Source of the DNA: Rhodospirillaceae bacterium TMED23
Lineage (GTDB): Bacteria > Pseudomonadota > Alphaproteobacteria > Rhodospirillales > UBA2165
Length of the DNA: 52,974 bases
Assembly (NCBI GenBank): GCA_002168115.1
Contig: NHCC01000012.1
Coordinates: 204,755 to 257,728 of the forward strand
Direction: 5' to 3'
The number at the start of each line of letters is the position of its first letter. Positions within the stretch are counted from its first letter, which is position 1. Below are positions 1 through 52,974 of this stretch, in pieces. The notes below the pieces were generated by a model. The model searched no databases and was not told the origin of the DNA. It saw nothing but the letters and a program-made list of their open reading frames with translations. Position numbers and translations under genes: made by a program.

Positions 1-836
1 ATTTTCGTTCCATTTTTTCTCCATCCGTCAAGAATATGATCATAAAAAAAATTAAATGCATTATCTCGAGCTATTGCGATATGCCTTCCCAAAGCGGGAA
101 GGGGAGCAGCCGCCTCTGTTTTATCAAGATCAGGTACCACTCCCATTTTTAATTCTAACAATTTAATATCAATATTTTTTGATACAGTTTGCGCTGCATT
201 ATCGAGCCAATCATCAATATCTTGGATTTCAGATGCTTGAATAAGTCCGAGATGGCGGTGATCAAGTGCCAAGCTTTCATCATTCGGAATACAGCCAAAA
301 CAAATAACATCAATCTGAGAAAGAGACTGCCTTAAAATTCTTTCATGGTTTATACTACTTACTCGATTAAAAACTACACCCGCTAGAACTATATCATCTC
401 GAAATTGTTTGAACCCTTGAACTAAGGCTGAAACTGACGCACCCTGTCCTTTAGCATCAACTACTAAAACAATAGGTAAATTTAGGGCCTTTGCTACATC
501 TGCGGTGCTTCCTGTGTTTGTGCCTTGTGCAGTCAGTGCGCCATCAAATAAACCCATCACTCCTTCAAATATAATTAAATCGCTTTTTTTTCGGCTTTCC
601 CGTAACAGTTGCTTTACCGTATTGTCTCGCATAGCCCACAGGTCTAGATTATTGCATGGCTTTTCTGTAGCTCGAGCGTGATATGAAGGATCAATGTAAT
701 CTGGACCTATTTTAATACCTTTTATACTCAGACCATCTTTCTTGAAGAACCGAAGTAAACCCAGTGTTACGATCGTTTTGCCACTGCCAGACATCGGTGC
801 ACCGATTACAAAACCTCTAGTTATACTCTGACTCAC
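1..836 (-). CDS. cobB: Cobyrinic acid a,c-diamide synthase, 3' end cut by window edge
   Basis: Not in the ORF track because it runs off the left edge. Reading the minus strand from a GTG at 836 gives about 278 residues in one open frame. The N-terminus has the P-loop GAPMSGSGKT followed by GPDYIDP, both hallmarks of CobB/CbiA, and the last visible part has IAIARDNAFNFFYDHIL, the family motif at the end of the ATPase domain. The family makes hydrogenobyrinic or cobyrinic acid a,c-diamide from ATP and glutamine in the cytoplasm. The C-terminal glutamine amidotransferase domain should lie outside the window. The GTG begins two bases after the cobA stop, so the two genes are probably co-transcribed. 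The start is an inference; the nearby ATG is followed at once by a stop. Confidence 0.93.
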   Translation of the reverse strand, partial: MSQSITRGFVIGAPMSGSGKTIVTLGLLRFFKKDGLSIKGIKIGPDYIDPSYHARATEKPCNNLDLWAMRDNTVKQLLRESRKKSDLIIFEGVMGLFDGALTAQGTNTGSTADVAKALNLPIVLVVDAKGQGASVSALVQGFKQFRDDIVLAGVVFNRVSSINHERILRQSLSQIDVICFGCIPNDESLALDHRHLGLIQASEIQDIDDWLDNAAQTVSKNIDIKLLELKMGVVPDLDKTEAAAPLPALGRHIAIARDNAFNFFYDHILDGWRKNGTK

Positions 837-837
837 A

Positions 838-1611
838 TCAAAACCAATCGAGCTTATTGCGCAAATTGACAATTTCACCAACAACTATCAGTGCTGGCGG
901 CCTTAAACCTGCAGATAAAATATCTTTCGAACAATTATCTAAAGTAGTTATAACTACTCTTTGATCCCTCATCGTCGCTTTGTATATGACGGCTACAGGT
1001 TCACTAGGTGGCCTACCTGAAGCTTTTAGTTTTTCTACAATTCGATCAATATGCGATATTCCCATAAAGAAAATTAACGCTGGTGAACCATCTGATAGTG
1101 CCTTCCAATCAATATCTTCAGGGACATTTCCACTAGCATTGTGCCCAGTGACAAAAGTCACTGCAGAGTTTGTGCCTCTTGTTGTCATGGGAATTCCTGC
1201 ATATGCTAAGCCTCCTACGCCCGACGAAATTCCCGGAATGATCCGATAAGGTATTTTTTCACTGGCCAACCTCAAACATTCTTCAGTTCCACGGCCGAAC
1301 ATAAATGGATCTCCGCCTTTTAGACGCAATACTCGCTTATTTTGTTTAGCAAGTTCTACCAGACGATCTGTAATGTCTCTTTGCTTTGGGGATGGCCTAC
1401 CGCCTCGCTTACCAGCAAACTCTAAAATGACTGATGTACCAGCAAAACTAAGAATGTCTTCACTTACTAGAGCATCGTAGACAATAACATCAGCCGTTTG
1501 AATTCCATGCAAGCCTAAAAGCGATAATAACCCGGGGTCACCCGGACCCGCGCCCGTTATCCAAACTGATCCCAACTCAAATTCTGGTGGATTTTTTAAT
1601 AATGTTTCCAT
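838..1611 (-). CDS. cobA: Uroporphyrinogen-III C-methyltransferase (SUMT)
   Basis: A 257-residue protein of usual SUMT length. It converts uroporphyrinogen III to precorrin-2 with two S-adenosylmethionine molecules, the entry step to the corrin ring. The N-terminal GAGPGDPGLLSLLGL loop, the LRLKGGDPFMFGRG motif near residue 100 and the PGISSG segment are the three tetrapyrrole methylase signatures, and the GDPF form is specific to SUMT. No siroheme synthase (CysG N-terminal) domain is fused. It is followed on the same strand by cobB with a 1-base gap and is divergent from cbiD across 54 bases that must hold both promoters. Confidence 0.96.
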   Translation of the reverse strand: METLLKNPPEFELGSVWITGAGPGDPGLLSLLGLHGIQTADVIVYDALVSEDILSFAGTSVILEFAGKRGGRPSPKQRDITDRLVELAKQNKRVLRLKGGDPFMFGRGTEECLRLASEKIPYRIIPGISSGVGGLAYAGIPMTTRGTNSAVTFVTGHNASGNVPEDIDWKALSDGSPALIFFMGISHIDRIVEKLKASGRPPSEPVAVIYKATMRDQRVVITTLDNCSKDILSAGLRPPALIVVGEIVNLRNKLDWF

Positions 1612-1665
1612 AATAAGTGTTTTAGCAGACTGGAGCCTAATTGAAAAAGGTTATAAACTAAAATA

Positions 1666-2766
1666 ATGAAAAAGTCTCAGCGCCCAATAAGTATGGATGA
1701 TAAAAGAGAGCTTCAACGGGGTTGGACCACAGGTGCATGCGCAACAGCTGCGGCAAAGGCTGCGTTTATTGGCCTGATAACAAAAAAAATACCATCAGAA
1801 ATACGAATTAAGTTGCCAGGTGGTCAAATTCCAATTTTTAAAATCATCGATTCTAAAATATCAAAAAATCAAGTAATGACAGCAATTATGAAAGATGCTG
1901 GCGATGATCCAGATGTTACTCATCAGGCGATTATAAGAGTTACTATTCGGAACTCTGATAAATTATCCTTTAAGTCAGGGCCTGGTGTTGGAACGGTAAC
2001 AAAACCTGGACTACCACTTAAGATTGGCGATCCTGCAATTAACCCTGGGCCGCAAAAAATGATCATTACCAATCTACAAGAGATAGCAGATAAGTTTGAA
2101 CGGGACTTAAACGTAAATATCGAGATTTCGGTTGATGGTGGTTTAGAACTAGCAAAAAAAACGTGGAATCCTCGGCTAGGAATAGTTGGGGGCATTTCTA
2201 TTTTAGGCACTACGGGAATAGTAATTCCCTACTCATGTGCCGCCTGGATTGCCTCGATACATCAAGGTATCGACGTAGCTAGAGCAACGAAAATTAATCA
2301 CGTAGCGGCATGCACAGGAAGAACTTCCGAGGAAGCCATATCTGAACTTTATGACTTTTCACCTGCAGCAGTATTGGATATGGGTGATTTTGTTGGCGGT
2401 ACATTAAAATATTTAAAAACACATCCAATTCGAAAATTTACTGTAGCTGGTGGGTTTGGAAAAATTACTAAATTAGCAGCGGGTCACATGGACCTCCATT
2501 CGAGTCGGAGTCAAGTTGATCCAAAGTTTATCGCTTCAATAGCAAGAAGCATAGACACACCTGAACACCTCTGTGAAAAAATTAATAATGCAGAAAGTGC
2601 TGGGGATATACTTGAAATAATAAAAAATAATAATTTAACATTTTGTAATGAGATTGCGGATTTAGCGAAATCTGTGATTCAAACAAACCTTGTAAATGAT
2701 TTAATAGAAATCGAGGTTATTATATACGATAGACAGGGTATAATGATTGGGCGAGAACCATTCTAA
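1666..2766 (+). CDS. cbiD: Cobalt-precorrin-5B C1-methyltransferase
   Basis: 366 residues, the normal CbiD length. The N-terminal RGWTTGACATAAAKAA block is the family signature, and the GPGVGTVTKPGL and GGFGKITKLAAGHMDLHS segments are also typical. CbiD methylates C1 after ring contraction in the route usually called anaerobic, replacing CobF of the aerobic route. The gene is followed two bases later by cobK, so the two are translationally close. The chosen ATG has no clear ribosome site; an in-frame ATG nine codons later (MDDKRELQRG) is an equally good start. Its presence beside cobN is part of the hybrid gene set described under findings. Confidence 0.95.
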   Translation: MKKSQRPISMDDKRELQRGWTTGACATAAAKAAFIGLITKKIPSEIRIKLPGGQIPIFKIIDSKISKNQVMTAIMKDAGDDPDVTHQAIIRVTIRNSDKLSFKSGPGVGTVTKPGLPLKIGDPAINPGPQKMIITNLQEIADKFERDLNVNIEISVDGGLELAKKTWNPRLGIVGGISILGTTGIVIPYSCAAWIASIHQGIDVARATKINHVAACTGRTSEEAISELYDFSPAAVLDMGDFVGGTLKYLKTHPIRKFTVAGGFGKITKLAAGHMDLHSSRSQVDPKFIASIARSIDTPEHLCEKINNAESAGDILEIIKNNNLTFCNEIADLAKSVIQTNLVNDLIEIEVIIYDRQGIMIGREPF

Positions 2767-2768
2767 TT

Positions 2769-3533
2769 ATGAGAAAGATTATAAAAATATTAATTTTAGG
2801 GGGTATCCATGAAGCAAAACGACTTGCTGCAAAACTGACTACGCTACCCAAAGTCGAAATAGTATATTCGCTCGCTGGGAAAACACTGAATCCTAATATT
2901 CCAGATTGCAAAATAAGAACAGGAGGCTTCGGCGGTGAAAACGGTCTCTCATCCTATATCAAAAATCTTAAATTTGATTTAGTTATCGATGCGACCCACC
3001 CATTTGCAACCCAAATTGCATCTAATGCCTATATATCTTGCAAAAAAACGAACACCACTTATATAAAACTGTGCAGAAAGCCATGGAAACCTGGCATTAT
3101 TACCTGGCAATCAGCAAAAAATTTTGAGGATGCTAAAAAAAAATTAATGAGAATGGGTAGTCGCGTATTTCTAACCTCGGGAACAAAAGGTATCCAAAAT
3201 TTTATATTGTTAGAAAATAAATGGTTCCTAATTCGATTAATTGAATGGCCATCTTCACTACCTTCATTAGAGAATTTTGAGATAATTCTAGACCGCGGAC
3301 CATTTGGCCATTTAAAAGAGCTAGAACTTCTCGAAAACCATAGAATCAATACGATTGTTACTAAAAATAGTGGGGGTATTTTCCCCGCAAAGTTAGAAGC
3401 ATCTCATAAACTCGGGATTCCTATTTTAATGATCGAACAGCCGGCGCGCCCGCGAGGAACTTTATTATATTCTTTAGAAGAAACTATTAACTGGCTAAAT
3501 AAGAGATTTAATCTCAACCATACAATAGATTAG
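2769..3533 (+). CDS. cobK: Precorrin-6A (cobalt-precorrin-6A) reductase
   Basis: 254 residues, the usual CobK/CbiJ length. The N-terminal ILILGGIHEAKRLAAKL is the family start (GGT.EA), the middle has DATHPFATQIASNA, and the end has TKNSGGIFPAKLEAS, which matches the conserved TKNSGG.....K motif of this reductase. It reduces the macrocycle of precorrin-6A with NADPH. It sits two bases after cbiD and ends eight bases from the end of convergent cobM. The sequence is lysine and isoleucine rich like its neighbours, with no sign of transfer. Confidence 0.94.
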   Translation: MRKIIKILILGGIHEAKRLAAKLTTLPKVEIVYSLAGKTLNPNIPDCKIRTGGFGGENGLSSYIKNLKFDLVIDATHPFATQIASNAYISCKKTNTTYIKLCRKPWKPGIITWQSAKNFEDAKKKLMRMGSRVFLTSGTKGIQNFILLENKWFLIRLIEWPSSLPSLENFEIILDRGPFGHLKELELLENHRINTIVTKNSGGIFPAKLEASHKLGIPILMIEQPARPRGTLLYSLEETINWLNKRFNLNHTID

Positions 3534-3541
3534 ACGAAACC

Positions 3542-4297
3542 TTATTTGGGTCTTAAAATATGTTTATGATCCTTTGTGTAGAGCTTGCTATCTATAAAAT
3601 CTTGCGCACCAAAAACATCACCAACCAAAATTAATGCCGTTCGTGTAATTTTCTCCACGCGAACTTTCTCTCTAATGTTAGATAAAGTGCCAAATAATAT
3701 TTTTTGATCAGGCCAAGTTACTCGATAAGCAATACATACAGGACAACCTTCACCATAATGAGGAAGAAGATCTTCTGTCACTTTTTTCAAGTTTCTAATT
3801 GAAAGATGTATTGCTAAAGTCGCTTTGGTTGCACCCAGCCTCTTAAGATCTTCACCCGCTGGCATCGCCGAGGCTTTGCCGCCTGTCCGGGTAACGATTA
3901 CAGTCTGTGAAATTTCAGGTAATGTTAATTCTTGTTTTAGCTCAGCTGCGGCGGCTGCAAAAGCGGTAACACCTGGTGTCACATCATATTCAATTCCAAG
4001 CTGATCCAATCTTCGCATTTGTTCAGCAATAGCACCATAGATGCTTGGATCACCAGAATGTAAACGCGCGACGTCAAAACCCCCTAACGAAGCTTCCTCC
4101 ATTTTATGGATAATTTGATCAAGATGCATCGAGGATGTATCTATAATTTGAGCCCCTATAGGCGCCGACTCAGTTAATTCAGTAGGGACTAACGATCCCG
4201 CATATAGGCAAACTTGGGAAGTTTCTATATACTTTAATCCACGCAGTGTTATTAGGTCTGCGGCTCCTGGCCCCGCACCGATAAAATGTATTGTCAC
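3542..4297 (-). CDS. cobM: Precorrin-4 C11-methyltransferase
   Basis: 251 residues, the usual CobM/CbiF length. FIGAGPGAADLITLRG, YAGSLVP, ARLHSGDPSIYGA and TPGVTAF are CobM signatures; the HSGDPSIYGA motif separates it from CobI and CobJ. It methylates C11. The GTG start shares its first base with the last base of the TAG stop of the cbiG-cobJ fusion (TAGTG), so translation is probably coupled. It is the last gene of the minus-strand operon that begins with the cbiX-like gene. Confidence 0.95.
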   Translation of the reverse strand: MTIHFIGAGPGAADLITLRGLKYIETSQVCLYAGSLVPTELTESAPIGAQIIDTSSMHLDQIIHKMEEASLGGFDVARLHSGDPSIYGAIAEQMRRLDQLGIEYDVTPGVTAFAAAAAELKQELTLPEISQTVIVTRTGGKASAMPAGEDLKRLGATKATLAIHLSIRNLKKVTEDLLPHYGEGCPVCIAYRVTWPDQKILFGTLSNIREKVRVEKITRTALILVGDVFGAQDFIDSKLYTKDHKHILRPK

Positions 4298-6132
4298 TAA
4301 TTAAGATCCTTTTTATTGCTATAACCTCGCGGGGTATACATATGTTTACTTTGATTATTACATTGTAATAATTTGGACTGACTGCTGCCAATAACAACAA
4401 TCGTCAGCATATCAATTAATTTAACATCTAATTCGGACAGCGTTAGAAAGGAAATTTTCTCATTGTTACGGCCTAAATTTTTTCCAAGAGCCACCGGTGT
4501 TTCAGGATCTCGATATTTTAAGATTATATCTTTGGCTATACCAAGTTGCTCCTTTCTCTTAACAGATACTGGGTTATAGAGTGCTATAACAAAATCACCC
4601 TCCGCAGCAGCAACTAATCGCCGCTCAATTGCATCCCAAGGTGTCAATAAATTCGATAATGAGATTGTGCAAAAATCATGGCCAAAGGGAGCCCCAATAC
4701 GAGCAGCAATCGCCTGGAAGGCTGAAATTCCGGGCACTACTCGCACCTCGAGCCTTTGCCAAGCTTCTCTCCCCACTTCAGTCATGCTTCTATCTAAATT
4801 CTCAAAGACTAGAGAAGCCATTGCATATATCCCAGCGTCACCGCTCGAAATTAACGCCACATTCTTCCCTTCAGAAGCTAAATCGAGCGCTTTAACCACG
4901 CGGTCATTCTCTTGACCTAGAGGAAACCGATGTTGAGATTTATCATCAGCTAGAGAACCAAGCAGATCGAGATAAAGAGAATAACCGACAATATCAGACG
5001 CCTTTGCAATTTCATTTGTTGCTTCAGGTGATCGCCAAATAGCAGAACCTGGTCCTATACCAATAACATAAAGACAACCGCGCGCCCTACCGATAGCACT
5101 CGGATCTATTATTTTTTTTGCTATGGCTACCGCGCAAGTCATTCCACTCCTAACTTGTTTGGGAACAATCAATTCACCATCAGATCCCGCCGCAGACAAA
5201 GCAGAGGCCTCACTAACACTATGGGAGCCAACTACAGAAAAAACATATTTCGAAGGATCAGACACCTGAGAGGTCTTACTATTCAATTCTTTTGCAGTAA
5301 ATAGCCTTAAAGGAACTTCTAAAGCAGCAGAGAGGTCACTTATTGCTACCTCATCTTCTTTAATTTCAATTGTCGAAATACACGCAATCGATTCTTTATT
5401 GAGATTATATTCAGATAAAATATCATTTATGAATGTGTAAAGCTCACTTGAGTCAACTCCTCGCTCACATCCTATTCCTAGAGACAGAATACTTGGACAA
5501 AAAATAGTTTTCTTTAATCCTTCAGATTGTGCCTTATAAGAAATTATTAATTCGTGTCTGGCCTTTTTAGAGAACTTGATCCCTGCCCCCAATAACCAGT
5601 TTTTATCTAGGTCATTACTCGTCTCATCACACAGGTTAACGCTTCCTCCATTTAGGAGATCCGCCATTACAACCTTTATATTTTCTCCCCCAATTATTTT
5701 CCAACCTTTTGGCGGCGCATCCAATGAAACTCCAAATCTTAAATCACCAGCGGTTGTTACAGAAAGGTTGCCTCCTAATATTGAGTTCAGCCTGTGGCCA
5801 ATTTCATTAGCACCCCTATGTCCACCGAGCAAAGGAATAATTGACTTCCCATCTTCAGATAAAATGAGCACAGGAGGCTCGCTAAATTTATCATTTAGCA
5901 ATGGAGCAAGGGCTCTTATTAAGATTCCAGTTGAGAGAATAGCTATGATCGGGCGCCCATTTGAAAATAACGTCTTTAGATGTTTTACCGTTTCTTGGAA
6001 ATGCACATCTGCGTCTAATACACGCCCAACAAGACCATGAATCTCAGTTCCGGGTAAATGAGACCGTACCTTCCGCGCTAGGCCAGCACTGGTTTCATTT
6101 ATTGTTAAAATAACTGGCGAACTTTCTATCAT
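4297..6132 (-). CDS. cbiG-cobJ: CbiG-CobJ fusion: cobalt-precorrin-5A hydrolase and precorrin-3B C17-methyltransferase
   Basis: A 611-residue two-domain protein. Residues 1 to about 340 are CbiG: the LLGGHRGANEIGHRLN motif near 101-116 and a C-terminal half with SLGIGCERG and SVSEASAL. Residues about 352 to 600 are CobJ/CbiH, starting LYVIGIGPGSA, then ALISSGDAGIYAMA and VVPGISAFQA. CobJ/CbiH contracts the ring while methylating C17, and CbiG opens the resulting lactone and releases acetaldehyde, so the fusion joins successive steps. Similar fusions are known, for example in cyanobacteria. It starts in a 4-base ATGA overlap with cobI and ends in a 1-base overlap with cobM. No frameshift is visible across the join. 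Confidence 0.94.
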   Translation of the reverse strand: MIESSPVILTINETSAGLARKVRSHLPGTEIHGLVGRVLDADVHFQETVKHLKTLFSNGRPIIAILSTGILIRALAPLLNDKFSEPPVLILSEDGKSIIPLLGGHRGANEIGHRLNSILGGNLSVTTAGDLRFGVSLDAPPKGWKIIGGENIKVVMADLLNGGSVNLCDETSNDLDKNWLLGAGIKFSKKARHELIISYKAQSEGLKKTIFCPSILSLGIGCERGVDSSELYTFINDILSEYNLNKESIACISTIEIKEDEVAISDLSAALEVPLRLFTAKELNSKTSQVSDPSKYVFSVVGSHSVSEASALSAAGSDGELIVPKQVRSGMTCAVAIAKKIIDPSAIGRARGCLYVIGIGPGSAIWRSPEATNEIAKASDIVGYSLYLDLLGSLADDKSQHRFPLGQENDRVVKALDLASEGKNVALISSGDAGIYAMASLVFENLDRSMTEVGREAWQRLEVRVVPGISAFQAIAARIGAPFGHDFCTISLSNLLTPWDAIERRLVAAAEGDFVIALYNPVSVKRKEQLGIAKDIILKYRDPETPVALGKNLGRNNEKISFLTLSELDVKLIDMLTIVVIGSSQSKLLQCNNQSKHMYTPRGYSNKKDLN

Positions 6133-6842
6133 AACTCTAAAACCTCACCGCTTCGACGAATTATAATAATTGAAAAATAAGGCGCGTGGTTATCCTTAAT
6201 CTCAGATAATCCTTTGATACACTGATTGGCCATAGTAGCTCGTTCGATATAGTGAGCATTTTCGATAAGCCCAAGACTAATGATAACCCGTTTAACTTTA
6301 TTTAGATGTGATCCAACCTTAATAATTATAGACACATCCGTTTCTAATATCTTCTGTCTTAGCACTGATTCATCTAACGGTGCTGGAATTACCATAATCA
6401 GGTCATTTCGCGCGCCAATTGGCAATCCCAATTCAGCAGAACTCGCAGAGATAGACGTGACTCCCGGAATAATTTGAATTTTGTATTGATTTGATAATCT
6501 AGAATACAAATACATGAAAGAGCCAAAAAAGAAAGGGTCACCCTCACACAATATTGCAACTGACTTTCCATTCTCAACAGCATTACTAATCGAAACTGCC
6601 GCCTGGTTATAAGTTTTTTGTGCTGGGTATCTATCGGACACCATAGGAACTGAAATTACAATTTCCTCAATATTCCTGTTTAAATATTGGGCGGCAATAG
6701 CACGGACCATGCTTTCTCCGTGCTCCAACGTTGGATAAGCGACAACATCCGCTACCTCAAGGACTTTCAGTGCCTTTAATGTTATTAGATCAGGGTCTCC
6801 AGGTCCAATTCCAACACCCCATATTCTGCCATTAACACTCAA
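6129..6842 (-). CDS. cobI: Precorrin-2 C20-methyltransferase
   Basis: 237 residues, usual CobI/CbiL length. The motifs WGVGIGPGDPDLITLKALK, the CEGDPFFFGSFMYL block and IIPGVTSISASSA identify the C20-methyltransferase, which produces precorrin-3A (or its cobalt form) with S-adenosylmethionine. The start is a TTG whose last bases form the TGA stop of cobL (TTGA overlap); no ATG alternative lies close by, so coupling to cobL is likely. The end overlaps the cbiG-cobJ start by four bases. Whether its substrate carries cobalt cannot be read from the sequence. Confidence 0.94.
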   Translation of the reverse strand: MSVNGRIWGVGIGPGDPDLITLKALKVLEVADVVAYPTLEHGESMVRAIAAQYLNRNIEEIVISVPMVSDRYPAQKTYNQAAVSISNAVENGKSVAILCEGDPFFFGSFMYLYSRLSNQYKIQIIPGVTSISASSAELGLPIGARNDLIMVIPAPLDESVLRQKILETDVSIIIKVGSHLNKVKRVIISLGLIENAHYIERATMANQCIKGLSEIKDNHAPYFSIIIIRRSGEVLEL

Positions 6843-8035
6843 GGTTTTAATGCTTTAAATTGGGTTACGGGTTTAAGGGGTTCCCAATTTCGGAATTGTC
6901 CTAGAGGCTCTGCTCTAGAAATATCAATTTTAACCAACTCGCCCCCAAGTTTGTCATGCATATCAATCAAGCGCTGTTCGCCCTCGATAGTGACTGCATT
7001 CGCAACAAGCCTCCCTCCAGGTTTTAAGTTTTGCCAGCAATATTCGATAACTCCCCCAGATGTTATTCCGCCACCAATAAAAACGGCGTCCGGTGAAGGT
7101 AATCCAATTATTTCCTTTAAAGCGTCGCCAAAAACCACATTTAATTCAGGAACACCTAATGCCAAAGCGTTTGAGTTAATAATACTGAGCCTATCAATGT
7201 TACGCTCAACAGCGTAAGCTCTCATGTTAGATTGAGATCTCAACCATTCTATGCAAATTGAACCACATCCTGCTCCAATATCCCATAGTGTTTGATTAGG
7301 TAGGGGGCATAATGCTGATAAGGTAATTGCTCTGACCTCGCGTTTAGTTAATTGGCCATCGTGTTGAAAAACCGCATCAGGCAAACCTGGTGTTCGTGAT
7401 TTAATTACCGTTCCCTTGTCTGGCAAACATTCAATAGCAACTGTATTCAAATTAGAAATTTTCAAATTATTCCATTTCGAAGCACTACTCTCAACACGGG
7501 ATTCATTCGCGCTACCCATGTCTGAAAATACAGTAATGATACTCTCCCCAAATCCCAACTCATTGATAATTTCTGCAAATCTTTGTGGTGTTTTTTCATC
7601 AGTGGTTAAAATAATAAGTTTATTACCTGGTAATAAAAAAGAGATAATTCTCTCATTTTCCAGTCCATGAACAGTGAGGCATTCCGTATCAGACAGCGGC
7701 CAAAGCATCTTAGATGCTACAAGTGAAAAAGATGAAGGCGTTGGAATTACTGTAACATCTTCTGTTCCATAACGCTTGCATAAGGATGATCCAATACCAA
7801 ACCACATAGGGTCGCCACTGGCTAAAATAACTACCCGCTCGCCCTTTAATTTATCAATTTCTTTAAAACTCTGTTCTATAGGGGACTCCCAGACATTCCC
7901 TTTTTTACCGACCAACTCAAAATGTCTTTTACCACCAAAAAGATGCTTGGCTTCATTTATTGCATCTTTGGCATCAGATCCCAAGCCCAGAAAACCATCT
8001 TGCCCAATACCAATTATAGTTAGCCAACTCTTCAC
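6839..8035 (-). CDS. cobL: Precorrin-6Y C5,15-methyltransferase (decarboxylating), CbiE-CbiT type
   Basis: The ORF track begins at 8095, but the first 20 residues lie inside cobH. The real start is probably GTG at 8035, which overlaps the cobH stop as GTGA and gives 398 residues beginning VKSWLTIIGIGQDG, the family N-terminus. The first half is the CbiE methylase (ILASGDPMWFGIG). The second half is CbiT, with a class I methyltransferase SAM site, LWDIGAGCGSICIEW, and the FIGGG motif. CobL methylates C5 and C15 and removes the C12 acetate carboxyl. The length matches fused CobL rather than separate CbiE and CbiT. Confidence 0.95.
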   Translation of the reverse strand: MKSWLTIIGIGQDGFLGLGSDAKDAINEAKHLFGGKRHFELVGKKGNVWESPIEQSFKEIDKLKGERVVILASGDPMWFGIGSSLCKRYGTEDVTVIPTPSSFSLVASKMLWPLSDTECLTVHGLENERIISFLLPGNKLIILTTDEKTPQRFAEIINELGFGESIITVFSDMGSANESRVESSASKWNNLKISNLNTVAIECLPDKGTVIKSRTPGLPDAVFQHDGQLTKREVRAITLSALCPLPNQTLWDIGAGCGSICIEWLRSQSNMRAYAVERNIDRLSIINSNALALGVPELNVVFGDALKEIIGLPSPDAVFIGGGITSGGVIEYCWQNLKPGGRLVANAVTIEGEQRLIDMHDKLGGELVKIDISRAEPLGQFRNWEPLKPVTQFKALKP

Positions 8036-8661
8036 TGCTTTTCTCCAAGAAGCATTGCATTTATCGCAGCAGAAGCTATCGGCGACCCTCCCCATCGACC
8101 TTTTAACGACACGAAAGGAATCCCATAACTGCTATTACATAATTCTTCTTTAGCTTCAGTTGCTCCAATAAATCCGACCGGAAAGCCATAAATAACTGAG
8201 GGACGAGGACATTCTGGATCTTTAAGCATATCTAATAAGTGGAATAAAGCTGTTGGAGCATTGCCAATAATTATTATAGCACCCTCGAGATATGGCTTCC
8301 ACAATTCAACCGCAGCAGCAGATCGAGTTGTTTGCAGTGAATAGGCAAGTTCAGGGAGCCTTTTATCTTTGATAAAACAATGGATCTTACATTTTTCAGA
8401 TAACTTGTCCGACATAATGCCCGCCGCTACCATGTTAGAGTCGACTATTATATTTTTTCCGGAATCAATCGAATCTTCCGTTGCCCTAGCTACATCGCCT
8501 TGCCAAACGATGTGATCTGCGATCTCTGGCAATGCCACTGAATGAACAACACGAGTAACTAAATTGCTTAGGCTATTTGGAAAACGAGAGAGATCTATTT
8601 CTTTTGCAATCATTTCAAAAGATGCTCTATATATTGCTTTAGGATCTTTTAAATATTTCAT
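8032..8661 (-). CDS. cobH: Precorrin-8X methylmutase
   Basis: 209 residues, normal CobH/CbiC length. It moves the methyl group from C11 to C12, giving hydrogenobyrinic or cobyrinic acid. The catalytic histidine is visible as His40 in TRVVHSVA, and the family segments DSNMVAAGI, IIIGNAPTAL and GFPVGFIGATEAKEEL are all present. The C-terminal SPIASAAINAMLL is typical. It follows the cbiX-like gene after 62 bases and overlaps cobL by four bases. Confidence 0.96.
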   Translation of the reverse strand: MKYLKDPKAIYRASFEMIAKEIDLSRFPNSLSNLVTRVVHSVALPEIADHIVWQGDVARATEDSIDSGKNIIVDSNMVAAGIMSDKLSEKCKIHCFIKDKRLPELAYSLQTTRSAAAVELWKPYLEGAIIIIGNAPTALFHLLDMLKDPECPRPSVIYGFPVGFIGATEAKEELCNSSYGIPFVSLKGRWGGSPIASAAINAMLLGEKQ

Positions 8662-8723
8662 TTTAAATAGCTAATTTATTGCATTTAGCGAGCACTTCAA
8701 TCGTTGCTTTGATTAGCTTAAAT

Positions 8724-9587
8724 TCACTGGGGCAAATGATCATGTTTTTCATTCTCGCTTTTTTCAATCGCTTCTTCTATAACTTGTTCACGATATCCAC
8801 ATTCCATGCAGTTCATATTACCATTGCGCCTTATTATTTCCCTTATTCTTCGTTCAAGAGAATTGACAACCTCTCGATAAGCATTGATTGGTTTTGCGAT
8901 TATATAGTCAATATCAATTGGTCCCTCTCGTTTTACTTTAATTTCTTCGTGAATCATAGAAATATAGGACCCTCCATATAAAAAGTATGGAAAAATAATA
9001 GCGCGCTTATATCCGATCAAGGACACTCTTCTTAAGCTACTTCTGAGATTAGGGGATGCATCCTCCAAATAACAGGCCTCTCCCCACGCAAAGCCCATTC
9101 CTTCCCATATCATACGACACATTTTATACGCATTTGCATTTATTCTAGCCTCATCAGAGCCCTTACCAATTAAAATCAGGGTTGATTGATCACGAGACAC
9201 AGCGTTAATAGTTGTAGACTCAGCTTCTACAATGCTCTTTTCTGCCGCAAGAAGAATATCGCTATCTACTTCTGTTATACTAGCTAATTCAATCTTTATA
9301 TTGTTTGGGTTATAATTAACAAAGAAAGAGCCAATAATTTCTTCAATTTTTTCTTTTTTTGAAGCAGACATAACAAGCATTACCGGTAAAATAATTATGT
9401 GCTCCAAGCCAAGCTTCAATAAATGATTAGTTCCAGTTTGAATATTATTATCTAATGACTCCAACCATGATAAATGGGTATGGAACTCTGGCATACGTAA
9501 ACTAAGATCGAGTTTTAGGGTCGTCAAGGTCGACAATTCGTCACCATCTAGATCTCTATTTCCGCACAATAAAATACCTATTTTCAT
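8724..9587 (-). CDS. CbiX/SirB-family cobaltochelatase-like protein with both family histidines apparently lost
   Basis: 287 residues from the ATG at 9587 (the ORF track uses a TTG four codons earlier). Both halves have the CbiX fold pattern: LILIGKGSDEARINAN, MIWEGMGFAWGEA and IIFPYFLYGG in the second half. The C-terminus has NMNCMECGYREQV, resembling the Fe-S cysteine motif of long CbiX, then a short HDH tail. Odd points: the first-half HGSRD motif reads CGNRD (around residues 8-12), and the second family histidine, usually in a GH..K motif, falls at SASKK (about 74-78). Without these residues it may not insert cobalt and could act as a carrier or scaffold. It heads the cobH-cobL-cobI-cbiG/cobJ-cobM operon. 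The alignment is from memory. Confidence 0.8.
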   Translation of the reverse strand: MKIGILLCGNRDLDGDELSTLTTLKLDLSLRMPEFHTHLSWLESLDNNIQTGTNHLLKLGLEHIIILPVMLVMSASKKEKIEEIIGSFFVNYNPNNIKIELASITEVDSDILLAAEKSIVEAESTTINAVSRDQSTLILIGKGSDEARINANAYKMCRMIWEGMGFAWGEACYLEDASPNLRSSLRRVSLIGYKRAIIFPYFLYGGSYISMIHEEIKVKREGPIDIDYIIAKPINAYREVVNSLERRIREIIRRNGNMNCMECGYREQVIEEAIEKSENEKHDHLPQ

Positions 9588-9752
9588 TTGTTTGTTCAAC
9601 TTTACTAATTACGATAAATATAACTATGAAAGCAAAATTTATTTTAGTAAATTAGTTATCAATAAAATTACAGTGTGCCAAGAGTTCGAGTAATATAGAG
9701 CGTTAAACTATAGAATTGACCATATTATGCAAGGCTGGTAATACCCTTTGTT

Positions 9753-10745
9753 ATGCTGGAACCATGTATCTTTTTTATATTACTCCTTGCTATTTTAATA
9801 GATGCTATTGTTGGTGATCCAGATTTTATATATCTGCGATTAAAGCACCCAGTTCAACTTATGGGATTGATGATAAGCTATCTAGATGAAAATCTTAACA
9901 AACAAAATCAAAATAGCTTTTATCAACGTATTAGCGGCATAATTTTAATAATTTTCTTATTAATTTTAAGTGCGCTTTTTGGATTAGTTCTAAAACATAT
10001 TTTTAATCTGATTCCTCATGGATGGATTTTGGAGGCTTTTATTATTTCAACAATGATAGCGGCTAAAAGTTTATATCAACACGTAAAATCTGTTCAAAAT
10101 AGCCTTCAGACTAGCACTCTCGATGAAGCACGCTTAGAAGTTTCAAAAATTGTTGGGCGTAATACCAAGGACTTGAACAATCATGGGGTCGCTCGATCGG
10201 CCATTGAGTCTTTGTCAGAAAATTTCTCAGATGGTATTATAGCTCCAATATTCTGGACAGTTATCTTTGGGTTACCCGGAATACTAGCCTACAAAATGTT
10301 AAATACAGCAGATAGCATGATAGGTCATAAAAACCATAAATATATTTATTTTGGATGGGCGTCAGCTCGACTTGATGATATCGCTAATTTTATACCCGCC
10401 CGAATTTCTGCCTTATTATTTTGTATAGTTGCGAGCCTCAGTGGAAGAGCAGCCTTTATCAGGTCTTTCAAAGCCGTACATAGAGATGCAAAGAAGTTAG
10501 ACTCAATAAATTCAGGCTACCCAGAGGCTGCCATGGCAGGCGCATTAAACCTTATTTTGGCAGGGCCACGCCTTTATAGTGGAGAGGATTTTAAAGGAAA
10601 ATGGATAGGAGACTCGGTCAAAGGAAGTACTTCTAATGCAACACATAAGGAGATAGGAAAAGCTCTATCACTTTATATAAAAGCTTGTATACTATCTTTC
10701 TTTTTAGTCACTTTGATTACCCTATTTTTCATAGACAGATGTTAA
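9753..10745 (+). CDS. cbiB: Adenosylcobinamide-phosphate synthase (membrane)
   Basis: 330 residues with several hydrophobic segments. It joins aminopropanol phosphate to adenosylcobyric acid at the inner membrane; alphaproteobacteria often call it CobD. Family signatures are LIDAIVGDPDFIYLRLKHPVQLMG near the start, IVGRNTKDLNNHGVARSAIESLSENFSDGIIAPIFW in the middle and NTADSMIGHKN after it. The GYPEAAMAGAL segment near 250 is also typical. Divergent from the cbiX-like gene across about 165 AT-rich bases with no recognised riboswitch. The aminopropanol donor enzyme (threonine-phosphate decarboxylase) is not in the window. Confidence 0.95.
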   Translation: MLEPCIFFILLLAILIDAIVGDPDFIYLRLKHPVQLMGLMISYLDENLNKQNQNSFYQRISGIILIIFLLILSALFGLVLKHIFNLIPHGWILEAFIISTMIAAKSLYQHVKSVQNSLQTSTLDEARLEVSKIVGRNTKDLNNHGVARSAIESLSENFSDGIIAPIFWTVIFGLPGILAYKMLNTADSMIGHKNHKYIYFGWASARLDDIANFIPARISALLFCIVASLSGRAAFIRSFKAVHRDAKKLDSINSGYPEAAMAGALNLILAGPRLYSGEDFKGKWIGDSVKGSTSNATHKEIGKALSLYIKACILSFFLVTLITLFFIDRC

Positions 10746-10815
10746 CAAATTAATCAAATTAAAATAATTGTATGGTCTATTTAAGGAATAAGGAACAATC
10801 TGAAGGATCAGAGAA

Positions 10816-11982
10816 TTGCCAGTATCGCTAAATCATTTAAAGCCTATCACCTCAAAATTAGCATCTATAGCAACGATACTGTTATCACTATCGACCCTTT
10901 TAATATGCACGGAGCCACAATCCCAAGAAAATAATCTAACAATTGGAATTGCTGATTTAGTTGTTAACAAAGTCTTTGGAAATTCTCTATCTTCAAGAAT
11001 TGAAAATGGACAAAACATATTAGCCAATCAGAGAATTAGAACGGGAAGAGACAGTGCGACAAGTATAAGCTTAAAAGATGATTCAATAATTAAAATTGGC
11101 GAGATAGCAGATGTATACATGGATAATATTGTTTTTGATAGAACGGGATCTTCGTTAAATGGCTCTATGGAGATGGTGACTGGTCTCCTGAGATTTACTT
11201 CGGGTAAAATTCATAGAATGAATTTGAAAATACAGACGGGAAACTTAACAATTGGAATTCGAGGAACCCAATTTGATTTACTAGCGAACCGCAGCAAGAC
11301 AGAAATAAAAGTTACCCAAGGCCAGGTTCAAGTTTCCAAGGGGGGCCTAAAAACATTGGTATCAGAAGGTCAGATCTATTTAGCCGATGAAAATACCAGT
11401 TCAGGACTCAGAAAAAAAATCTCAAAAGAGCTCAAGCAAGCGATCTTAAAGCTTGAAAGTCTGACAGGAAATAAATTAATTAGCAAAAATGACATAAATA
11501 ATCGTGAAGAAGAAAAGAAAATTTCATCAAATAATCAAAACCTACTAAAAATTTACACAACAAAAGGCCTAATCACCATAAGAATGTTACCAAGTCTAGC
11601 AGAGAGACATGTTACACGTATTAAGGAACTTGTGACTCAAAAATTCTACGATAACCTGATTTTCCATAGTGTACGAAAAGGTTTTGCCGTGGAAACAGGC
11701 GACCCGACAGGTACTGGAAGTGGTGGGTCCGGCAAAAAGCTATTGGCAGAAATCTCTAAAACGCCATTCGAGCGGGGGACAGTTGCAATGAAAAGAAATA
11801 GAAACAACCCCAATAGCGGCGATAGTCAGTTTTTCATTACATTAAGACGGGCACCCCATTTAGATGGTAAATATACTATTTGGGGAAAAGTTATAGGGGG
11901 AATGGGGTTATTAGAGGAGTTTCAGGCGGGTAATCCACCAATAAATCCCGAAAGAATTATAAATATTAAAATAGCTGACTAA
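10816..11982 (+). CDS. Exported FecR-domain and cyclophilin-type peptidyl-prolyl isomerase fusion
   Basis: 388 residues from a TTG preceded by AGGATCAG; an in-frame stop lies four codons upstream and no nearby ATG exists. Residues about 14-36 form a signal-like hydrophobic stretch, so it probably acts in the periplasm. Residues 65-175 look like a FecR domain (ILANQRIRTGRDSA, LTIGIRGTQFDLL, VTQGQVQV). A charged linker (195-242) leads to a cyclophilin domain from 244 to the end (GDPTGTGSGG, GDSQFFITL, LDGKYTIWGKV). The catalytic arginine of the FHR motif is serine here (Ser285), and the glutamine of QGGD is Glu293, so isomerase activity is doubtful. It sits 70 bases after cbiB and ends 9 bases from convergent cobQ. 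I do not know of this fusion in a B12 locus. Confidence 0.8.
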   Translation: MPVSLNHLKPITSKLASIATILLSLSTLLICTEPQSQENNLTIGIADLVVNKVFGNSLSSRIENGQNILANQRIRTGRDSATSISLKDDSIIKIGEIADVYMDNIVFDRTGSSLNGSMEMVTGLLRFTSGKIHRMNLKIQTGNLTIGIRGTQFDLLANRSKTEIKVTQGQVQVSKGGLKTLVSEGQIYLADENTSSGLRKKISKELKQAILKLESLTGNKLISKNDINNREEEKKISSNNQNLLKIYTTKGLITIRMLPSLAERHVTRIKELVTQKFYDNLIFHSVRKGFAVETGDPTGTGSGGSGKKLLAEISKTPFERGTVAMKRNRNNPNSGDSQFFITLRRAPHLDGKYTIWGKVIGGMGLLEEFQAGNPPINPERIINIKIAD

Positions 11983-11991
11983 TGCGGACAG

Positions 11992-13449
11992 TTAATCTAC
12001 AAGAGCCAATAAACCTTCTATATCCAGATTATCCTGCAAAATATTTGCAATTGAGTCTAAAGCTGTCTCTGTTTGTTGATCATAATTAATTCCAGAACTT
12101 TCTCGATCTTTAATACTAAATAAAAATTTATTTCTGAATTTATCATTCTCAAATAATCCATGTAAATAACAACCCATAACTCTCCTATTATTAGAAACCG
12201 CACCAGAATTACGTTTATCAATTTTACAAAACGGTCTAACATCATCTGGTCCAGAGGTAACACCCAAATGCATCTCATATCCTGTAAACATACCAAAGCC
12301 CATGTTTGAATGTGCAATAACATTAGATAGAGACTTATCTCCTCCTATTTCTGTATCAACATCCAATACACCTAGTCCATTAATTGACATAAGATCGCTC
12401 TCAATTTTATTCGGATCGAGTATTTTTCTGCCTAGCATTTGATACCCTGCGCATAGTCCCAACACATGTCCACCCCTTCTAATATGGGCACTTATATCTA
12501 CATCCCATCCTTGTTTTCTGAAATCTGCCAGATCTGGTATAGTTGTTTTGGATCCGGGTAAGATGATTAAATCGGCATCGCCAGGAAGTGGATTGCCCCG
12601 GTTTATAAATTGTAAATCAACATCTGGCTCAGCCAACAATGGGTCAAAATCATCAAAGTTAGAGATATGCGCTAGACGAGGGATAATTATTTTTATGTGC
12701 GACGGTCGAAGTGGTAAAATTGTATTATCAAGTGTATGTGCATCTTCTTGGGGTAATTTAATGGCTTCCTCCATAAATGGGAGTATACCGTAACAATGTA
12801 AACCTGTTTTATCGAAAATTAATTCAATAGCTTCCTTGAATAAACTTACATCGCCGCGAAACTTATTGATTATATAACCAGCAACCAAGTTTCTCTCTTC
12901 TTTAGGCAATAGTTCCCAAGTCCCCACAATACTTGCGATCACGCCACCACGATCAATATCTGCTACTAAAATAACTGGTGTTTGAGTTGCGACGGCATAA
13001 CCCATATTCGCTATATCATTATCTCTTAAGTTTACTTCCGCTGCGCTGCCAGCGCCCTCAACAATAATTAAATCAGTGCCAACCTCAAGTCGCTTAACAG
13101 CATCTATAACCAAGGGTAATAGTTGTATTTTTTTTTCTTGATATAATTTCGCTGGATAATTACCGTCTACTTTTCCCAAAATAATTAATTGTGCACCGAT
13201 TTCGGACTGGGGTTTAAGAAGTATAGGGTTCATATCAATACTTGGCGAAACCCGACACGCCTTAGCCTGCAAAGCCTGAGCTCTTCCTATCTCACCACCT
13301 TCTTTGGTAACCGCCGCATTATTAGACATATTTTGAGGTTTAAAGGGCTTAACCTTCAGACCTCTTGTAGTCATTAACCTACATATCCCCGCGACCACGA
13401 GGGATTTACCAACATCAGACCCTGTGCCTTGAAACATAATCGAGCGCAT
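11992..13449 (-). CDS. cobQ: Cobyric acid synthase (glutamine-hydrolysing)
   Basis: 485 residues, usual CobQ/CbiP length. The N-terminus MFQGTGSDVGKSLVVAG is the dethiobiotin-synthetase-like ATPase loop, NPILLKP and EGAGSAAEVNLR follow, and the C-terminal half has the type 1 glutamine amidotransferase nucleophile in VLGLCAGYQMLG with a late histidine in GCYLHGLFEND. It amidates side chains b, d, e and g of adenosylcobyrinic acid a,c-diamide. Last gene of the seven-gene minus-strand operon beginning with cobS; three bases separate it from cobO. It ends nine bases from the convergent FecR-cyclophilin gene. Confidence 0.97.
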   Translation of the reverse strand: MRSIMFQGTGSDVGKSLVVAGICRLMTTRGLKVKPFKPQNMSNNAAVTKEGGEIGRAQALQAKACRVSPSIDMNPILLKPQSEIGAQLIILGKVDGNYPAKLYQEKKIQLLPLVIDAVKRLEVGTDLIIVEGAGSAAEVNLRDNDIANMGYAVATQTPVILVADIDRGGVIASIVGTWELLPKEERNLVAGYIINKFRGDVSLFKEAIELIFDKTGLHCYGILPFMEEAIKLPQEDAHTLDNTILPLRPSHIKIIIPRLAHISNFDDFDPLLAEPDVDLQFINRGNPLPGDADLIILPGSKTTIPDLADFRKQGWDVDISAHIRRGGHVLGLCAGYQMLGRKILDPNKIESDLMSINGLGVLDVDTEIGGDKSLSNVIAHSNMGFGMFTGYEMHLGVTSGPDDVRPFCKIDKRNSGAVSNNRRVMGCYLHGLFENDKFRNKFLFSIKDRESSGINYDQQTETALDSIANILQDNLDIEGLLALVD

Positions 13450-13452
13450 TAG

Positions 13453-14073
13453 TTAAAACTCAATGCCAGCTTGGGCTTTATAACCAGCTCTAAAATGATG
13501 CTTAATTTCTGTCATCTCAGTAACCAGGTCAGCAATATCAATTAGCTCGCGTTTTGCGTTTCGGCCTGTACAAATTATCGTTTTATCCAGTGGTTTCCCT
13601 CGCAAATAATTTACCACATCTCCAATATTTAAATAATCATTCCTCAGTACAATATTAATCTCATCGAGTAATACTATCGCAATCTTGGGGTCTTCAATCA
13701 TTTGCTTAGCCATTAACCATGCCTTATTAGCGGCTTCAATATCTCGCGCCCGGTCCTGAGTCTCCCAGGTAAATCCATCTCCCATTGCCGTAATTGTTAC
13801 TAGATCGGGGAAAGCTTCAAGCACCGCTTTTTCTCCCGTTTCCCATTTACCTTTAACAAACTGAACAATACCTACCTTTTTTTTATGACCGATGCATCGC
13901 GCCACCATCCCGATTGCTGCCGTTGTTTTTCCTTTTCCCTTCCCAGTGTGAACAATCAGTAACCCACCCTCTTTCGTTTTCGTCGCGAGCAATTTATCCT
14001 TGGCTGCTTTATGTTTTCGGCGTTTCTCATTTGCTCTCTGATTCTTTTCCTCTTCGGACAATACTTCGTTCAT
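13453..14073 (-). CDS. cobO: Cob(I)yrinic acid a,c-diamide adenosyltransferase, CobA/CobO/BtuR family
   Basis: 206 residues. The P-loop HTGKGKGKTTAAIGMVARCIG and VQFVKGKWETGE, then LLDEINIVLR and ICTGRNAKRELIDIADLVTEM, are standard for this ATP:corrinoid adenosyltransferase. It adds the 5'-deoxyadenosyl group to the reduced cobalt. The N-terminal 30 residues are a charged, probably helical extension (EEEKNQRANEKRRKHKAAK), as is common in alphaproteobacterial CobO. The ATG overlaps the cobN stop by four bases (ATGA). Confidence 0.96.
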   Translation of the reverse strand: MNEVLSEEEKNQRANEKRRKHKAAKDKLLATKTKEGGLLIVHTGKGKGKTTAAIGMVARCIGHKKKVGIVQFVKGKWETGEKAVLEAFPDLVTITAMGDGFTWETQDRARDIEAANKAWLMAKQMIEDPKIAIVLLDEINIVLRNDYLNIGDVVNYLRGKPLDKTIICTGRNAKRELIDIADLVTEMTEIKHHFRAGYKAQAGIEF

Positions 14074-17000
14074 GAATGACCCTCCTCTGATAACCCTTGC
14101 AACTGATTGAGCAAGCTCCTAACACCGTTCGAATGGGGGTGCCAAACCCCTCTGTCTATCGCCTCGCAAAATCTAGAAGTAATTTCTTGAAGTGCTGGAG
14201 CATTATTTTCACTTATAAACTTCCGTACCTTTTCATCTTTGATATACGATTCAAATAATTGGTCAAAATGATAGTCTTCAACAACGTTAGCAGTAACAGC
14301 GAACGCAAATAGATAATCAACTGTAGCCGCAATCTCAAAAGCACCTTTATAACCATGACGCATAATGCCATTAATCCATTTAGGATTAGAAGCTCGGCCT
14401 CGAACAACACGGCTAATTTCTTCCGAAAGTGTATAAACCCTTGGAGTGTTTGGACGTGAATGATCATTATGATATATTTCTGGTTGGTTATCTGAATATT
14501 CCCTAACAGCGGCTGCAATCCCACCCTCAAATTGATAATAGTCATCACTATCTAATATATCATGCTCACGATTATCTTGGTTATGAATAATCAAATTTAT
14601 ACCTTTTAACCTCGCTTTAAATAGCTCTTTTTGGCTCTCACCATTTGCTCCATCCCCATATGCATAGCCACCCCAAGCAACGTATGCTGTAGCCAAATCG
14701 AGATCAGACTCCCAGCACCCTTCATCAATAAGAGACTGTAATCCTGCGCCATACGCCATCGGTTTTGATCCAAAAATTCTAAATCCAGCGCGACGCTTTG
14801 CCTCATTTCTATCAGAACCCAATAAACAAAACTGCTCTATATCCTTATTCACTTGAGCCGCCAAAGGATTATCATATTCTGATTCGTTCTCAGAGCTCAC
14901 AGCCCTTACAGCTGAGTCTAAAAGATCAATCTGGGCTGGAAACGAATCACGAAAAAAACCAGATATTCTAAATACTACGTCAACACGAGGGCGACCGAGA
15001 ACCTTTATTGGCAACACTTCAATTCCTGTTACCCGATTAGCCTGATCCCAAACGGGCTGAACCCCCATAAGGGCTAAGGCCTGTGATACATCATCTCCCC
15101 CGGTCCTCATATTAGCTGTTCCCCAAGCACTAATAGCTAAACGTTTTGGATATTCGCCATGGTCTTGAAAATATCTTTCTATCAACAAACTTGCAGATTT
15201 CCATCCAAGTTTCCAAGCTGTTGGCGTAGGTACGGCTCGAATATCTAGAGAATAGAAGTTCCTACCAGTGGGCAACACATCTAATCGACCACGAGTTGGG
15301 GCTCCACTGCTTCCAGGTAACACAAATAAACCCGATAGACCTCTCATTAATCCATCGAGTTCAAGTCTACCACAATTTCTTATAATTGGTTGAAGTTCAG
15401 TTCGTATATAATTCAACACCTGATTAGCATTATTCCAATTGGGAGACGGTTTAATATCTCCCTTAACTAAGCTTTGCGCTAAATATTCTAATCGTTCAAC
15501 AGTGTCGCCATTCGTGCGCCATAAATCTTCAAGCACGTCTAACTCCCTTGGTCTTGGGCCTGACCAAGTTTCACCCATATTACAATCGAGGGGGTTAAAA
15601 CCTTCGAAGTCAAAATCTTTTGCTAGTGCGCAAATTAGAGATGCGTCTTTGTCTATACCAGTGTTTCGTTCAAGCCTAGTAAGTGCAACCAATAGGTCCA
15701 CCTCTTGAAAACCAGTTGGAGATAGTCCCAAAACATGGAGACCATCTCTAATCTGAAGTTCTTTAAGTTCGCAAAGGTAATTATCTATTTGTGTCAAAGC
15801 TATGTTTTCATCAATTGAAAAATTAGTGCCAAGGTCTTTATCTAGACTAATATTCTGACTGAGTTCAATAATTTCTTTTGCTAGAAATCCCAATCTTCTG
15901 GGATCGACACCAGCAGCTTGGTAATATTCATCTACAAGTTGCTCCAAATCACGCAAAGGTCCATAATTTTCAGCCCGAGTTAATGGCGGCGTTAAATGAT
16001 CTATAATTACCGCGGAAGAACGACGTTTAGCTTGAGTACCCTCTCCAGGATCATTCACAATGAAAGGATACATGTTTGGGGTCGGTCCCAAAACTAATTC
16101 TGGATAACACAAATCATCTAGCATAACAGATTTACCCGGAAGCCACTCTAAATTCCCATGCTTGCCAAAATGCACGATTGCATGAACATTATTAACAAAA
16201 CGAAGCCAAAAATAGAAAGCAATATAGCCATGAGGTGGAACCAAATCAGGATCGTGATAAGTTGAAACCGGATCGACATTATAGCCTCTCGCTGGCTGTA
16301 TACCCAAAATTATGTTACCAAATCTATGAATGGGTAGAACATAACTATCACCAACGACAAACGGATCTTCCTCAGGATTACCCCATTTTTCCATGATCTG
16401 AGTTTTAGAGGTCTCTGGGAGCCTCTTAAATTGCCTTTTATAATCAGCTAAGAGCAACCTCTCCCCTCCATTTCGATCTCCATTCGCATTAGTTGGACCG
16501 GTTAACAAATAATCCATAAGTTCTTTGCTACTGGTTGGCGCTTGATCACCAAGTTGATATCCATCTTCTCGCAATCTCGAGAAACTCTCGATAATACCAG
16601 CTGGCGTATCTAACCCCACACCATTACATAATCGACCATCTTTATTTGGATAGTTTGCAACTACGAAAGCTACTCTGCGTTTCCCAACATTTGTTTTGCG
16701 TAACCGAATCCACGATAAGGCTAATGAAGAAACAAATCTCACACGCGAGAGGACTGGCGAATGCTTAACGATAGAGATCTCCGTCAGAGGATCAAAGCGA
16801 TGAACTTTTTTAAAAGAAATTGCCCGAGTTATTAATCTACCATCAACTTCCGGCAAAGCTACATTCATAGTTAGATCTTTTGGAGTTAAGCCACGTGATC
16901 CAGACTTCCACTCATCAAAACTACCACCAGATAATACGGCTTGTAATATTGGACAATCCAAATATTTAAACGGGTTGTTTGGGGCATCATTACCAGGCGA

Positions 17001-17807
17001 AGATATGGCAAAAGCTGTGCAGTTTATAATGATATCAGGCTTATTACCTTGAACCAAAAATGTAATCATTTCCGCTGCATGTGGATCTTTAAGGCTTGTT
17101 AAAAAAATAGGTAATGGATTTATTTTTTTTTCTTGTAATTCTTTTACTAATAAATCGATTGGTAAAAGATCATTAGCTTGTACTAAAGATCGATAAAAAA
17201 TAACAGCTACGATGGGCTGACCTTTTATCCAGTGCTTAAATAGTTCTTCAACATAAATATGTGATAAGCTGGGCCAATAGATACCGGCGGATGCTATTGG
17301 CTTGGGCTCATTCCATAACCTCTTGTTACCTAATAGAGTACTGCAATAATTCAATAAACTTCGAAGGTTATCTGCACCACTATGTAAAAGATATTGCCAT
17401 ATTCGAAAATAGCTTTCTTTAGGAACCGTTGAAAGACGAGCCAACTCGGGGTCGGAGGTATCGTCACCCGGCACAATGATAAGCTTAATATCATTTGTCA
17501 GACAAACCTCGCGAATTTGTTCAACACCGTAGGACCAATACCCTACTCCGCCTAATAAACGAATAACAACTAACTTGGATCCTACGATAGTTTTCTCTAC
17601 ATAAAGATCAACTGACATGTTGTGGCTTAGTTGCATTAAATTAGCTAGCCTCAGAGACAACCCACACTCTTCATCATATTGCTCAGACACCAGGGATAAA
17701 TCACTTGAGGCAGAAGATAAAAACACAATGTCTCCTGGAGATTGACCTAGATCAACAGCTTCGCTGCCATCATTAACTTCTCCAGGCTTGGTAACAAGTA
17801 AATGCAT
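14070..17807 (-). CDS. cobN: Cobaltochelatase large subunit CobN
   Basis: 1245 residues, the CobN/magnesium-chelatase H-like size. The start MHLLVTKPGEVNDGSEAVDLGQSPGDIVFLS, the central HFGKHGNLEWLPGK and LGPTPNMYPFIVNDPGEGTQAKRR blocks and the later ISAWGTANMRTGGDD are family signatures. CobN binds hydrogenobyrinic acid a,c-diamide and inserts cobalt with its CobS and CobT ATPase partners. Those chelatase partners are not in this window; the cobS and cobT genes seen here are the unrelated ribazole enzymes. It is preceded by cobW (5-base gap), a usual partner, and overlaps cobO. No gap or frameshift is visible. Confidence 0.97.
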   Translation of the reverse strand: MHLLVTKPGEVNDGSEAVDLGQSPGDIVFLSSASSDLSLVSEQYDEECGLSLRLANLMQLSHNMSVDLYVEKTIVGSKLVVIRLLGGVGYWSYGVEQIREVCLTNDIKLIIVPGDDTSDPELARLSTVPKESYFRIWQYLLHSGADNLRSLLNYCSTLLGNKRLWNEPKPIASAGIYWPSLSHIYVEELFKHWIKGQPIVAVIFYRSLVQANDLLPIDLLVKELQEKKINPLPIFLTSLKDPHAAEMITFLVQGNKPDIIINCTAFAISSPGNDAPNNPFKYLDCPILQAVLSGGSFDEWKSGSRGLTPKDLTMNVALPEVDGRLITRAISFKKVHRFDPLTEISIVKHSPVLSRVRFVSSLALSWIRLRKTNVGKRRVAFVVANYPNKDGRLCNGVGLDTPAGIIESFSRLREDGYQLGDQAPTSSKELMDYLLTGPTNANGDRNGGERLLLADYKRQFKRLPETSKTQIMEKWGNPEEDPFVVGDSYVLPIHRFGNIILGIQPARGYNVDPVSTYHDPDLVPPHGYIAFYFWLRFVNNVHAIVHFGKHGNLEWLPGKSVMLDDLCYPELVLGPTPNMYPFIVNDPGEGTQAKRRSSAVIIDHLTPPLTRAENYGPLRDLEQLVDEYYQAAGVDPRRLGFLAKEIIELSQNISLDKDLGTNFSIDENIALTQIDNYLCELKELQIRDGLHVLGLSPTGFQEVDLLVALTRLERNTGIDKDASLICALAKDFDFEGFNPLDCNMGETWSGPRPRELDVLEDLWRTNGDTVERLEYLAQSLVKGDIKPSPNWNNANQVLNYIRTELQPIIRNCGRLELDGLMRGLSGLFVLPGSSGAPTRGRLDVLPTGRNFYSLDIRAVPTPTAWKLGWKSASLLIERYFQDHGEYPKRLAISAWGTANMRTGGDDVSQALALMGVQPVWDQANRVTGIEVLPIKVLGRPRVDVVFRISGFFRDSFPAQIDLLDSAVRAVSSENESEYDNPLAAQVNKDIEQFCLLGSDRNEAKRRAGFRIFGSKPMAYGAGLQSLIDEGCWESDLDLATAYVAWGGYAYGDGANGESQKELFKARLKGINLIIHNQDNREHDILDSDDYYQFEGGIAAAVREYSDNQPEIYHNDHSRPNTPRVYTLSEEISRVVRGRASNPKWINGIMRHGYKGAFEIAATVDYLFAFAVTANVVEDYHFDQLFESYIKDEKVRKFISENNAPALQEITSRFCEAIDRGVWHPHSNGVRSLLNQLQGLSEEGHS

Positions 17808-17812
17808 AATGA

Positions 17813-18850
17813 TTAATCAGAATTAAAAATCTGTTTTACCAGAGTTATGTTGAAATCTTTTAGTCCAATAATGACCAACTGCCCGTTTTGAATTTCATCT
17901 TGTGTCCAGCTCCGGTCGTAGTAATAATCAACTCGTTCACCGACGCCCTGAATAGTTAATCGCGATGGTTTTTCTGATATTTTAACAAACCCCTTAATTC
18001 GGAGAACCCCTGAAACTTTAAGTGCATCTTTAACCTGCAAAATAAATGAATTTAATTCTTTTTGCGGTTCTAATATTAAAGTAAAGGTATCAAAGTCATC
18101 ATGTTCATGTTCATCTTCACCGTCATGACACGAACGCCTTGAGTCTATATCGTTTTCGGCTGCCGACCCCATTCCCAGAATTATTTTAGGGTCAAGTTGA
18201 CCATTAATTGCCGGCAAGGATTCAACTGAAGAACGGGAGCCCTGATTAATAATATCCATCACATCAGATAATTGTATTTGATCCAACATATCAGTCTTAC
18301 TAACTACTATCATATCGGCGCATGCTAATTGATCACTGAAGACTTCTTCCAAAGGGTTTTCATGATCCAAAGATGGGTCTTCGGCTCGCTGTTGTTTAAT
18401 TAGTTCGGGATCATCAGCAAAAAAACCGGCATGAACAGCCGGCCCATCAACTACAGTTATAACTCCATCAACTGTTGTGCGAGATCTAACTTCGGGCCAT
18501 TGAAAAGCTTTTATCAAAGGCTTTGGCAATGCCAATCCTGAAGTTTCTATAACAATATGCTCGGGTCGTTCTTTGCGATTTAATAAAATTTCAATTGTAG
18601 GAATAAAGTCATCGGCAACAGTGCAACAAATACATCCGTTGGTTAGCTCAAGAATATCATCAGCAGAACATGATTCGTCATCACAATTTTTAAGGATGTC
18701 TCCATCAATTCCTAAGTCACCAAATTCATTGATGATAAGTGCTATTTTTTTATCATGAGAATTTATTAATAAGTTTCTAATTAAACTAGTTTTGCCAGCT
18801 CCTAAAAATCCAGTGACAACGGTAACAGGAATTTTTGACTCAGTAGACAT
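17813..18850 (-). CDS. cobW: CobW GTPase, probable metal chaperone for cobalt insertion
   Basis: 345 residues. The GTPase P-loop GFLGAGKTSL is at residues 14-23, the metal-binding GCICC motif is at 72-76, and SKTDM serves as the G4-like element. A His/Asp/Glu-rich stretch (HDGEDEHEHDD) near residues 240-250 separates the GTPase and C-terminal domains, typical for a metal-handling COG0523 protein. Family members deliver metals to partner enzymes; CobW is thought to supply cobalt to CobN, and the adjacent position supports that here. A good ribosome site (AAGGAT) lies five bases before the ATG. Confidence 0.95.
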   Translation of the reverse strand: MSTESKIPVTVVTGFLGAGKTSLIRNLLINSHDKKIALIINEFGDLGIDGDILKNCDDESCSADDILELTNGCICCTVADDFIPTIEILLNRKERPEHIVIETSGLALPKPLIKAFQWPEVRSRTTVDGVITVVDGPAVHAGFFADDPELIKQQRAEDPSLDHENPLEEVFSDQLACADMIVVSKTDMLDQIQLSDVMDIINQGSRSSVESLPAINGQLDPKIILGMGSAAENDIDSRRSCHDGEDEHEHDDFDTFTLILEPQKELNSFILQVKDALKVSGVLRIKGFVKISEKPSRLTIQGVGERVDYYYDRSWTQDEIQNGQLVIIGLKDFNITLVKQIFNSD

Positions 18851-18859
18851 TAAATATCC

Positions 18860-19390
18860 TTATTTTAATTTTTGTGTAAGACCAGCAATAGTAAAGACCA
18901 CACTGTTAGATACATTTGCAATACTTTGATTCATTATACCTGTGTAATCTACAAAATGACGTGCCATTGCATTATTCGGTACCACTGCTAATCCAACTTC
19001 GTTTGATACAAAAATAACTGGAAAGTCTATTTTCTTAGAAAGACTGCATAATTGAGCAGTTTCCGTTTTGATATCCTTATTCTTCGACATCATATTCGAA
19101 ATCCATAAGGTTAAACAGTCAACCAAAACAGGTTTTTTATTATTTTGAAGAGAGAGTAAAGTTTCGCAGAGTAATAATGGTTCCTCTATGGTTTGCCAGT
19201 CTTGGCCCCGACGTTCTTTATGTTTTCTAATTCGTTCTGACATTTCAGCATCTAACGCTTCCGAGGTCGCGATATAAATCCCCCCGCCAGAGCGCTCAAT
19301 AACGCTCTCTGCAAATTCACTTTTGCCTGATCGTTGACCCCCAAGTACTAAATTAAAACCAGACAATGTTAAATCTATTGGTATTTTCAT
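18860..19390 (-). CDS. cobU: Adenosylcobinamide kinase / adenosylcobinamide-phosphate guanylyltransferase
   Basis: 176 residues, normal CobU/CobP length. NLVLGGQRSGKSEFAE is the P-loop, RIRKHKERRGQDWQTIEEP carries the conserved guanylylation region, and VDCLTLWISNMM plus VSNEVGLAVVPNNAMARHFVDYTGIMNQSIA are diagnostic. It phosphorylates adenosylcobinamide and then attaches GMP, giving adenosylcobinamide-GDP for CobS. It lies between the histidine phosphatase gene (78-base gap) and cobW (9-base gap), in the same direction. Confidence 0.96.
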   Translation of the reverse strand: MKIPIDLTLSGFNLVLGGQRSGKSEFAESVIERSGGGIYIATSEALDAEMSERIRKHKERRGQDWQTIEEPLLLCETLLSLQNNKKPVLVDCLTLWISNMMSKNKDIKTETAQLCSLSKKIDFPVIFVSNEVGLAVVPNNAMARHFVDYTGIMNQSIANVSNSVVFTIAGLTQKLK

Positions 19391-19468
19391 ATTACTTCTA
19401 GCTTTGCATTACCAAAAAAACAGATGATTCCAAAATATACAATCTCCCAATTAATCTTTGAATAAGTA

Positions 19469-20050
19469 CTATCTATTAACCCCAATTACTTTCCAAATTC
19501 GCTCACCTCCATCTGGAATAATCTCGATTTCTGTGAGCGACAAGTTATCTATTTGAAAAGACGAAGCCGATTGCCCAAATAAACTTAGTGCATTAGCTAA
19601 TGCCGCCTTAATTGTTCCAGAGTGTGCTATCGCAACAATATTTTTTCTTTCATATTCTCTTGATAGTGTATTTATTGCTTCAGAAACCCTATCTACCATT
19701 TCAATAAAACTTTCGCCGCCCGGTGGTTTCTCAGTTATAAAGTTTAGCCAGAATTTCCTTACACTATCGCCGTCCAAATCAATCCACCGCTTTCCTGTCC
19801 AGTCACCAAAATCTTGCTCCATTAACCCTGGAATTTCTATAAAATTTTTTACCCCGATTGCTTCTGCGGTTTGATTAGACCTTTTTATTCCACTTGTTAA
19901 CCAAATTGCCTCTTTAGGCAACCGCAGTTTAAGTAGTCCAATAGATCTCTTATCAGAGAGATCAGCGTCAACATCATCCTGACCATGAATAATTGCAGAA
20001 TCCCCTAATGACTTCGCATGTCGTATCCACCACCAGTGAGTGTTTGTCAC
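19469..20050 (-). CDS. cobC: Histidine phosphatase family protein, probable alpha-ribazole phosphatase
   Basis: 193 residues. The N-terminus WWWIRHAKS carries the phosphohistidine RH pair (RHA rather than the common RHG), and the second catalytic histidine is in VAIAHSGTIKAALA; MEQDFGDWTG supplies the conserved acidic segment. The fold is phosphoglycerate-mutase-like. The context between cobS and cobU suggests removal of phosphate from alpha-ribazole phosphate or adenosylcobalamin phosphate, the CobC role. The GTG start overlaps the cobS stop as GTGA. The substrate is inferred from position only. Confidence 0.85.
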   Translation of the reverse strand: MTNTHWWWIRHAKSLGDSAIIHGQDDVDADLSDKRSIGLLKLRLPKEAIWLTSGIKRSNQTAEAIGVKNFIEIPGLMEQDFGDWTGKRWIDLDGDSVRKFWLNFITEKPPGGESFIEMVDRVSEAINTLSREYERKNIVAIAHSGTIKAALANALSLFGQSASSFQIDNLSLTEIEIIPDGGERIWKVIGVNR

Positions 20051-20937
20051 GATATTCCAACAATCAACACTGCAAATAAAATTGTTACCTCCGTTAACTG
20101 TTGGGCTGCGCCAAGCACATCACCCGTTTGGCCTCCAATACGTGTTGCGACAAAATAAACAAAAAAACCAACCACTAATAGTGATAACCCAATTGCAATA
20201 ACTGTAATTTGAAAACCGAGAAGGAGAAACAAAATCGCTACACCAATCAAAACAGATGTTACAGCTCGATCAAGGCTAGGTTTTCCTGCACGCACACTTA
20301 AACCGTCTTCTCTTGCAACCGGAATAAAGTACATTATTGGGGGCAATGCGGCTCGAGAAGCTGATGCTGTGGCAATCACGGCGAGAGCAGTAAAAGTGAA
20401 CCCTAGTTCTATTAATTTTGCATACGCAGCCCACCTAAGTCCAAAACTAAATAGTAGCGACATAATTCCATAACTGCCTACATAACTATCACGCATAATC
20501 GATAGTTTCTCTTCACGATCAATACCACCTCCAAGGCCATCAAACGTATCAGCAAGGCCATCATCATGAAGTGCCCCTGTAAGCAAGGTCATAATTAATA
20601 GTAGTAATAATGAAAGAATCGACGCAGGAAGATCAAACCAACTAAAAAGCCAAAATACTAAAACGGACAAAAGGCCTATTACAGCGCCAGTTATTGGAAA
20701 AAATCTAGAGGCTTCAGCAATAGAGAAATCTTTTGATGTCTCACCAACATAAATTGGAATTCTAGTTAAGACGACAAAACATATTTTTAAATCAGTAAAC
20801 CAGCTTTGTTTGTTAACCTTGTTTTTTAAGCGTTCGATAAAATCCTCGTCTTCATCATAATTTTTATCTGAATTATCGTTTTCAATTATATCATTGGAGG
20901 TTTTTAAATTAGGCTTTTCAGATTTTTCCTTGTCCAA
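20047..20937 (-). CDS. cobS: Adenosylcobinamide-GDP ribazoletransferase (membrane)
   Basis: 296 residues with about six or seven hydrophobic segments. CobS/CobV joins alpha-ribazole (or its phosphate) to adenosylcobinamide-GDP in the inner membrane. Signatures: FVVLTRIPI at the start of the family region, GALHDDGLADTFDGLGGG with the metal-binding acidic motif, and MRDSYVGSYG. An extra N-terminal tail of about 50 residues is highly charged (NDNSDKNYDEDEDF) and precedes the point where CobS normally begins. It appears to be the first gene of the cobS-cobQ operon; 111 AT-rich bases separate it from divergent cobT. Confidence 0.95.
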   Translation of the reverse strand: MDKEKSEKPNLKTSNDIIENDNSDKNYDEDEDFIERLKNKVNKQSWFTDLKICFVVLTRIPIYVGETSKDFSIAEASRFFPITGAVIGLLSVLVFWLFSWFDLPASILSLLLLLIMTLLTGALHDDGLADTFDGLGGGIDREEKLSIMRDSYVGSYGIMSLLFSFGLRWAAYAKLIELGFTFTALAVIATASASRAALPPIMYFIPVAREDGLSVRAGKPSLDRAVTSVLIGVAILFLLLGFQITVIAIGLSLLVVGFFVYFVATRIGGQTGDVLGAAQQLTEVTILFAVLIVGIS

Positions 20938-21048
20938 CTTCTTTTCCTAAGATTTTGCTTTTACTTTTTCATCTATAGTTATAATAAAAAGATACAATTC
21001 TAATATATCATATACAATTATATTCGTTGCTTTAATGGAATTTTTTAA

Positions 21049-22071
21049 ATGAAATCTGAAAATATAGCTACACTCGACGCCGTGCGAGAATTAATAAAAT
21101 CTCTCCCAGGACCCGAAGAAAGCGCGAGTAAAGCCGCAAAATCTCACGAAGAGAACTTAACTAAACCTCAAGGTTCTCTTGGTAAGTTAGAGAATATCAC
21201 TGAATGGCTGTCAAGCTGGCAAGGAAGATATCCGGCTAAAATTGATATACCTAGAGTGATTGTTTTTGCGGGTGCTCACGGTGTAACTGCACAAGGGATA
21301 TCGGCATTTCCACCAGAAGTAAATTCACAAATGATAGAAAATTTTAAAAACGGCGGAGCTGCCATTAACCAGCTTTGCAAGGTGAACGACGCTGAATTAA
21401 AGATAATGGAAGTAGCATTAGAAATACCAACTAGAGATTTTTCATCTGAACCTGCCATGGATGACGCGGACTGCTCTGAAGCAATTGCTTTTGGAATGTC
21501 TAGTCCCGAAGTAGGTGTGGACGTGCTATGTTTGGGGGAAATGGGAATAGGTAACACCACAGCATCGGCAGCAATATGCCACGCACTTTTTGGAGGGTCG
21601 GCAAAAGATTGGGTCGGCCCTGGGACAGGAGTGCAGGGGCCAACTCTTGAAAAAAAAATTAAGATTGTCGCTGAGAGCATAATCTTACATAAGCCTATGC
21701 TGAGAGATGGATTGGAGATACTGCGTTGCTTTGGCGGTAGAGAAATGGCTTCAATTTGTGGCGCTATAATTTCTGCCAGGCTATCACGAATACCTGTAAT
21801 ATTGGATGGTTTTGTAACTTGTGCTGCAGCTGCTACGCTTCACTCACTAGACCCCAATAGCCTCGATCATTGTTTGTTTTCTCATGTATCAGCTGAACCA
21901 GGACATAGAACTTTACTGGCGAAAATGAATAAAACAGCTCTATTCGATTTTAATATGCGTTTAGGTGAGGGAACTGGTGCTGCACTTGCTATCAATTTAC
22001 TGCGAAGCGCTCTGGCTTGTCACAATGGCATGGCAACTTTCGAAGAAGCTTCCATTTCAAACAAAATATAG
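21049..22071 (+). CDS. cobT: Nicotinate-nucleotide-dimethylbenzimidazole phosphoribosyltransferase
   Basis: 340 residues, usual CobT/CobU length. FAGAHGVTAQGISAFP, MGIGNTTASAAI and, near the end, RLGEGTGAALAI, which holds the catalytic glutamate, are the family motifs. It makes alpha-ribazole 5'-phosphate from nicotinate mononucleotide and the lower-ligand base. BluB, which would make the base, is not in the window. Divergent from cobS and convergent with cbtA at a 9-base spacing. Confidence 0.97.
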   Translation: MKSENIATLDAVRELIKSLPGPEESASKAAKSHEENLTKPQGSLGKLENITEWLSSWQGRYPAKIDIPRVIVFAGAHGVTAQGISAFPPEVNSQMIENFKNGGAAINQLCKVNDAELKIMEVALEIPTRDFSSEPAMDDADCSEAIAFGMSSPEVGVDVLCLGEMGIGNTTASAAICHALFGGSAKDWVGPGTGVQGPTLEKKIKIVAESIILHKPMLRDGLEILRCFGGREMASICGAIISARLSRIPVILDGFVTCAAAATLHSLDPNSLDHCLFSHVSAEPGHRTLLAKMNKTALFDFNMRLGEGTGAALAINLLRSALACHNGMATFEEASISNKI

Positions 22072-22080
22072 AATATTTCG

Positions 22081-22824
22081 TTAGCGTCTCAAAAAACGCG
22101 AGAAGTAATTATTACCAATTGGTCTCATATAGAAAAACGCTGTCATAAAACTGATGACAATCCACATTATCACTGAAACAAAAAGAGAAAGCATAACAAA
22201 TTTTGCCGCTAACTCAGGAGACGAGGGACCAGACATAGTGCTATTAGCCACTGGCGCTCCGAAAATATGGGGAAGTGTAAGCACTATACCGCCTGAAAAT
22301 CTCAATAAATTCGCCTTACCAAATGCTATTAGCAAAAAACCAACAATGCTTAAAAATGCTGTCATTAACCACCATAATTGTCGATCCATCAAATCAGCTC
22401 GGGTAGCTCCGGGCAATTCTGCGGGCAAGCCAAGACCTGGCAAAAATGAAAAACTTAAAAAACCTGCCCCACCCCACAATAAACCTTGTAACAACGAGAC
22501 ATCACGGCCATAAATTGCAAAACCAGCAACGAGCAATAAACTGTATGCAATAGCTGTAATAATATGGGCTATAAGCGTATAGAATGATCGTTCAATGCCG
22601 TCATGCGGAGACCATTCACTTCCGTCATGAACATGGTGGGTATCTGGTTTACTAGAATTTTGGCTACTATCCTGAACCATATTTTCGGACGACTTGCTAC
22701 TACTAACCTTTTCAAAAATTTCGGCTTGAGTGATAAGGGGCTGTAAAAGGGTTAAATGCAATACAAACACTATACACCCTGCAACCAGTCCAGCCATAAG
22801 TCCTGAAAACAATAATTTAAACAT
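22081..22824 (-). CDS. cbtA: CbtA family cobalt transporter subunit
   Basis: About 247 residues from the ATG at 22824; the ORF track starts one codon earlier at a TTG. It has about five hydrophobic segments: one at the N-terminus (FSGLMAGLVAGCIVFVLHL), a histidine- and serine-rich loop (HHVHDGSEWSPHDGIERS), then four more with SFLPGLGLPAELPG, a family hallmark. CbtA with CbtB is predicted from riboswitch and neighbourhood evidence to be a cobalt transporter. It follows cbtB by 11 bases and so should share its upstream cobalamin riboswitch. Confidence 0.93.
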   Translation of the reverse strand: MFKLLFSGLMAGLVAGCIVFVLHLTLLQPLITQAEIFEKVSSSKSSENMVQDSSQNSSKPDTHHVHDGSEWSPHDGIERSFYTLIAHIITAIAYSLLLVAGFAIYGRDVSLLQGLLWGGAGFLSFSFLPGLGLPAELPGATRADLMDRQLWWLMTAFLSIVGFLLIAFGKANLLRFSGGIVLTLPHIFGAPVANSTMSGPSSPELAAKFVMLSLFVSVIMWIVISFMTAFFYMRPIGNNYFSRFLRR

Positions 22825-22835
22825 CAAAAACTTTT

Positions 22836-23021
22836 CTAATGGCAGGGAAACGAATGAGCGTGACGTGCATCATGGGCAGCGTTGTGTATTAGATGAGCAT
22901 CCGCAAAGCCTACTCCAAGCAATAAAAAAAATCCTAAACAAATCCCACATAATGCTGGAACTATTCGTTGCACTAATTCGCCTCTATTAGTGTCTTTTAC
23001 TAAATTATTAAAATTATTCAT
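22836..23021 (-). CDS. cbtB: CbtB family cobalt transporter small subunit
   Basis: A 61-residue protein with one membrane segment (VPALCGICLGFFLLLGVGF) and a C-terminal tail rich in histidine (HLIHNAAHDARHAHSFPCH), the pattern of CbtB. The tail probably binds cobalt. The ATG follows a strong GGAGGG ribosome site with nine bases between; that site is the 3' end of the cobalamin riboswitch, so translation should fall when cobalamin is plentiful. It is normally found directly before cbtA, as here. Confidence 0.92.
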   Translation of the reverse strand: MNNFNNLVKDTNRGELVQRIVPALCGICLGFFLLLGVGFADAHLIHNAAHDARHAHSFPCH

Positions 23022-23030
23022 ACGTGATCA

Positions 23031-23160
23031 CCCTCCGTGTCAGATCTTATGATTGGTATCTGGCTTGCATTATGCTCACAGTTGCGGGGGCAGCTACGGA
23101 TTAGTGACTTAGTTTAACTCACCGTATTCCCAATTCATATTTAATTAGAGTACCAAAGAT
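23031..23160 (-). promoter_or_regulatory. Cobalamin riboswitch before cbtBA
   Basis: Read on the minus strand, this holds the B12-element core in order: GGGAATACGGTGAG, AATCCGTAGCTGCC, CCCGCAACTGTGAGC and GCCAGATACC. Flanking ATCTT...TGGTA and TACCA...AAGAT can pair to close the element. Between GGTG and AATCC there is a longer insert than usual (GTGA and TCAC could pair). The element runs into the GGAGGG site of cbtB, which suggests control of translation rather than termination. The spacer from 23022 to 23352 is otherwise this riboswitch plus AT-rich promoter sequence for the plus-strand gene at 23353. Confidence 0.92.
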
Positions 23161-23287
23161 TAGATTTAGTCAATAGAAAATTAAATTTTTTCTACTTTAT
23201 TTGTCCTAAAATAATCAATCCTTATGGTATGGATGTTTTAATAAATTTCTTTAGCGAAAAAACACTATTTTTTAAGTTTAATTTGAA

Positions 23288-23308
23288 AAAAACTGTGTAA
23301 TAGTTTTT
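23288..23308 (+). promoter_or_regulatory. Short inverted repeat upstream of the VOC dioxygenase gene
   Basis: AAAAACT and AGTTTTT form a 7-base perfect inverted repeat with a 7-base loop, about 45 bases before the ATG at 23353. The position fits an operator or a weak leader hairpin. Most pairs are A-T, so it could arise by chance in this AT-rich spacer. Confidence 0.2.
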
Positions 23309-23352
23309 ACTCATAAAGAATTTGTGATTCAGTATTCGAAAGGACCATTTTT

Positions 23353-24336
23353 ATGAGTGTAAAGCATTTTCATCATCTAGCGTTAACGGTGCCTGATGTG
23401 CCTGTACAAAAAATATTTTATGAAGATTTTGGTTTGGTTGGAGAAGAAAAAAATAATCAGGCTATTATGCGTTGTATCGGGCGGGATCAAGACCAAATTA
23501 TTTTGACTGAGGGACCCGAACGAAAATTGCACCATGTTTCATACGGTAGTGATTTAAATGGTATAGCGAATATTGAAAATAATATTGATAAAAGCGAACT
23601 TGCAAAGCAAATTGATTCTCCTAAAGAGACACCATATGATGGTATTTGGTTTAAAGATTTTGAGGGCGATATTTACAATGTAAATACAAGTGCGTCTGCC
23701 CCATCAAAAGGTGGTCGTCAACCCACGATAAATCATGAGGCTTTTCAAGCGAATGGGCCAGGGCATTATAATAGAGTTAATCGAAAAGGTAGTATTGCAT
23801 ACGACACCAAACCGGAACCGCACCGACTAGGGCACATGGTTGAATTTACAACTAATTTAGAAAAGAAGATTGCTTTTTATACAGATATTATGGGTTTAAA
23901 ACTTACTGATACAAGTGAAGGTTTGATAGCATTCCTGCGTCCACCAGGAGGCAGCGATCACCATACTGTGGCTATGTTACAAAGCGATAAAACAGGCTTT
24001 CACCATGCAAGCTTTGAAGTGGATAATATTGACCACGTTGGACTTGGTGGTCAACGAATGCTCGAGAAAGGTTATAGAAATGGATGGGGGCTTGGTCGCC
24101 ACGCACTAGGCTCAAACTTCTTTTGGTATATCAGAGATCCGCATGATGGACTATGCGAGTATTTTGCAGATATGGATTATATTTCAAATGATGATGCTTG
24201 GAAACCCAGAGATTGGCCATTAGATGTAGGTTTTTATTTATGGGGGCCAAACCCGCCAGAAGAATTTGGCATGAACTATGAGGGAACAAAAAAAACTACG
24301 AAACCAAAGGCAGCTGGCAAGGGAGCCAGAGTTTAA
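23353..24336 (+). CDS. VOC-family extradiol-type dioxygenase
   Basis: 327 residues with two vicinal-oxygen-chelate modules: residues about 3-115 (HHLALTVPDVPVQKIFYED) and about 157-285. The second has the metal-ligand pattern of type I extradiol dioxygenases: His161 in LGHMVEF, His217/218 in GFHHASFEV and Glu269 in LCEYF, plus HALGSNFFWYIRDPHDG near 250. Family members cleave catechol-like rings with Fe(II) and oxygen; some VOC members do other chemistry. A ribosome site AAAGGA precedes the ATG. UbiX-like gene follows after 23 bases, so both may act on an aromatic acid. The C-terminal tail is lysine rich. The substrate is unknown. Confidence 0.85.
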   Translation: MSVKHFHHLALTVPDVPVQKIFYEDFGLVGEEKNNQAIMRCIGRDQDQIILTEGPERKLHHVSYGSDLNGIANIENNIDKSELAKQIDSPKETPYDGIWFKDFEGDIYNVNTSASAPSKGGRQPTINHEAFQANGPGHYNRVNRKGSIAYDTKPEPHRLGHMVEFTTNLEKKIAFYTDIMGLKLTDTSEGLIAFLRPPGGSDHHTVAMLQSDKTGFHHASFEVDNIDHVGLGGQRMLEKGYRNGWGLGRHALGSNFFWYIRDPHDGLCEYFADMDYISNDDAWKPRDWPLDVGFYLWGPNPPEEFGMNYEGTKKTTKPKAAGKGARV

Positions 24337-24359
24337 TTATCAAATAAAAGGAGCCTTAC

Positions 24360-24938
24360 GTGGAAAAGATTATCGTAGGTATAACTGGTTCAACAGGATC
24401 AATACTCGGTATACGTCTACTCGAAATTCTTAAAAATACTGAAGTAGAGACCCATTTAATTGTGAGCAAATGGGGACATCAAACAATGGAGCACGAGACT
24501 GATTATAGTTATGAACAAGTAACAAACTTAGCAGACGTTAACTATGGTCCTGGAGATATGGGTGCAGCGGTCTCGTCAGGATCATTCAGGACCCAAGGAA
24601 TGGTTGTTATTCCATGTTCAATGGCTAGCCTAGCTTCAATTTCAAATGGACAAGGCTCCCATTTAATACATAGAGCTGCTGATGTAATCATGAAAGAGCA
24701 GCGTAAATTAGTTCTAGTTGCAAGAGAACTACCTTTGAATCAAATTCATTTAGAAAATATGCTCAAACTAGCGAGAATGAACGTAAGTATTGTTCCCCCA
24801 ATGATGGCATTTTATAGCAACCCTAAAACAATTGAGGAAATGATAGATCATATAGTCATGCGAGTATTAGATCAATTTAATATTAAGATAGACGCGGTAC
24901 CTCGTTGGGATGGAAAAATGAAAAATCGAAATAAATAA
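24360..24938 (+). CDS. UbiX-family flavin prenyltransferase
   Basis: 192 residues, normal UbiX/Pad1 length. IIVGITGSTGSILGIRLLE, SSGSFRTQGMVVIPCSMASLASI and LVLVARELPLNQIHLENMLKLA are family blocks; TGSTGS replaces the common TGASGA. UbiX attaches a prenyl group to FMN to make the cofactor of UbiD-type decarboxylases. The GTG start has a strong AAAAGGAG site six bases before it. No UbiD is present in the window, so its client must lie elsewhere or it serves the ubiquinone pathway. Paired with the preceding dioxygenase gene and closed by a terminator 50 bases later. Confidence 0.9.
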   Translation: MEKIIVGITGSTGSILGIRLLEILKNTEVETHLIVSKWGHQTMEHETDYSYEQVTNLADVNYGPGDMGAAVSSGSFRTQGMVVIPCSMASLASISNGQGSHLIHRAADVIMKEQRKLVLVARELPLNQIHLENMLKLARMNVSIVPPMMAFYSNPKTIEEMIDHIVMRVLDQFNIKIDAVPRWDGKMKNRNK

Positions 24939-24987
24939 CGTTTTTAAGATAGACCTATGTTTATTTACATTTAATAGAACACAAAAG

Positions 24988-25015
24988 AATAAGCCCCCAG
25001 AGTTGGGGGCTTATT
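24988..25015. terminator. Two-way hairpin terminator
   Basis: AATAAGCCCCCA and TGGGGGCTTATT form a perfect 12-base stem with a GAGT loop. It lies between the ends of the convergent UbiX-like gene and the NCS2 permease gene. Short T-rich stretches flank it on both strands, so it probably serves both. Confidence 0.9.
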
Positions 25016-25035
25016 CCTTTAAACTACGTATGAAT

Positions 25036-26397
25036 TTATTCTTCTTGTGGCATAAATATATTTAAAATTGCCGCGACAAAGCCAGAAACTACAATTCCAG
25101 ATACAAATAACGGAATTGACCAAGATGCGAATACTTCGGGTGGAAATGGTCCATATTTTGCGAGACCGGCCAATTGATTCACTTGCCAAATACCTAGTCC
25201 AAGTCCAATAGATATAGCTACAATCAACATATTCCTAGCACTAAAACCCGAGTGGCTCACTAATTTCATTCCAGCAGAGACGATCATTCCAAACATAACC
25301 ACTGAAGCCCCACCTAATACGGGATAAGGTAAAGCTGCAACTAAAGCTGCTAGTTTTGGTATTAAGCCTAATAATATAAGAAATACAGCGCCAATGCTGA
25401 CAACCTGACGGCTCATAACTTTTGTATAAGAAACAAGGCCAACATTTTGACTATATGATGTATTAGGCAATCCGCCAAATAATGCCACGACCGCTGAACC
25501 AAAGCCATCAGCCATGATACCACCTTTTAACTCCTTATCTGTTGGTTCGCGATTAGCACCACCCATTGTAATCCCTGAAATATCACCTACGGTTTCAATT
25601 GTTGTAATAAAAGCCATAATGACCATTAATCCTATGAGGCTGATTGCAGCGGGACTAGTAAAGTCTAATCCAAAATATTGATCAGGGAGTCCAAACCAAC
25701 TAGCCTTGCCAATCGCAGCAACTTTCCCAGCATTAACCATGCCAAGAGGGATGGCAACAAGGTAACCAATAACCAAACCAAAGAAGATTGACGCAGCTGA
25801 CCATATACCTTTTCCGTATCTGCGAATAAGTAAAGTTACAATGATAACAAATAATGCAAGCCCCCAGTTCGAGAGACTACCAAAGCCAGTTTTACACCAT
25901 GAAGCTGCACTAGGGTATGCTCCACATCCAGCAGAATATTTTATTCCAACAGGTAACAAAGTTAGCCCGATTGTCATCACAACAACACCAGAGACTATTG
26001 GCGGAATGTACTTACGAAGTTGAGGCACAAAAAAGCCCAAAATCATTTGAAAGATACCTCCAATAATTGAGGCACCAAATACAGCAGCCAATGTCGCACC
26101 ACTCTTTAGAGCGCCAATTAATATTCCAACATAGGCAAAACTAGTTCCTTGGACAACCGGCAATCGTGATCCGATAGGGCCAATTCCAATTGTTTGAATT
26201 AGCGTGGCAACGCCGGCTGCCAGTAGAGCTATCTGAACCAATGGTGTAATGAGCTGGGGTCCACCAGCCGCCAATGCTATTAAAAGAGGTACAGTAACGT
26301 TTCCCGCAAACATGGCGAGGACATGTTGAATACCGAGCGGTATACCCTCACTCAAAGGAGGCGAATATTCAGGATTTTGTAAATCTTGATCTTCCAT
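25036..26397 (-). CDS. NCS2 family purine (xanthine/urate) permease
   Basis: 453 residues with about 12 to 14 membrane segments. The NCS2 signature is clear in GGLPNTSYSQNVGLVSYTKVMSRQV, and VQGTSFAYVG is the conserved QGTSF substrate-site region after the third segment. The family moves uracil, xanthine or urate with protons across the inner membrane. Location in a xanthine-urate breakdown locus points to a purine substrate such as xanthine or urate. Strong ribosome site AGGAGA before the ATG. Separated from guaD by 236 AT-rich bases, so it probably has its own promoter. Confidence 0.93.
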   Translation of the reverse strand: MEDQDLQNPEYSPPLSEGIPLGIQHVLAMFAGNVTVPLLIALAAGGPQLITPLVQIALLAAGVATLIQTIGIGPIGSRLPVVQGTSFAYVGILIGALKSGATLAAVFGASIIGGIFQMILGFFVPQLRKYIPPIVSGVVVMTIGLTLLPVGIKYSAGCGAYPSAASWCKTGFGSLSNWGLALFVIIVTLLIRRYGKGIWSAASIFFGLVIGYLVAIPLGMVNAGKVAAIGKASWFGLPDQYFGLDFTSPAAISLIGLMVIMAFITTIETVGDISGITMGGANREPTDKELKGGIMADGFGSAVVALFGGLPNTSYSQNVGLVSYTKVMSRQVVSIGAVFLILLGLIPKLAALVAALPYPVLGGASVVMFGMIVSAGMKLVSHSGFSARNMLIVAISIGLGLGIWQVNQLAGLAKYGPFPPEVFASWSIPLFVSGIVVSGFVAAILNIFMPQEE

Positions 26398-26633
26398 TTA
26401 GGTTCTCCTATCAATTAAATTGTTAAAAACAGTTTTTATGAAAACTCCCCTAAAATAAGCGATTTACCGATTCAAGTGAAGATATTAAAATTAAAATCTA
26501 TTATATTTCAATAAGTTAATGATTTTATTTTTAAAAATTTTCTAAAAAATCACTCTTTTCCAACCCATAATTTCGATTGAGAGCGACTCACTTGTTTTAT
26601 AGATTTACCAAAATCTATCCAAAATTATACACT

Positions 26634-27923
26634 TCACTTCTCATAGACTAATTTCCCATTAACAAATGTTGCCCGAATCGCACGATCATCGGCTAACATA
26701 ATTTGCGTAAAAAGCATTTCCGATAGATCTTCTACGTCTCGCATTCTATTCTTAATTATATCAGTGGATGACAAATCGATAATTGTAAGGTCTGCCTCAA
26801 AACCGGGTTTTATTTGGCCAATTTTATTTTCTAAGTGTAAGGCATGCGCTCCACCAAAGGTTAACCTATAAAAACTTTCGAGTGGACTTAGGGAATAATT
26901 ATTAAATTGAGCAATTTCGTAAGCAGCTTTCATCGTGGCAAAAGGCGATAAAGACGTGCCACCACCGATATCGGTTCCTAATCCTAAACGAATACCTGCA
27001 TCTTTTAGCTTTTCATATTGAAACAAGCCACTACCTAAAAATAAATTTGATGTCGGACAATGAATAATCGTTGTATCTGTAGCCGACGCTATCTCAATAT
27101 CTGACTCAGAAAAATAAATTCCATGGCCGTATAATGCACGTTTCCCTAAAAGACTAAAACTATTATAAACGTCAAGGTATGATGACGATTCTGGGAATAA
27201 ATCAGCCACCCAATCTACCTCATCAAGTTGTTCAGAAACATGGGATTGCAAATAAACATTATCATTATCAGAAAACAAAGCTCCTGCTACCTCCAGCTGA
27301 TCAGGCGTTGACGTCGGCGCAAATCTGGGCGTAACAGCGTATAAACCTCGTCCATTATTATGCCATTTATTAATAAGCTCTTGAGAGTCATCAAATGATT
27401 CCTGAGCTGTATCTAATAAAGAATCAGGAGCGTGTCGATCCATTAAAACTTTACCAGCTATTACACGCATCTCAATTCTTTGCGCCTCATAAAAAAGAGC
27501 ATCAACAGATCCTGGGTGAACTGTGCAGAAAGTTGAACTCGTTGTGTATCCATTTTTCAGAGTTTCTGAGAGAAATAATCTTGCTACAGATTGCGCGTAA
27601 TCATAGCTCGAGAATTTAATTTCTTCTGGGTAAGTATAATCATTTAGCCAATCAATGAGCTTTTTCCCATAAGACCCGATAACACTCATTTGAGGATAAT
27701 GCACATGACCATCTATAAAACCCGGTACAATTAAATCTTGTCCAAAATCAATTACTTTAGAGTTTTGTGGATAATTAATATCAGTGTGGTTTCCTACTTG
27801 AGAAATAAATCCCTTCTCAATTAATAACACACCTTTTTCCCAATATTCGTAATCGAGTTTATTATTTTTAAAAGTTAGTATTTTTCCTCTGAGAACCAAT
27901 GGTTCATCCTGCGAGGGTTCCAT
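26634..27923 (-). CDS. guaD: Guanine deaminase
   Basis: 429 residues, normal GuaD length. Metal ligands His73 and His75 are in GFIDGHVHYPQ, followed by the GuaD-specific LIDWLNDYTYPEE. Later features are LQSHVSEQ, the HCPTSNLFLGSG block and the catalytic aspartate in LGTDIGGG. It deaminates guanine to xanthine, feeding the xanthine dehydrogenase encoded upstream. It follows the BMP binding protein gene after 83 bases that hold a long hairpin. No truncation. Confidence 0.95.
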   Translation of the reverse strand: MEPSQDEPLVLRGKILTFKNNKLDYEYWEKGVLLIEKGFISQVGNHTDINYPQNSKVIDFGQDLIVPGFIDGHVHYPQMSVIGSYGKKLIDWLNDYTYPEEIKFSSYDYAQSVARLFLSETLKNGYTTSSTFCTVHPGSVDALFYEAQRIEMRVIAGKVLMDRHAPDSLLDTAQESFDDSQELINKWHNNGRGLYAVTPRFAPTSTPDQLEVAGALFSDNDNVYLQSHVSEQLDEVDWVADLFPESSSYLDVYNSFSLLGKRALYGHGIYFSESDIEIASATDTTIIHCPTSNLFLGSGLFQYEKLKDAGIRLGLGTDIGGGTSLSPFATMKAAYEIAQFNNYSLSPLESFYRLTFGGAHALHLENKIGQIKPGFEADLTIIDLSSTDIIKNRMRDVEDLSEMLFTQIMLADDRAIRATFVNGKLVYEK

Positions 27924-27954
27924 GGCAGTAACACCGTTTATTGCGTTTTTTTAA

Positions 27955-27997
27955 ATTAGATTTGGAACATTGACTTTAATCAAGTTCCAAATCTAAT
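27955..27997 (-). terminator. Hairpin between the BMP binding protein gene and guaD
   Basis: ATTAGATTTGGAAC and GTTCCAAATCTAAT form a perfect 14-base stem; the 15-base loop can pair further (TTGA with TCAA). On the minus strand it follows the binding-protein stop by 9 bases. It is followed by TTTAAAAAAAC rather than a clean T run, so it may be a weak terminator or a transcript-end stabiliser that lets some transcription reach guaD. Confidence 0.6.
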
Positions 27998-28006
27998 ATT
28001 TAAATG

Positions 28007-29089
28007 TTATTTAGGGATTGTTCCATCAACCCCTTCAACATAGAAATTCATGCCAAGAAGCATACCATCGTCAGCCATCTTTCCTGCTGGAATCACAATC
28101 TTACCAGATTGATCCTTAATCGGTCCAGTAAACGGATGCACTGTCCCTGCTATTATTCCATCTTTAGCTTTCTCAGCCATGGCAACAACATCAGATGGGA
28201 TAGCTTTGTTATAAGGAGCCATTTTTACCATACCTGACTTAAATCCACCCCAAGTATCTTGAGAACTCCATGTTCCATCAAGCATAGCTTTGGTACGATT
28301 AATATAATATGCATTCCAGTCATCTATAATCGCCGTTAATTGGGCTTTAGGTCCAAAATTAACCATATCGGAAGCTTGACCTACAGCCCAAACTTTATTT
28401 TTTTGAGCCTGTTGAAGAGGAGCTGGGGAGTCCGTGTGTTGAAGTATCACATCTGCACCCTGAGCAATGAGAGCTTTCGCAGCATCGGCCTCTTTGCCTG
28501 GATCAAACCAAGTTGAGACCCAAACAACCTTTATCTTTATTTTTGGATTAACTGAACGCGCCGCAATAATTGTTGAATTGATTCCCCTAATTACTTCTGG
28601 GATCGGGAAAGAAGCCACATAGCCAAGAATATTAGATTTCGTCATTTTACCGGCTATCAAACCTACAACGTGTCTTCCTTCATAAAAACGTCCGGAGTAA
28701 GTTGCGAGGTTTTTTGACCGCTTATAGCCAGTCGCATGCTCAAATTTAACTTTAGGAAAACGCTTAGCAATCTTTAAAGTAGGATTCATATATCCAAAAG
28801 AAGTTGTAAAAATAAGATCATGTCCAGATCGAGCTAATTTTGTAATTACTCGCGTTGCATCTGCGCCATATGGAACCGACTCTACGTAAGTCGTTTTAAC
28901 CTTGTCGCTAAAGGTTCTAGCGATAGCTAATCGACCAGCGTTATGCTGATAAGACCATCCATGGTCTCCAATAGGCCCAACATAAACAAAACCAACTTTT
29001 GCTTTTTTCTCGGCAGCACTTCCATCAGCTGCATTAAATAACATTCCGGTTATCAGAAAGACACCAAGAATTAAACGTTTAAAAATCAT
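28007..29089 (-). CDS. BMP-family ABC transporter substrate-binding protein (purine or nucleoside)
   Basis: About 360 residues from the ATG at 29089, preceded by AGGAGA. The ORF track starts 12 codons earlier inside the permease stop region, but the signal peptide begins at MIFKRLILGVFLITG, with likely cleavage after GSAA. VGFVYVGPIGDHGWSYQHNAGR is the Bmp/PnrA family start and HATGYKRSKNLATYSGRFYEGRHVVGLIAGKM is a conserved block. It captures a purine or nucleoside in the periplasm for the adjacent permeases. It lacks the lipobox cysteine seen in Gram-positive relatives. Confidence 0.93.
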   Translation of the reverse strand: MIFKRLILGVFLITGMLFNAADGSAAEKKAKVGFVYVGPIGDHGWSYQHNAGRLAIARTFSDKVKTTYVESVPYGADATRVITKLARSGHDLIFTTSFGYMNPTLKIAKRFPKVKFEHATGYKRSKNLATYSGRFYEGRHVVGLIAGKMTKSNILGYVASFPIPEVIRGINSTIIAARSVNPKIKIKVVWVSTWFDPGKEADAAKALIAQGADVILQHTDSPAPLQQAQKNKVWAVGQASDMVNFGPKAQLTAIIDDWNAYYINRTKAMLDGTWSSQDTWGGFKSGMVKMAPYNKAIPSDVVAMAEKAKDGIIAGTVHPFTGPIKDQSGKIVIPAGKMADDGMLLGMNFYVEGVDGTIPK

Positions 29090-29124
29090 TAATTTTCTCC
29101 TATCTCTTATTAAAGTTAACCACA

Positions 29125-30048
29125 TTAATCTGAAGCATGAAAACTTTTACCCAAGTCAGCTGGAGCATTTAACATCATCCTAGAACTATTATTTGATATA
29201 AGCACAAGAACTACTATTGTCGCAAGATAAGGTAGCATAGATAAAAATTGTGAAGCTATATCTACACCAAAACCTTGAGCGTGTAATTGAATAATTGTTA
29301 TACCTCCAAATAAGTATGCTCCAAAAAATGCCCTCCAAGCCCTCCAAGAGGCGAAGACCACCAGAGCCAACGCGATCCAACCTCTTCCCGCTGTCATACC
29401 TTCAACCCAAAGAGGCGTATATGCAAGTGATAAATAGGCTCCACCTAAACCAGCCATTGATCCACCAAATAAAATACAACCCATTCTAACCCAAACGATT
29501 GAATATCCTATTGAGTGTGCTGCATGATGATTCTCACCAACGGCTCTAATGATTAAACCCAAGCGCGTTTTATTAAAAACATAAGTGATAAGAAAAACGG
29601 CTATAACTGATAAGTATACTAAAATATCATGGACAAATAAAAGTGGTCCCAAAACTGGAATTTGTTCGAGAAATGGTACTCCAATTTTTGGAAGTCCAGA
29701 AAATGTTTTTCCAACAAATCCATGTCCTATCAATGCTGAAAGTCCCAATCCAAAGATTGTTAAAGCTAACCCAGTTGCAACCTGATTGGCTAATAATCGT
29801 AATGTTAAGAAACCAAAAATAAAAGCTGTAAGCATTCCCCCAGCAGCTCCTGAAATTATAGCCAAGGCTGCACTCTCAGTTTTGACCCCTACCGCGAATG
29901 CTATAACAGCTCCAACTATCATCATTCCCTCAACGCCAAGATTTAGAACACCAGATTTTTCAACGACTACTTCACCTGCTGCCGCAAATACTAAGGGTGT
30001 AGATGCCGTTATAATAGTCAGTAATACCGGAACAAACAATTCAGACAT
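29125..30048 (-). CDS. ABC transporter permease, NupQ/YufQ type
   Basis: 307 residues, strongly hydrophobic with about eight to ten segments. The N-terminal FAAAGEVVVEKSGVLNLGVEGMM is the conserved start of this purine/nucleoside permease family, and IIRAVGENHHAAHSIGYS is the cytoplasmic EAA-like loop. It forms the heteromeric channel with the preceding permease. Nine bases separate it from that gene; its stop overlaps or adjoins the leader of the binding protein gene. Confidence 0.93.
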   Translation of the reverse strand: MSELFVPVLLTIITASTPLVFAAAGEVVVEKSGVLNLGVEGMMIVGAVIAFAVGVKTESAALAIISGAAGGMLTAFIFGFLTLRLLANQVATGLALTIFGLGLSALIGHGFVGKTFSGLPKIGVPFLEQIPVLGPLLFVHDILVYLSVIAVFLITYVFNKTRLGLIIRAVGENHHAAHSIGYSIVWVRMGCILFGGSMAGLGGAYLSLAYTPLWVEGMTAGRGWIALALVVFASWRAWRAFFGAYLFGGITIIQLHAQGFGVDIASQFLSMLPYLATIVVLVLISNNSSRMMLNAPADLGKSFHASD

Positions 30049-30057
30049 AAATAATAC

Positions 30058-31137
30058 TCATTCAACATTCCTATGCTTATTTTTATAACCGATAATTTGA
30101 ATTCTATATCGAACGAGGACATCGGATGCCAATAAGAAAAAGAGTAACATCCCCTGAAATACGCCCGTAACTGCATTTGGCAGATTTAATTCGATTTGAG
30201 CATTATCTCCACCGAGATATGTCAGTGCCATGAGTAATCCGGACAACAGGCATCCTATTGGATGTAGGCGCCCCAAAAAAGCTACAATAATTGCGGTAAA
30301 GCCATAACCTGGCGAGATCACTGGAATTATCTGTCCTATTGGTCCAGAAACTTCAATAGTCCCCGCAAGACCTGCCAAACCACCACTGATAAGAAAACTG
30401 ATCCAAATTATATTCTTACCTCTAAATCCAGCAAAATTTGATGCCATTGGCGCCATGCCCATTACGCGAATTTGAAATCCAATTAAATGGTAAGTCATTA
30501 AAATCCATGCAACGGGTACACAAATCAGCGTTATTATCCAACCCAAATGTAGTCGAGTTTCATCCAGAATTATCGGTAAAAGCCCAGCTTCAGGGAATAA
30601 ACGCGACTCTGGAAAATTTTGTCCCTCAGGGTCTTTCCACGGGCCATGTATCAAATAACTTAGAATCAAAAGAGCAATATAAGTAAGCATTAAACTCGTT
30701 AAAATCTCATTTGTTCCAAATTTAATTTTTAAAAATGCTGGTATTCCAGCCCATACCATTCCTCCTAGAATCCCAAAAATAAGCATTCCCGGCATTAAAA
30801 ATTGTGAGCTTGAATTAAAAAACAGCAAACCCAAACCACCACCAGCTAGTGCTCCAATCGTTAATTGGCCTTCTGCGCCAATATTCCAGATATTCGCCCT
30901 AAAGCAAAAAGACAGGCCAATAGCTATCAAAACCAAAGGCGTCGCTTTAACGCAAAGTTCAGCGACACCATCAATGGAGCTTACAGGTTCAACGAAAAAA
31001 GTTATAATAGCTTGAGTTGGATTAACTCCAAGAAAACTAAATATTAACATACCCGTTAAAAAGGTCATAATAACAGCAAAAACTGGCGAACAATAGACCA
31101 TGCGCTCAGAAACCTGTCCCCGAAGTTCTAGCCTCAT
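30058..31137 (-). CDS. ABC transporter permease, NupP/YufP type
   Basis: 359 residues with several membrane segments. CFRANIWNIGAEGQLTIGALAG is the family signature, and FKIKFGTNEILTSLMLTYIALLL-like sequence (KFGTNEILTSLMLTYIA) follows; the cytoplasmic loop has VMGMAPMASNFAGFRG. It pairs with the downstream NupQ-type permease. Its ATG overlaps the ATPase stop by four bases (ATGA), so production of the two is coupled. Confidence 0.93.
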   Translation of the reverse strand: MRLELRGQVSERMVYCSPVFAVIMTFLTGMLIFSFLGVNPTQAIITFFVEPVSSIDGVAELCVKATPLVLIAIGLSFCFRANIWNIGAEGQLTIGALAGGGLGLLFFNSSSQFLMPGMLIFGILGGMVWAGIPAFLKIKFGTNEILTSLMLTYIALLILSYLIHGPWKDPEGQNFPESRLFPEAGLLPIILDETRLHLGWIITLICVPVAWILMTYHLIGFQIRVMGMAPMASNFAGFRGKNIIWISFLISGGLAGLAGTIEVSGPIGQIIPVISPGYGFTAIIVAFLGRLHPIGCLLSGLLMALTYLGGDNAQIELNLPNAVTGVFQGMLLFFLLASDVLVRYRIQIIGYKNKHRNVE

Positions 31138-32675
31138 AATTGCGTACCTAAAATGTCATTTCCAGAGGGCTTTATACCGGACATTAACAAACCAACATTC
31201 TCAACAGTTATATTTTCAACTATTTCAGGTTTTGTCAGCTCGCCCTCACATATAACGGAAATTTTATCTGAAATTTCAAATAGCTCCTCCAAATCTTGGC
31301 TGATTACGACAACTACAGCACCTCTATCAGCTATATCCATTAACGATTGCCTGATATAAGCCGCAGATCCCGCATCAACACCCCACGTTGGTTGAAAAAC
31401 AATCAGTACCTTAGGGTCCTGTAAGATTTCCCGACCAAAAATAAATTTTTGTAAATTTCCCCCAGATAAAGAATTTGCTGTTACATTAACGTTCGGAGTT
31501 TTCACATTAAACCTAGAAATAATTTTCTCGGCATATTCTCTAGATTTTGTAACATTCATAAAACCATTAAGCATTAATTTCATCGATTGATATCCAGATA
31601 AAAAAGCATTCTCCCACAACAGCATTTCCGGAACCGCTCCATGACCAAGGCGTTCTTCTGGAACAAATCCAAGACCTTTCTCGCGTCTTTTTCTAGGTCC
31701 TAGATTACCAACGCTAACTTGATCAATACTGACTAAACTGTCATCAGATGCTGTAATTTCACCACTAAGAACTTCCATAAGCTCGATTTGTCCATTACCA
31801 GCTATTCCAGCAATACCAAGTATTTCTCCTTTATGCGCTTTAATAGTAATATTTTTGAGGTCAGTGCCATGTTCCATAGTTGCCTGATGGTTCAAATTAA
31901 TCACAGAGAAATACGGTTTTTCTGATACCAATCGTTCATTCTTTTTAGTCACAATTAGATTTGTGCCCATCATCATCTCAGCCATACTCCTAGGGCTCTC
32001 CTCCGATGGTATACACGTGTCAACAACTTCACCGGCACGCATGATCGTTGCCACATGGCACAAATCAATAATCTCCTGTAATTTATGACTGATATAAAGT
32101 ATGGCGACACCTTGTGCAGACAATCTTCTTAGTGTTTTAAAAAGCTTATCGACTTCCTGAGGCGTCAATACTGAGGTGGGTTCATCCATAATTAGTAGTT
32201 TTGGATTTTGTATCAAGCACCGAACAACTTCAATTCTTTGACGTTCACCAACGGAAAGCGTATGAACATACCGATATGGGTCAAGCGGAAGACCATATTT
32301 TTCCGAAATATCTATAATATTCTGTTTAAGATTTTCATTTGCTAAAGTAGCCGGAATTCCAAGAGCAATATTCTCTTCAACAGTCATCGCATCAAAAAGA
32401 GAAAAATGCTGAAAAACCATTCCAATACCCAACTTTCTCGCAATCTGCGGGGTAATTTGAGAGATTTCAGAACCTTTCCATTTTATTTTTCCCGTGTCAC
32501 AGCGTTGAACTCCATATATAATTTTGACAAGTGTAGATTTCCCAGCTCCATTTTCTCCTAAAAGAGCATGTATCTGACCTGGCTTAATTTCTAAATTTAC
32601 TCGGTTATTGGCAATAACACCGGGATAACCTTTACAAATTTCAAGAAGCTCTAATATTGGTTTTTTATCTGCCAT
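31134..32675 (-). CDS. ABC transporter ATP-binding protein with two ABC domains, NupO/YufO type
   Basis: 513 residues with two ATPase halves. The first has Walker A GENGAGKSTLVK, LSVGERQRIEVVRCL and LLIMDEPTSVLT. The second has a degenerate Walker A (GIAGNGQIELMEVLSG, lacking GK), LSGGNLQKFIFGRE and VLIVFQPTWGVD, where the usual glutamate after Walker B is absent. This asymmetry is normal for nucleoside and sugar importers of this class. The ATG lies inside the xdhB tail (11-base overlap), which ties importer synthesis to the dehydrogenase. Confidence 0.94.
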   Translation of the reverse strand: MADKKPILELLEICKGYPGVIANNRVNLEIKPGQIHALLGENGAGKSTLVKIIYGVQRCDTGKIKWKGSEISQITPQIARKLGIGMVFQHFSLFDAMTVEENIALGIPATLANENLKQNIIDISEKYGLPLDPYRYVHTLSVGERQRIEVVRCLIQNPKLLIMDEPTSVLTPQEVDKLFKTLRRLSAQGVAILYISHKLQEIIDLCHVATIMRAGEVVDTCIPSEESPRSMAEMMMGTNLIVTKKNERLVSEKPYFSVINLNHQATMEHGTDLKNITIKAHKGEILGIAGIAGNGQIELMEVLSGEITASDDSLVSIDQVSVGNLGPRKRREKGLGFVPEERLGHGAVPEMLLWENAFLSGYQSMKLMLNGFMNVTKSREYAEKIISRFNVKTPNVNVTANSLSGGNLQKFIFGREILQDPKVLIVFQPTWGVDAGSAAYIRQSLMDIADRGAVVVVISQDLEELFEISDKISVICEGELTKPEIVENITVENVGLLMSGIKPSGNDILGTQL

Positions 32676-34989
32676 GGTTAGCCTTCTTAGAATTATTGAG
32701 TGCCATAAGAATAGCTTCAGGAGTAGCCGGGGCGTTCAATTTAGGTGGAATGTTTGAGCCGTTACTTCGGGAAATCGCATCTCGGATTGCCAACCATACG
32801 GATATAGCCAACATTAATGGAGGTTCTCCTACTGCTTTAGATCTAAAAATTGTTTGCGCTTTATTAGGTTCATCCTCAAGAATATGTATATTAAAATCTT
32901 GAGGAACATCTCGGCTACCCGGTATTTTATAAGTAGAAGGACCATGAGTTAGAAGTTCCCCAGTTTTATTCCATACCAACTCCTCAGAAGTCAGCCAACC
33001 CAAACCTTGCACAAAAGCTCCTTCAATCTGACCATAATCCACACGAGGATTAAGCGACTTGCCACAATCTTGAATGATATCAGTCCTTAATGTTCTGGAC
33101 TCGCCCGTTAACAAATCAATGACAACCTCCGAAATCGCAAACCCATAGGTAAAATAATAGAATGGGGTGCCAGAACAGGAAATTGGATCCCAAGAAATAT
33201 CTGGCGTTTTATAATAGCCCGTAGCGGATAGCGATAGGCGGGCTTCCCATGTCATTTGAGCTAAATCTGCAAATGATATATTTTTATTTCCACAATAAAT
33301 TCGATTTTGCCGGAAATTTATTTTATTTTTATCTGACCCAAAATATTGAGCTGCAACTGCAATCATTCTATTCTTTATTTTATCAGCCGCATCATAGGCT
33401 GCCATTCCATTTAAATCAGAACCTGCTGATGCCGCTGTAGCAGAAGTATTGGGAACTTTGTCGGTTCGAGTCGCAGAAATTTTTATATTTTCAATATCAA
33501 TCTGAAATACAGTGGCGACGACTTGAGCGATTTTAACAAAAAGCCCTTGACCCATCTCTGTCCCGCCATGATTTAGATAAACCGATCCATCAGTATAAAC
33601 ATGTATCAACGCTCCAGCTTGGTTCAAAGCTGGCATATTAAAAGAAATACCAAATTTTACTGGCATAGCTGCGATGCCCTTTTTTAGAATTGTATTTTCA
33701 AGGTTAAAATTTTCAATTTCTTTCTTTCGGGCCCTATAATCAACTTTTCGCATTAGCTCATCTGAGAGTTTGCAAATGATATTGTCTTTTACAATCTGAC
33801 CATAGGGTGTCTCATTTCTATCATTAATACCGTAGTAATTTATTTGTCGAATTTCATCTATCGGCTTATTCAGATGAAAACTAATATGTTCAAGAATACA
33901 CTCTATAATCAGCATACCTTGTGGTCCGCCAAATCCACGGAAAGCTGTATTGGATACTGTATTTGTTTTGCATGGATAACCTCGAAATCTTACGTTTGGC
34001 AAAAAATAGCAATTATCGGCATGGCATAATGAACGCGCTAATACTCCAGAACTCAAATCAGCAACATTGCCTGATCTCATTGCCATAGCAATGTCTATTC
34101 CTTCAATTTGTCCGTCCATACCAAATCCCACATCATACTCAAAATCGTAGTCATGTCGTTTCCCAGTAATGATCATATCAGCATCTCTTCGTAGCCTTAA
34201 TTTCGATGGTCGACCAGTTTTAACAGCGACAAGCGCTGCCAACGATGCGATAATTGTCGGCTGACTCTCTTTACCACCAAAGGCCCCACCCATTCGACGA
34301 ACCTCAACTGTTACCGCGTTCATCGGAATTCCCAAAACATTTGCAATTCCGTGTTGGGCTTCGGTTGGATGCTGGGTCGAACAATAGACACTAATATCTT
34401 TATCTTCTGGGCTGGGAATCGCGAGAGCTATATTAGCCTCGAGATAAAAGTGATCTTGTCCGCCACATTTCAGGGTTCCCTGTAAGCGATGATTTGCATT
34501 TTTGATAGCTTTATCTGGGTCACCCTTACAAATAACCGGAGGTTTAAAAGTAAAGCTATCTCTCTTAATAGCATCTTGGATAGACAAAATTGGTTCTAAT
34601 TCAGTATAGTCTATTTCCACCAATTTTGAAGCATGGTAAGCTTGGTCGTATGTTTCCGCCGCCAAAATAAGAATGGGGTGTCCAACGTATTCAACACAAT
34701 CAATAGCCAAGATTGGCTCCCCCTCAAAAACTGGAGCAACATCATTTTTACCAATAATATCGGCTGCAGACAACACTGCTAAAACACCGGGTGAAGAAAG
34801 AGCCTTAGTTGTGTTAATAGAGTTTATCTTAGCGTGGGCAATCGGTGAAGTAATTAGAATGCATTCCAGTGTATTCGGCAATCTCGGCATATCATCAATA
34901 TAAATTGCCTCCCCGGTAACATGTTTTACAGCACTATCATGTTGAACATTATCATGTGCCGCCCCAATAATTTGGTTTTTATGAACCAT
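32665..34989 (-). CDS. xdhB: Xanthine dehydrogenase, molybdopterin-binding subunit
   Basis: 774 residues, normal XdhB length. RRMGGAFGGKESQ, NTAFRGFGGPQGM and, near the end, SKAVGEPPLMLAISVW with the catalytic glutamate are the molybdenum-cofactor site motifs; GTEMGQGLFVKIAQV and TSATAASAGSDLNGMA also fit. With XdhA it oxidises hypoxanthine to xanthine and xanthine to urate. The start shares one base with the xdhA stop (TAATG). XdhC, the cofactor-inserting chaperone, is not seen in the window. Confidence 0.96.
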   Translation of the reverse strand: MVHKNQIIGAAHDNVQHDSAVKHVTGEAIYIDDMPRLPNTLECILITSPIAHAKINSINTTKALSSPGVLAVLSAADIIGKNDVAPVFEGEPILAIDCVEYVGHPILILAAETYDQAYHASKLVEIDYTELEPILSIQDAIKRDSFTFKPPVICKGDPDKAIKNANHRLQGTLKCGGQDHFYLEANIALAIPSPEDKDISVYCSTQHPTEAQHGIANVLGIPMNAVTVEVRRMGGAFGGKESQPTIIASLAALVAVKTGRPSKLRLRRDADMIITGKRHDYDFEYDVGFGMDGQIEGIDIAMAMRSGNVADLSSGVLARSLCHADNCYFLPNVRFRGYPCKTNTVSNTAFRGFGGPQGMLIIECILEHISFHLNKPIDEIRQINYYGINDRNETPYGQIVKDNIICKLSDELMRKVDYRARKKEIENFNLENTILKKGIAAMPVKFGISFNMPALNQAGALIHVYTDGSVYLNHGGTEMGQGLFVKIAQVVATVFQIDIENIKISATRTDKVPNTSATAASAGSDLNGMAAYDAADKIKNRMIAVAAQYFGSDKNKINFRQNRIYCGNKNISFADLAQMTWEARLSLSATGYYKTPDISWDPISCSGTPFYYFTYGFAISEVVIDLLTGESRTLRTDIIQDCGKSLNPRVDYGQIEGAFVQGLGWLTSEELVWNKTGELLTHGPSTYKIPGSRDVPQDFNIHILEDEPNKAQTIFRSKAVGEPPLMLAISVWLAIRDAISRSNGSNIPPKLNAPATPEAILMALNNSKKANHGR

Positions 34990-36407
34990 TATAAATCGAC
35001 CACTTGATTCGGCTTATTTGGGTCTAACAGATCAAAATAAAATCGTTTAAATAAATTTCCAGCTACCTGATTTCGATAAGTTGAACTAGCACGGAAATCA
35101 CTGATGGGCTTAAATTCCTTTGAAATTTTCTCAGATACTTTATAAATATTTTCCTCATTCCATGTTTTGCCGATAAGTTTTTTCTCGGACTGATTTGCTC
35201 TCCTAGGGATTGCGTCCATTCCACCAAAAGCAATAATAGTTTTTGCTACAATTTCTTGGTTAAACTCAACTAGGAAAGCTCCTATTACAGCAGAAATATC
35301 CTGATCATAGCGCTTTGAAACTTTATAAGCTTTAAATGTTTGATTAGCATTAAGTTTTGGAATACTTACCGATTGTATAAATTCTCCCTTTTTAAGATTT
35401 GTTTTACGATAGCTAATAAAAAAATCTTCCAGATCTATTCTACGCTCCCCAAGATCAGAACAAATTTGAAGCTGAGAGTTCAAAGCCATCAAACACGGCA
35501 ATGTATCGCCTATTGGAGATGCAGTTGCTATATTGCCACATAGAGTTCCAACATTTCTGATTTGATCAGATCCTATTCGAGTTACTAGATTGGCAAAAGA
35601 AGGAAAAAGCTTCTCTAAGTAGGGCAAAATTTCCGAATAAGTTACGGCAGATCCAATCGTCAAAGCCTCTTTTGTCTCTTCTATGATCCCAAGCTCTTTT
35701 ACATCTCCAGTGAAAATAATTAACGGTGTCGTTTTCCTATCTTTACTAAATGAGATTCCTAAGTCTGTTCCTCCCGCAAGTAACGTAGATGATGGATAGG
35801 TAGAATAAATCTTTGATAATTCCTTTAAAGTCTTGGGTTTAAAAAATCGTTGTCCATCATGATTATATTCTGCAACGGTAGAAAGATTTTCTGATATAGC
35901 TTTTTTCTTGGTAAAGGTGCGTTCTTGACGTGCAGCATCAACAATTGACCTATAACCAGTACACCTGCACAAATTTCCTGCTAGAGCCTCATGAATGTTT
36001 TTATCTGTTTGGATTTTATTACTATTATAAAATGCATATAATGACATCATGATACCTGGTGTGCAAAAACCGCACTGAGTGCCATCTCCCTCTACCATTG
36101 ACTTCTGAATAGGTTCGAGTACAGCGCCTCTATTTTTAGATTTGCAAGCCAGCCCTTCAATAGTGAGTATGTGTTTTCCATCGGCCTGCGGCAAAACGAG
36201 CAAACATGAATTAATAACGCGATATGTAGTATTGCGTTTCTGCCTCTCAGCAATAATAACCGTACATGCTCCACAATCTCCCTCAGCGCACCCCTCTTTT
36301 GTACCCTTTAAAGAAATATATTCACGTAAGTAATCGAGTAGGGTCACCGTAGGAGAAATCCTTTCGATTTTCTGAGATACGCCATTTATTGTAAATTGGA
36401 GTGCCAT
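34989..36407 (-). CDS. xdhA: Xanthine dehydrogenase, iron-sulfur and FAD subunit
   Basis: 472 residues from the ATG at 36407; the ORF track uses a TTG ten codons upstream, but MALQFTINGVSQK matches the family start and AAAAGG lies before it. The N-terminal 2Fe-2S ligands are in GCAEGDCGACTV, the second cluster in CGFCTPG and CRCTGYRSIV, and the FAD domain starts near LLAGGTDLGIS. It passes electrons from the molybdenum subunit to NAD. It follows puuD after a short gap, so it is probably in the same long operon. Confidence 0.94.
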   Translation of the reverse strand: MALQFTINGVSQKIERISPTVTLLDYLREYISLKGTKEGCAEGDCGACTVIIAERQKRNTTYRVINSCLLVLPQADGKHILTIEGLACKSKNRGAVLEPIQKSMVEGDGTQCGFCTPGIMMSLYAFYNSNKIQTDKNIHEALAGNLCRCTGYRSIVDAARQERTFTKKKAISENLSTVAEYNHDGQRFFKPKTLKELSKIYSTYPSSTLLAGGTDLGISFSKDRKTTPLIIFTGDVKELGIIEETKEALTIGSAVTYSEILPYLEKLFPSFANLVTRIGSDQIRNVGTLCGNIATASPIGDTLPCLMALNSQLQICSDLGERRIDLEDFFISYRKTNLKKGEFIQSVSIPKLNANQTFKAYKVSKRYDQDISAVIGAFLVEFNQEIVAKTIIAFGGMDAIPRRANQSEKKLIGKTWNEENIYKVSEKISKEFKPISDFRASSTYRNQVAGNLFKRFYFDLLDPNKPNQVVDL

Positions 36408-36475
36408 AGAGTGGTCGACCTTTTCAATATTATTCAATCATACCCATTTTATTCAAAAATCTTTTTCATCGTTTG

Positions 36476-37678
36476 CTATTCATCTACCGGCATCCCCCGC
36501 CTTATCCAATCTCCAACACCCTGACGCTCCTTGTTGGTCATCTGAGTTTCATTAACAAGAGGCATAGCATTAGTGAGGACCGATTGTTTCATTATTTGAG
36601 AACCATATTTCTTTATATCATCAATTGTCTCTAGTTTTACCCCACCTGGAGCCTTAACAAAATCTTTATGTAATGGGTTCGCCGCATGACAACTAACACA
36701 ATGGGTTTGAACTATCGCCAGCACATCATTTGAATCCAACTGATCTTCTTCTAAAACCTCAACGACATCTCGATGACTCACAAATATAATTAATATTGTC
36801 ATAAATATTGCTGCCGATGGCCATTGCCATTTTAAACGATTTCCAGTTTTACCTTGATTTTTTGAATTAAAATAATCTCGAATTATTCCACCTACAATAA
36901 TAACTAAACCAACAACGAGCCATGAGTGTTTTGTAGAAAATATCATAGGAAAATGTGAACTGATCATCATTAAAAGTACGGGCAAAGTTAAATAATTATT
37001 GTGAGTTGACCTCTGCTTACCCTCCTCCCCAAGAAATTGGGCCGGTTCTCCGCCATCAACAAGGGCTTTAATTATTATTTTTTGGTTCGGAATAATTATA
37101 AAAAAGACATTTGCCACCATTATAGTGCCAATCATCGCTCCAACATGAACAAAGGCGCCGCGCCCACTATATACATGAGTAAAGCCGTACGATGCCAATA
37201 ATATCATTAAAAACACGATTATTGACAATATTAAATCGTTTTCCCCTAATTTTGATTTACATATGCCATTATAAATAAACCAGCTTAAGATAAAAGATCC
37301 CAAACTAATTATAACTGCTTGCCACACATTTATGTCCATGACCTCTTTATCGATTAAGAAGCTCTCAGCGCCCCAATAATATATAATTATCATCAATGAA
37401 AAGCCTGATATCCAAGTAAAATACGCCTCCCATTTAAACCAGTGAAGCTCAGAGGGCATTTTCTCAGGCGCTACAGTATATTTCTGCATAAAATAAAAAC
37501 CACCCCCATGAACATTCCAGGCTGCACCTTTAACTCCTGATGGTAAACCATCATCTTTCCTGAGACTATAATCTAAAAACATAAAATAAAATGATGAGCC
37601 AATCCAAGCTATTCCTGCAATCAAGTGGAGCCATCTAAAGCCTAACTCAATCCAGTCCGCGTAAGCTATTTCAATCAT
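36476..37678 (-). CDS. puuD: Membrane urate hydroxylase with C-terminal cytochrome c domain
   Basis: 400 residues. Residues 1 to about 300 have eight or so membrane segments beginning ELGFRWLHLIAGIAWIGSSFYFMF, the PuuD signature. The C-terminus is a cytochrome c domain with CVSCH at 327-331 and a likely methionine ligand in NAMPLVN near 372. PuuD oxidises urate to 5-hydroxyisourate and sends electrons to the respiratory chain instead of making peroxide, unlike soluble uricase. It lies between uraH (21-base gap) and xdhA. Confidence 0.95.
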   Translation of the reverse strand: MIEIAYADWIELGFRWLHLIAGIAWIGSSFYFMFLDYSLRKDDGLPSGVKGAAWNVHGGGFYFMQKYTVAPEKMPSELHWFKWEAYFTWISGFSLMIIIYYWGAESFLIDKEVMDINVWQAVIISLGSFILSWFIYNGICKSKLGENDLILSIIVFLMILLASYGFTHVYSGRGAFVHVGAMIGTIMVANVFFIIIPNQKIIIKALVDGGEPAQFLGEEGKQRSTHNNYLTLPVLLMMISSHFPMIFSTKHSWLVVGLVIIVGGIIRDYFNSKNQGKTGNRLKWQWPSAAIFMTILIIFVSHRDVVEVLEEDQLDSNDVLAIVQTHCVSCHAANPLHKDFVKAPGGVKLETIDDIKKYGSQIMKQSVLTNAMPLVNETQMTNKERQGVGDWIRRGMPVDE

Positions 37679-37699
37679 TTATATTTACCTTTTAAAAGT

Positions 37700-38053
37700 T
37701 TAACTGCCACGATATGTGGTGTAAGAAAAAGGAGAGACAAGAAGTGGGACATGATAATGCTCATCTGAAGAACTAATATTAAACCTAACCGGAATAATAT
37801 CTAGAAAATTATTTATTCCCATATCTGAATTTAGATTTTTAAAATATTCTCCTATATAAAAATTTAACTCATATGTCCCAACTACAAAATCCTCGCCCTC
37901 CAATATGGGTTTAGAACATCTTCCGTCCTTGTTTGTTGAAACCTTAATAATATTTGCAGTTTTACTTTTCAAAATTCTCTGCAGTTCAATCTGAACATTT
38001 GAGGCTGGACATCCATTTGAAGTATCCAGTACATGTGTTGTTAAAAAACCCAT
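37700..38053 (-). CDS. uraH: 5-hydroxyisourate hydrolase
   Basis: 117 residues, the bacterial transthyretin-like HIUase size. FLTTHVLDTSNGCPA at the start and the C-terminal SPFSYTTYRGS are the two family signatures; catalytic histidines are in TTHV and EHYHVPLL. It hydrolyses the PuuD product to OHCU. No signal peptide, so cytoplasmic. First gene of the leftward purine operon, divergent from puuE. Confidence 0.95.
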   Translation of the reverse strand: MGFLTTHVLDTSNGCPASNVQIELQRILKSKTANIIKVSTNKDGRCSKPILEGEDFVVGTYELNFYIGEYFKNLNSDMGINNFLDIIPVRFNISSSDEHYHVPLLVSPFSYTTYRGS

Positions 38054-38135
38054 AATTATTATTTTATCCTAAATATTGAGCTGATTGTAGTTAATTTTCA
38101 TCTAAGTTATAATGTGTATGTTACTTCAGCTTTAA

Positions 38136-38158
38136 TAACCGATGCAAGTATCGTTATC
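38136..38158. promoter_or_regulatory. Imperfect palindrome in the divergent purine promoter region, candidate operator
   Basis: ATAACCGAT, a GCAAGT spacer and ATCGTTAT form arms of eight pairs with one extra C on the left arm. It lies in the only 137-base spacer between the two divergent purine operons, about 33 bases before the puuE ATG. No regulator gene is near, so the binding protein is unknown. Confidence 0.3.
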
Positions 38159-38190
38159 ATTAGCGCATTGGTAAGAGGAACTATTAAATA

Positions 38191-39123
38191 ATGTCACAAA
38201 ATAATAATTTAATTACCTACCCCCGAGATGTTAGAGGCTATGGAAAAGAAACACCCCAAGCTAATTGGCCGGGAAATGCACGGATTGCCCTTCAGTTCGT
38301 TATTAATTATGAGGAAGGAGGAGAAAATTGTGTATTGCATGGAGATAAAGCTTCTGAGTATTTCCTATCAGAGATTATAGGAGCTGAAGCACGCGAAGGC
38401 GTTCGCCATATGTCAATGGAAAGCCTATACGAATATGGAAGTAGAGTGGGGGTTTGGCGACTATTCGAACTTTTTAAGAACAACGACATCCCAATCACTG
38501 TCTTTGCAATCGCTATGGCACTTGAGAGAAATCCTCAAGTTGTTGAAGCCGCGCTGAGGAATGAATTCGAAATATGCAGCCATGGCTTAAAGTGGATTGA
38601 TTATCAATATGTGCCAGAGGAGATAGAGAGAGAACACATTTATGAGGCTATTAAAATTCACACAAAAATGATAGGAGAGCGGCCTCTTGGGTGGTACACA
38701 GGCCGAACAAGTCCGAATACTCGACGTTTAATCGCTGAGGAGGGTGGTTTCTTATATGATTCAGACGATTACTCAGACGAACTCCCTTTTTGGTCAAAGA
38801 TTGAAAAAAACCCACATTTAATAATACCTTATTCGCTTGATACAAATGACATGCGCTTTGTTTCATCTCAAGGCTTCAACTCTGGAGACCAGTTCTTTAA
38901 CTATCTTAGAGATAGTTTTGATTGTTTATATGAAGAGGGAGAGACAATGCCCAAAATAATGTCTGTAGGCTTACATTGTAGAATTGCCGGCCGGCCTGGA
39001 CGCTTTCAATCTCTCAAGAAATTCATTAAATATGTTCGTTCGCACGATAAAGTGTGGTTTTGTCGAAGAGTTGACATTGCTCGTCACTGGCGAGACATTC
39101 ACCCATTTCGGAGCCAAGATTGA
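38191..39123 (+). CDS. puuE: Allantoinase, PuuE type (polysaccharide deacetylase fold)
   Basis: 310 residues, normal PuuE length. YPRDVRGYGKETPQANWPG and INYEEGGENCVLHGD are the family start, and GWYTGRTSPNTRRLIAEEGGFLYDSDDYSDELPFW is specific to PuuE. It hydrolyses allantoin to allantoate without the amidohydrolase fold of AllB. The ribosome site is AAGAGGAA before the ATG. First gene of the rightward operon; its stop overlaps the next start. Confidence 0.95.
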   Translation: MSQNNNLITYPRDVRGYGKETPQANWPGNARIALQFVINYEEGGENCVLHGDKASEYFLSEIIGAEAREGVRHMSMESLYEYGSRVGVWRLFELFKNNDIPITVFAIAMALERNPQVVEAALRNEFEICSHGLKWIDYQYVPEEIEREHIYEAIKIHTKMIGERPLGWYTGRTSPNTRRLIAEEGGFLYDSDDYSDELPFWSKIEKNPHLIIPYSLDTNDMRFVSSQGFNSGDQFFNYLRDSFDCLYEEGETMPKIMSVGLHCRIAGRPGRFQSLKKFIKYVRSHDKVWFCRRVDIARHWRDIHPFRSQD

Positions 39124-39635
39124 TCTATAACGAAAATATTCCCACAAGAATGGAACTAAATAATTTTTTAGAAATATTCGGCGGAGTTTACGAACACTCA
39201 GAGTGGATTGCGGAAGAGGTGTATAAAACTGGTTTGAAAGACAAACACAATAGTGTTGAAGGTTTGTTTTCCATGATGAAAAATGTGGTAGACAACAGCT
39301 CTAAAGAACAAAAATTAAATTTGCTTTGTGCTCATCCTGATCTAGCAGGAAAACTTGCGATAAATAAAAATTTAACTATAGAGTCCATGTCTGAACAGAA
39401 TAGTGCTGATCTAACAAATTGTCATGAAGATGAATTCCTAAAGTTCCAAAAACTAAATTATGATTACAGAAATAAATTTAACTTCCCATTTATTCTTGCT
39501 GTTCGCGGATATAATCGCGCAAATATCTTAGAAATATTTAGTGAAAGAATAAATAATAGTGTAGAAGCTGAATTTGCTGAAGAAATCCGACAGGTCCATC
39601 GGATTGCGCTACTACGTTTAAAAGATATAAAATAG
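39120..39635 (+). CDS. uraD: OHCU decarboxylase
   Basis: 171 residues. FGGVYEHSEWIAEEVY at the start, LLCAHPDLAGKLA with the catalytic histidine and the C-terminal KFNFPFILAVRGYNRANILEIFSERINN are UraD signatures. It decarboxylates OHCU to S-allantoin. The TTG start overlaps the puuE stop (TTGA) and has GGAG seven bases before; the ATG ten codons later is a possible alternative. Confidence 0.94.
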   Translation: MIYNENIPTRMELNNFLEIFGGVYEHSEWIAEEVYKTGLKDKHNSVEGLFSMMKNVVDNSSKEQKLNLLCAHPDLAGKLAINKNLTIESMSEQNSADLTNCHEDEFLKFQKLNYDYRNKFNFPFILAVRGYNRANILEIFSERINNSVEAEFAEEIRQVHRIALLRLKDIK

Positions 39636-39638
39636 GAT

Positions 39639-40664
39639 ATGGTTTTTATGGAAAAAGATAATACTACGATTCCAAAATTTGTGATGAATGGAATTAATCT
39701 AGCATCACCTCGCCTCAAGGCAGAGGTTATTTATGCCACCGATGATTTCTTTGCTGATAAGAATCGACTAATAAAAGTTACTGATCCCATTTTTATTCCT
39801 GACAAATATGACAATAATGGTAAATGGATGGATGGATGGGAGTCAAAACGCCGAAGAACTCCGGGCAACGATCATTGCATAATTCGATTAGGCACTAAAG
39901 GCATTATAAAAGGTGTCGATATTGATACGAGTTTTTTTACGGGTAACCATCCTCCCAGAGGATCAATTGAAGCTGCTTTTTTAGAGCATGAACCTGATAA
40001 AAATACAACTTGGACAGAGATTCTGACTATCAGCGATCTTGCTGCAAATAGCCATAATTATTTTGAAATATTTAATGGTGCACCCTTCAATTATCTGCGT
40101 TTTAACATTTTTCCAGATGGCGGTGTAGCAAGATTACGTGTTTATGGTATGCCGGTAGGAATTTGGGAACCTAACCCATTAGACGGTTTTCATGAATTAT
40201 CTGCAATTATTAATGGGGGAAATATTGTAGGCTTTAATGATGCTCATTATGGTGATCCTTGGGTTATACTAGCGCCAGGTCGTGGCGAAAATATGGGTGA
40301 TGGGTGGGAGACACGCCGCCGCCGTGTGCCGGGTAATGATTGGATAGTTATTTCTCTAGGAGCTCCGGGACTTGTAAAACGGGTTGAAGTTGATACAGCG
40401 CATTTTAAAGGTAATTATCCAGATCGATGTTCTGTACAAGGAGCCTTGATAAAAGAAAAAACCTCATTAGACATATTAACCGATAATTGTAATTGGCAAG
40501 AATTGATGAGCCAACAAAAATTAGAGATGGACAAAATCCATACATTTGAGGGTAGCGTAATCGAAAATATAGGCGCGATTTCTCACGTTAGACTGAATAT
40601 TTATCCTGACGGTGGCGTGAGTAGATTTAGACTTTTTGGAGAACTTTATAATCATGGTTTTTGA
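39639..40664 (+). CDS. alc: Allantoicase
   Basis: 341 residues with the internal duplication of allantoicase: DGWESKRRRTPGNDHCIIRLG in the first half and DGWETRRRRVPGNDWIVISLG in the second. NLASPRLKAEVIYATDDFFADK near the start is a family block. It splits allantoate into urea and ureidoglycolate. Three bases follow uraD; a second ATG three codons in could also be the start. Ends inside the next gene's start. Confidence 0.96.
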   Translation: MVFMEKDNTTIPKFVMNGINLASPRLKAEVIYATDDFFADKNRLIKVTDPIFIPDKYDNNGKWMDGWESKRRRTPGNDHCIIRLGTKGIIKGVDIDTSFFTGNHPPRGSIEAAFLEHEPDKNTTWTEILTISDLAANSHNYFEIFNGAPFNYLRFNIFPDGGVARLRVYGMPVGIWEPNPLDGFHELSAIINGGNIVGFNDAHYGDPWVILAPGRGENMGDGWETRRRRVPGNDWIVISLGAPGLVKRVEVDTAHFKGNYPDRCSVQGALIKEKTSLDILTDNCNWQELMSQQKLEMDKIHTFEGSVIENIGAISHVRLNIYPDGGVSRFRLFGELYNHGF

Positions 40665-41160
40665 ATTTGTTCCAAAAAAATTAACTAAAGATAGCTTCAA
40701 ACCTTTCGGCCAAGTTATAGAACGAGATGGAGCAGAGAGGATTTTAATTAATCAAGGTACAACTGAGCGTTTTCATGATTTAGCAAATATTGATATTAAA
40801 AGTAATAATGGTTTCCCAATGATAAGCATATTCCGCGGTCAACCAAGGCCTGAACCAATTAAAATTAAGATGATGGAACGTCATCCCCTGGGGTCTCAGG
40901 CATTTATGCCCTTACAAAATAAGTCGTATTATATAGTCGTCGCTGAAGAAGCTGCAGAGGTGGGCCCAGAAGACCTAAATATATTTTTTGCTACGGGAAA
41001 TCAGGGTGTCAATTATAACCGTAATATTTGGCATCACCCACTACTTGTTTCTCAGAAGAATCATGAATTTCTTGTCATTGATCGCGGTGGTTTAGAAGAT
41101 AACTGCGAGGAGCACTGGTTTACGGAGAAACAAGGATTTGCTCAACTTAATATCAAATAA
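40654..41160 (+). CDS. allA: Ureidoglycolate lyase
   Basis: 168 residues from the ATG at 40654; the ORF track begins six codons earlier at a TTG. The start overlaps the alc stop by 11 bases. LTKDSFKPFGQVIE, MERHPLGSQAFMPL and NIWHHPLLV are AllA signatures, the histidines lying in a cupin-like fold. It cleaves ureidoglycolate to glyoxylate and urea. Last catabolic step of this operon; a urease is not seen. Confidence 0.94.
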   Translation: MVFEFVPKKLTKDSFKPFGQVIERDGAERILINQGTTERFHDLANIDIKSNNGFPMISIFRGQPRPEPIKIKMMERHPLGSQAFMPLQNKSYYIVVAEEAAEVGPEDLNIFFATGNQGVNYNRNIWHHPLLVSQKNHEFLVIDRGGLEDNCEEHWFTEKQGFAQLNIK

Positions 41161-42019
41161 AAGGTATCTTGGACTTTTTCTGGCACTATCTAGCGCCGCT
41201 AGTTTTATGATATCCAATACCTTTGCAGGCGTATCTTACCAAGACGGGGTTAACCCGCTTACCATATCGGCTACCAGATTCATACTTCCTGCAATTGCAT
41301 TAGTTATCCTTCTAAAAATTCTTAAAATTGATTTAGTGTTACCTAAAAGACCCGGTTTAATATGCATATTACTTGGTGTAATTACGGTTATTTACACGAT
41401 AGCCCTGTTAAATGCGATTGAACTTCTGCCTTTTGCAATAGCAATCCTTATTTTTTATCTTTTTCCAGTTCTTACTGGGCTCACTCTCTCAATTATAGGG
41501 GTAGCAGATACAACATTTAGAACGGCTGCAACCACATTAATTGCATTTTTTGGCTTAGCTCTGGCTCTTGGAGTTGAGTTTACTAATTTAGATGGCTTAG
41601 GCATGATCTATGCTTTGGTTGCTGCTATAGGCCTTGCCTCTGTCTCAGTAATTAGCAGCCAATTAATGAGCAACCATGACCCAAGAAAGATAACTTTATA
41701 TATCTGCGTCTATACGACATTATTGATGGCCTTCATTAGTCTTGCTAATGGAAAATTGGCCCTTCCAGTCACATTTCAAGGTTGGACCAGTGTTATGATT
41801 TCTATAATTTTCTACGCTTATGCAATGATCTCATTTTTTATTGCTATTTCAATAATCGGTGCCGGCGACACAACTTTTTATTCAAATTTTGAACCCATTT
41901 TAGCCGTAGCCTCCGGTTTTCTATTTTTAGGTCAAAATCTTGTAATGTTTCAATACATTGGTATATTAATAGTTGTAGTAGCCTTATTTCTCTCTGAAAA
42001 TAAAAGTAAATCCAACTAA
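41138..42019 (+). CDS. EamA (DMT) family transporter
   Basis: 293 residues with about ten hydrophobic segments in two EamA repeats. GVNPLTISATRFILPAIAL in the first half and GAGDTTFYSNFEPILAVASGFLFLGQ in the second are DMT patterns. The start is a TTG inside the allA tail (23-base overlap); it may really begin a few codons later, so the true start is uncertain. Position directly after allA suggests movement of a purine-degradation product, but DMT substrates cannot be read from sequence. Confidence 0.85.
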   Translation: MLNLISNKRYLGLFLALSSAASFMISNTFAGVSYQDGVNPLTISATRFILPAIALVILLKILKIDLVLPKRPGLICILLGVITVIYTIALLNAIELLPFAIAILIFYLFPVLTGLTLSIIGVADTTFRTAATTLIAFFGLALALGVEFTNLDGLGMIYALVAAIGLASVSVISSQLMSNHDPRKITLYICVYTTLLMAFISLANGKLALPVTFQGWTSVMISIIFYAYAMISFFIAISIIGAGDTTFYSNFEPILAVASGFLFLGQNLVMFQYIGILIVVVALFLSENKSKSN

Positions 42020-42750
42020 CGTCCGCCGGTCACATCAATATTAGTTCCCGTAACATAAGATGCTGCATCAGAGAGCAACCAAATAATTGATTGTGCCACC
42101 TCCTCTGGTTGACCTACTCTACCCATTGGTAAACTCGGCCCAACTTTAACAATCCTTCCCTCAGGCTGAATTTCTGTATCTATCACCCCTGGACTTACGG
42201 CATTTACACGGAGTCCCTCTCCCGCAACCTCCTGAGCCATACCCCACATAAAGCTATCCACAGCGCCTTTGCTCGCTGCATAAGGGACACAAAAATTAGG
42301 TGCCCCGATTCTAGACGCAGCTGATGAAATAAATACGATTGATCCACCTTCTCCACCGTGTTTCTTAGACATATGCTTTACAGACTCGCGAGCTACTAGC
42401 ATCATAGCTGTTACATTAATATTTATAAGTTGTTGTATCTCATCATGTTTAATTTCCTCTACTCGACAATAGGGTTCAACTATACCTGCGCTATTTACAA
42501 CACCAGAAATCATACCCAATTCCGTTTCGCATTTCTGAAATAGTCTTATGACATCACCTTCATTACAAATATCACCTGCCACAATAATAGCCGACTTACC
42601 AATTTTCCGAATTTCTTCAGCAGTTTGTTCCGCTCGTTTTCTATTATTAATATAGTTAATACAGACGTTCCAACCCGCTTTAGCTGCCAGAATTGATGTT
42701 TGGTGACCTATTCCGCGACTCCCACCGGTTACAACAAGTACTTTTTTCAT
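42016..42750 (-). CDS. SDR family NAD(P)-dependent oxidoreductase
   Basis: 244 residues, classical SDR length. The cofactor loop VTGGSRGIGHQTS is at the N-terminus, NSAGIV marks the NAG motif, and catalytic Ser, Tyr and Lys are in SSAAS and PYAASKGAVDSF. The C-terminus ASYVTGTNIDVTGGR matches FabG-like dehydrogenases. The substrate is unknown. It ends overlapping the EamA gene by four bases in convergent orientation and is divergent from the next transporter pair. Confidence 0.9.
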   Translation of the reverse strand: MKKVLVVTGGSRGIGHQTSILAAKAGWNVCINYINNRKRAEQTAEEIRKIGKSAIIVAGDICNEGDVIRLFQKCETELGMISGVVNSAGIVEPYCRVEEIKHDEIQQLININVTAMMLVARESVKHMSKKHGGEGGSIVFISSAASRIGAPNFCVPYAASKGAVDSFMWGMAQEVAGEGLRVNAVSPGVIDTEIQPEGRIVKVGPSLPMGRVGQPEEVAQSIIWLLSDAASYVTGTNIDVTGGR

Positions 42751-42933
42751 TAAAAACCCCTACAGTCATAATATTATTTTCAATGCTATCAAACAAAAAC
42801 CTAAATAATCACATATCTTTAAAGAATTGCATTATATACAGTTTACGGTCATATTATATGATAATTTATTAACTTTAAAATTATTGTATCTGCTCAAAAT
42901 TCCCGACGTTAATCATTTTGAAAAAATCTATCA

Positions 42934-43857
42934 ATGCAACCTACAAAAGTTATGATTCTTGGTTTTATATATGCCAGTCTTTCTACGATAATTGGCGGTG
43001 TAACTGTCGTTTTAACTCGTTTAATAATTACAGAAACAGATCCACTATCTCTCGCTTTTATTCGGTACGGAATTGGTGGAATTGCAGTAGCAATTATTTT
43101 ATATATTGTTTCCAGTCCACCTAGAATTCAATCAGGAGATCGAATAGCAATTATTCTTCTCGGGATGGTAATGTTTGCCGCGTTCCCCTATTTAATGGCC
43201 AAGTCACTAGAAGACACGACAGCCGCTCGGGGAGGACTTTTATTTGCAACAATGCCTCTTGTTACAATCGTCATTGGAGCGATGTTTAAAGTAGAGAAAC
43301 TAAACCTAACAAAAATATTAGCGGTCCTATGTGCAATGATTGGAACCAGCATCGCAATCAGCGAAAATATTGATTCAACTGCACCGAAAGCCTTAGTGGG
43401 CGACTTTTTTATGTTTCTAGGAATGATAGCTGTTTCAATATTTAATGTTTTCTCGAGACCCTACTTATTGAAGTACGGCAATTTGGCTTTAATGACCTAT
43501 ACGTTATTCTTCGGTGTAATGACTTTATTCCTATTAGCGGTAATATTTGGAGCACCTTTTAATGGATCACTGTCATTTGATATAAGGGGTTGGTCTATTG
43601 TCTTAGTTCTAGCAATTCCAGGCGGGACGTTGATGTTTTTGTTATGGGGAAGAGCACTAAGGAGCATCTCACCTACTCAGGCAGCAATCGCTACAGGTTT
43701 AAATCCTGTTACCGCTATTCTATTAGGGGCATGGATATTATATGAACCTGTAACATTCAGACTGATTGGGGGGTTTCTTCTAATTTTATTAGGTATTCTG
43801 ATTTCCTCAAGGTCAAAGATAACTCCTGAGCCCCATGTAATTTTGGCAAAAGACTAA
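42934..43857 (+). CDS. EamA (DMT) family transporter
   Basis: 307 residues, about ten membrane segments and two EamA repeats. LAFIRYGIGGIAVAII and LEDTTAARGGLLFATMPLV in the first repeat, and SPTQAAIATGLNPVTAILLGAWILYEPV in the second, are typical. Its TAA stop shares a base with the ATG of the next transporter (TAATG), so the two are made together and could form a heterodimer, although most EamA proteins act alone or as homodimers. Substrate unknown. Confidence 0.88.
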   Translation: MQPTKVMILGFIYASLSTIIGGVTVVLTRLIITETDPLSLAFIRYGIGGIAVAIILYIVSSPPRIQSGDRIAIILLGMVMFAAFPYLMAKSLEDTTAARGGLLFATMPLVTIVIGAMFKVEKLNLTKILAVLCAMIGTSIAISENIDSTAPKALVGDFFMFLGMIAVSIFNVFSRPYLLKYGNLALMTYTLFFGVMTLFLLAVIFGAPFNGSLSFDIRGWSIVLVLAIPGGTLMFLLWGRALRSISPTQAAIATGLNPVTAILLGAWILYEPVTFRLIGGFLLILLGILISSRSKITPEPHVILAKD

Positions 43858-44720
43858 TGCAATCATTCAATCCACGAGTTGGGATTATTTTCATGGTTTT
43901 AGCCATGTTGGTTAATTCTTCAAAAGATGGGATAGCAAAATTATTAGCAGAGGATTATACACCTTTATCGATCCTCTTAATTCAATTTATAGCAACCAGT
44001 ATTATTTTAGGTCCACTAGTAATAAAAAAGTATGGATTAATAGCTATTATTCCTCGAAACCCCCTAGCTCAATTGATAAGAGCCTCATTTGTTACATCGG
44101 GCGTTGGATTATACTACTGGGCAATAAACTATATTAATATAGCTGACGCTACAGCCATGATATTTATAGCTCCCATAATAGTTACAGCCTTGTCTCCATG
44201 GATTCTCGATGAACCTCTAGGCATTCGAAGAACGACAGCTGTTATAATAGGTTTTATTGGGGTTCTCATTATTCTTCGACCAACTATGGAAGGTGATCGC
44301 ATTGGATACTTCATTGCGCTAGCATCAGGCATATTTCTTGGGGCTTTCTATATTGCGAACCGCAAATTATCTGGTTCAACTCCAGTTCTTTCATCGGCAT
44401 TTTACACATCCTTTTTTGGTTTAATTTTTTTAATCCCATTTTTATCACTCTACTGGGTTAAACCAGATCTTTCTGACACTGCAATATTCTTAGGATTTAC
44501 AAGTTTAGCTACCTTGGGCCAGGTTTTAATGGTGGCTGCTTTCAGTTTTGCTCCAGCAAATATTATAGCGCCTTTCCAATATTCACAGATGATTGGAGCC
44601 ACCCTAATTAGTTATTTTTTATTTGGAGCATTACCTGACCAATGGGGCTGGGTAGGTATAAGTGTTGTAATTGGAGCTGGACTTTATATTGCTATAAGAG
44701 AGGCAAAAATAAATAACTAA
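43857..44720 (+). CDS. EamA (DMT) family transporter
   Basis: 287 residues, about ten membrane segments. NSSKDGIAKLLAEDYTPLSILLIQFIATSI and INIADATAMIFIAPIIVTALSPWILDEPLG are typical of the RhaT/RarD-like EamA proteins, and FAPANIIAPFQYSQMIGATLISYFLFG is the second-repeat pattern. Its start overlaps the previous transporter stop by one base. The monooxygenase operon begins 136 bases later on the same strand. Confidence 0.88.
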   Translation: MQSFNPRVGIIFMVLAMLVNSSKDGIAKLLAEDYTPLSILLIQFIATSIILGPLVIKKYGLIAIIPRNPLAQLIRASFVTSGVGLYYWAINYINIADATAMIFIAPIIVTALSPWILDEPLGIRRTTAVIIGFIGVLIILRPTMEGDRIGYFIALASGIFLGAFYIANRKLSGSTPVLSSAFYTSFFGLIFLIPFLSLYWVKPDLSDTAIFLGFTSLATLGQVLMVAAFSFAPANIIAPFQYSQMIGATLISYFLFGALPDQWGWVGISVVIGAGLYIAIREAKINN

Positions 44721-44856
44721 TCTATTTTGTTCAAATTACTATAACAAACAATGAACTACCCAAATAATTGTTTATATACCGAAGGCCTGAAGCCTAGCCA
44801 ATTTCAGAATTTTATGATACCTCAGAATAATAATATTTTTTATATTGAGAATTAGA

Positions 44857-46074
44857 ATGAATAAATCTAGAGATAAAGTCCTTATTGTGGGAGCTGGACC
44901 TGTTGGTCTCATCGCTGCCTTAAAACTCTCACAATCTGGAGTTCCTGTAATAATACTCGAGAAAGAAAGCTCACTTCTCGATGATCCTAGAGCAGCGACA
45001 ACACACCCTGCAACTCTCGAAATGCTCAGTGAGTTAGGAATGTTAGAAGAATCTGAAAAACAGGGTCTCGTATGTGATGAAATGTATTTCTGGGATCGCC
45101 CAACAGGTAAGATTATCGCCAAATTTAACCACCGTATACTAGAGGATGAGACTAAATTCCCTTATGTAGTCCAATGTGAGCAATTTAAGCTAGCAAAGAT
45201 TGCTCTAAAAATGCTGGATGAATATCCAAGTTCAAAGGTCTTATTTTCGCATGAAGTGACTGCCATTAGTCAGAACTCCGACCAAGTGGAGTTAGATGTT
45301 AAAAATGGTCAAGGCAATTATAAATTCATTGGCTCATTCGTAATTGGGTGCGATGGAGGAAAAAGTATCATTCGCAAATTCTCAGAGATAAAATTCGACG
45401 GTTTTACCTATCCCGAGAGATTTGTTGTATACACCACACCTTTTGATTTTGAGGCAGCTAGAGGATGTTGTTATCGAAATTATTACGCTGACCCAGTAGA
45501 ATGGAGTAATTTATTTAAAGTGTCCGGAGATGGGCCGCCAGGTCTTTGGCGCGCAGTTTTTCCAACGGACATGAAACAGTCTGACGAAGACGTTATGAAA
45601 GAAGAATTTGTACAACAAAAAATGCAGAAATTTTTTCCAAAATCTGGTGACTATGAAATTATTCATAGAAACGTATATACTATTAATCAACGAGTAGCAT
45701 CCAAGTTCAGGAAGGGCCGAGTCCTTCTCGCAGGGGACGCAGCTCATTTAAATAATTCAATTGGCGGTATGGGATTGAATGGTGGTATTCATGATGCCTG
45801 CAATGCCGCTGAAAAATTAATCAGCGTCTGGAAAGGCAAATCCAATATAGATTATTTGGATACGTATGATTTACAACGCCGCACTATTACGCATGAATTT
45901 ACACAAGCTCAAACAATAGCTAATAAAAAGCGTCTTGAAGCGAAAGACCCAGAGACACGTAAGAAGAATCTAGCCGAGCTAGCGGCGACAGCTAAGGATT
46001 CTAAAAGAGCTAAAAATTTTCTGCTGAATAGCTCAATGTTATCAGCGGTGCGCCGAGCAGCTACATTAAGTTAA
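44857..46074 (+). CDS. FAD-dependent monooxygenase, aromatic hydroxylase type
   Basis: 405 residues from the ATG at 44857; the ORF track uses a TTG four codons earlier. The dinucleotide fold VLIVGAGPVGLIAALKL is at the N-terminus, the DG motif is GCDGGKS near 170, and the GD motif is LLAGDAAHLNNSIGGMGLNGGIHDA near 290. This is the group A flavin hydroxylase pattern (4-hydroxybenzoate or 6-hydroxynicotinate hydroxylases). The length fits the short forms rather than MhpA or PheA. It is followed after 22 bases by an isochorismatase-type hydrolase. Confidence 0.9.
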   Translation: MNKSRDKVLIVGAGPVGLIAALKLSQSGVPVIILEKESSLLDDPRAATTHPATLEMLSELGMLEESEKQGLVCDEMYFWDRPTGKIIAKFNHRILEDETKFPYVVQCEQFKLAKIALKMLDEYPSSKVLFSHEVTAISQNSDQVELDVKNGQGNYKFIGSFVIGCDGGKSIIRKFSEIKFDGFTYPERFVVYTTPFDFEAARGCCYRNYYADPVEWSNLFKVSGDGPPGLWRAVFPTDMKQSDEDVMKEEFVQQKMQKFFPKSGDYEIIHRNVYTINQRVASKFRKGRVLLAGDAAHLNNSIGGMGLNGGIHDACNAAEKLISVWKGKSNIDYLDTYDLQRRTITHEFTQAQTIANKKRLEAKDPETRKKNLAELAATAKDSKRAKNFLLNSSMLSAVRRAATLS

Positions 46075-46096
46075 TTTACATGAATAGAGAAAATAA

Positions 46097-46717
46097 ATGA
46101 CTGAACTTGATATTTATGAAAAACAGAATTTTGGTAATATAAGTGGTATTGGCTCTAATCCTGCCCTTTTAATCGTAGATTTTGTAAATGGATTTACTGA
46201 TCCCGATGAATTTGGCGGTGGCAATATTAATGATGCCATAAATAAAACATCAGAATTATTAAAATTTTCAAGACTACAGAAATTCCCAATTGCAATGACT
46301 AGAGTAGTTTATGCTGATAATGGTAGCGATAACGGTATTTTTTGTATTAAAGCACCCGCCTTGGCAAATCTAAAAGAAAGCACTGCAAGTAGCCAAATAG
46401 TTGAGCAACTAACTCCTATTAATGGCGAATATATTGTTCGGAAAACTCAACCATCAGCATTTTTTGGTACAAATCTTGTTGGTTGGTTAACCAGCAAGAA
46501 TGTTGATACAATATTAGTTACTGGGTGTACAACCTCTGGATGCGTGAGGGCATCTGTAATTGACTCAATGAGTTATAATTTTAAAACAGTTGTGGTAACC
46601 GATGGTGTTGGAGATAGGGCTATCGGACCCCACGAAGCAAACTTATTTGACATGCAACAAAAATATGCTGATTTAATGTCTGTAGATGAAATTAAACAGT
46701 ATTTCTTATGCAAATAA
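46097..46717 (+). CDS. Isochorismatase-family cysteine hydrolase (amidohydrolase-like)
   Basis: 206 residues. The catalytic triad is visible: Asp28 in LLIVDFVNGF, Lys116 in IVRKTQPSAFFGT and Cys149 in TTSGCVRAS. FVNGFTDPDEFGGGNI resembles N-carbamoylsarcosine amidases and maleamate amidohydrolases more than true isochorismatases. It probably hydrolyses an amide or carbamoyl bond. With the preceding ring hydroxylase this recalls nicotinate-type degradation (NicC and NicF), but identity is not shown. Confidence 0.88.
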   Translation: MTELDIYEKQNFGNISGIGSNPALLIVDFVNGFTDPDEFGGGNINDAINKTSELLKFSRLQKFPIAMTRVVYADNGSDNGIFCIKAPALANLKESTASSQIVEQLTPINGEYIVRKTQPSAFFGTNLVGWLTSKNVDTILVTGCTTSGCVRASVIDSMSYNFKTVVVTDGVGDRAIGPHEANLFDMQQKYADLMSVDEIKQYFLCK

Positions 46718-46781
46718 TTTAATGTATTGTTTGATCACATAATAGGATAAAGTTTCGACATAATTTAAATTATATCAGACA

Positions 46782-47915
46782 ATGGATTTTTGGATGAAAT
46801 TATCTTACTTTATACAACCAGTTCATCCAATAAACCGCAATTATCGTGAGATCTTAAATGAAGATATAGATTCTGTTATATTGGCTGATCGTCTCGGCTA
46901 TGAAGAAGCTTTTATTGGTGAACACTTTACTGATATTGCAGAACCAATCACATCTAGTCTCATGTTCTTGGCAAGACTTGCTCCAGTGACGAATAAAATT
47001 AAACTAGGTAGTGGAGTAACAAATTTACCTGTTTATCATCCGGCTATGATTGCTGGGCATATTGCCATGATGGATAATCTCTTAGATGGCCGCTTAATAT
47101 GGGGAATAGGCCCTGGGGGCCTCCCCTCAGATATTGAAATATTTGGAAACAGAGAGTTGGACCGTAACATGAAAATGGTGGAGGTCTTCGATCAAGTTAT
47201 GAGTTTATGGTGGGGTGAACCCCCTTATAACTTAAAAGGTGAATTTTTTGAAACAACAACTAGAGAGACACTCACGCCAGAAATTGGACAAGGTATAGTT
47301 CCTAAACCATTAACTAATCCTCATCCGCCCGTTGTGGTGACAGCGCTAGCGCCATATTCTAAAGGAATAACATTAGCCACAGAAAGAGGTTGGCACCCAA
47401 TTTCTTGTCAATACGTTCAAGACCATTGGACTGCGACTCATCTCCCCAGATATTTAGAGGGCCTCAAAAATATTGGTAAACCCCAAGATCCAAGAGGATG
47501 GCGAGTTGCAAAGTGTATATTTGTAGCCGAGGACGAAAAAGTAGCCAGCAAATATGCTAAAAGTATTGATGGACCTTACGGATTTTACTTTTCAAATCTT
47601 ATGAAGAAATTATCCGGTGGAGGAAAAATTGGACTATTCGCAGCATACCCTGATCAAGATGAAAAAGAGATCACTGTTGAACAATCTCTAAAGATGCAAG
47701 TTATCGCAGGTAATCCGAATAGCGTCGCAGAGCAAATTATAGCCTTGAGAGAAAAAATAGGTGATTTTGGAACCCTTATTTATACGGGACTAGATTGGGT
47801 TAACAAAGAGCTAGGAATAAGGTCTATGGAACTAATGGCAGAGAAAGTAATGCCTCAGGTCAACGATGCCCTAAAATTAAGCGATAAAGACCTTGACCAT
47901 AAATTCAACCTATAA
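46782..47915 (+). CDS. Luciferase-like (LLM class) flavin-dependent oxidoreductase
   Basis: 377 residues of bacterial luciferase-like fold. DRLGYEEAFIGEHFTDI, APVTNKIKLGSGVTNLPVYHPAMIAGHIAMMDNLLDGRLIWGIGPGG and later AGNPNSVAEQI are LLM signatures. Such enzymes use reduced FMN and oxygen; known relatives act on limonene, alkanes, amines or pyrimidine rings. A separate flavin reductase would be needed and is not seen nearby. The second Met (residue 5) is an alternative start. Confidence 0.9.
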   Translation: MDFWMKLSYFIQPVHPINRNYREILNEDIDSVILADRLGYEEAFIGEHFTDIAEPITSSLMFLARLAPVTNKIKLGSGVTNLPVYHPAMIAGHIAMMDNLLDGRLIWGIGPGGLPSDIEIFGNRELDRNMKMVEVFDQVMSLWWGEPPYNLKGEFFETTTRETLTPEIGQGIVPKPLTNPHPPVVVTALAPYSKGITLATERGWHPISCQYVQDHWTATHLPRYLEGLKNIGKPQDPRGWRVAKCIFVAEDEKVASKYAKSIDGPYGFYFSNLMKKLSGGGKIGLFAAYPDQDEKEITVEQSLKMQVIAGNPNSVAEQIIALREKIGDFGTLIYTGLDWVNKELGIRSMELMAEKVMPQVNDALKLSDKDLDHKFNL

Positions 47916-47945
47916 ATATTGTATCAGTGTTAAATTAACATCGGG

Positions 47946-48734
47946 TCAAGGAGTAGAGCGACGACTACCACCGTCCATATAAATAGAACTGCCATAAACA
48001 TATGAACATACTTCCGATGATAAAAAGCAGGCTACGTTAGCAATTTCATATGGCTCAGCAATGCGTCCAGCAGGCAGGCCCTCCCCTAACTGAACTAGTA
48101 ATTCCTCAATATTAACACCTTCTTTATCAGCACGCACTTTATGAATATCCCTTGCTCGCTCAGTATTTGTAATACCAGGACAAATCACATTGACCAAAAT
48201 TCCATCTTTGGATACCGCATCAGATAAAGCCCTTGTAGTATTTAGGACCATCGCATTGGCAACAGACGTCGGTAGATTAGCGCGGTTTGGGCTCACACCC
48301 GCTGCACCAGCTATGTTAACTACTCTTCCCCAATGATTCTTCTTCATATGAGGTACAACTAATTGAGACATACGTAAATAGCCGTATGACTTCAGTGATA
48401 ATGCATCGGTTATTGATTCAGTTGCCAAGTCAAGAATATCTCCCCCACCTGCTGCGCCAGCTACATTAATCAAGATATCAATCCCACCAAAATCATTGCT
48501 ACAATAATCAACGACTTTCTTACACTCTGATAGTTCAGTAAGATCAGCTGCCATGAATATGCATTTTCCGAGACTTAAATGAATATCTCTCTGAATTTCT
48601 GCTAATAATTTTTGGTTACGTGCTGTAATACAGACCTGAGCACCCTCTGCCGCAAGAGCAAGTGCACATGCCTTTCCTATACCTCTACTAGCTCCGGTAA
48701 TGATAGCTCGCTTACCTTTTAGACCTAAATCCAC
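47946..48734 (-). CDS. SDR family oxidoreductase
   Basis: 262 residues. The ORF track starts at 48791, but the GTG at 48734 has a perfect GGAGG six bases before it and begins DLGLKGKRAIITGASRGIGKA, the family start. NVAGAAGGG matches the NAG motif. The catalytic tyrosine position is unusual: where YxxxK is expected after INVAGAAGVSPNRANLP the sequence is TSVANAMVLN, so the usual Tyr and Lys are not evident. This may make it a non-classical SDR or an inactive one. C-terminus ends YGSSIYMDGGS. Confidence 0.87.
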   Translation of the reverse strand: MDLGLKGKRAIITGASRGIGKACALALAAEGAQVCITARNQKLLAEIQRDIHLSLGKCIFMAADLTELSECKKVVDYCSNDFGGIDILINVAGAAGGGDILDLATESITDALSLKSYGYLRMSQLVVPHMKKNHWGRVVNIAGAAGVSPNRANLPTSVANAMVLNTTRALSDAVSKDGILVNVICPGITNTERARDIHKVRADKEGVNIEELLVQLGEGLPAGRIAEPYEIANVACFLSSEVCSYVYGSSIYMDGGSRRSTP

Positions 48735-48896
48735 TTTTAACCTCCAATTTATTTGGAAATTAGAACTCTTAGTATTATTTAAATTTTTCACCGCATTAGA
48801 GTTAAATTTTAAAATACTTTATAATTCTAATTTTTTCGTTACTTATTTCAAAATAAGTTTCAATTTTAATAAGTTAAAATATAGGGATAATTATAT

Positions 48897-49388
48897 ATGC
48901 CAAAAATAGATTTCAATAAACACAGTTATTCCGTTGGCCGTTATCCAGAAGCATTAAAAGAATTTTATGAAGGAATAACTGACTCATGTAGACAAATAAA
49001 GGCTGGCGACTTAGCGGGACTAACCCAATTTGGTGTAAATAAGGTAATTTTGCCCCCAAAATCAGGTACATCAATGCGACACTGGCATGAGAATGAGGAT
49101 GAATTCGTAATTATAATTTCTGGTTTAGCTACACTCGTCGATAATGACGGCCAGCACGAGCTCTCTGCTGGAGATTGTGCTGGATTTAAGGCTGGTGATA
49201 ATAATGGTCACGCGATTTTAAACTATTCAGATGAGGATGTGATTTTATTTGAAATTGGAACGCGAGCCGAGCAGGAGATTGTCCATTATTCAGACAAAGA
49301 TCTCAAAGTTGATAGAAAAAAAATTCGGGGTAAAAATAAAGTCACGTTTATCACTAAATCTGGTAAAATAGTTTTTCAACCTAATTAG
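48897..49388 (+). CDS. Cupin-domain protein
   Basis: 163 residues with one cupin barrel. Metal ligands His62, His64 and Glu69 fall in MRHWHENEDEFVIIISG and a later histidine in NNGHAILN. VILPPKSGTSMRHWH is typical of sugar- or quercetinase-like cupins that bind a divalent metal. Function unknown; possible isomerase or dioxygenase in the surrounding catabolic set. Convergent with the CocE hydrolase downstream, which ends 32 bases away. Confidence 0.87.
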   Translation: MPKIDFNKHSYSVGRYPEALKEFYEGITDSCRQIKAGDLAGLTQFGVNKVILPPKSGTSMRHWHENEDEFVIIISGLATLVDNDGQHELSAGDCAGFKAGDNNGHAILNYSDEDVILFEIGTRAEQEIVHYSDKDLKVDRKKIRGKNKVTFITKSGKIVFQPN

Positions 49389-49420
49389 GAATTTTTAGCT
49401 TTTTTTCTCCCCTGTTCCAT

Positions 49421-51154
49421 TCAAGTTTTTGGGATTACCGGCAAGAGAATAAATGGCTGTTTGTCTTCGCCAAAATGCAATGTTACCTCATTATCAAAAA
49501 TCTTGACGGGGCGATCATCTGGATCATCGTGCAAAAAGGGGCCGACGCCTGTGAAAGCATTTTTCATATTTGAAAGTCCCGAGTCTACTGGTCCCGGGTA
49601 GACATAATCTTTCCCTCGGACACTTAAAGCTAATCGATATCCTTTAGGCACCACAATACATGTTGGCCAGATCTCAATATCAAGCGGATAAATCTGATCT
49701 GGAATTAATGGTTGTCTTTCATCGTGGGTATGATACGGCCTCCATTCTTCACTTTTCTCGCTATCAACTTTGCGATGCGATGCTCTCAACCAACCTTGAC
49801 CAACAGGCGTATGTGGGTCAAGCGCTCCCTGAAATGTAATTTCCTTAAGATCAGGGGTAAAAATACGCATAATAAGAAATAGATCCGCATCTTTTGTATC
49901 AGATGATATCCAAAGTTTTGCTGCCATCGGTCCAGTAATTTCCATCTCGGAATCTAAAGGTCGAGACATAAAAGTTAAACCATCCGAAAGCCCCTTATAG
50001 GATAATGTAGTCTCTTCATTACCTTTGTCTAAACTAAGAGCTGCATTACTTGCATTCAAATAAAACTTCGTCCACTGGGTCTGTTTCAAAGGCCAATTAT
50101 TTTCAAACCGCTCGACAAACTTCTCCCCTGGATGCCGAACTTGCAACTGTACTTTAGGCCTTTCATCCCAGCCATTTTCCTTGCCCTTTAAAAAATGATC
50201 AAAAAAGGCAAGCTGTATTTGACGCCCATAATCAGTATAAAACTCAGTCCAGTGTTCAATACCATGAACTTCCAGCCATTTATTTTTTGTGCCAGCTAAA
50301 TAGTAGCCCTCAAAATTCCCGCGGGGATGCAAACCATTACCCCCCCAATTTGCTGAAGAGAGAAGTGGAACATTAATTTTAGATAGATCTGGGGTACGAT
50401 CTTTCCAATACTTATCGTCTAAAAAGTGTTCAAGGGCGCTCGCACCTAAATCCTCACGATTTGCGCCAAGTTGCTCTTCTGTAAGTGTTTCTGGACCAGA
50501 GACCCAATCACCAGTCATCCTGGACCTCTCGCCACGGGAACCTAACCCATACTGGACACTATGAACCTGCTTATCATACCAATTTTTAACAAAAGTGGTT
50601 AAAATACCACCGTGATGGCTCATATCACGATAGAAATCTACCGCACCTTCCCAAACACACATGGCTGCCAGAGATGGCGGTTGTTCAGCTGCTACTTGCC
50701 ATTGATTAATAGCATAATAGCTAATGCCATTCAGTCCAACCTTTCCTGATGACCAGGGTTCTCTCGCTGCCCATTCGATGCAATCGTAAAAATCTTTAGT
50801 CTCACGCGGGCTCCAACATTCAACATAGCCAGGAGAGCGACCACATCCTCTAGAGTCAACGCGAATACAAATATACCCCTCCGGTACCCACTTTTCAGGA
50901 TCAACAACTTCCCATTGTTGGTATTTATTTGTCGAGTTTGCAGTTACGTCTGGATGCTCTTCTGCCATTCGTTGCCAACATGTAATGTAACCATCTTCAA
51001 AGTGCAGCCACTTTCCGTATGGACCATAACTGATTAACACAGGATAACGGCCTTTATCTAGAGGACGATACACATCACAACGCAGAATTATGCCATCATC
51101 CATCTTAATCGGTACATCCCAATCAATTGCCATATTATCACGAAAATCGGTCAT
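49421..51154 (-). CDS. CocE/NonD family hydrolase (second of tandem pair)
   Basis: 577 residues. The alpha/beta hydrolase nucleophile Ser145 is in VGLNGISYYAINQW, the oxyanion region is SYGPYGKW and VDSRGCGRS, and the C-terminal jelly-roll domain of the peptidase S15/cocaine-esterase class is clear (DLFLIMRIFTPD, QGALDPHTPVGQGWLRASHRK). A likely catalytic histidine is in HGIEHWTEFYTDYG. The family cleaves esters and amides. No signal peptide. It closely resembles the preceding gene, so the pair arose by duplication. Its substrate is not known. Confidence 0.93.
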   Translation of the reverse strand: MTDFRDNMAIDWDVPIKMDDGIILRCDVYRPLDKGRYPVLISYGPYGKWLHFEDGYITCWQRMAEEHPDVTANSTNKYQQWEVVDPEKWVPEGYICIRVDSRGCGRSPGYVECWSPRETKDFYDCIEWAAREPWSSGKVGLNGISYYAINQWQVAAEQPPSLAAMCVWEGAVDFYRDMSHHGGILTTFVKNWYDKQVHSVQYGLGSRGERSRMTGDWVSGPETLTEEQLGANREDLGASALEHFLDDKYWKDRTPDLSKINVPLLSSANWGGNGLHPRGNFEGYYLAGTKNKWLEVHGIEHWTEFYTDYGRQIQLAFFDHFLKGKENGWDERPKVQLQVRHPGEKFVERFENNWPLKQTQWTKFYLNASNAALSLDKGNEETTLSYKGLSDGLTFMSRPLDSEMEITGPMAAKLWISSDTKDADLFLIMRIFTPDLKEITFQGALDPHTPVGQGWLRASHRKVDSEKSEEWRPYHTHDERQPLIPDQIYPLDIEIWPTCIVVPKGYRLALSVRGKDYVYPGPVDSGLSNMKNAFTGVGPFLHDDPDDRPVKIFDNEVTLHFGEDKQPFILLPVIPKT

Positions 51155-51166
51155 AAAAAAATAATC

Positions 51167-52936
51167 CTAAGGAATAATTGGTAGCATTATATACGCTTGA
51201 CGATCAGCACCTGTATGCAATTTGACCGTACCGCCAAAAACTTCAGCAGGCCTATCAACAGGGTCATCATGCTTAAATAGTCCACAGCCGGTCCATCCAG
51301 CATATTCACCAAAATCAGTTCCACTATCACCAGGATAAACATAATCTTTTCCTCGGATGGAAAAGGCTAATCTATAACCTTTGGGAACTACAATACACGT
51401 TGGCCAAACCTCAACGTCCACTTCATAGGTTTCATCTACTTTAAGTGGCTGAATTTCATCATGGGTATGATACGGCCGATAAGGCAAAGATAGGTCTTTA
51501 TCAAGTTTACGATGTGAGCAACGCAGCCAACCTTGAGCCAAAGGAGTGTGCGGATCGAGTGCACCTTGAAATGTCACTTCTTTCATATCGGGACTAAAAG
51601 CCCTTAAAACTAAAAATAAATCGACATCATTTGTCTCTGAAGACACCCATAGTTTTGAGGCGATAGGGCCTGTGATCTCAAGGTCAGCCTCCAACGGATC
51701 CGATAAAAAAGTTAAGCCGTCTGAAAACCCCCCATATTCGGCAGAAGATTGAGCAACCTGTTTTTCAGTTGAAATTGTCATTGTATCCGGATGGACATAG
51801 TATTTTGTCCATTCCGTGCGCGCCAGAGGCCATTCATTCTCGTGGCGCTCAATAAATACTTCATTCGGGTATCTAATCTGAAGTTGGACTTTTGGTTGAC
51901 TCTCTAACCATCCGGTGTCTTCCCCCTTGAGAAAATGACCAAAAAAACGTTTCTGTAAATCAAGCCCATAATCTGTATAAAAGTGCGTCCAATGCTCAAT
52001 CCCGTGAACTTCAAGCCATTTATGATTAGATGCTGAACGCATAAATCCCTCAAAATTTCCCCTTGGATGAAGACCTTGACCACCCCAATTTGCCGAAGAT
52101 AACATAGGTGTTTTAATTTTTGAATGGTCAGGCATACGCGATTGCCAAAAATCATCTGTGTCCAACTTATTGGCCAAGCAGTCTTCGTAAAAATTACGAC
52201 GATTTGCGCCAAGCTCTTCCTCTGTTAATGTTTCGGGACCAGAAACCCAGTCTCCCGTCATACGTGATCGGTGACCTCTTGATCCACGTCCATTTTGCAA
52301 AGTATAAACTTGGGCAGTTGACCAATCTTCAACGAAACCTCTACAGAAAATTCCACCATGCCACGCCATATCGCGATAAAAATCAAGTGCTCCTTCCCAG
52401 GCACACATGGCACTTAAGTGTTTCGGCTGCAAGGCCGCCGTTTGCCATTGATTCTCTGCATAATACGATATTCCATTTAATCCCACTTTACCATTTGACC
52501 AAGATTGAACACCCGCCCAATCAACGCAAATAGATTGATCTTGAGCTTCACGGAGAGACCATATGTCGATAACACCTTGTGAGCGTCCGGCACCCCGCGA
52601 GTCGACCCTAATAACAATATAGTTATCTGGAACCCATTTTTCGGGATCGACTACCTCCCATTGCTGGTACTTGTTAGTTGAATTAGCTGGCACGTCAGGG
52701 CGAGATTCGCACATTCTTCTCCATTGATCTCCATAACCATCTTCAAAGTGTAACCATTTCCCATACGGGCCGTAAGATAAAATTATAGGATATTTGCCCT
52801 CTTTAACTGGCCGATAGACATCGCACCTTAAGATAACGCCATCATCCATTTCAATTGGCACATCCCAATCAATTGCCATTCCATCACGAATATCCGTTCT
52901 ATAACTTTGATCGATTGATTTATTTAAGTCACTCAT
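51167..52936 (-). CDS. CocE/NonD family hydrolase (first of tandem pair)
   Basis: 589 residues with the same plan as the next gene: nucleophile Ser157 in GLNGISYYAENQW, VDSRGAGRSQG, HGIEHWTHFYTDYG and a C-terminal jelly roll. The ribosome site GGAGGAATATA lies just before the ATG. The two hydrolases are 12 bases apart and share long identical segments (for example NSTNKYQQWEVVDPEKWVP), which points to a tandem duplication with divergence at the C-terminus and in the lid region. Together they could widen substrate range. Confidence 0.93.
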   Translation of the reverse strand: MSDLNKSIDQSYRTDIRDGMAIDWDVPIEMDDGVILRCDVYRPVKEGKYPIILSYGPYGKWLHFEDGYGDQWRRMCESRPDVPANSTNKYQQWEVVDPEKWVPDNYIVIRVDSRGAGRSQGVIDIWSLREAQDQSICVDWAGVQSWSNGKVGLNGISYYAENQWQTAALQPKHLSAMCAWEGALDFYRDMAWHGGIFCRGFVEDWSTAQVYTLQNGRGSRGHRSRMTGDWVSGPETLTEEELGANRRNFYEDCLANKLDTDDFWQSRMPDHSKIKTPMLSSANWGGQGLHPRGNFEGFMRSASNHKWLEVHGIEHWTHFYTDYGLDLQKRFFGHFLKGEDTGWLESQPKVQLQIRYPNEVFIERHENEWPLARTEWTKYYVHPDTMTISTEKQVAQSSAEYGGFSDGLTFLSDPLEADLEITGPIASKLWVSSETNDVDLFLVLRAFSPDMKEVTFQGALDPHTPLAQGWLRCSHRKLDKDLSLPYRPYHTHDEIQPLKVDETYEVDVEVWPTCIVVPKGYRLAFSIRGKDYVYPGDSGTDFGEYAGWTGCGLFKHDDPVDRPAEVFGGTVKLHTGADRQAYIMLPIIP

Positions 52937-52974
52937 TATATTCCTCCGGTGAACAATCTAATATTTTAATAGAG

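Follow-up and report, generated by a model that had tools for sequence, protein, structure and literature searches.

Periplasmic cyclophilins have so far been treated as folding enzymes. Among those of the Alphaproteobacteria, the AquaCyps of Hirschia baltica (5EX1, 5EX2) were, according to their authors, the first periplasmic class to carry additional domains without a catalytic role (PMC4898713); in these active proteins, which keep Arg55 and Gln63 (CypA numbering), the extra part is a NIC domain formed from N- and C-terminal extensions and a central insertion, with an inter-domain disulfide. The FecR fold is found in regulators of the FecR/PupR kind (6OVK, 4M0H), which have a cytoplasmic anti-sigma part, PupR being named an anti-sigma regulator in the title of entry 6OVK. 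It also occurs in secreted proteins with an export signal, among them Lsa33 (model NF047849) and the LysM-FecR proteins, in which it is joined to another envelope module (PMC5192318).

The gene described here lies in a 52,974-nucleotide stretch of Rhodospirillaceae bacterium TMED23 (contig NHCC01000012.1, positions 204,755 to 257,728), the whole of which we call the window, and its product consists of a FecR domain followed by a cyclophilin. Like the AquaCyps it is a two-domain, predicted periplasmic cyclophilin of an alphaproteobacterium, but its extension is a FecR and not a NIC domain, and because it has a single Cys an AquaCyp-type inter-domain disulfide is impossible. Unlike the FecR/PupR regulators it is without a cytoplasmic anti-sigma part, a cyclophilin following FecR instead, whereas in the LysM-FecR and Lsa33-type proteins the partner domain is not a cyclophilin. 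With the single-domain alphaproteobacterial cyclophilins (PF00160) the fusions share the fold and about 50% identity, and they branch within that group, yet the single-domain proteins have no FecR domain and keep Arg55, Gln63 and Ala101. Text searches, in which literature coverage was incomplete, found no paper with both 'FecR domain' and 'cyclophilin', and none combining FecR, cyclophilin, marine and Alphaproteobacteria. The fusion gives a known kind of protein a new domain plan.

Domain organization and structure models

The product of 388 aa is read from a single ORF at 10816-11982 of the plus strand, with a TTG start; the reverse strand of the same interval is crowded with stop codons. Scans at the fusion gene gave promoter matches no better than chance and no terminator. 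The features of the locus are as follows.

10816..11982, plus strand: FecR-cyclophilin fusion gene, 388 aa, TTG start (ORF and Pfam; recurs in relatives)
10802..10807, plus strand: possible ribosome-binding site GAAGGA, 8 bases 5' of the TTG (read from the sequence)
10816..10938, plus strand: signal-like N-terminus, residues 1-41, Lys residues followed by a hydrophobic helix (residues 13-30 in the model)
10939..11424, plus strand: FecR domain, residues 42-203 (Pfam match 73-172; structure model)
11425..11541, plus strand: helix and charged linker, residues 204-242, with 219-238 disordered (model)
11542..11979, plus strand: cyclophilin-fold domain, residues 243-388 (Pfam, fold match)
11668..11670, plus strand: Ser285 codon, aligned with Arg55 of CypA
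11692..11694, plus strand: Glu293 codon, aligned with Gln63 of CypA
11791..11793, plus strand: Lys326 codon, aligned with Ala101 of CypA
9753..10745, plus strand: cbiB/cobD neighbour, flanking the proposed insertion, no functional part (Pfam, locus comparison)
11992..13449, minus strand: cobQ neighbour, convergent, flanking the proposed insertion, no functional part (Pfam, locus comparison)

The original prediction of a FecR-cyclophilin fusion with a signal-like N-terminus is borne out by the ORF translation and by Pfam, in which FecR (PF04773) matches residues 73-172 (E 1.3e-13, 51.6 bits, cut-off 24) and Pro_isomerase (PF00160) residues 244-382 (E 1.7e-32, 113.3 bits, cut-off 21.7). The charged linker that it placed between the two domains is also present, at about residues 204-242, and measures 37-90 aa across the fusion family. 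A hydrophobic N-terminus is found in the full-length members, with AxA-type sites in several relatives and neither a clear lipobox nor a clear AxA cleavage site in the window member; from these sequence features the protein is apparently exported across the inner membrane.

In the full-length model (pLDDT 82, pTM 0.50) the linker is disordered at 219-238, and with this pTM the relative placement of the domains is therefore not fixed by the model. The cyclophilin part matches solved cyclophilins with target-normalised TM scores of up to 0.86. When modelled alone (pLDDT 91), the FecR part matches the signalling domains of PupR (6OVK) and BDI_1681 (4M0H, 4M0N) at TM 0.62-0.65 and, more weakly, the cell-surface anchoring domain 5IX9, which was also found in the first half by a PDB sequence search with the family profile (1e-5); the same search with the FecR part of the window protein alone gave no match.

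An anti-sigma role was considered and rejected: none of 24 members has an N-terminal cytoplasmic regulator domain, the hydrophobic segment of the window protein beginning near residue 13, and neither an ECF sigma factor nor a TonB receptor was among the 20 neighbours scanned, those in the window being cbiB and cobQ. The FecR fold match to sensor domains of sigma regulators would also suit a protein in which FecR, together with the cyclophilin as a ligand-binding lobe, recognizes a peptide in the envelope and relays this to a partner in the membrane, for example a CHASE2 cyclase or kinase. In one genome the fusion gene is convergent, within about 10 bp, with the gene for a CHASE2-guanylate/adenylate cyclase (L023 5493-9210), and FecR-LysM proteins occur with CHASE2 kinases in a Burkholderia operon (PMC5192318). 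We nevertheless regard such signalling as rather improbable, as the CHASE2 neighbour is confined to that one genome, the identified neighbours include no sigma or receptor gene, and a cytoplasmic regulator domain is missing throughout the 24 members.

Distribution of the fusion

A profile search with the fusion over 317 genomes of the order found it in 23, spread over four families (six genomes in the window's own family, 15 in f194 and one each in f9 and f18). Two genomes from a different order of Alphaproteobacteria also have it, so it is not limited to one genome, a check on which the original prediction had depended. In G021 the copy is truncated by the end of its contig. In the other order, G065 has a full copy and its congener G197 a copy frameshifted in the linker, with FecR and cyclophilin in different frames (L244 643-2208, 1029-1640 (-)); the frameshift is either a sequencing error or a real break. 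The C-terminus of the cyclophilin in G507 (L165 5872-7200 (+)) is wholly divergent past a QFFILLG motif, suggesting a frameshift there too. All 24 aligned members contain FecR and Pro_isomerase, and one shows an additional bPH_6 match that is weak and probably due to chance. Assembly error is ruled out, because the fusion is present in two single-contig genomes (G470, G471) and because a sister genome carries a copy that is 92% identical to that of the window and likewise begins with TTG. The spread is patchy: most genomes of the window's genus, one of them 98% complete, are without the fusion, and in an even draw of 399 genomes from the phylum the window genome was the only match at a strict threshold.

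Catalytic site and substrate groove

The Arg55 and Gln63 of catalytic cyclophilins are Ser285 and Glu293 in the window protein. These two changes had been noted at the outset; aligned with ordinary cyclophilins, both residues do fall in the columns of Arg55 and Gln63, and the changes turn out to define the whole family. The 25 distinct FecR+cyclophilin sequences have Phe (12), Asn (six), Tyr (three), Ser (three) or His (one) at position 55, the Arg being lost in 25/25, while position 63 is Glu in 24 and Val in one and is never Gln (0/25). Arg and Gln occur together in 170 of 171 readable non-fused cyclophilins, the remaining one having Lys and Gln; the underlying set of 175 proteins without FecR, four of which could not be read at these sites, is a non-random one, collected for its similarity to the fusions. 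The positions that best discriminate fused from non-fused proteins are 285, 293, 326 (Ala101) and 291 (Met61), all of them within the substrate groove, with 287, 328, 366 and 373 discriminating more weakly. The fusions all keep Phe112, Phe113 and Met100, Leu122 is present in 24/25, and Tyr at position 126 is common to fused and non-fused proteins. The pattern in the groove looks like remodelling, not random decay.

Loss of the Arg must be read with care. The R55A variant of CypA keeps residual activity, with an exchange rate roughly halved in one assay and a lower affinity (PMC9460772), and Arg loss alone is therefore no proof of inactivity; since Arg and Gln also aid substrate binding, binding may be weakened too. 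A precedent by analogy for Asn at position 55, the residue of six fusion members, is the cyclophilin domain of human PPIL4, a nuclear protein that, unlike the fusion, has an RRM domain, no FecR and no export; its activity was not testable, and the authors expected none on standard substrates (PMC2911226).

The main rival to a non-catalytic role is a periplasmic prolyl isomerase that works by means of a rearranged site, in which Glu63 and the aromatic residue or Asn at position 55 would stabilize the transition state differently, perhaps on a special substrate and with FecR localizing the enzyme. Glu63, nearly invariant at 24/25, looks selected and not decayed, R55A is not dead, and AquaCyp300 is selective yet active with an altered site (PMC4898713). 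We consider this rival unlikely all the same, because any of five residues may occupy position 55, none of which could obviously stand in for Arg, and the AquaCyps keep both Arg55 and Gln63. Every fusion genome searched contains at least one further, separate cyclophilin, and these, where read, retain Arg and Gln, so that the general isomerase role is probably covered by other cyclophilins.

Phylogeny and selection

With the three trait columns masked, the fusions form a single clade (support 99/92) that was present in all 200 bootstrap trees counted, and a larger tree nests this clade in ordinary Arg-bearing alphaproteobacterial cyclophilins; some members are on long branches, which makes the relations within the clade unsure. 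Between the window copy and that of the sister genome, FecR has a dN/dS of about 0.10 and the cyclophilin domain one of 0.23, with 0.95 in the linker, rough values that rest on few changes, and mean pairwise identity across the family is 0.54 in the cyclophilin domain versus 0.44 in FecR. Judged by these sequence comparisons, both domains are under purifying selection. That FecR alone works and the cyclophilin half is a decaying relic might be argued from three divergent members (G451, G464, G507) and the linker-frameshifted copy in G197, but this is improbable, the cyclophilin half being the more conserved and itself subject to purifying selection.

Proposed function

With moderate confidence we read the protein as a fixed pseudo-cyclophilin, most likely exported and largely non-catalytic, that would bind peptides or serve as a scaffold. 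We hypothesize that the FecR beta domain, the fold by which periplasmic sigma-regulator sensors contact partner proteins, would dock the protein to an envelope partner or oligomerize it. The signalling domain of PupR touches the periplasmic domain of a receptor. The cyclophilin domain, carried on a flexible linker, would retain the hydrophobic floor of the proline pocket and, with Arg55 and Gln63 lost and Ala101 and Met61 changed, would bind an extended or proline-containing peptide without efficient isomerization, the protein then acting as a scaffold, holdase or sensor. We infer export, inactivity, peptide binding in the groove and docking by FecR as parts of this explanation, and the 'periplasmic binding or sensing protein' of the original prediction remains the best reading of what the gene may encode. 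More tentatively, a FecR-joined cyclophilin may have been converted once into a non-catalytic peptide receptor, maintained by selection and with a Glu almost fixed in what used to be the catalytic groove; this would give some alphaproteobacteria a class of envelope sensor or adaptor not previously described. A clade that combines fusion to FecR with loss of both catalytic residues, under continuing selection, would be a bacterial example of cyclophilin binding that is naturally separated from catalysis.

Genome context

The fusion gene of the window shares its strand with cbiB, which ends 70 bp before it, and is convergent with cobQ at a distance of 9 bp. In the sister genome fusion and cobQ also lie together, on a contig that begins just before the fusion, so that the cbiB side is outside it. 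A protein related to B12, for instance a periplasmic binder of cobalamin or cobinamide, could be imagined from these positions; the original prediction had called the gene's place between cbiB and cobQ unexplained. A tie to B12 is not borne out. Nine relatives of the family that have both genes at the locus show cbiB and cobQ convergent, stop to stop at 0-29 bp, with no fusion between them; copies at cobQ do not recur beyond the window and its sister, the fusion lying elsewhere in other genomes; and in the window the fusion is on the strand opposite to the genes nearest the cobalamin riboswitch. A function in B12 metabolism is thus largely refuted and very improbable. One of the nine, G010, has both an uninterrupted cbiB-cobQ junction and, on a separate contig, the fusion next to a GST/maiA-like gene. 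The arrangement in the window is most simply explained by insertion of the fusion gene between cbiB and cobQ in the lineage shared with the sister genome. That the fusion lies in the B12 locus is an accident of lineage, and the case shows how the setting of a gene within a biosynthetic locus can be a misleading guide to its function.

No donor site for the fusion gene was found in the window genome, and neither of that genome's two GST/maiA-like genes (L236 and L240, that is, G000:C22 and G000:C17) has a fusion beside it. A GST/maiA-like gene is directly downstream of the fusion in G010, G016, G017 and, at a contig end, G014. A conserved operon partner was rejected, since this adjacency is confined to those four genomes, all from the window's family. 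In the remaining families the fusion has unrelated neighbours (a PALP enzyme, an abhydrolase, HNH genes, an E1 dehydrogenase, the CHASE2 cyclase and others), and the neighbourhoods compared across families share no partner gene.

Elsewhere in the window, a cobalamin riboswitch (RF00174, 54 bits) at 23034-23172 (-) lies upstream of a minus-strand ORF of 248 aa (22081-22827) that by eye resembles CbtA, a cobalt-transport membrane protein. The 611-aa ORF at 4297-6132 (-) appears by eye to join CbiG to a CobJ/CbiH-type methyltransferase. The region 28007-41160, again by eye, appears to hold a transporter and a set for purine and urate breakdown, with molybdenum hydroxylase, transthyretin-like and allantoicase-like ORFs.
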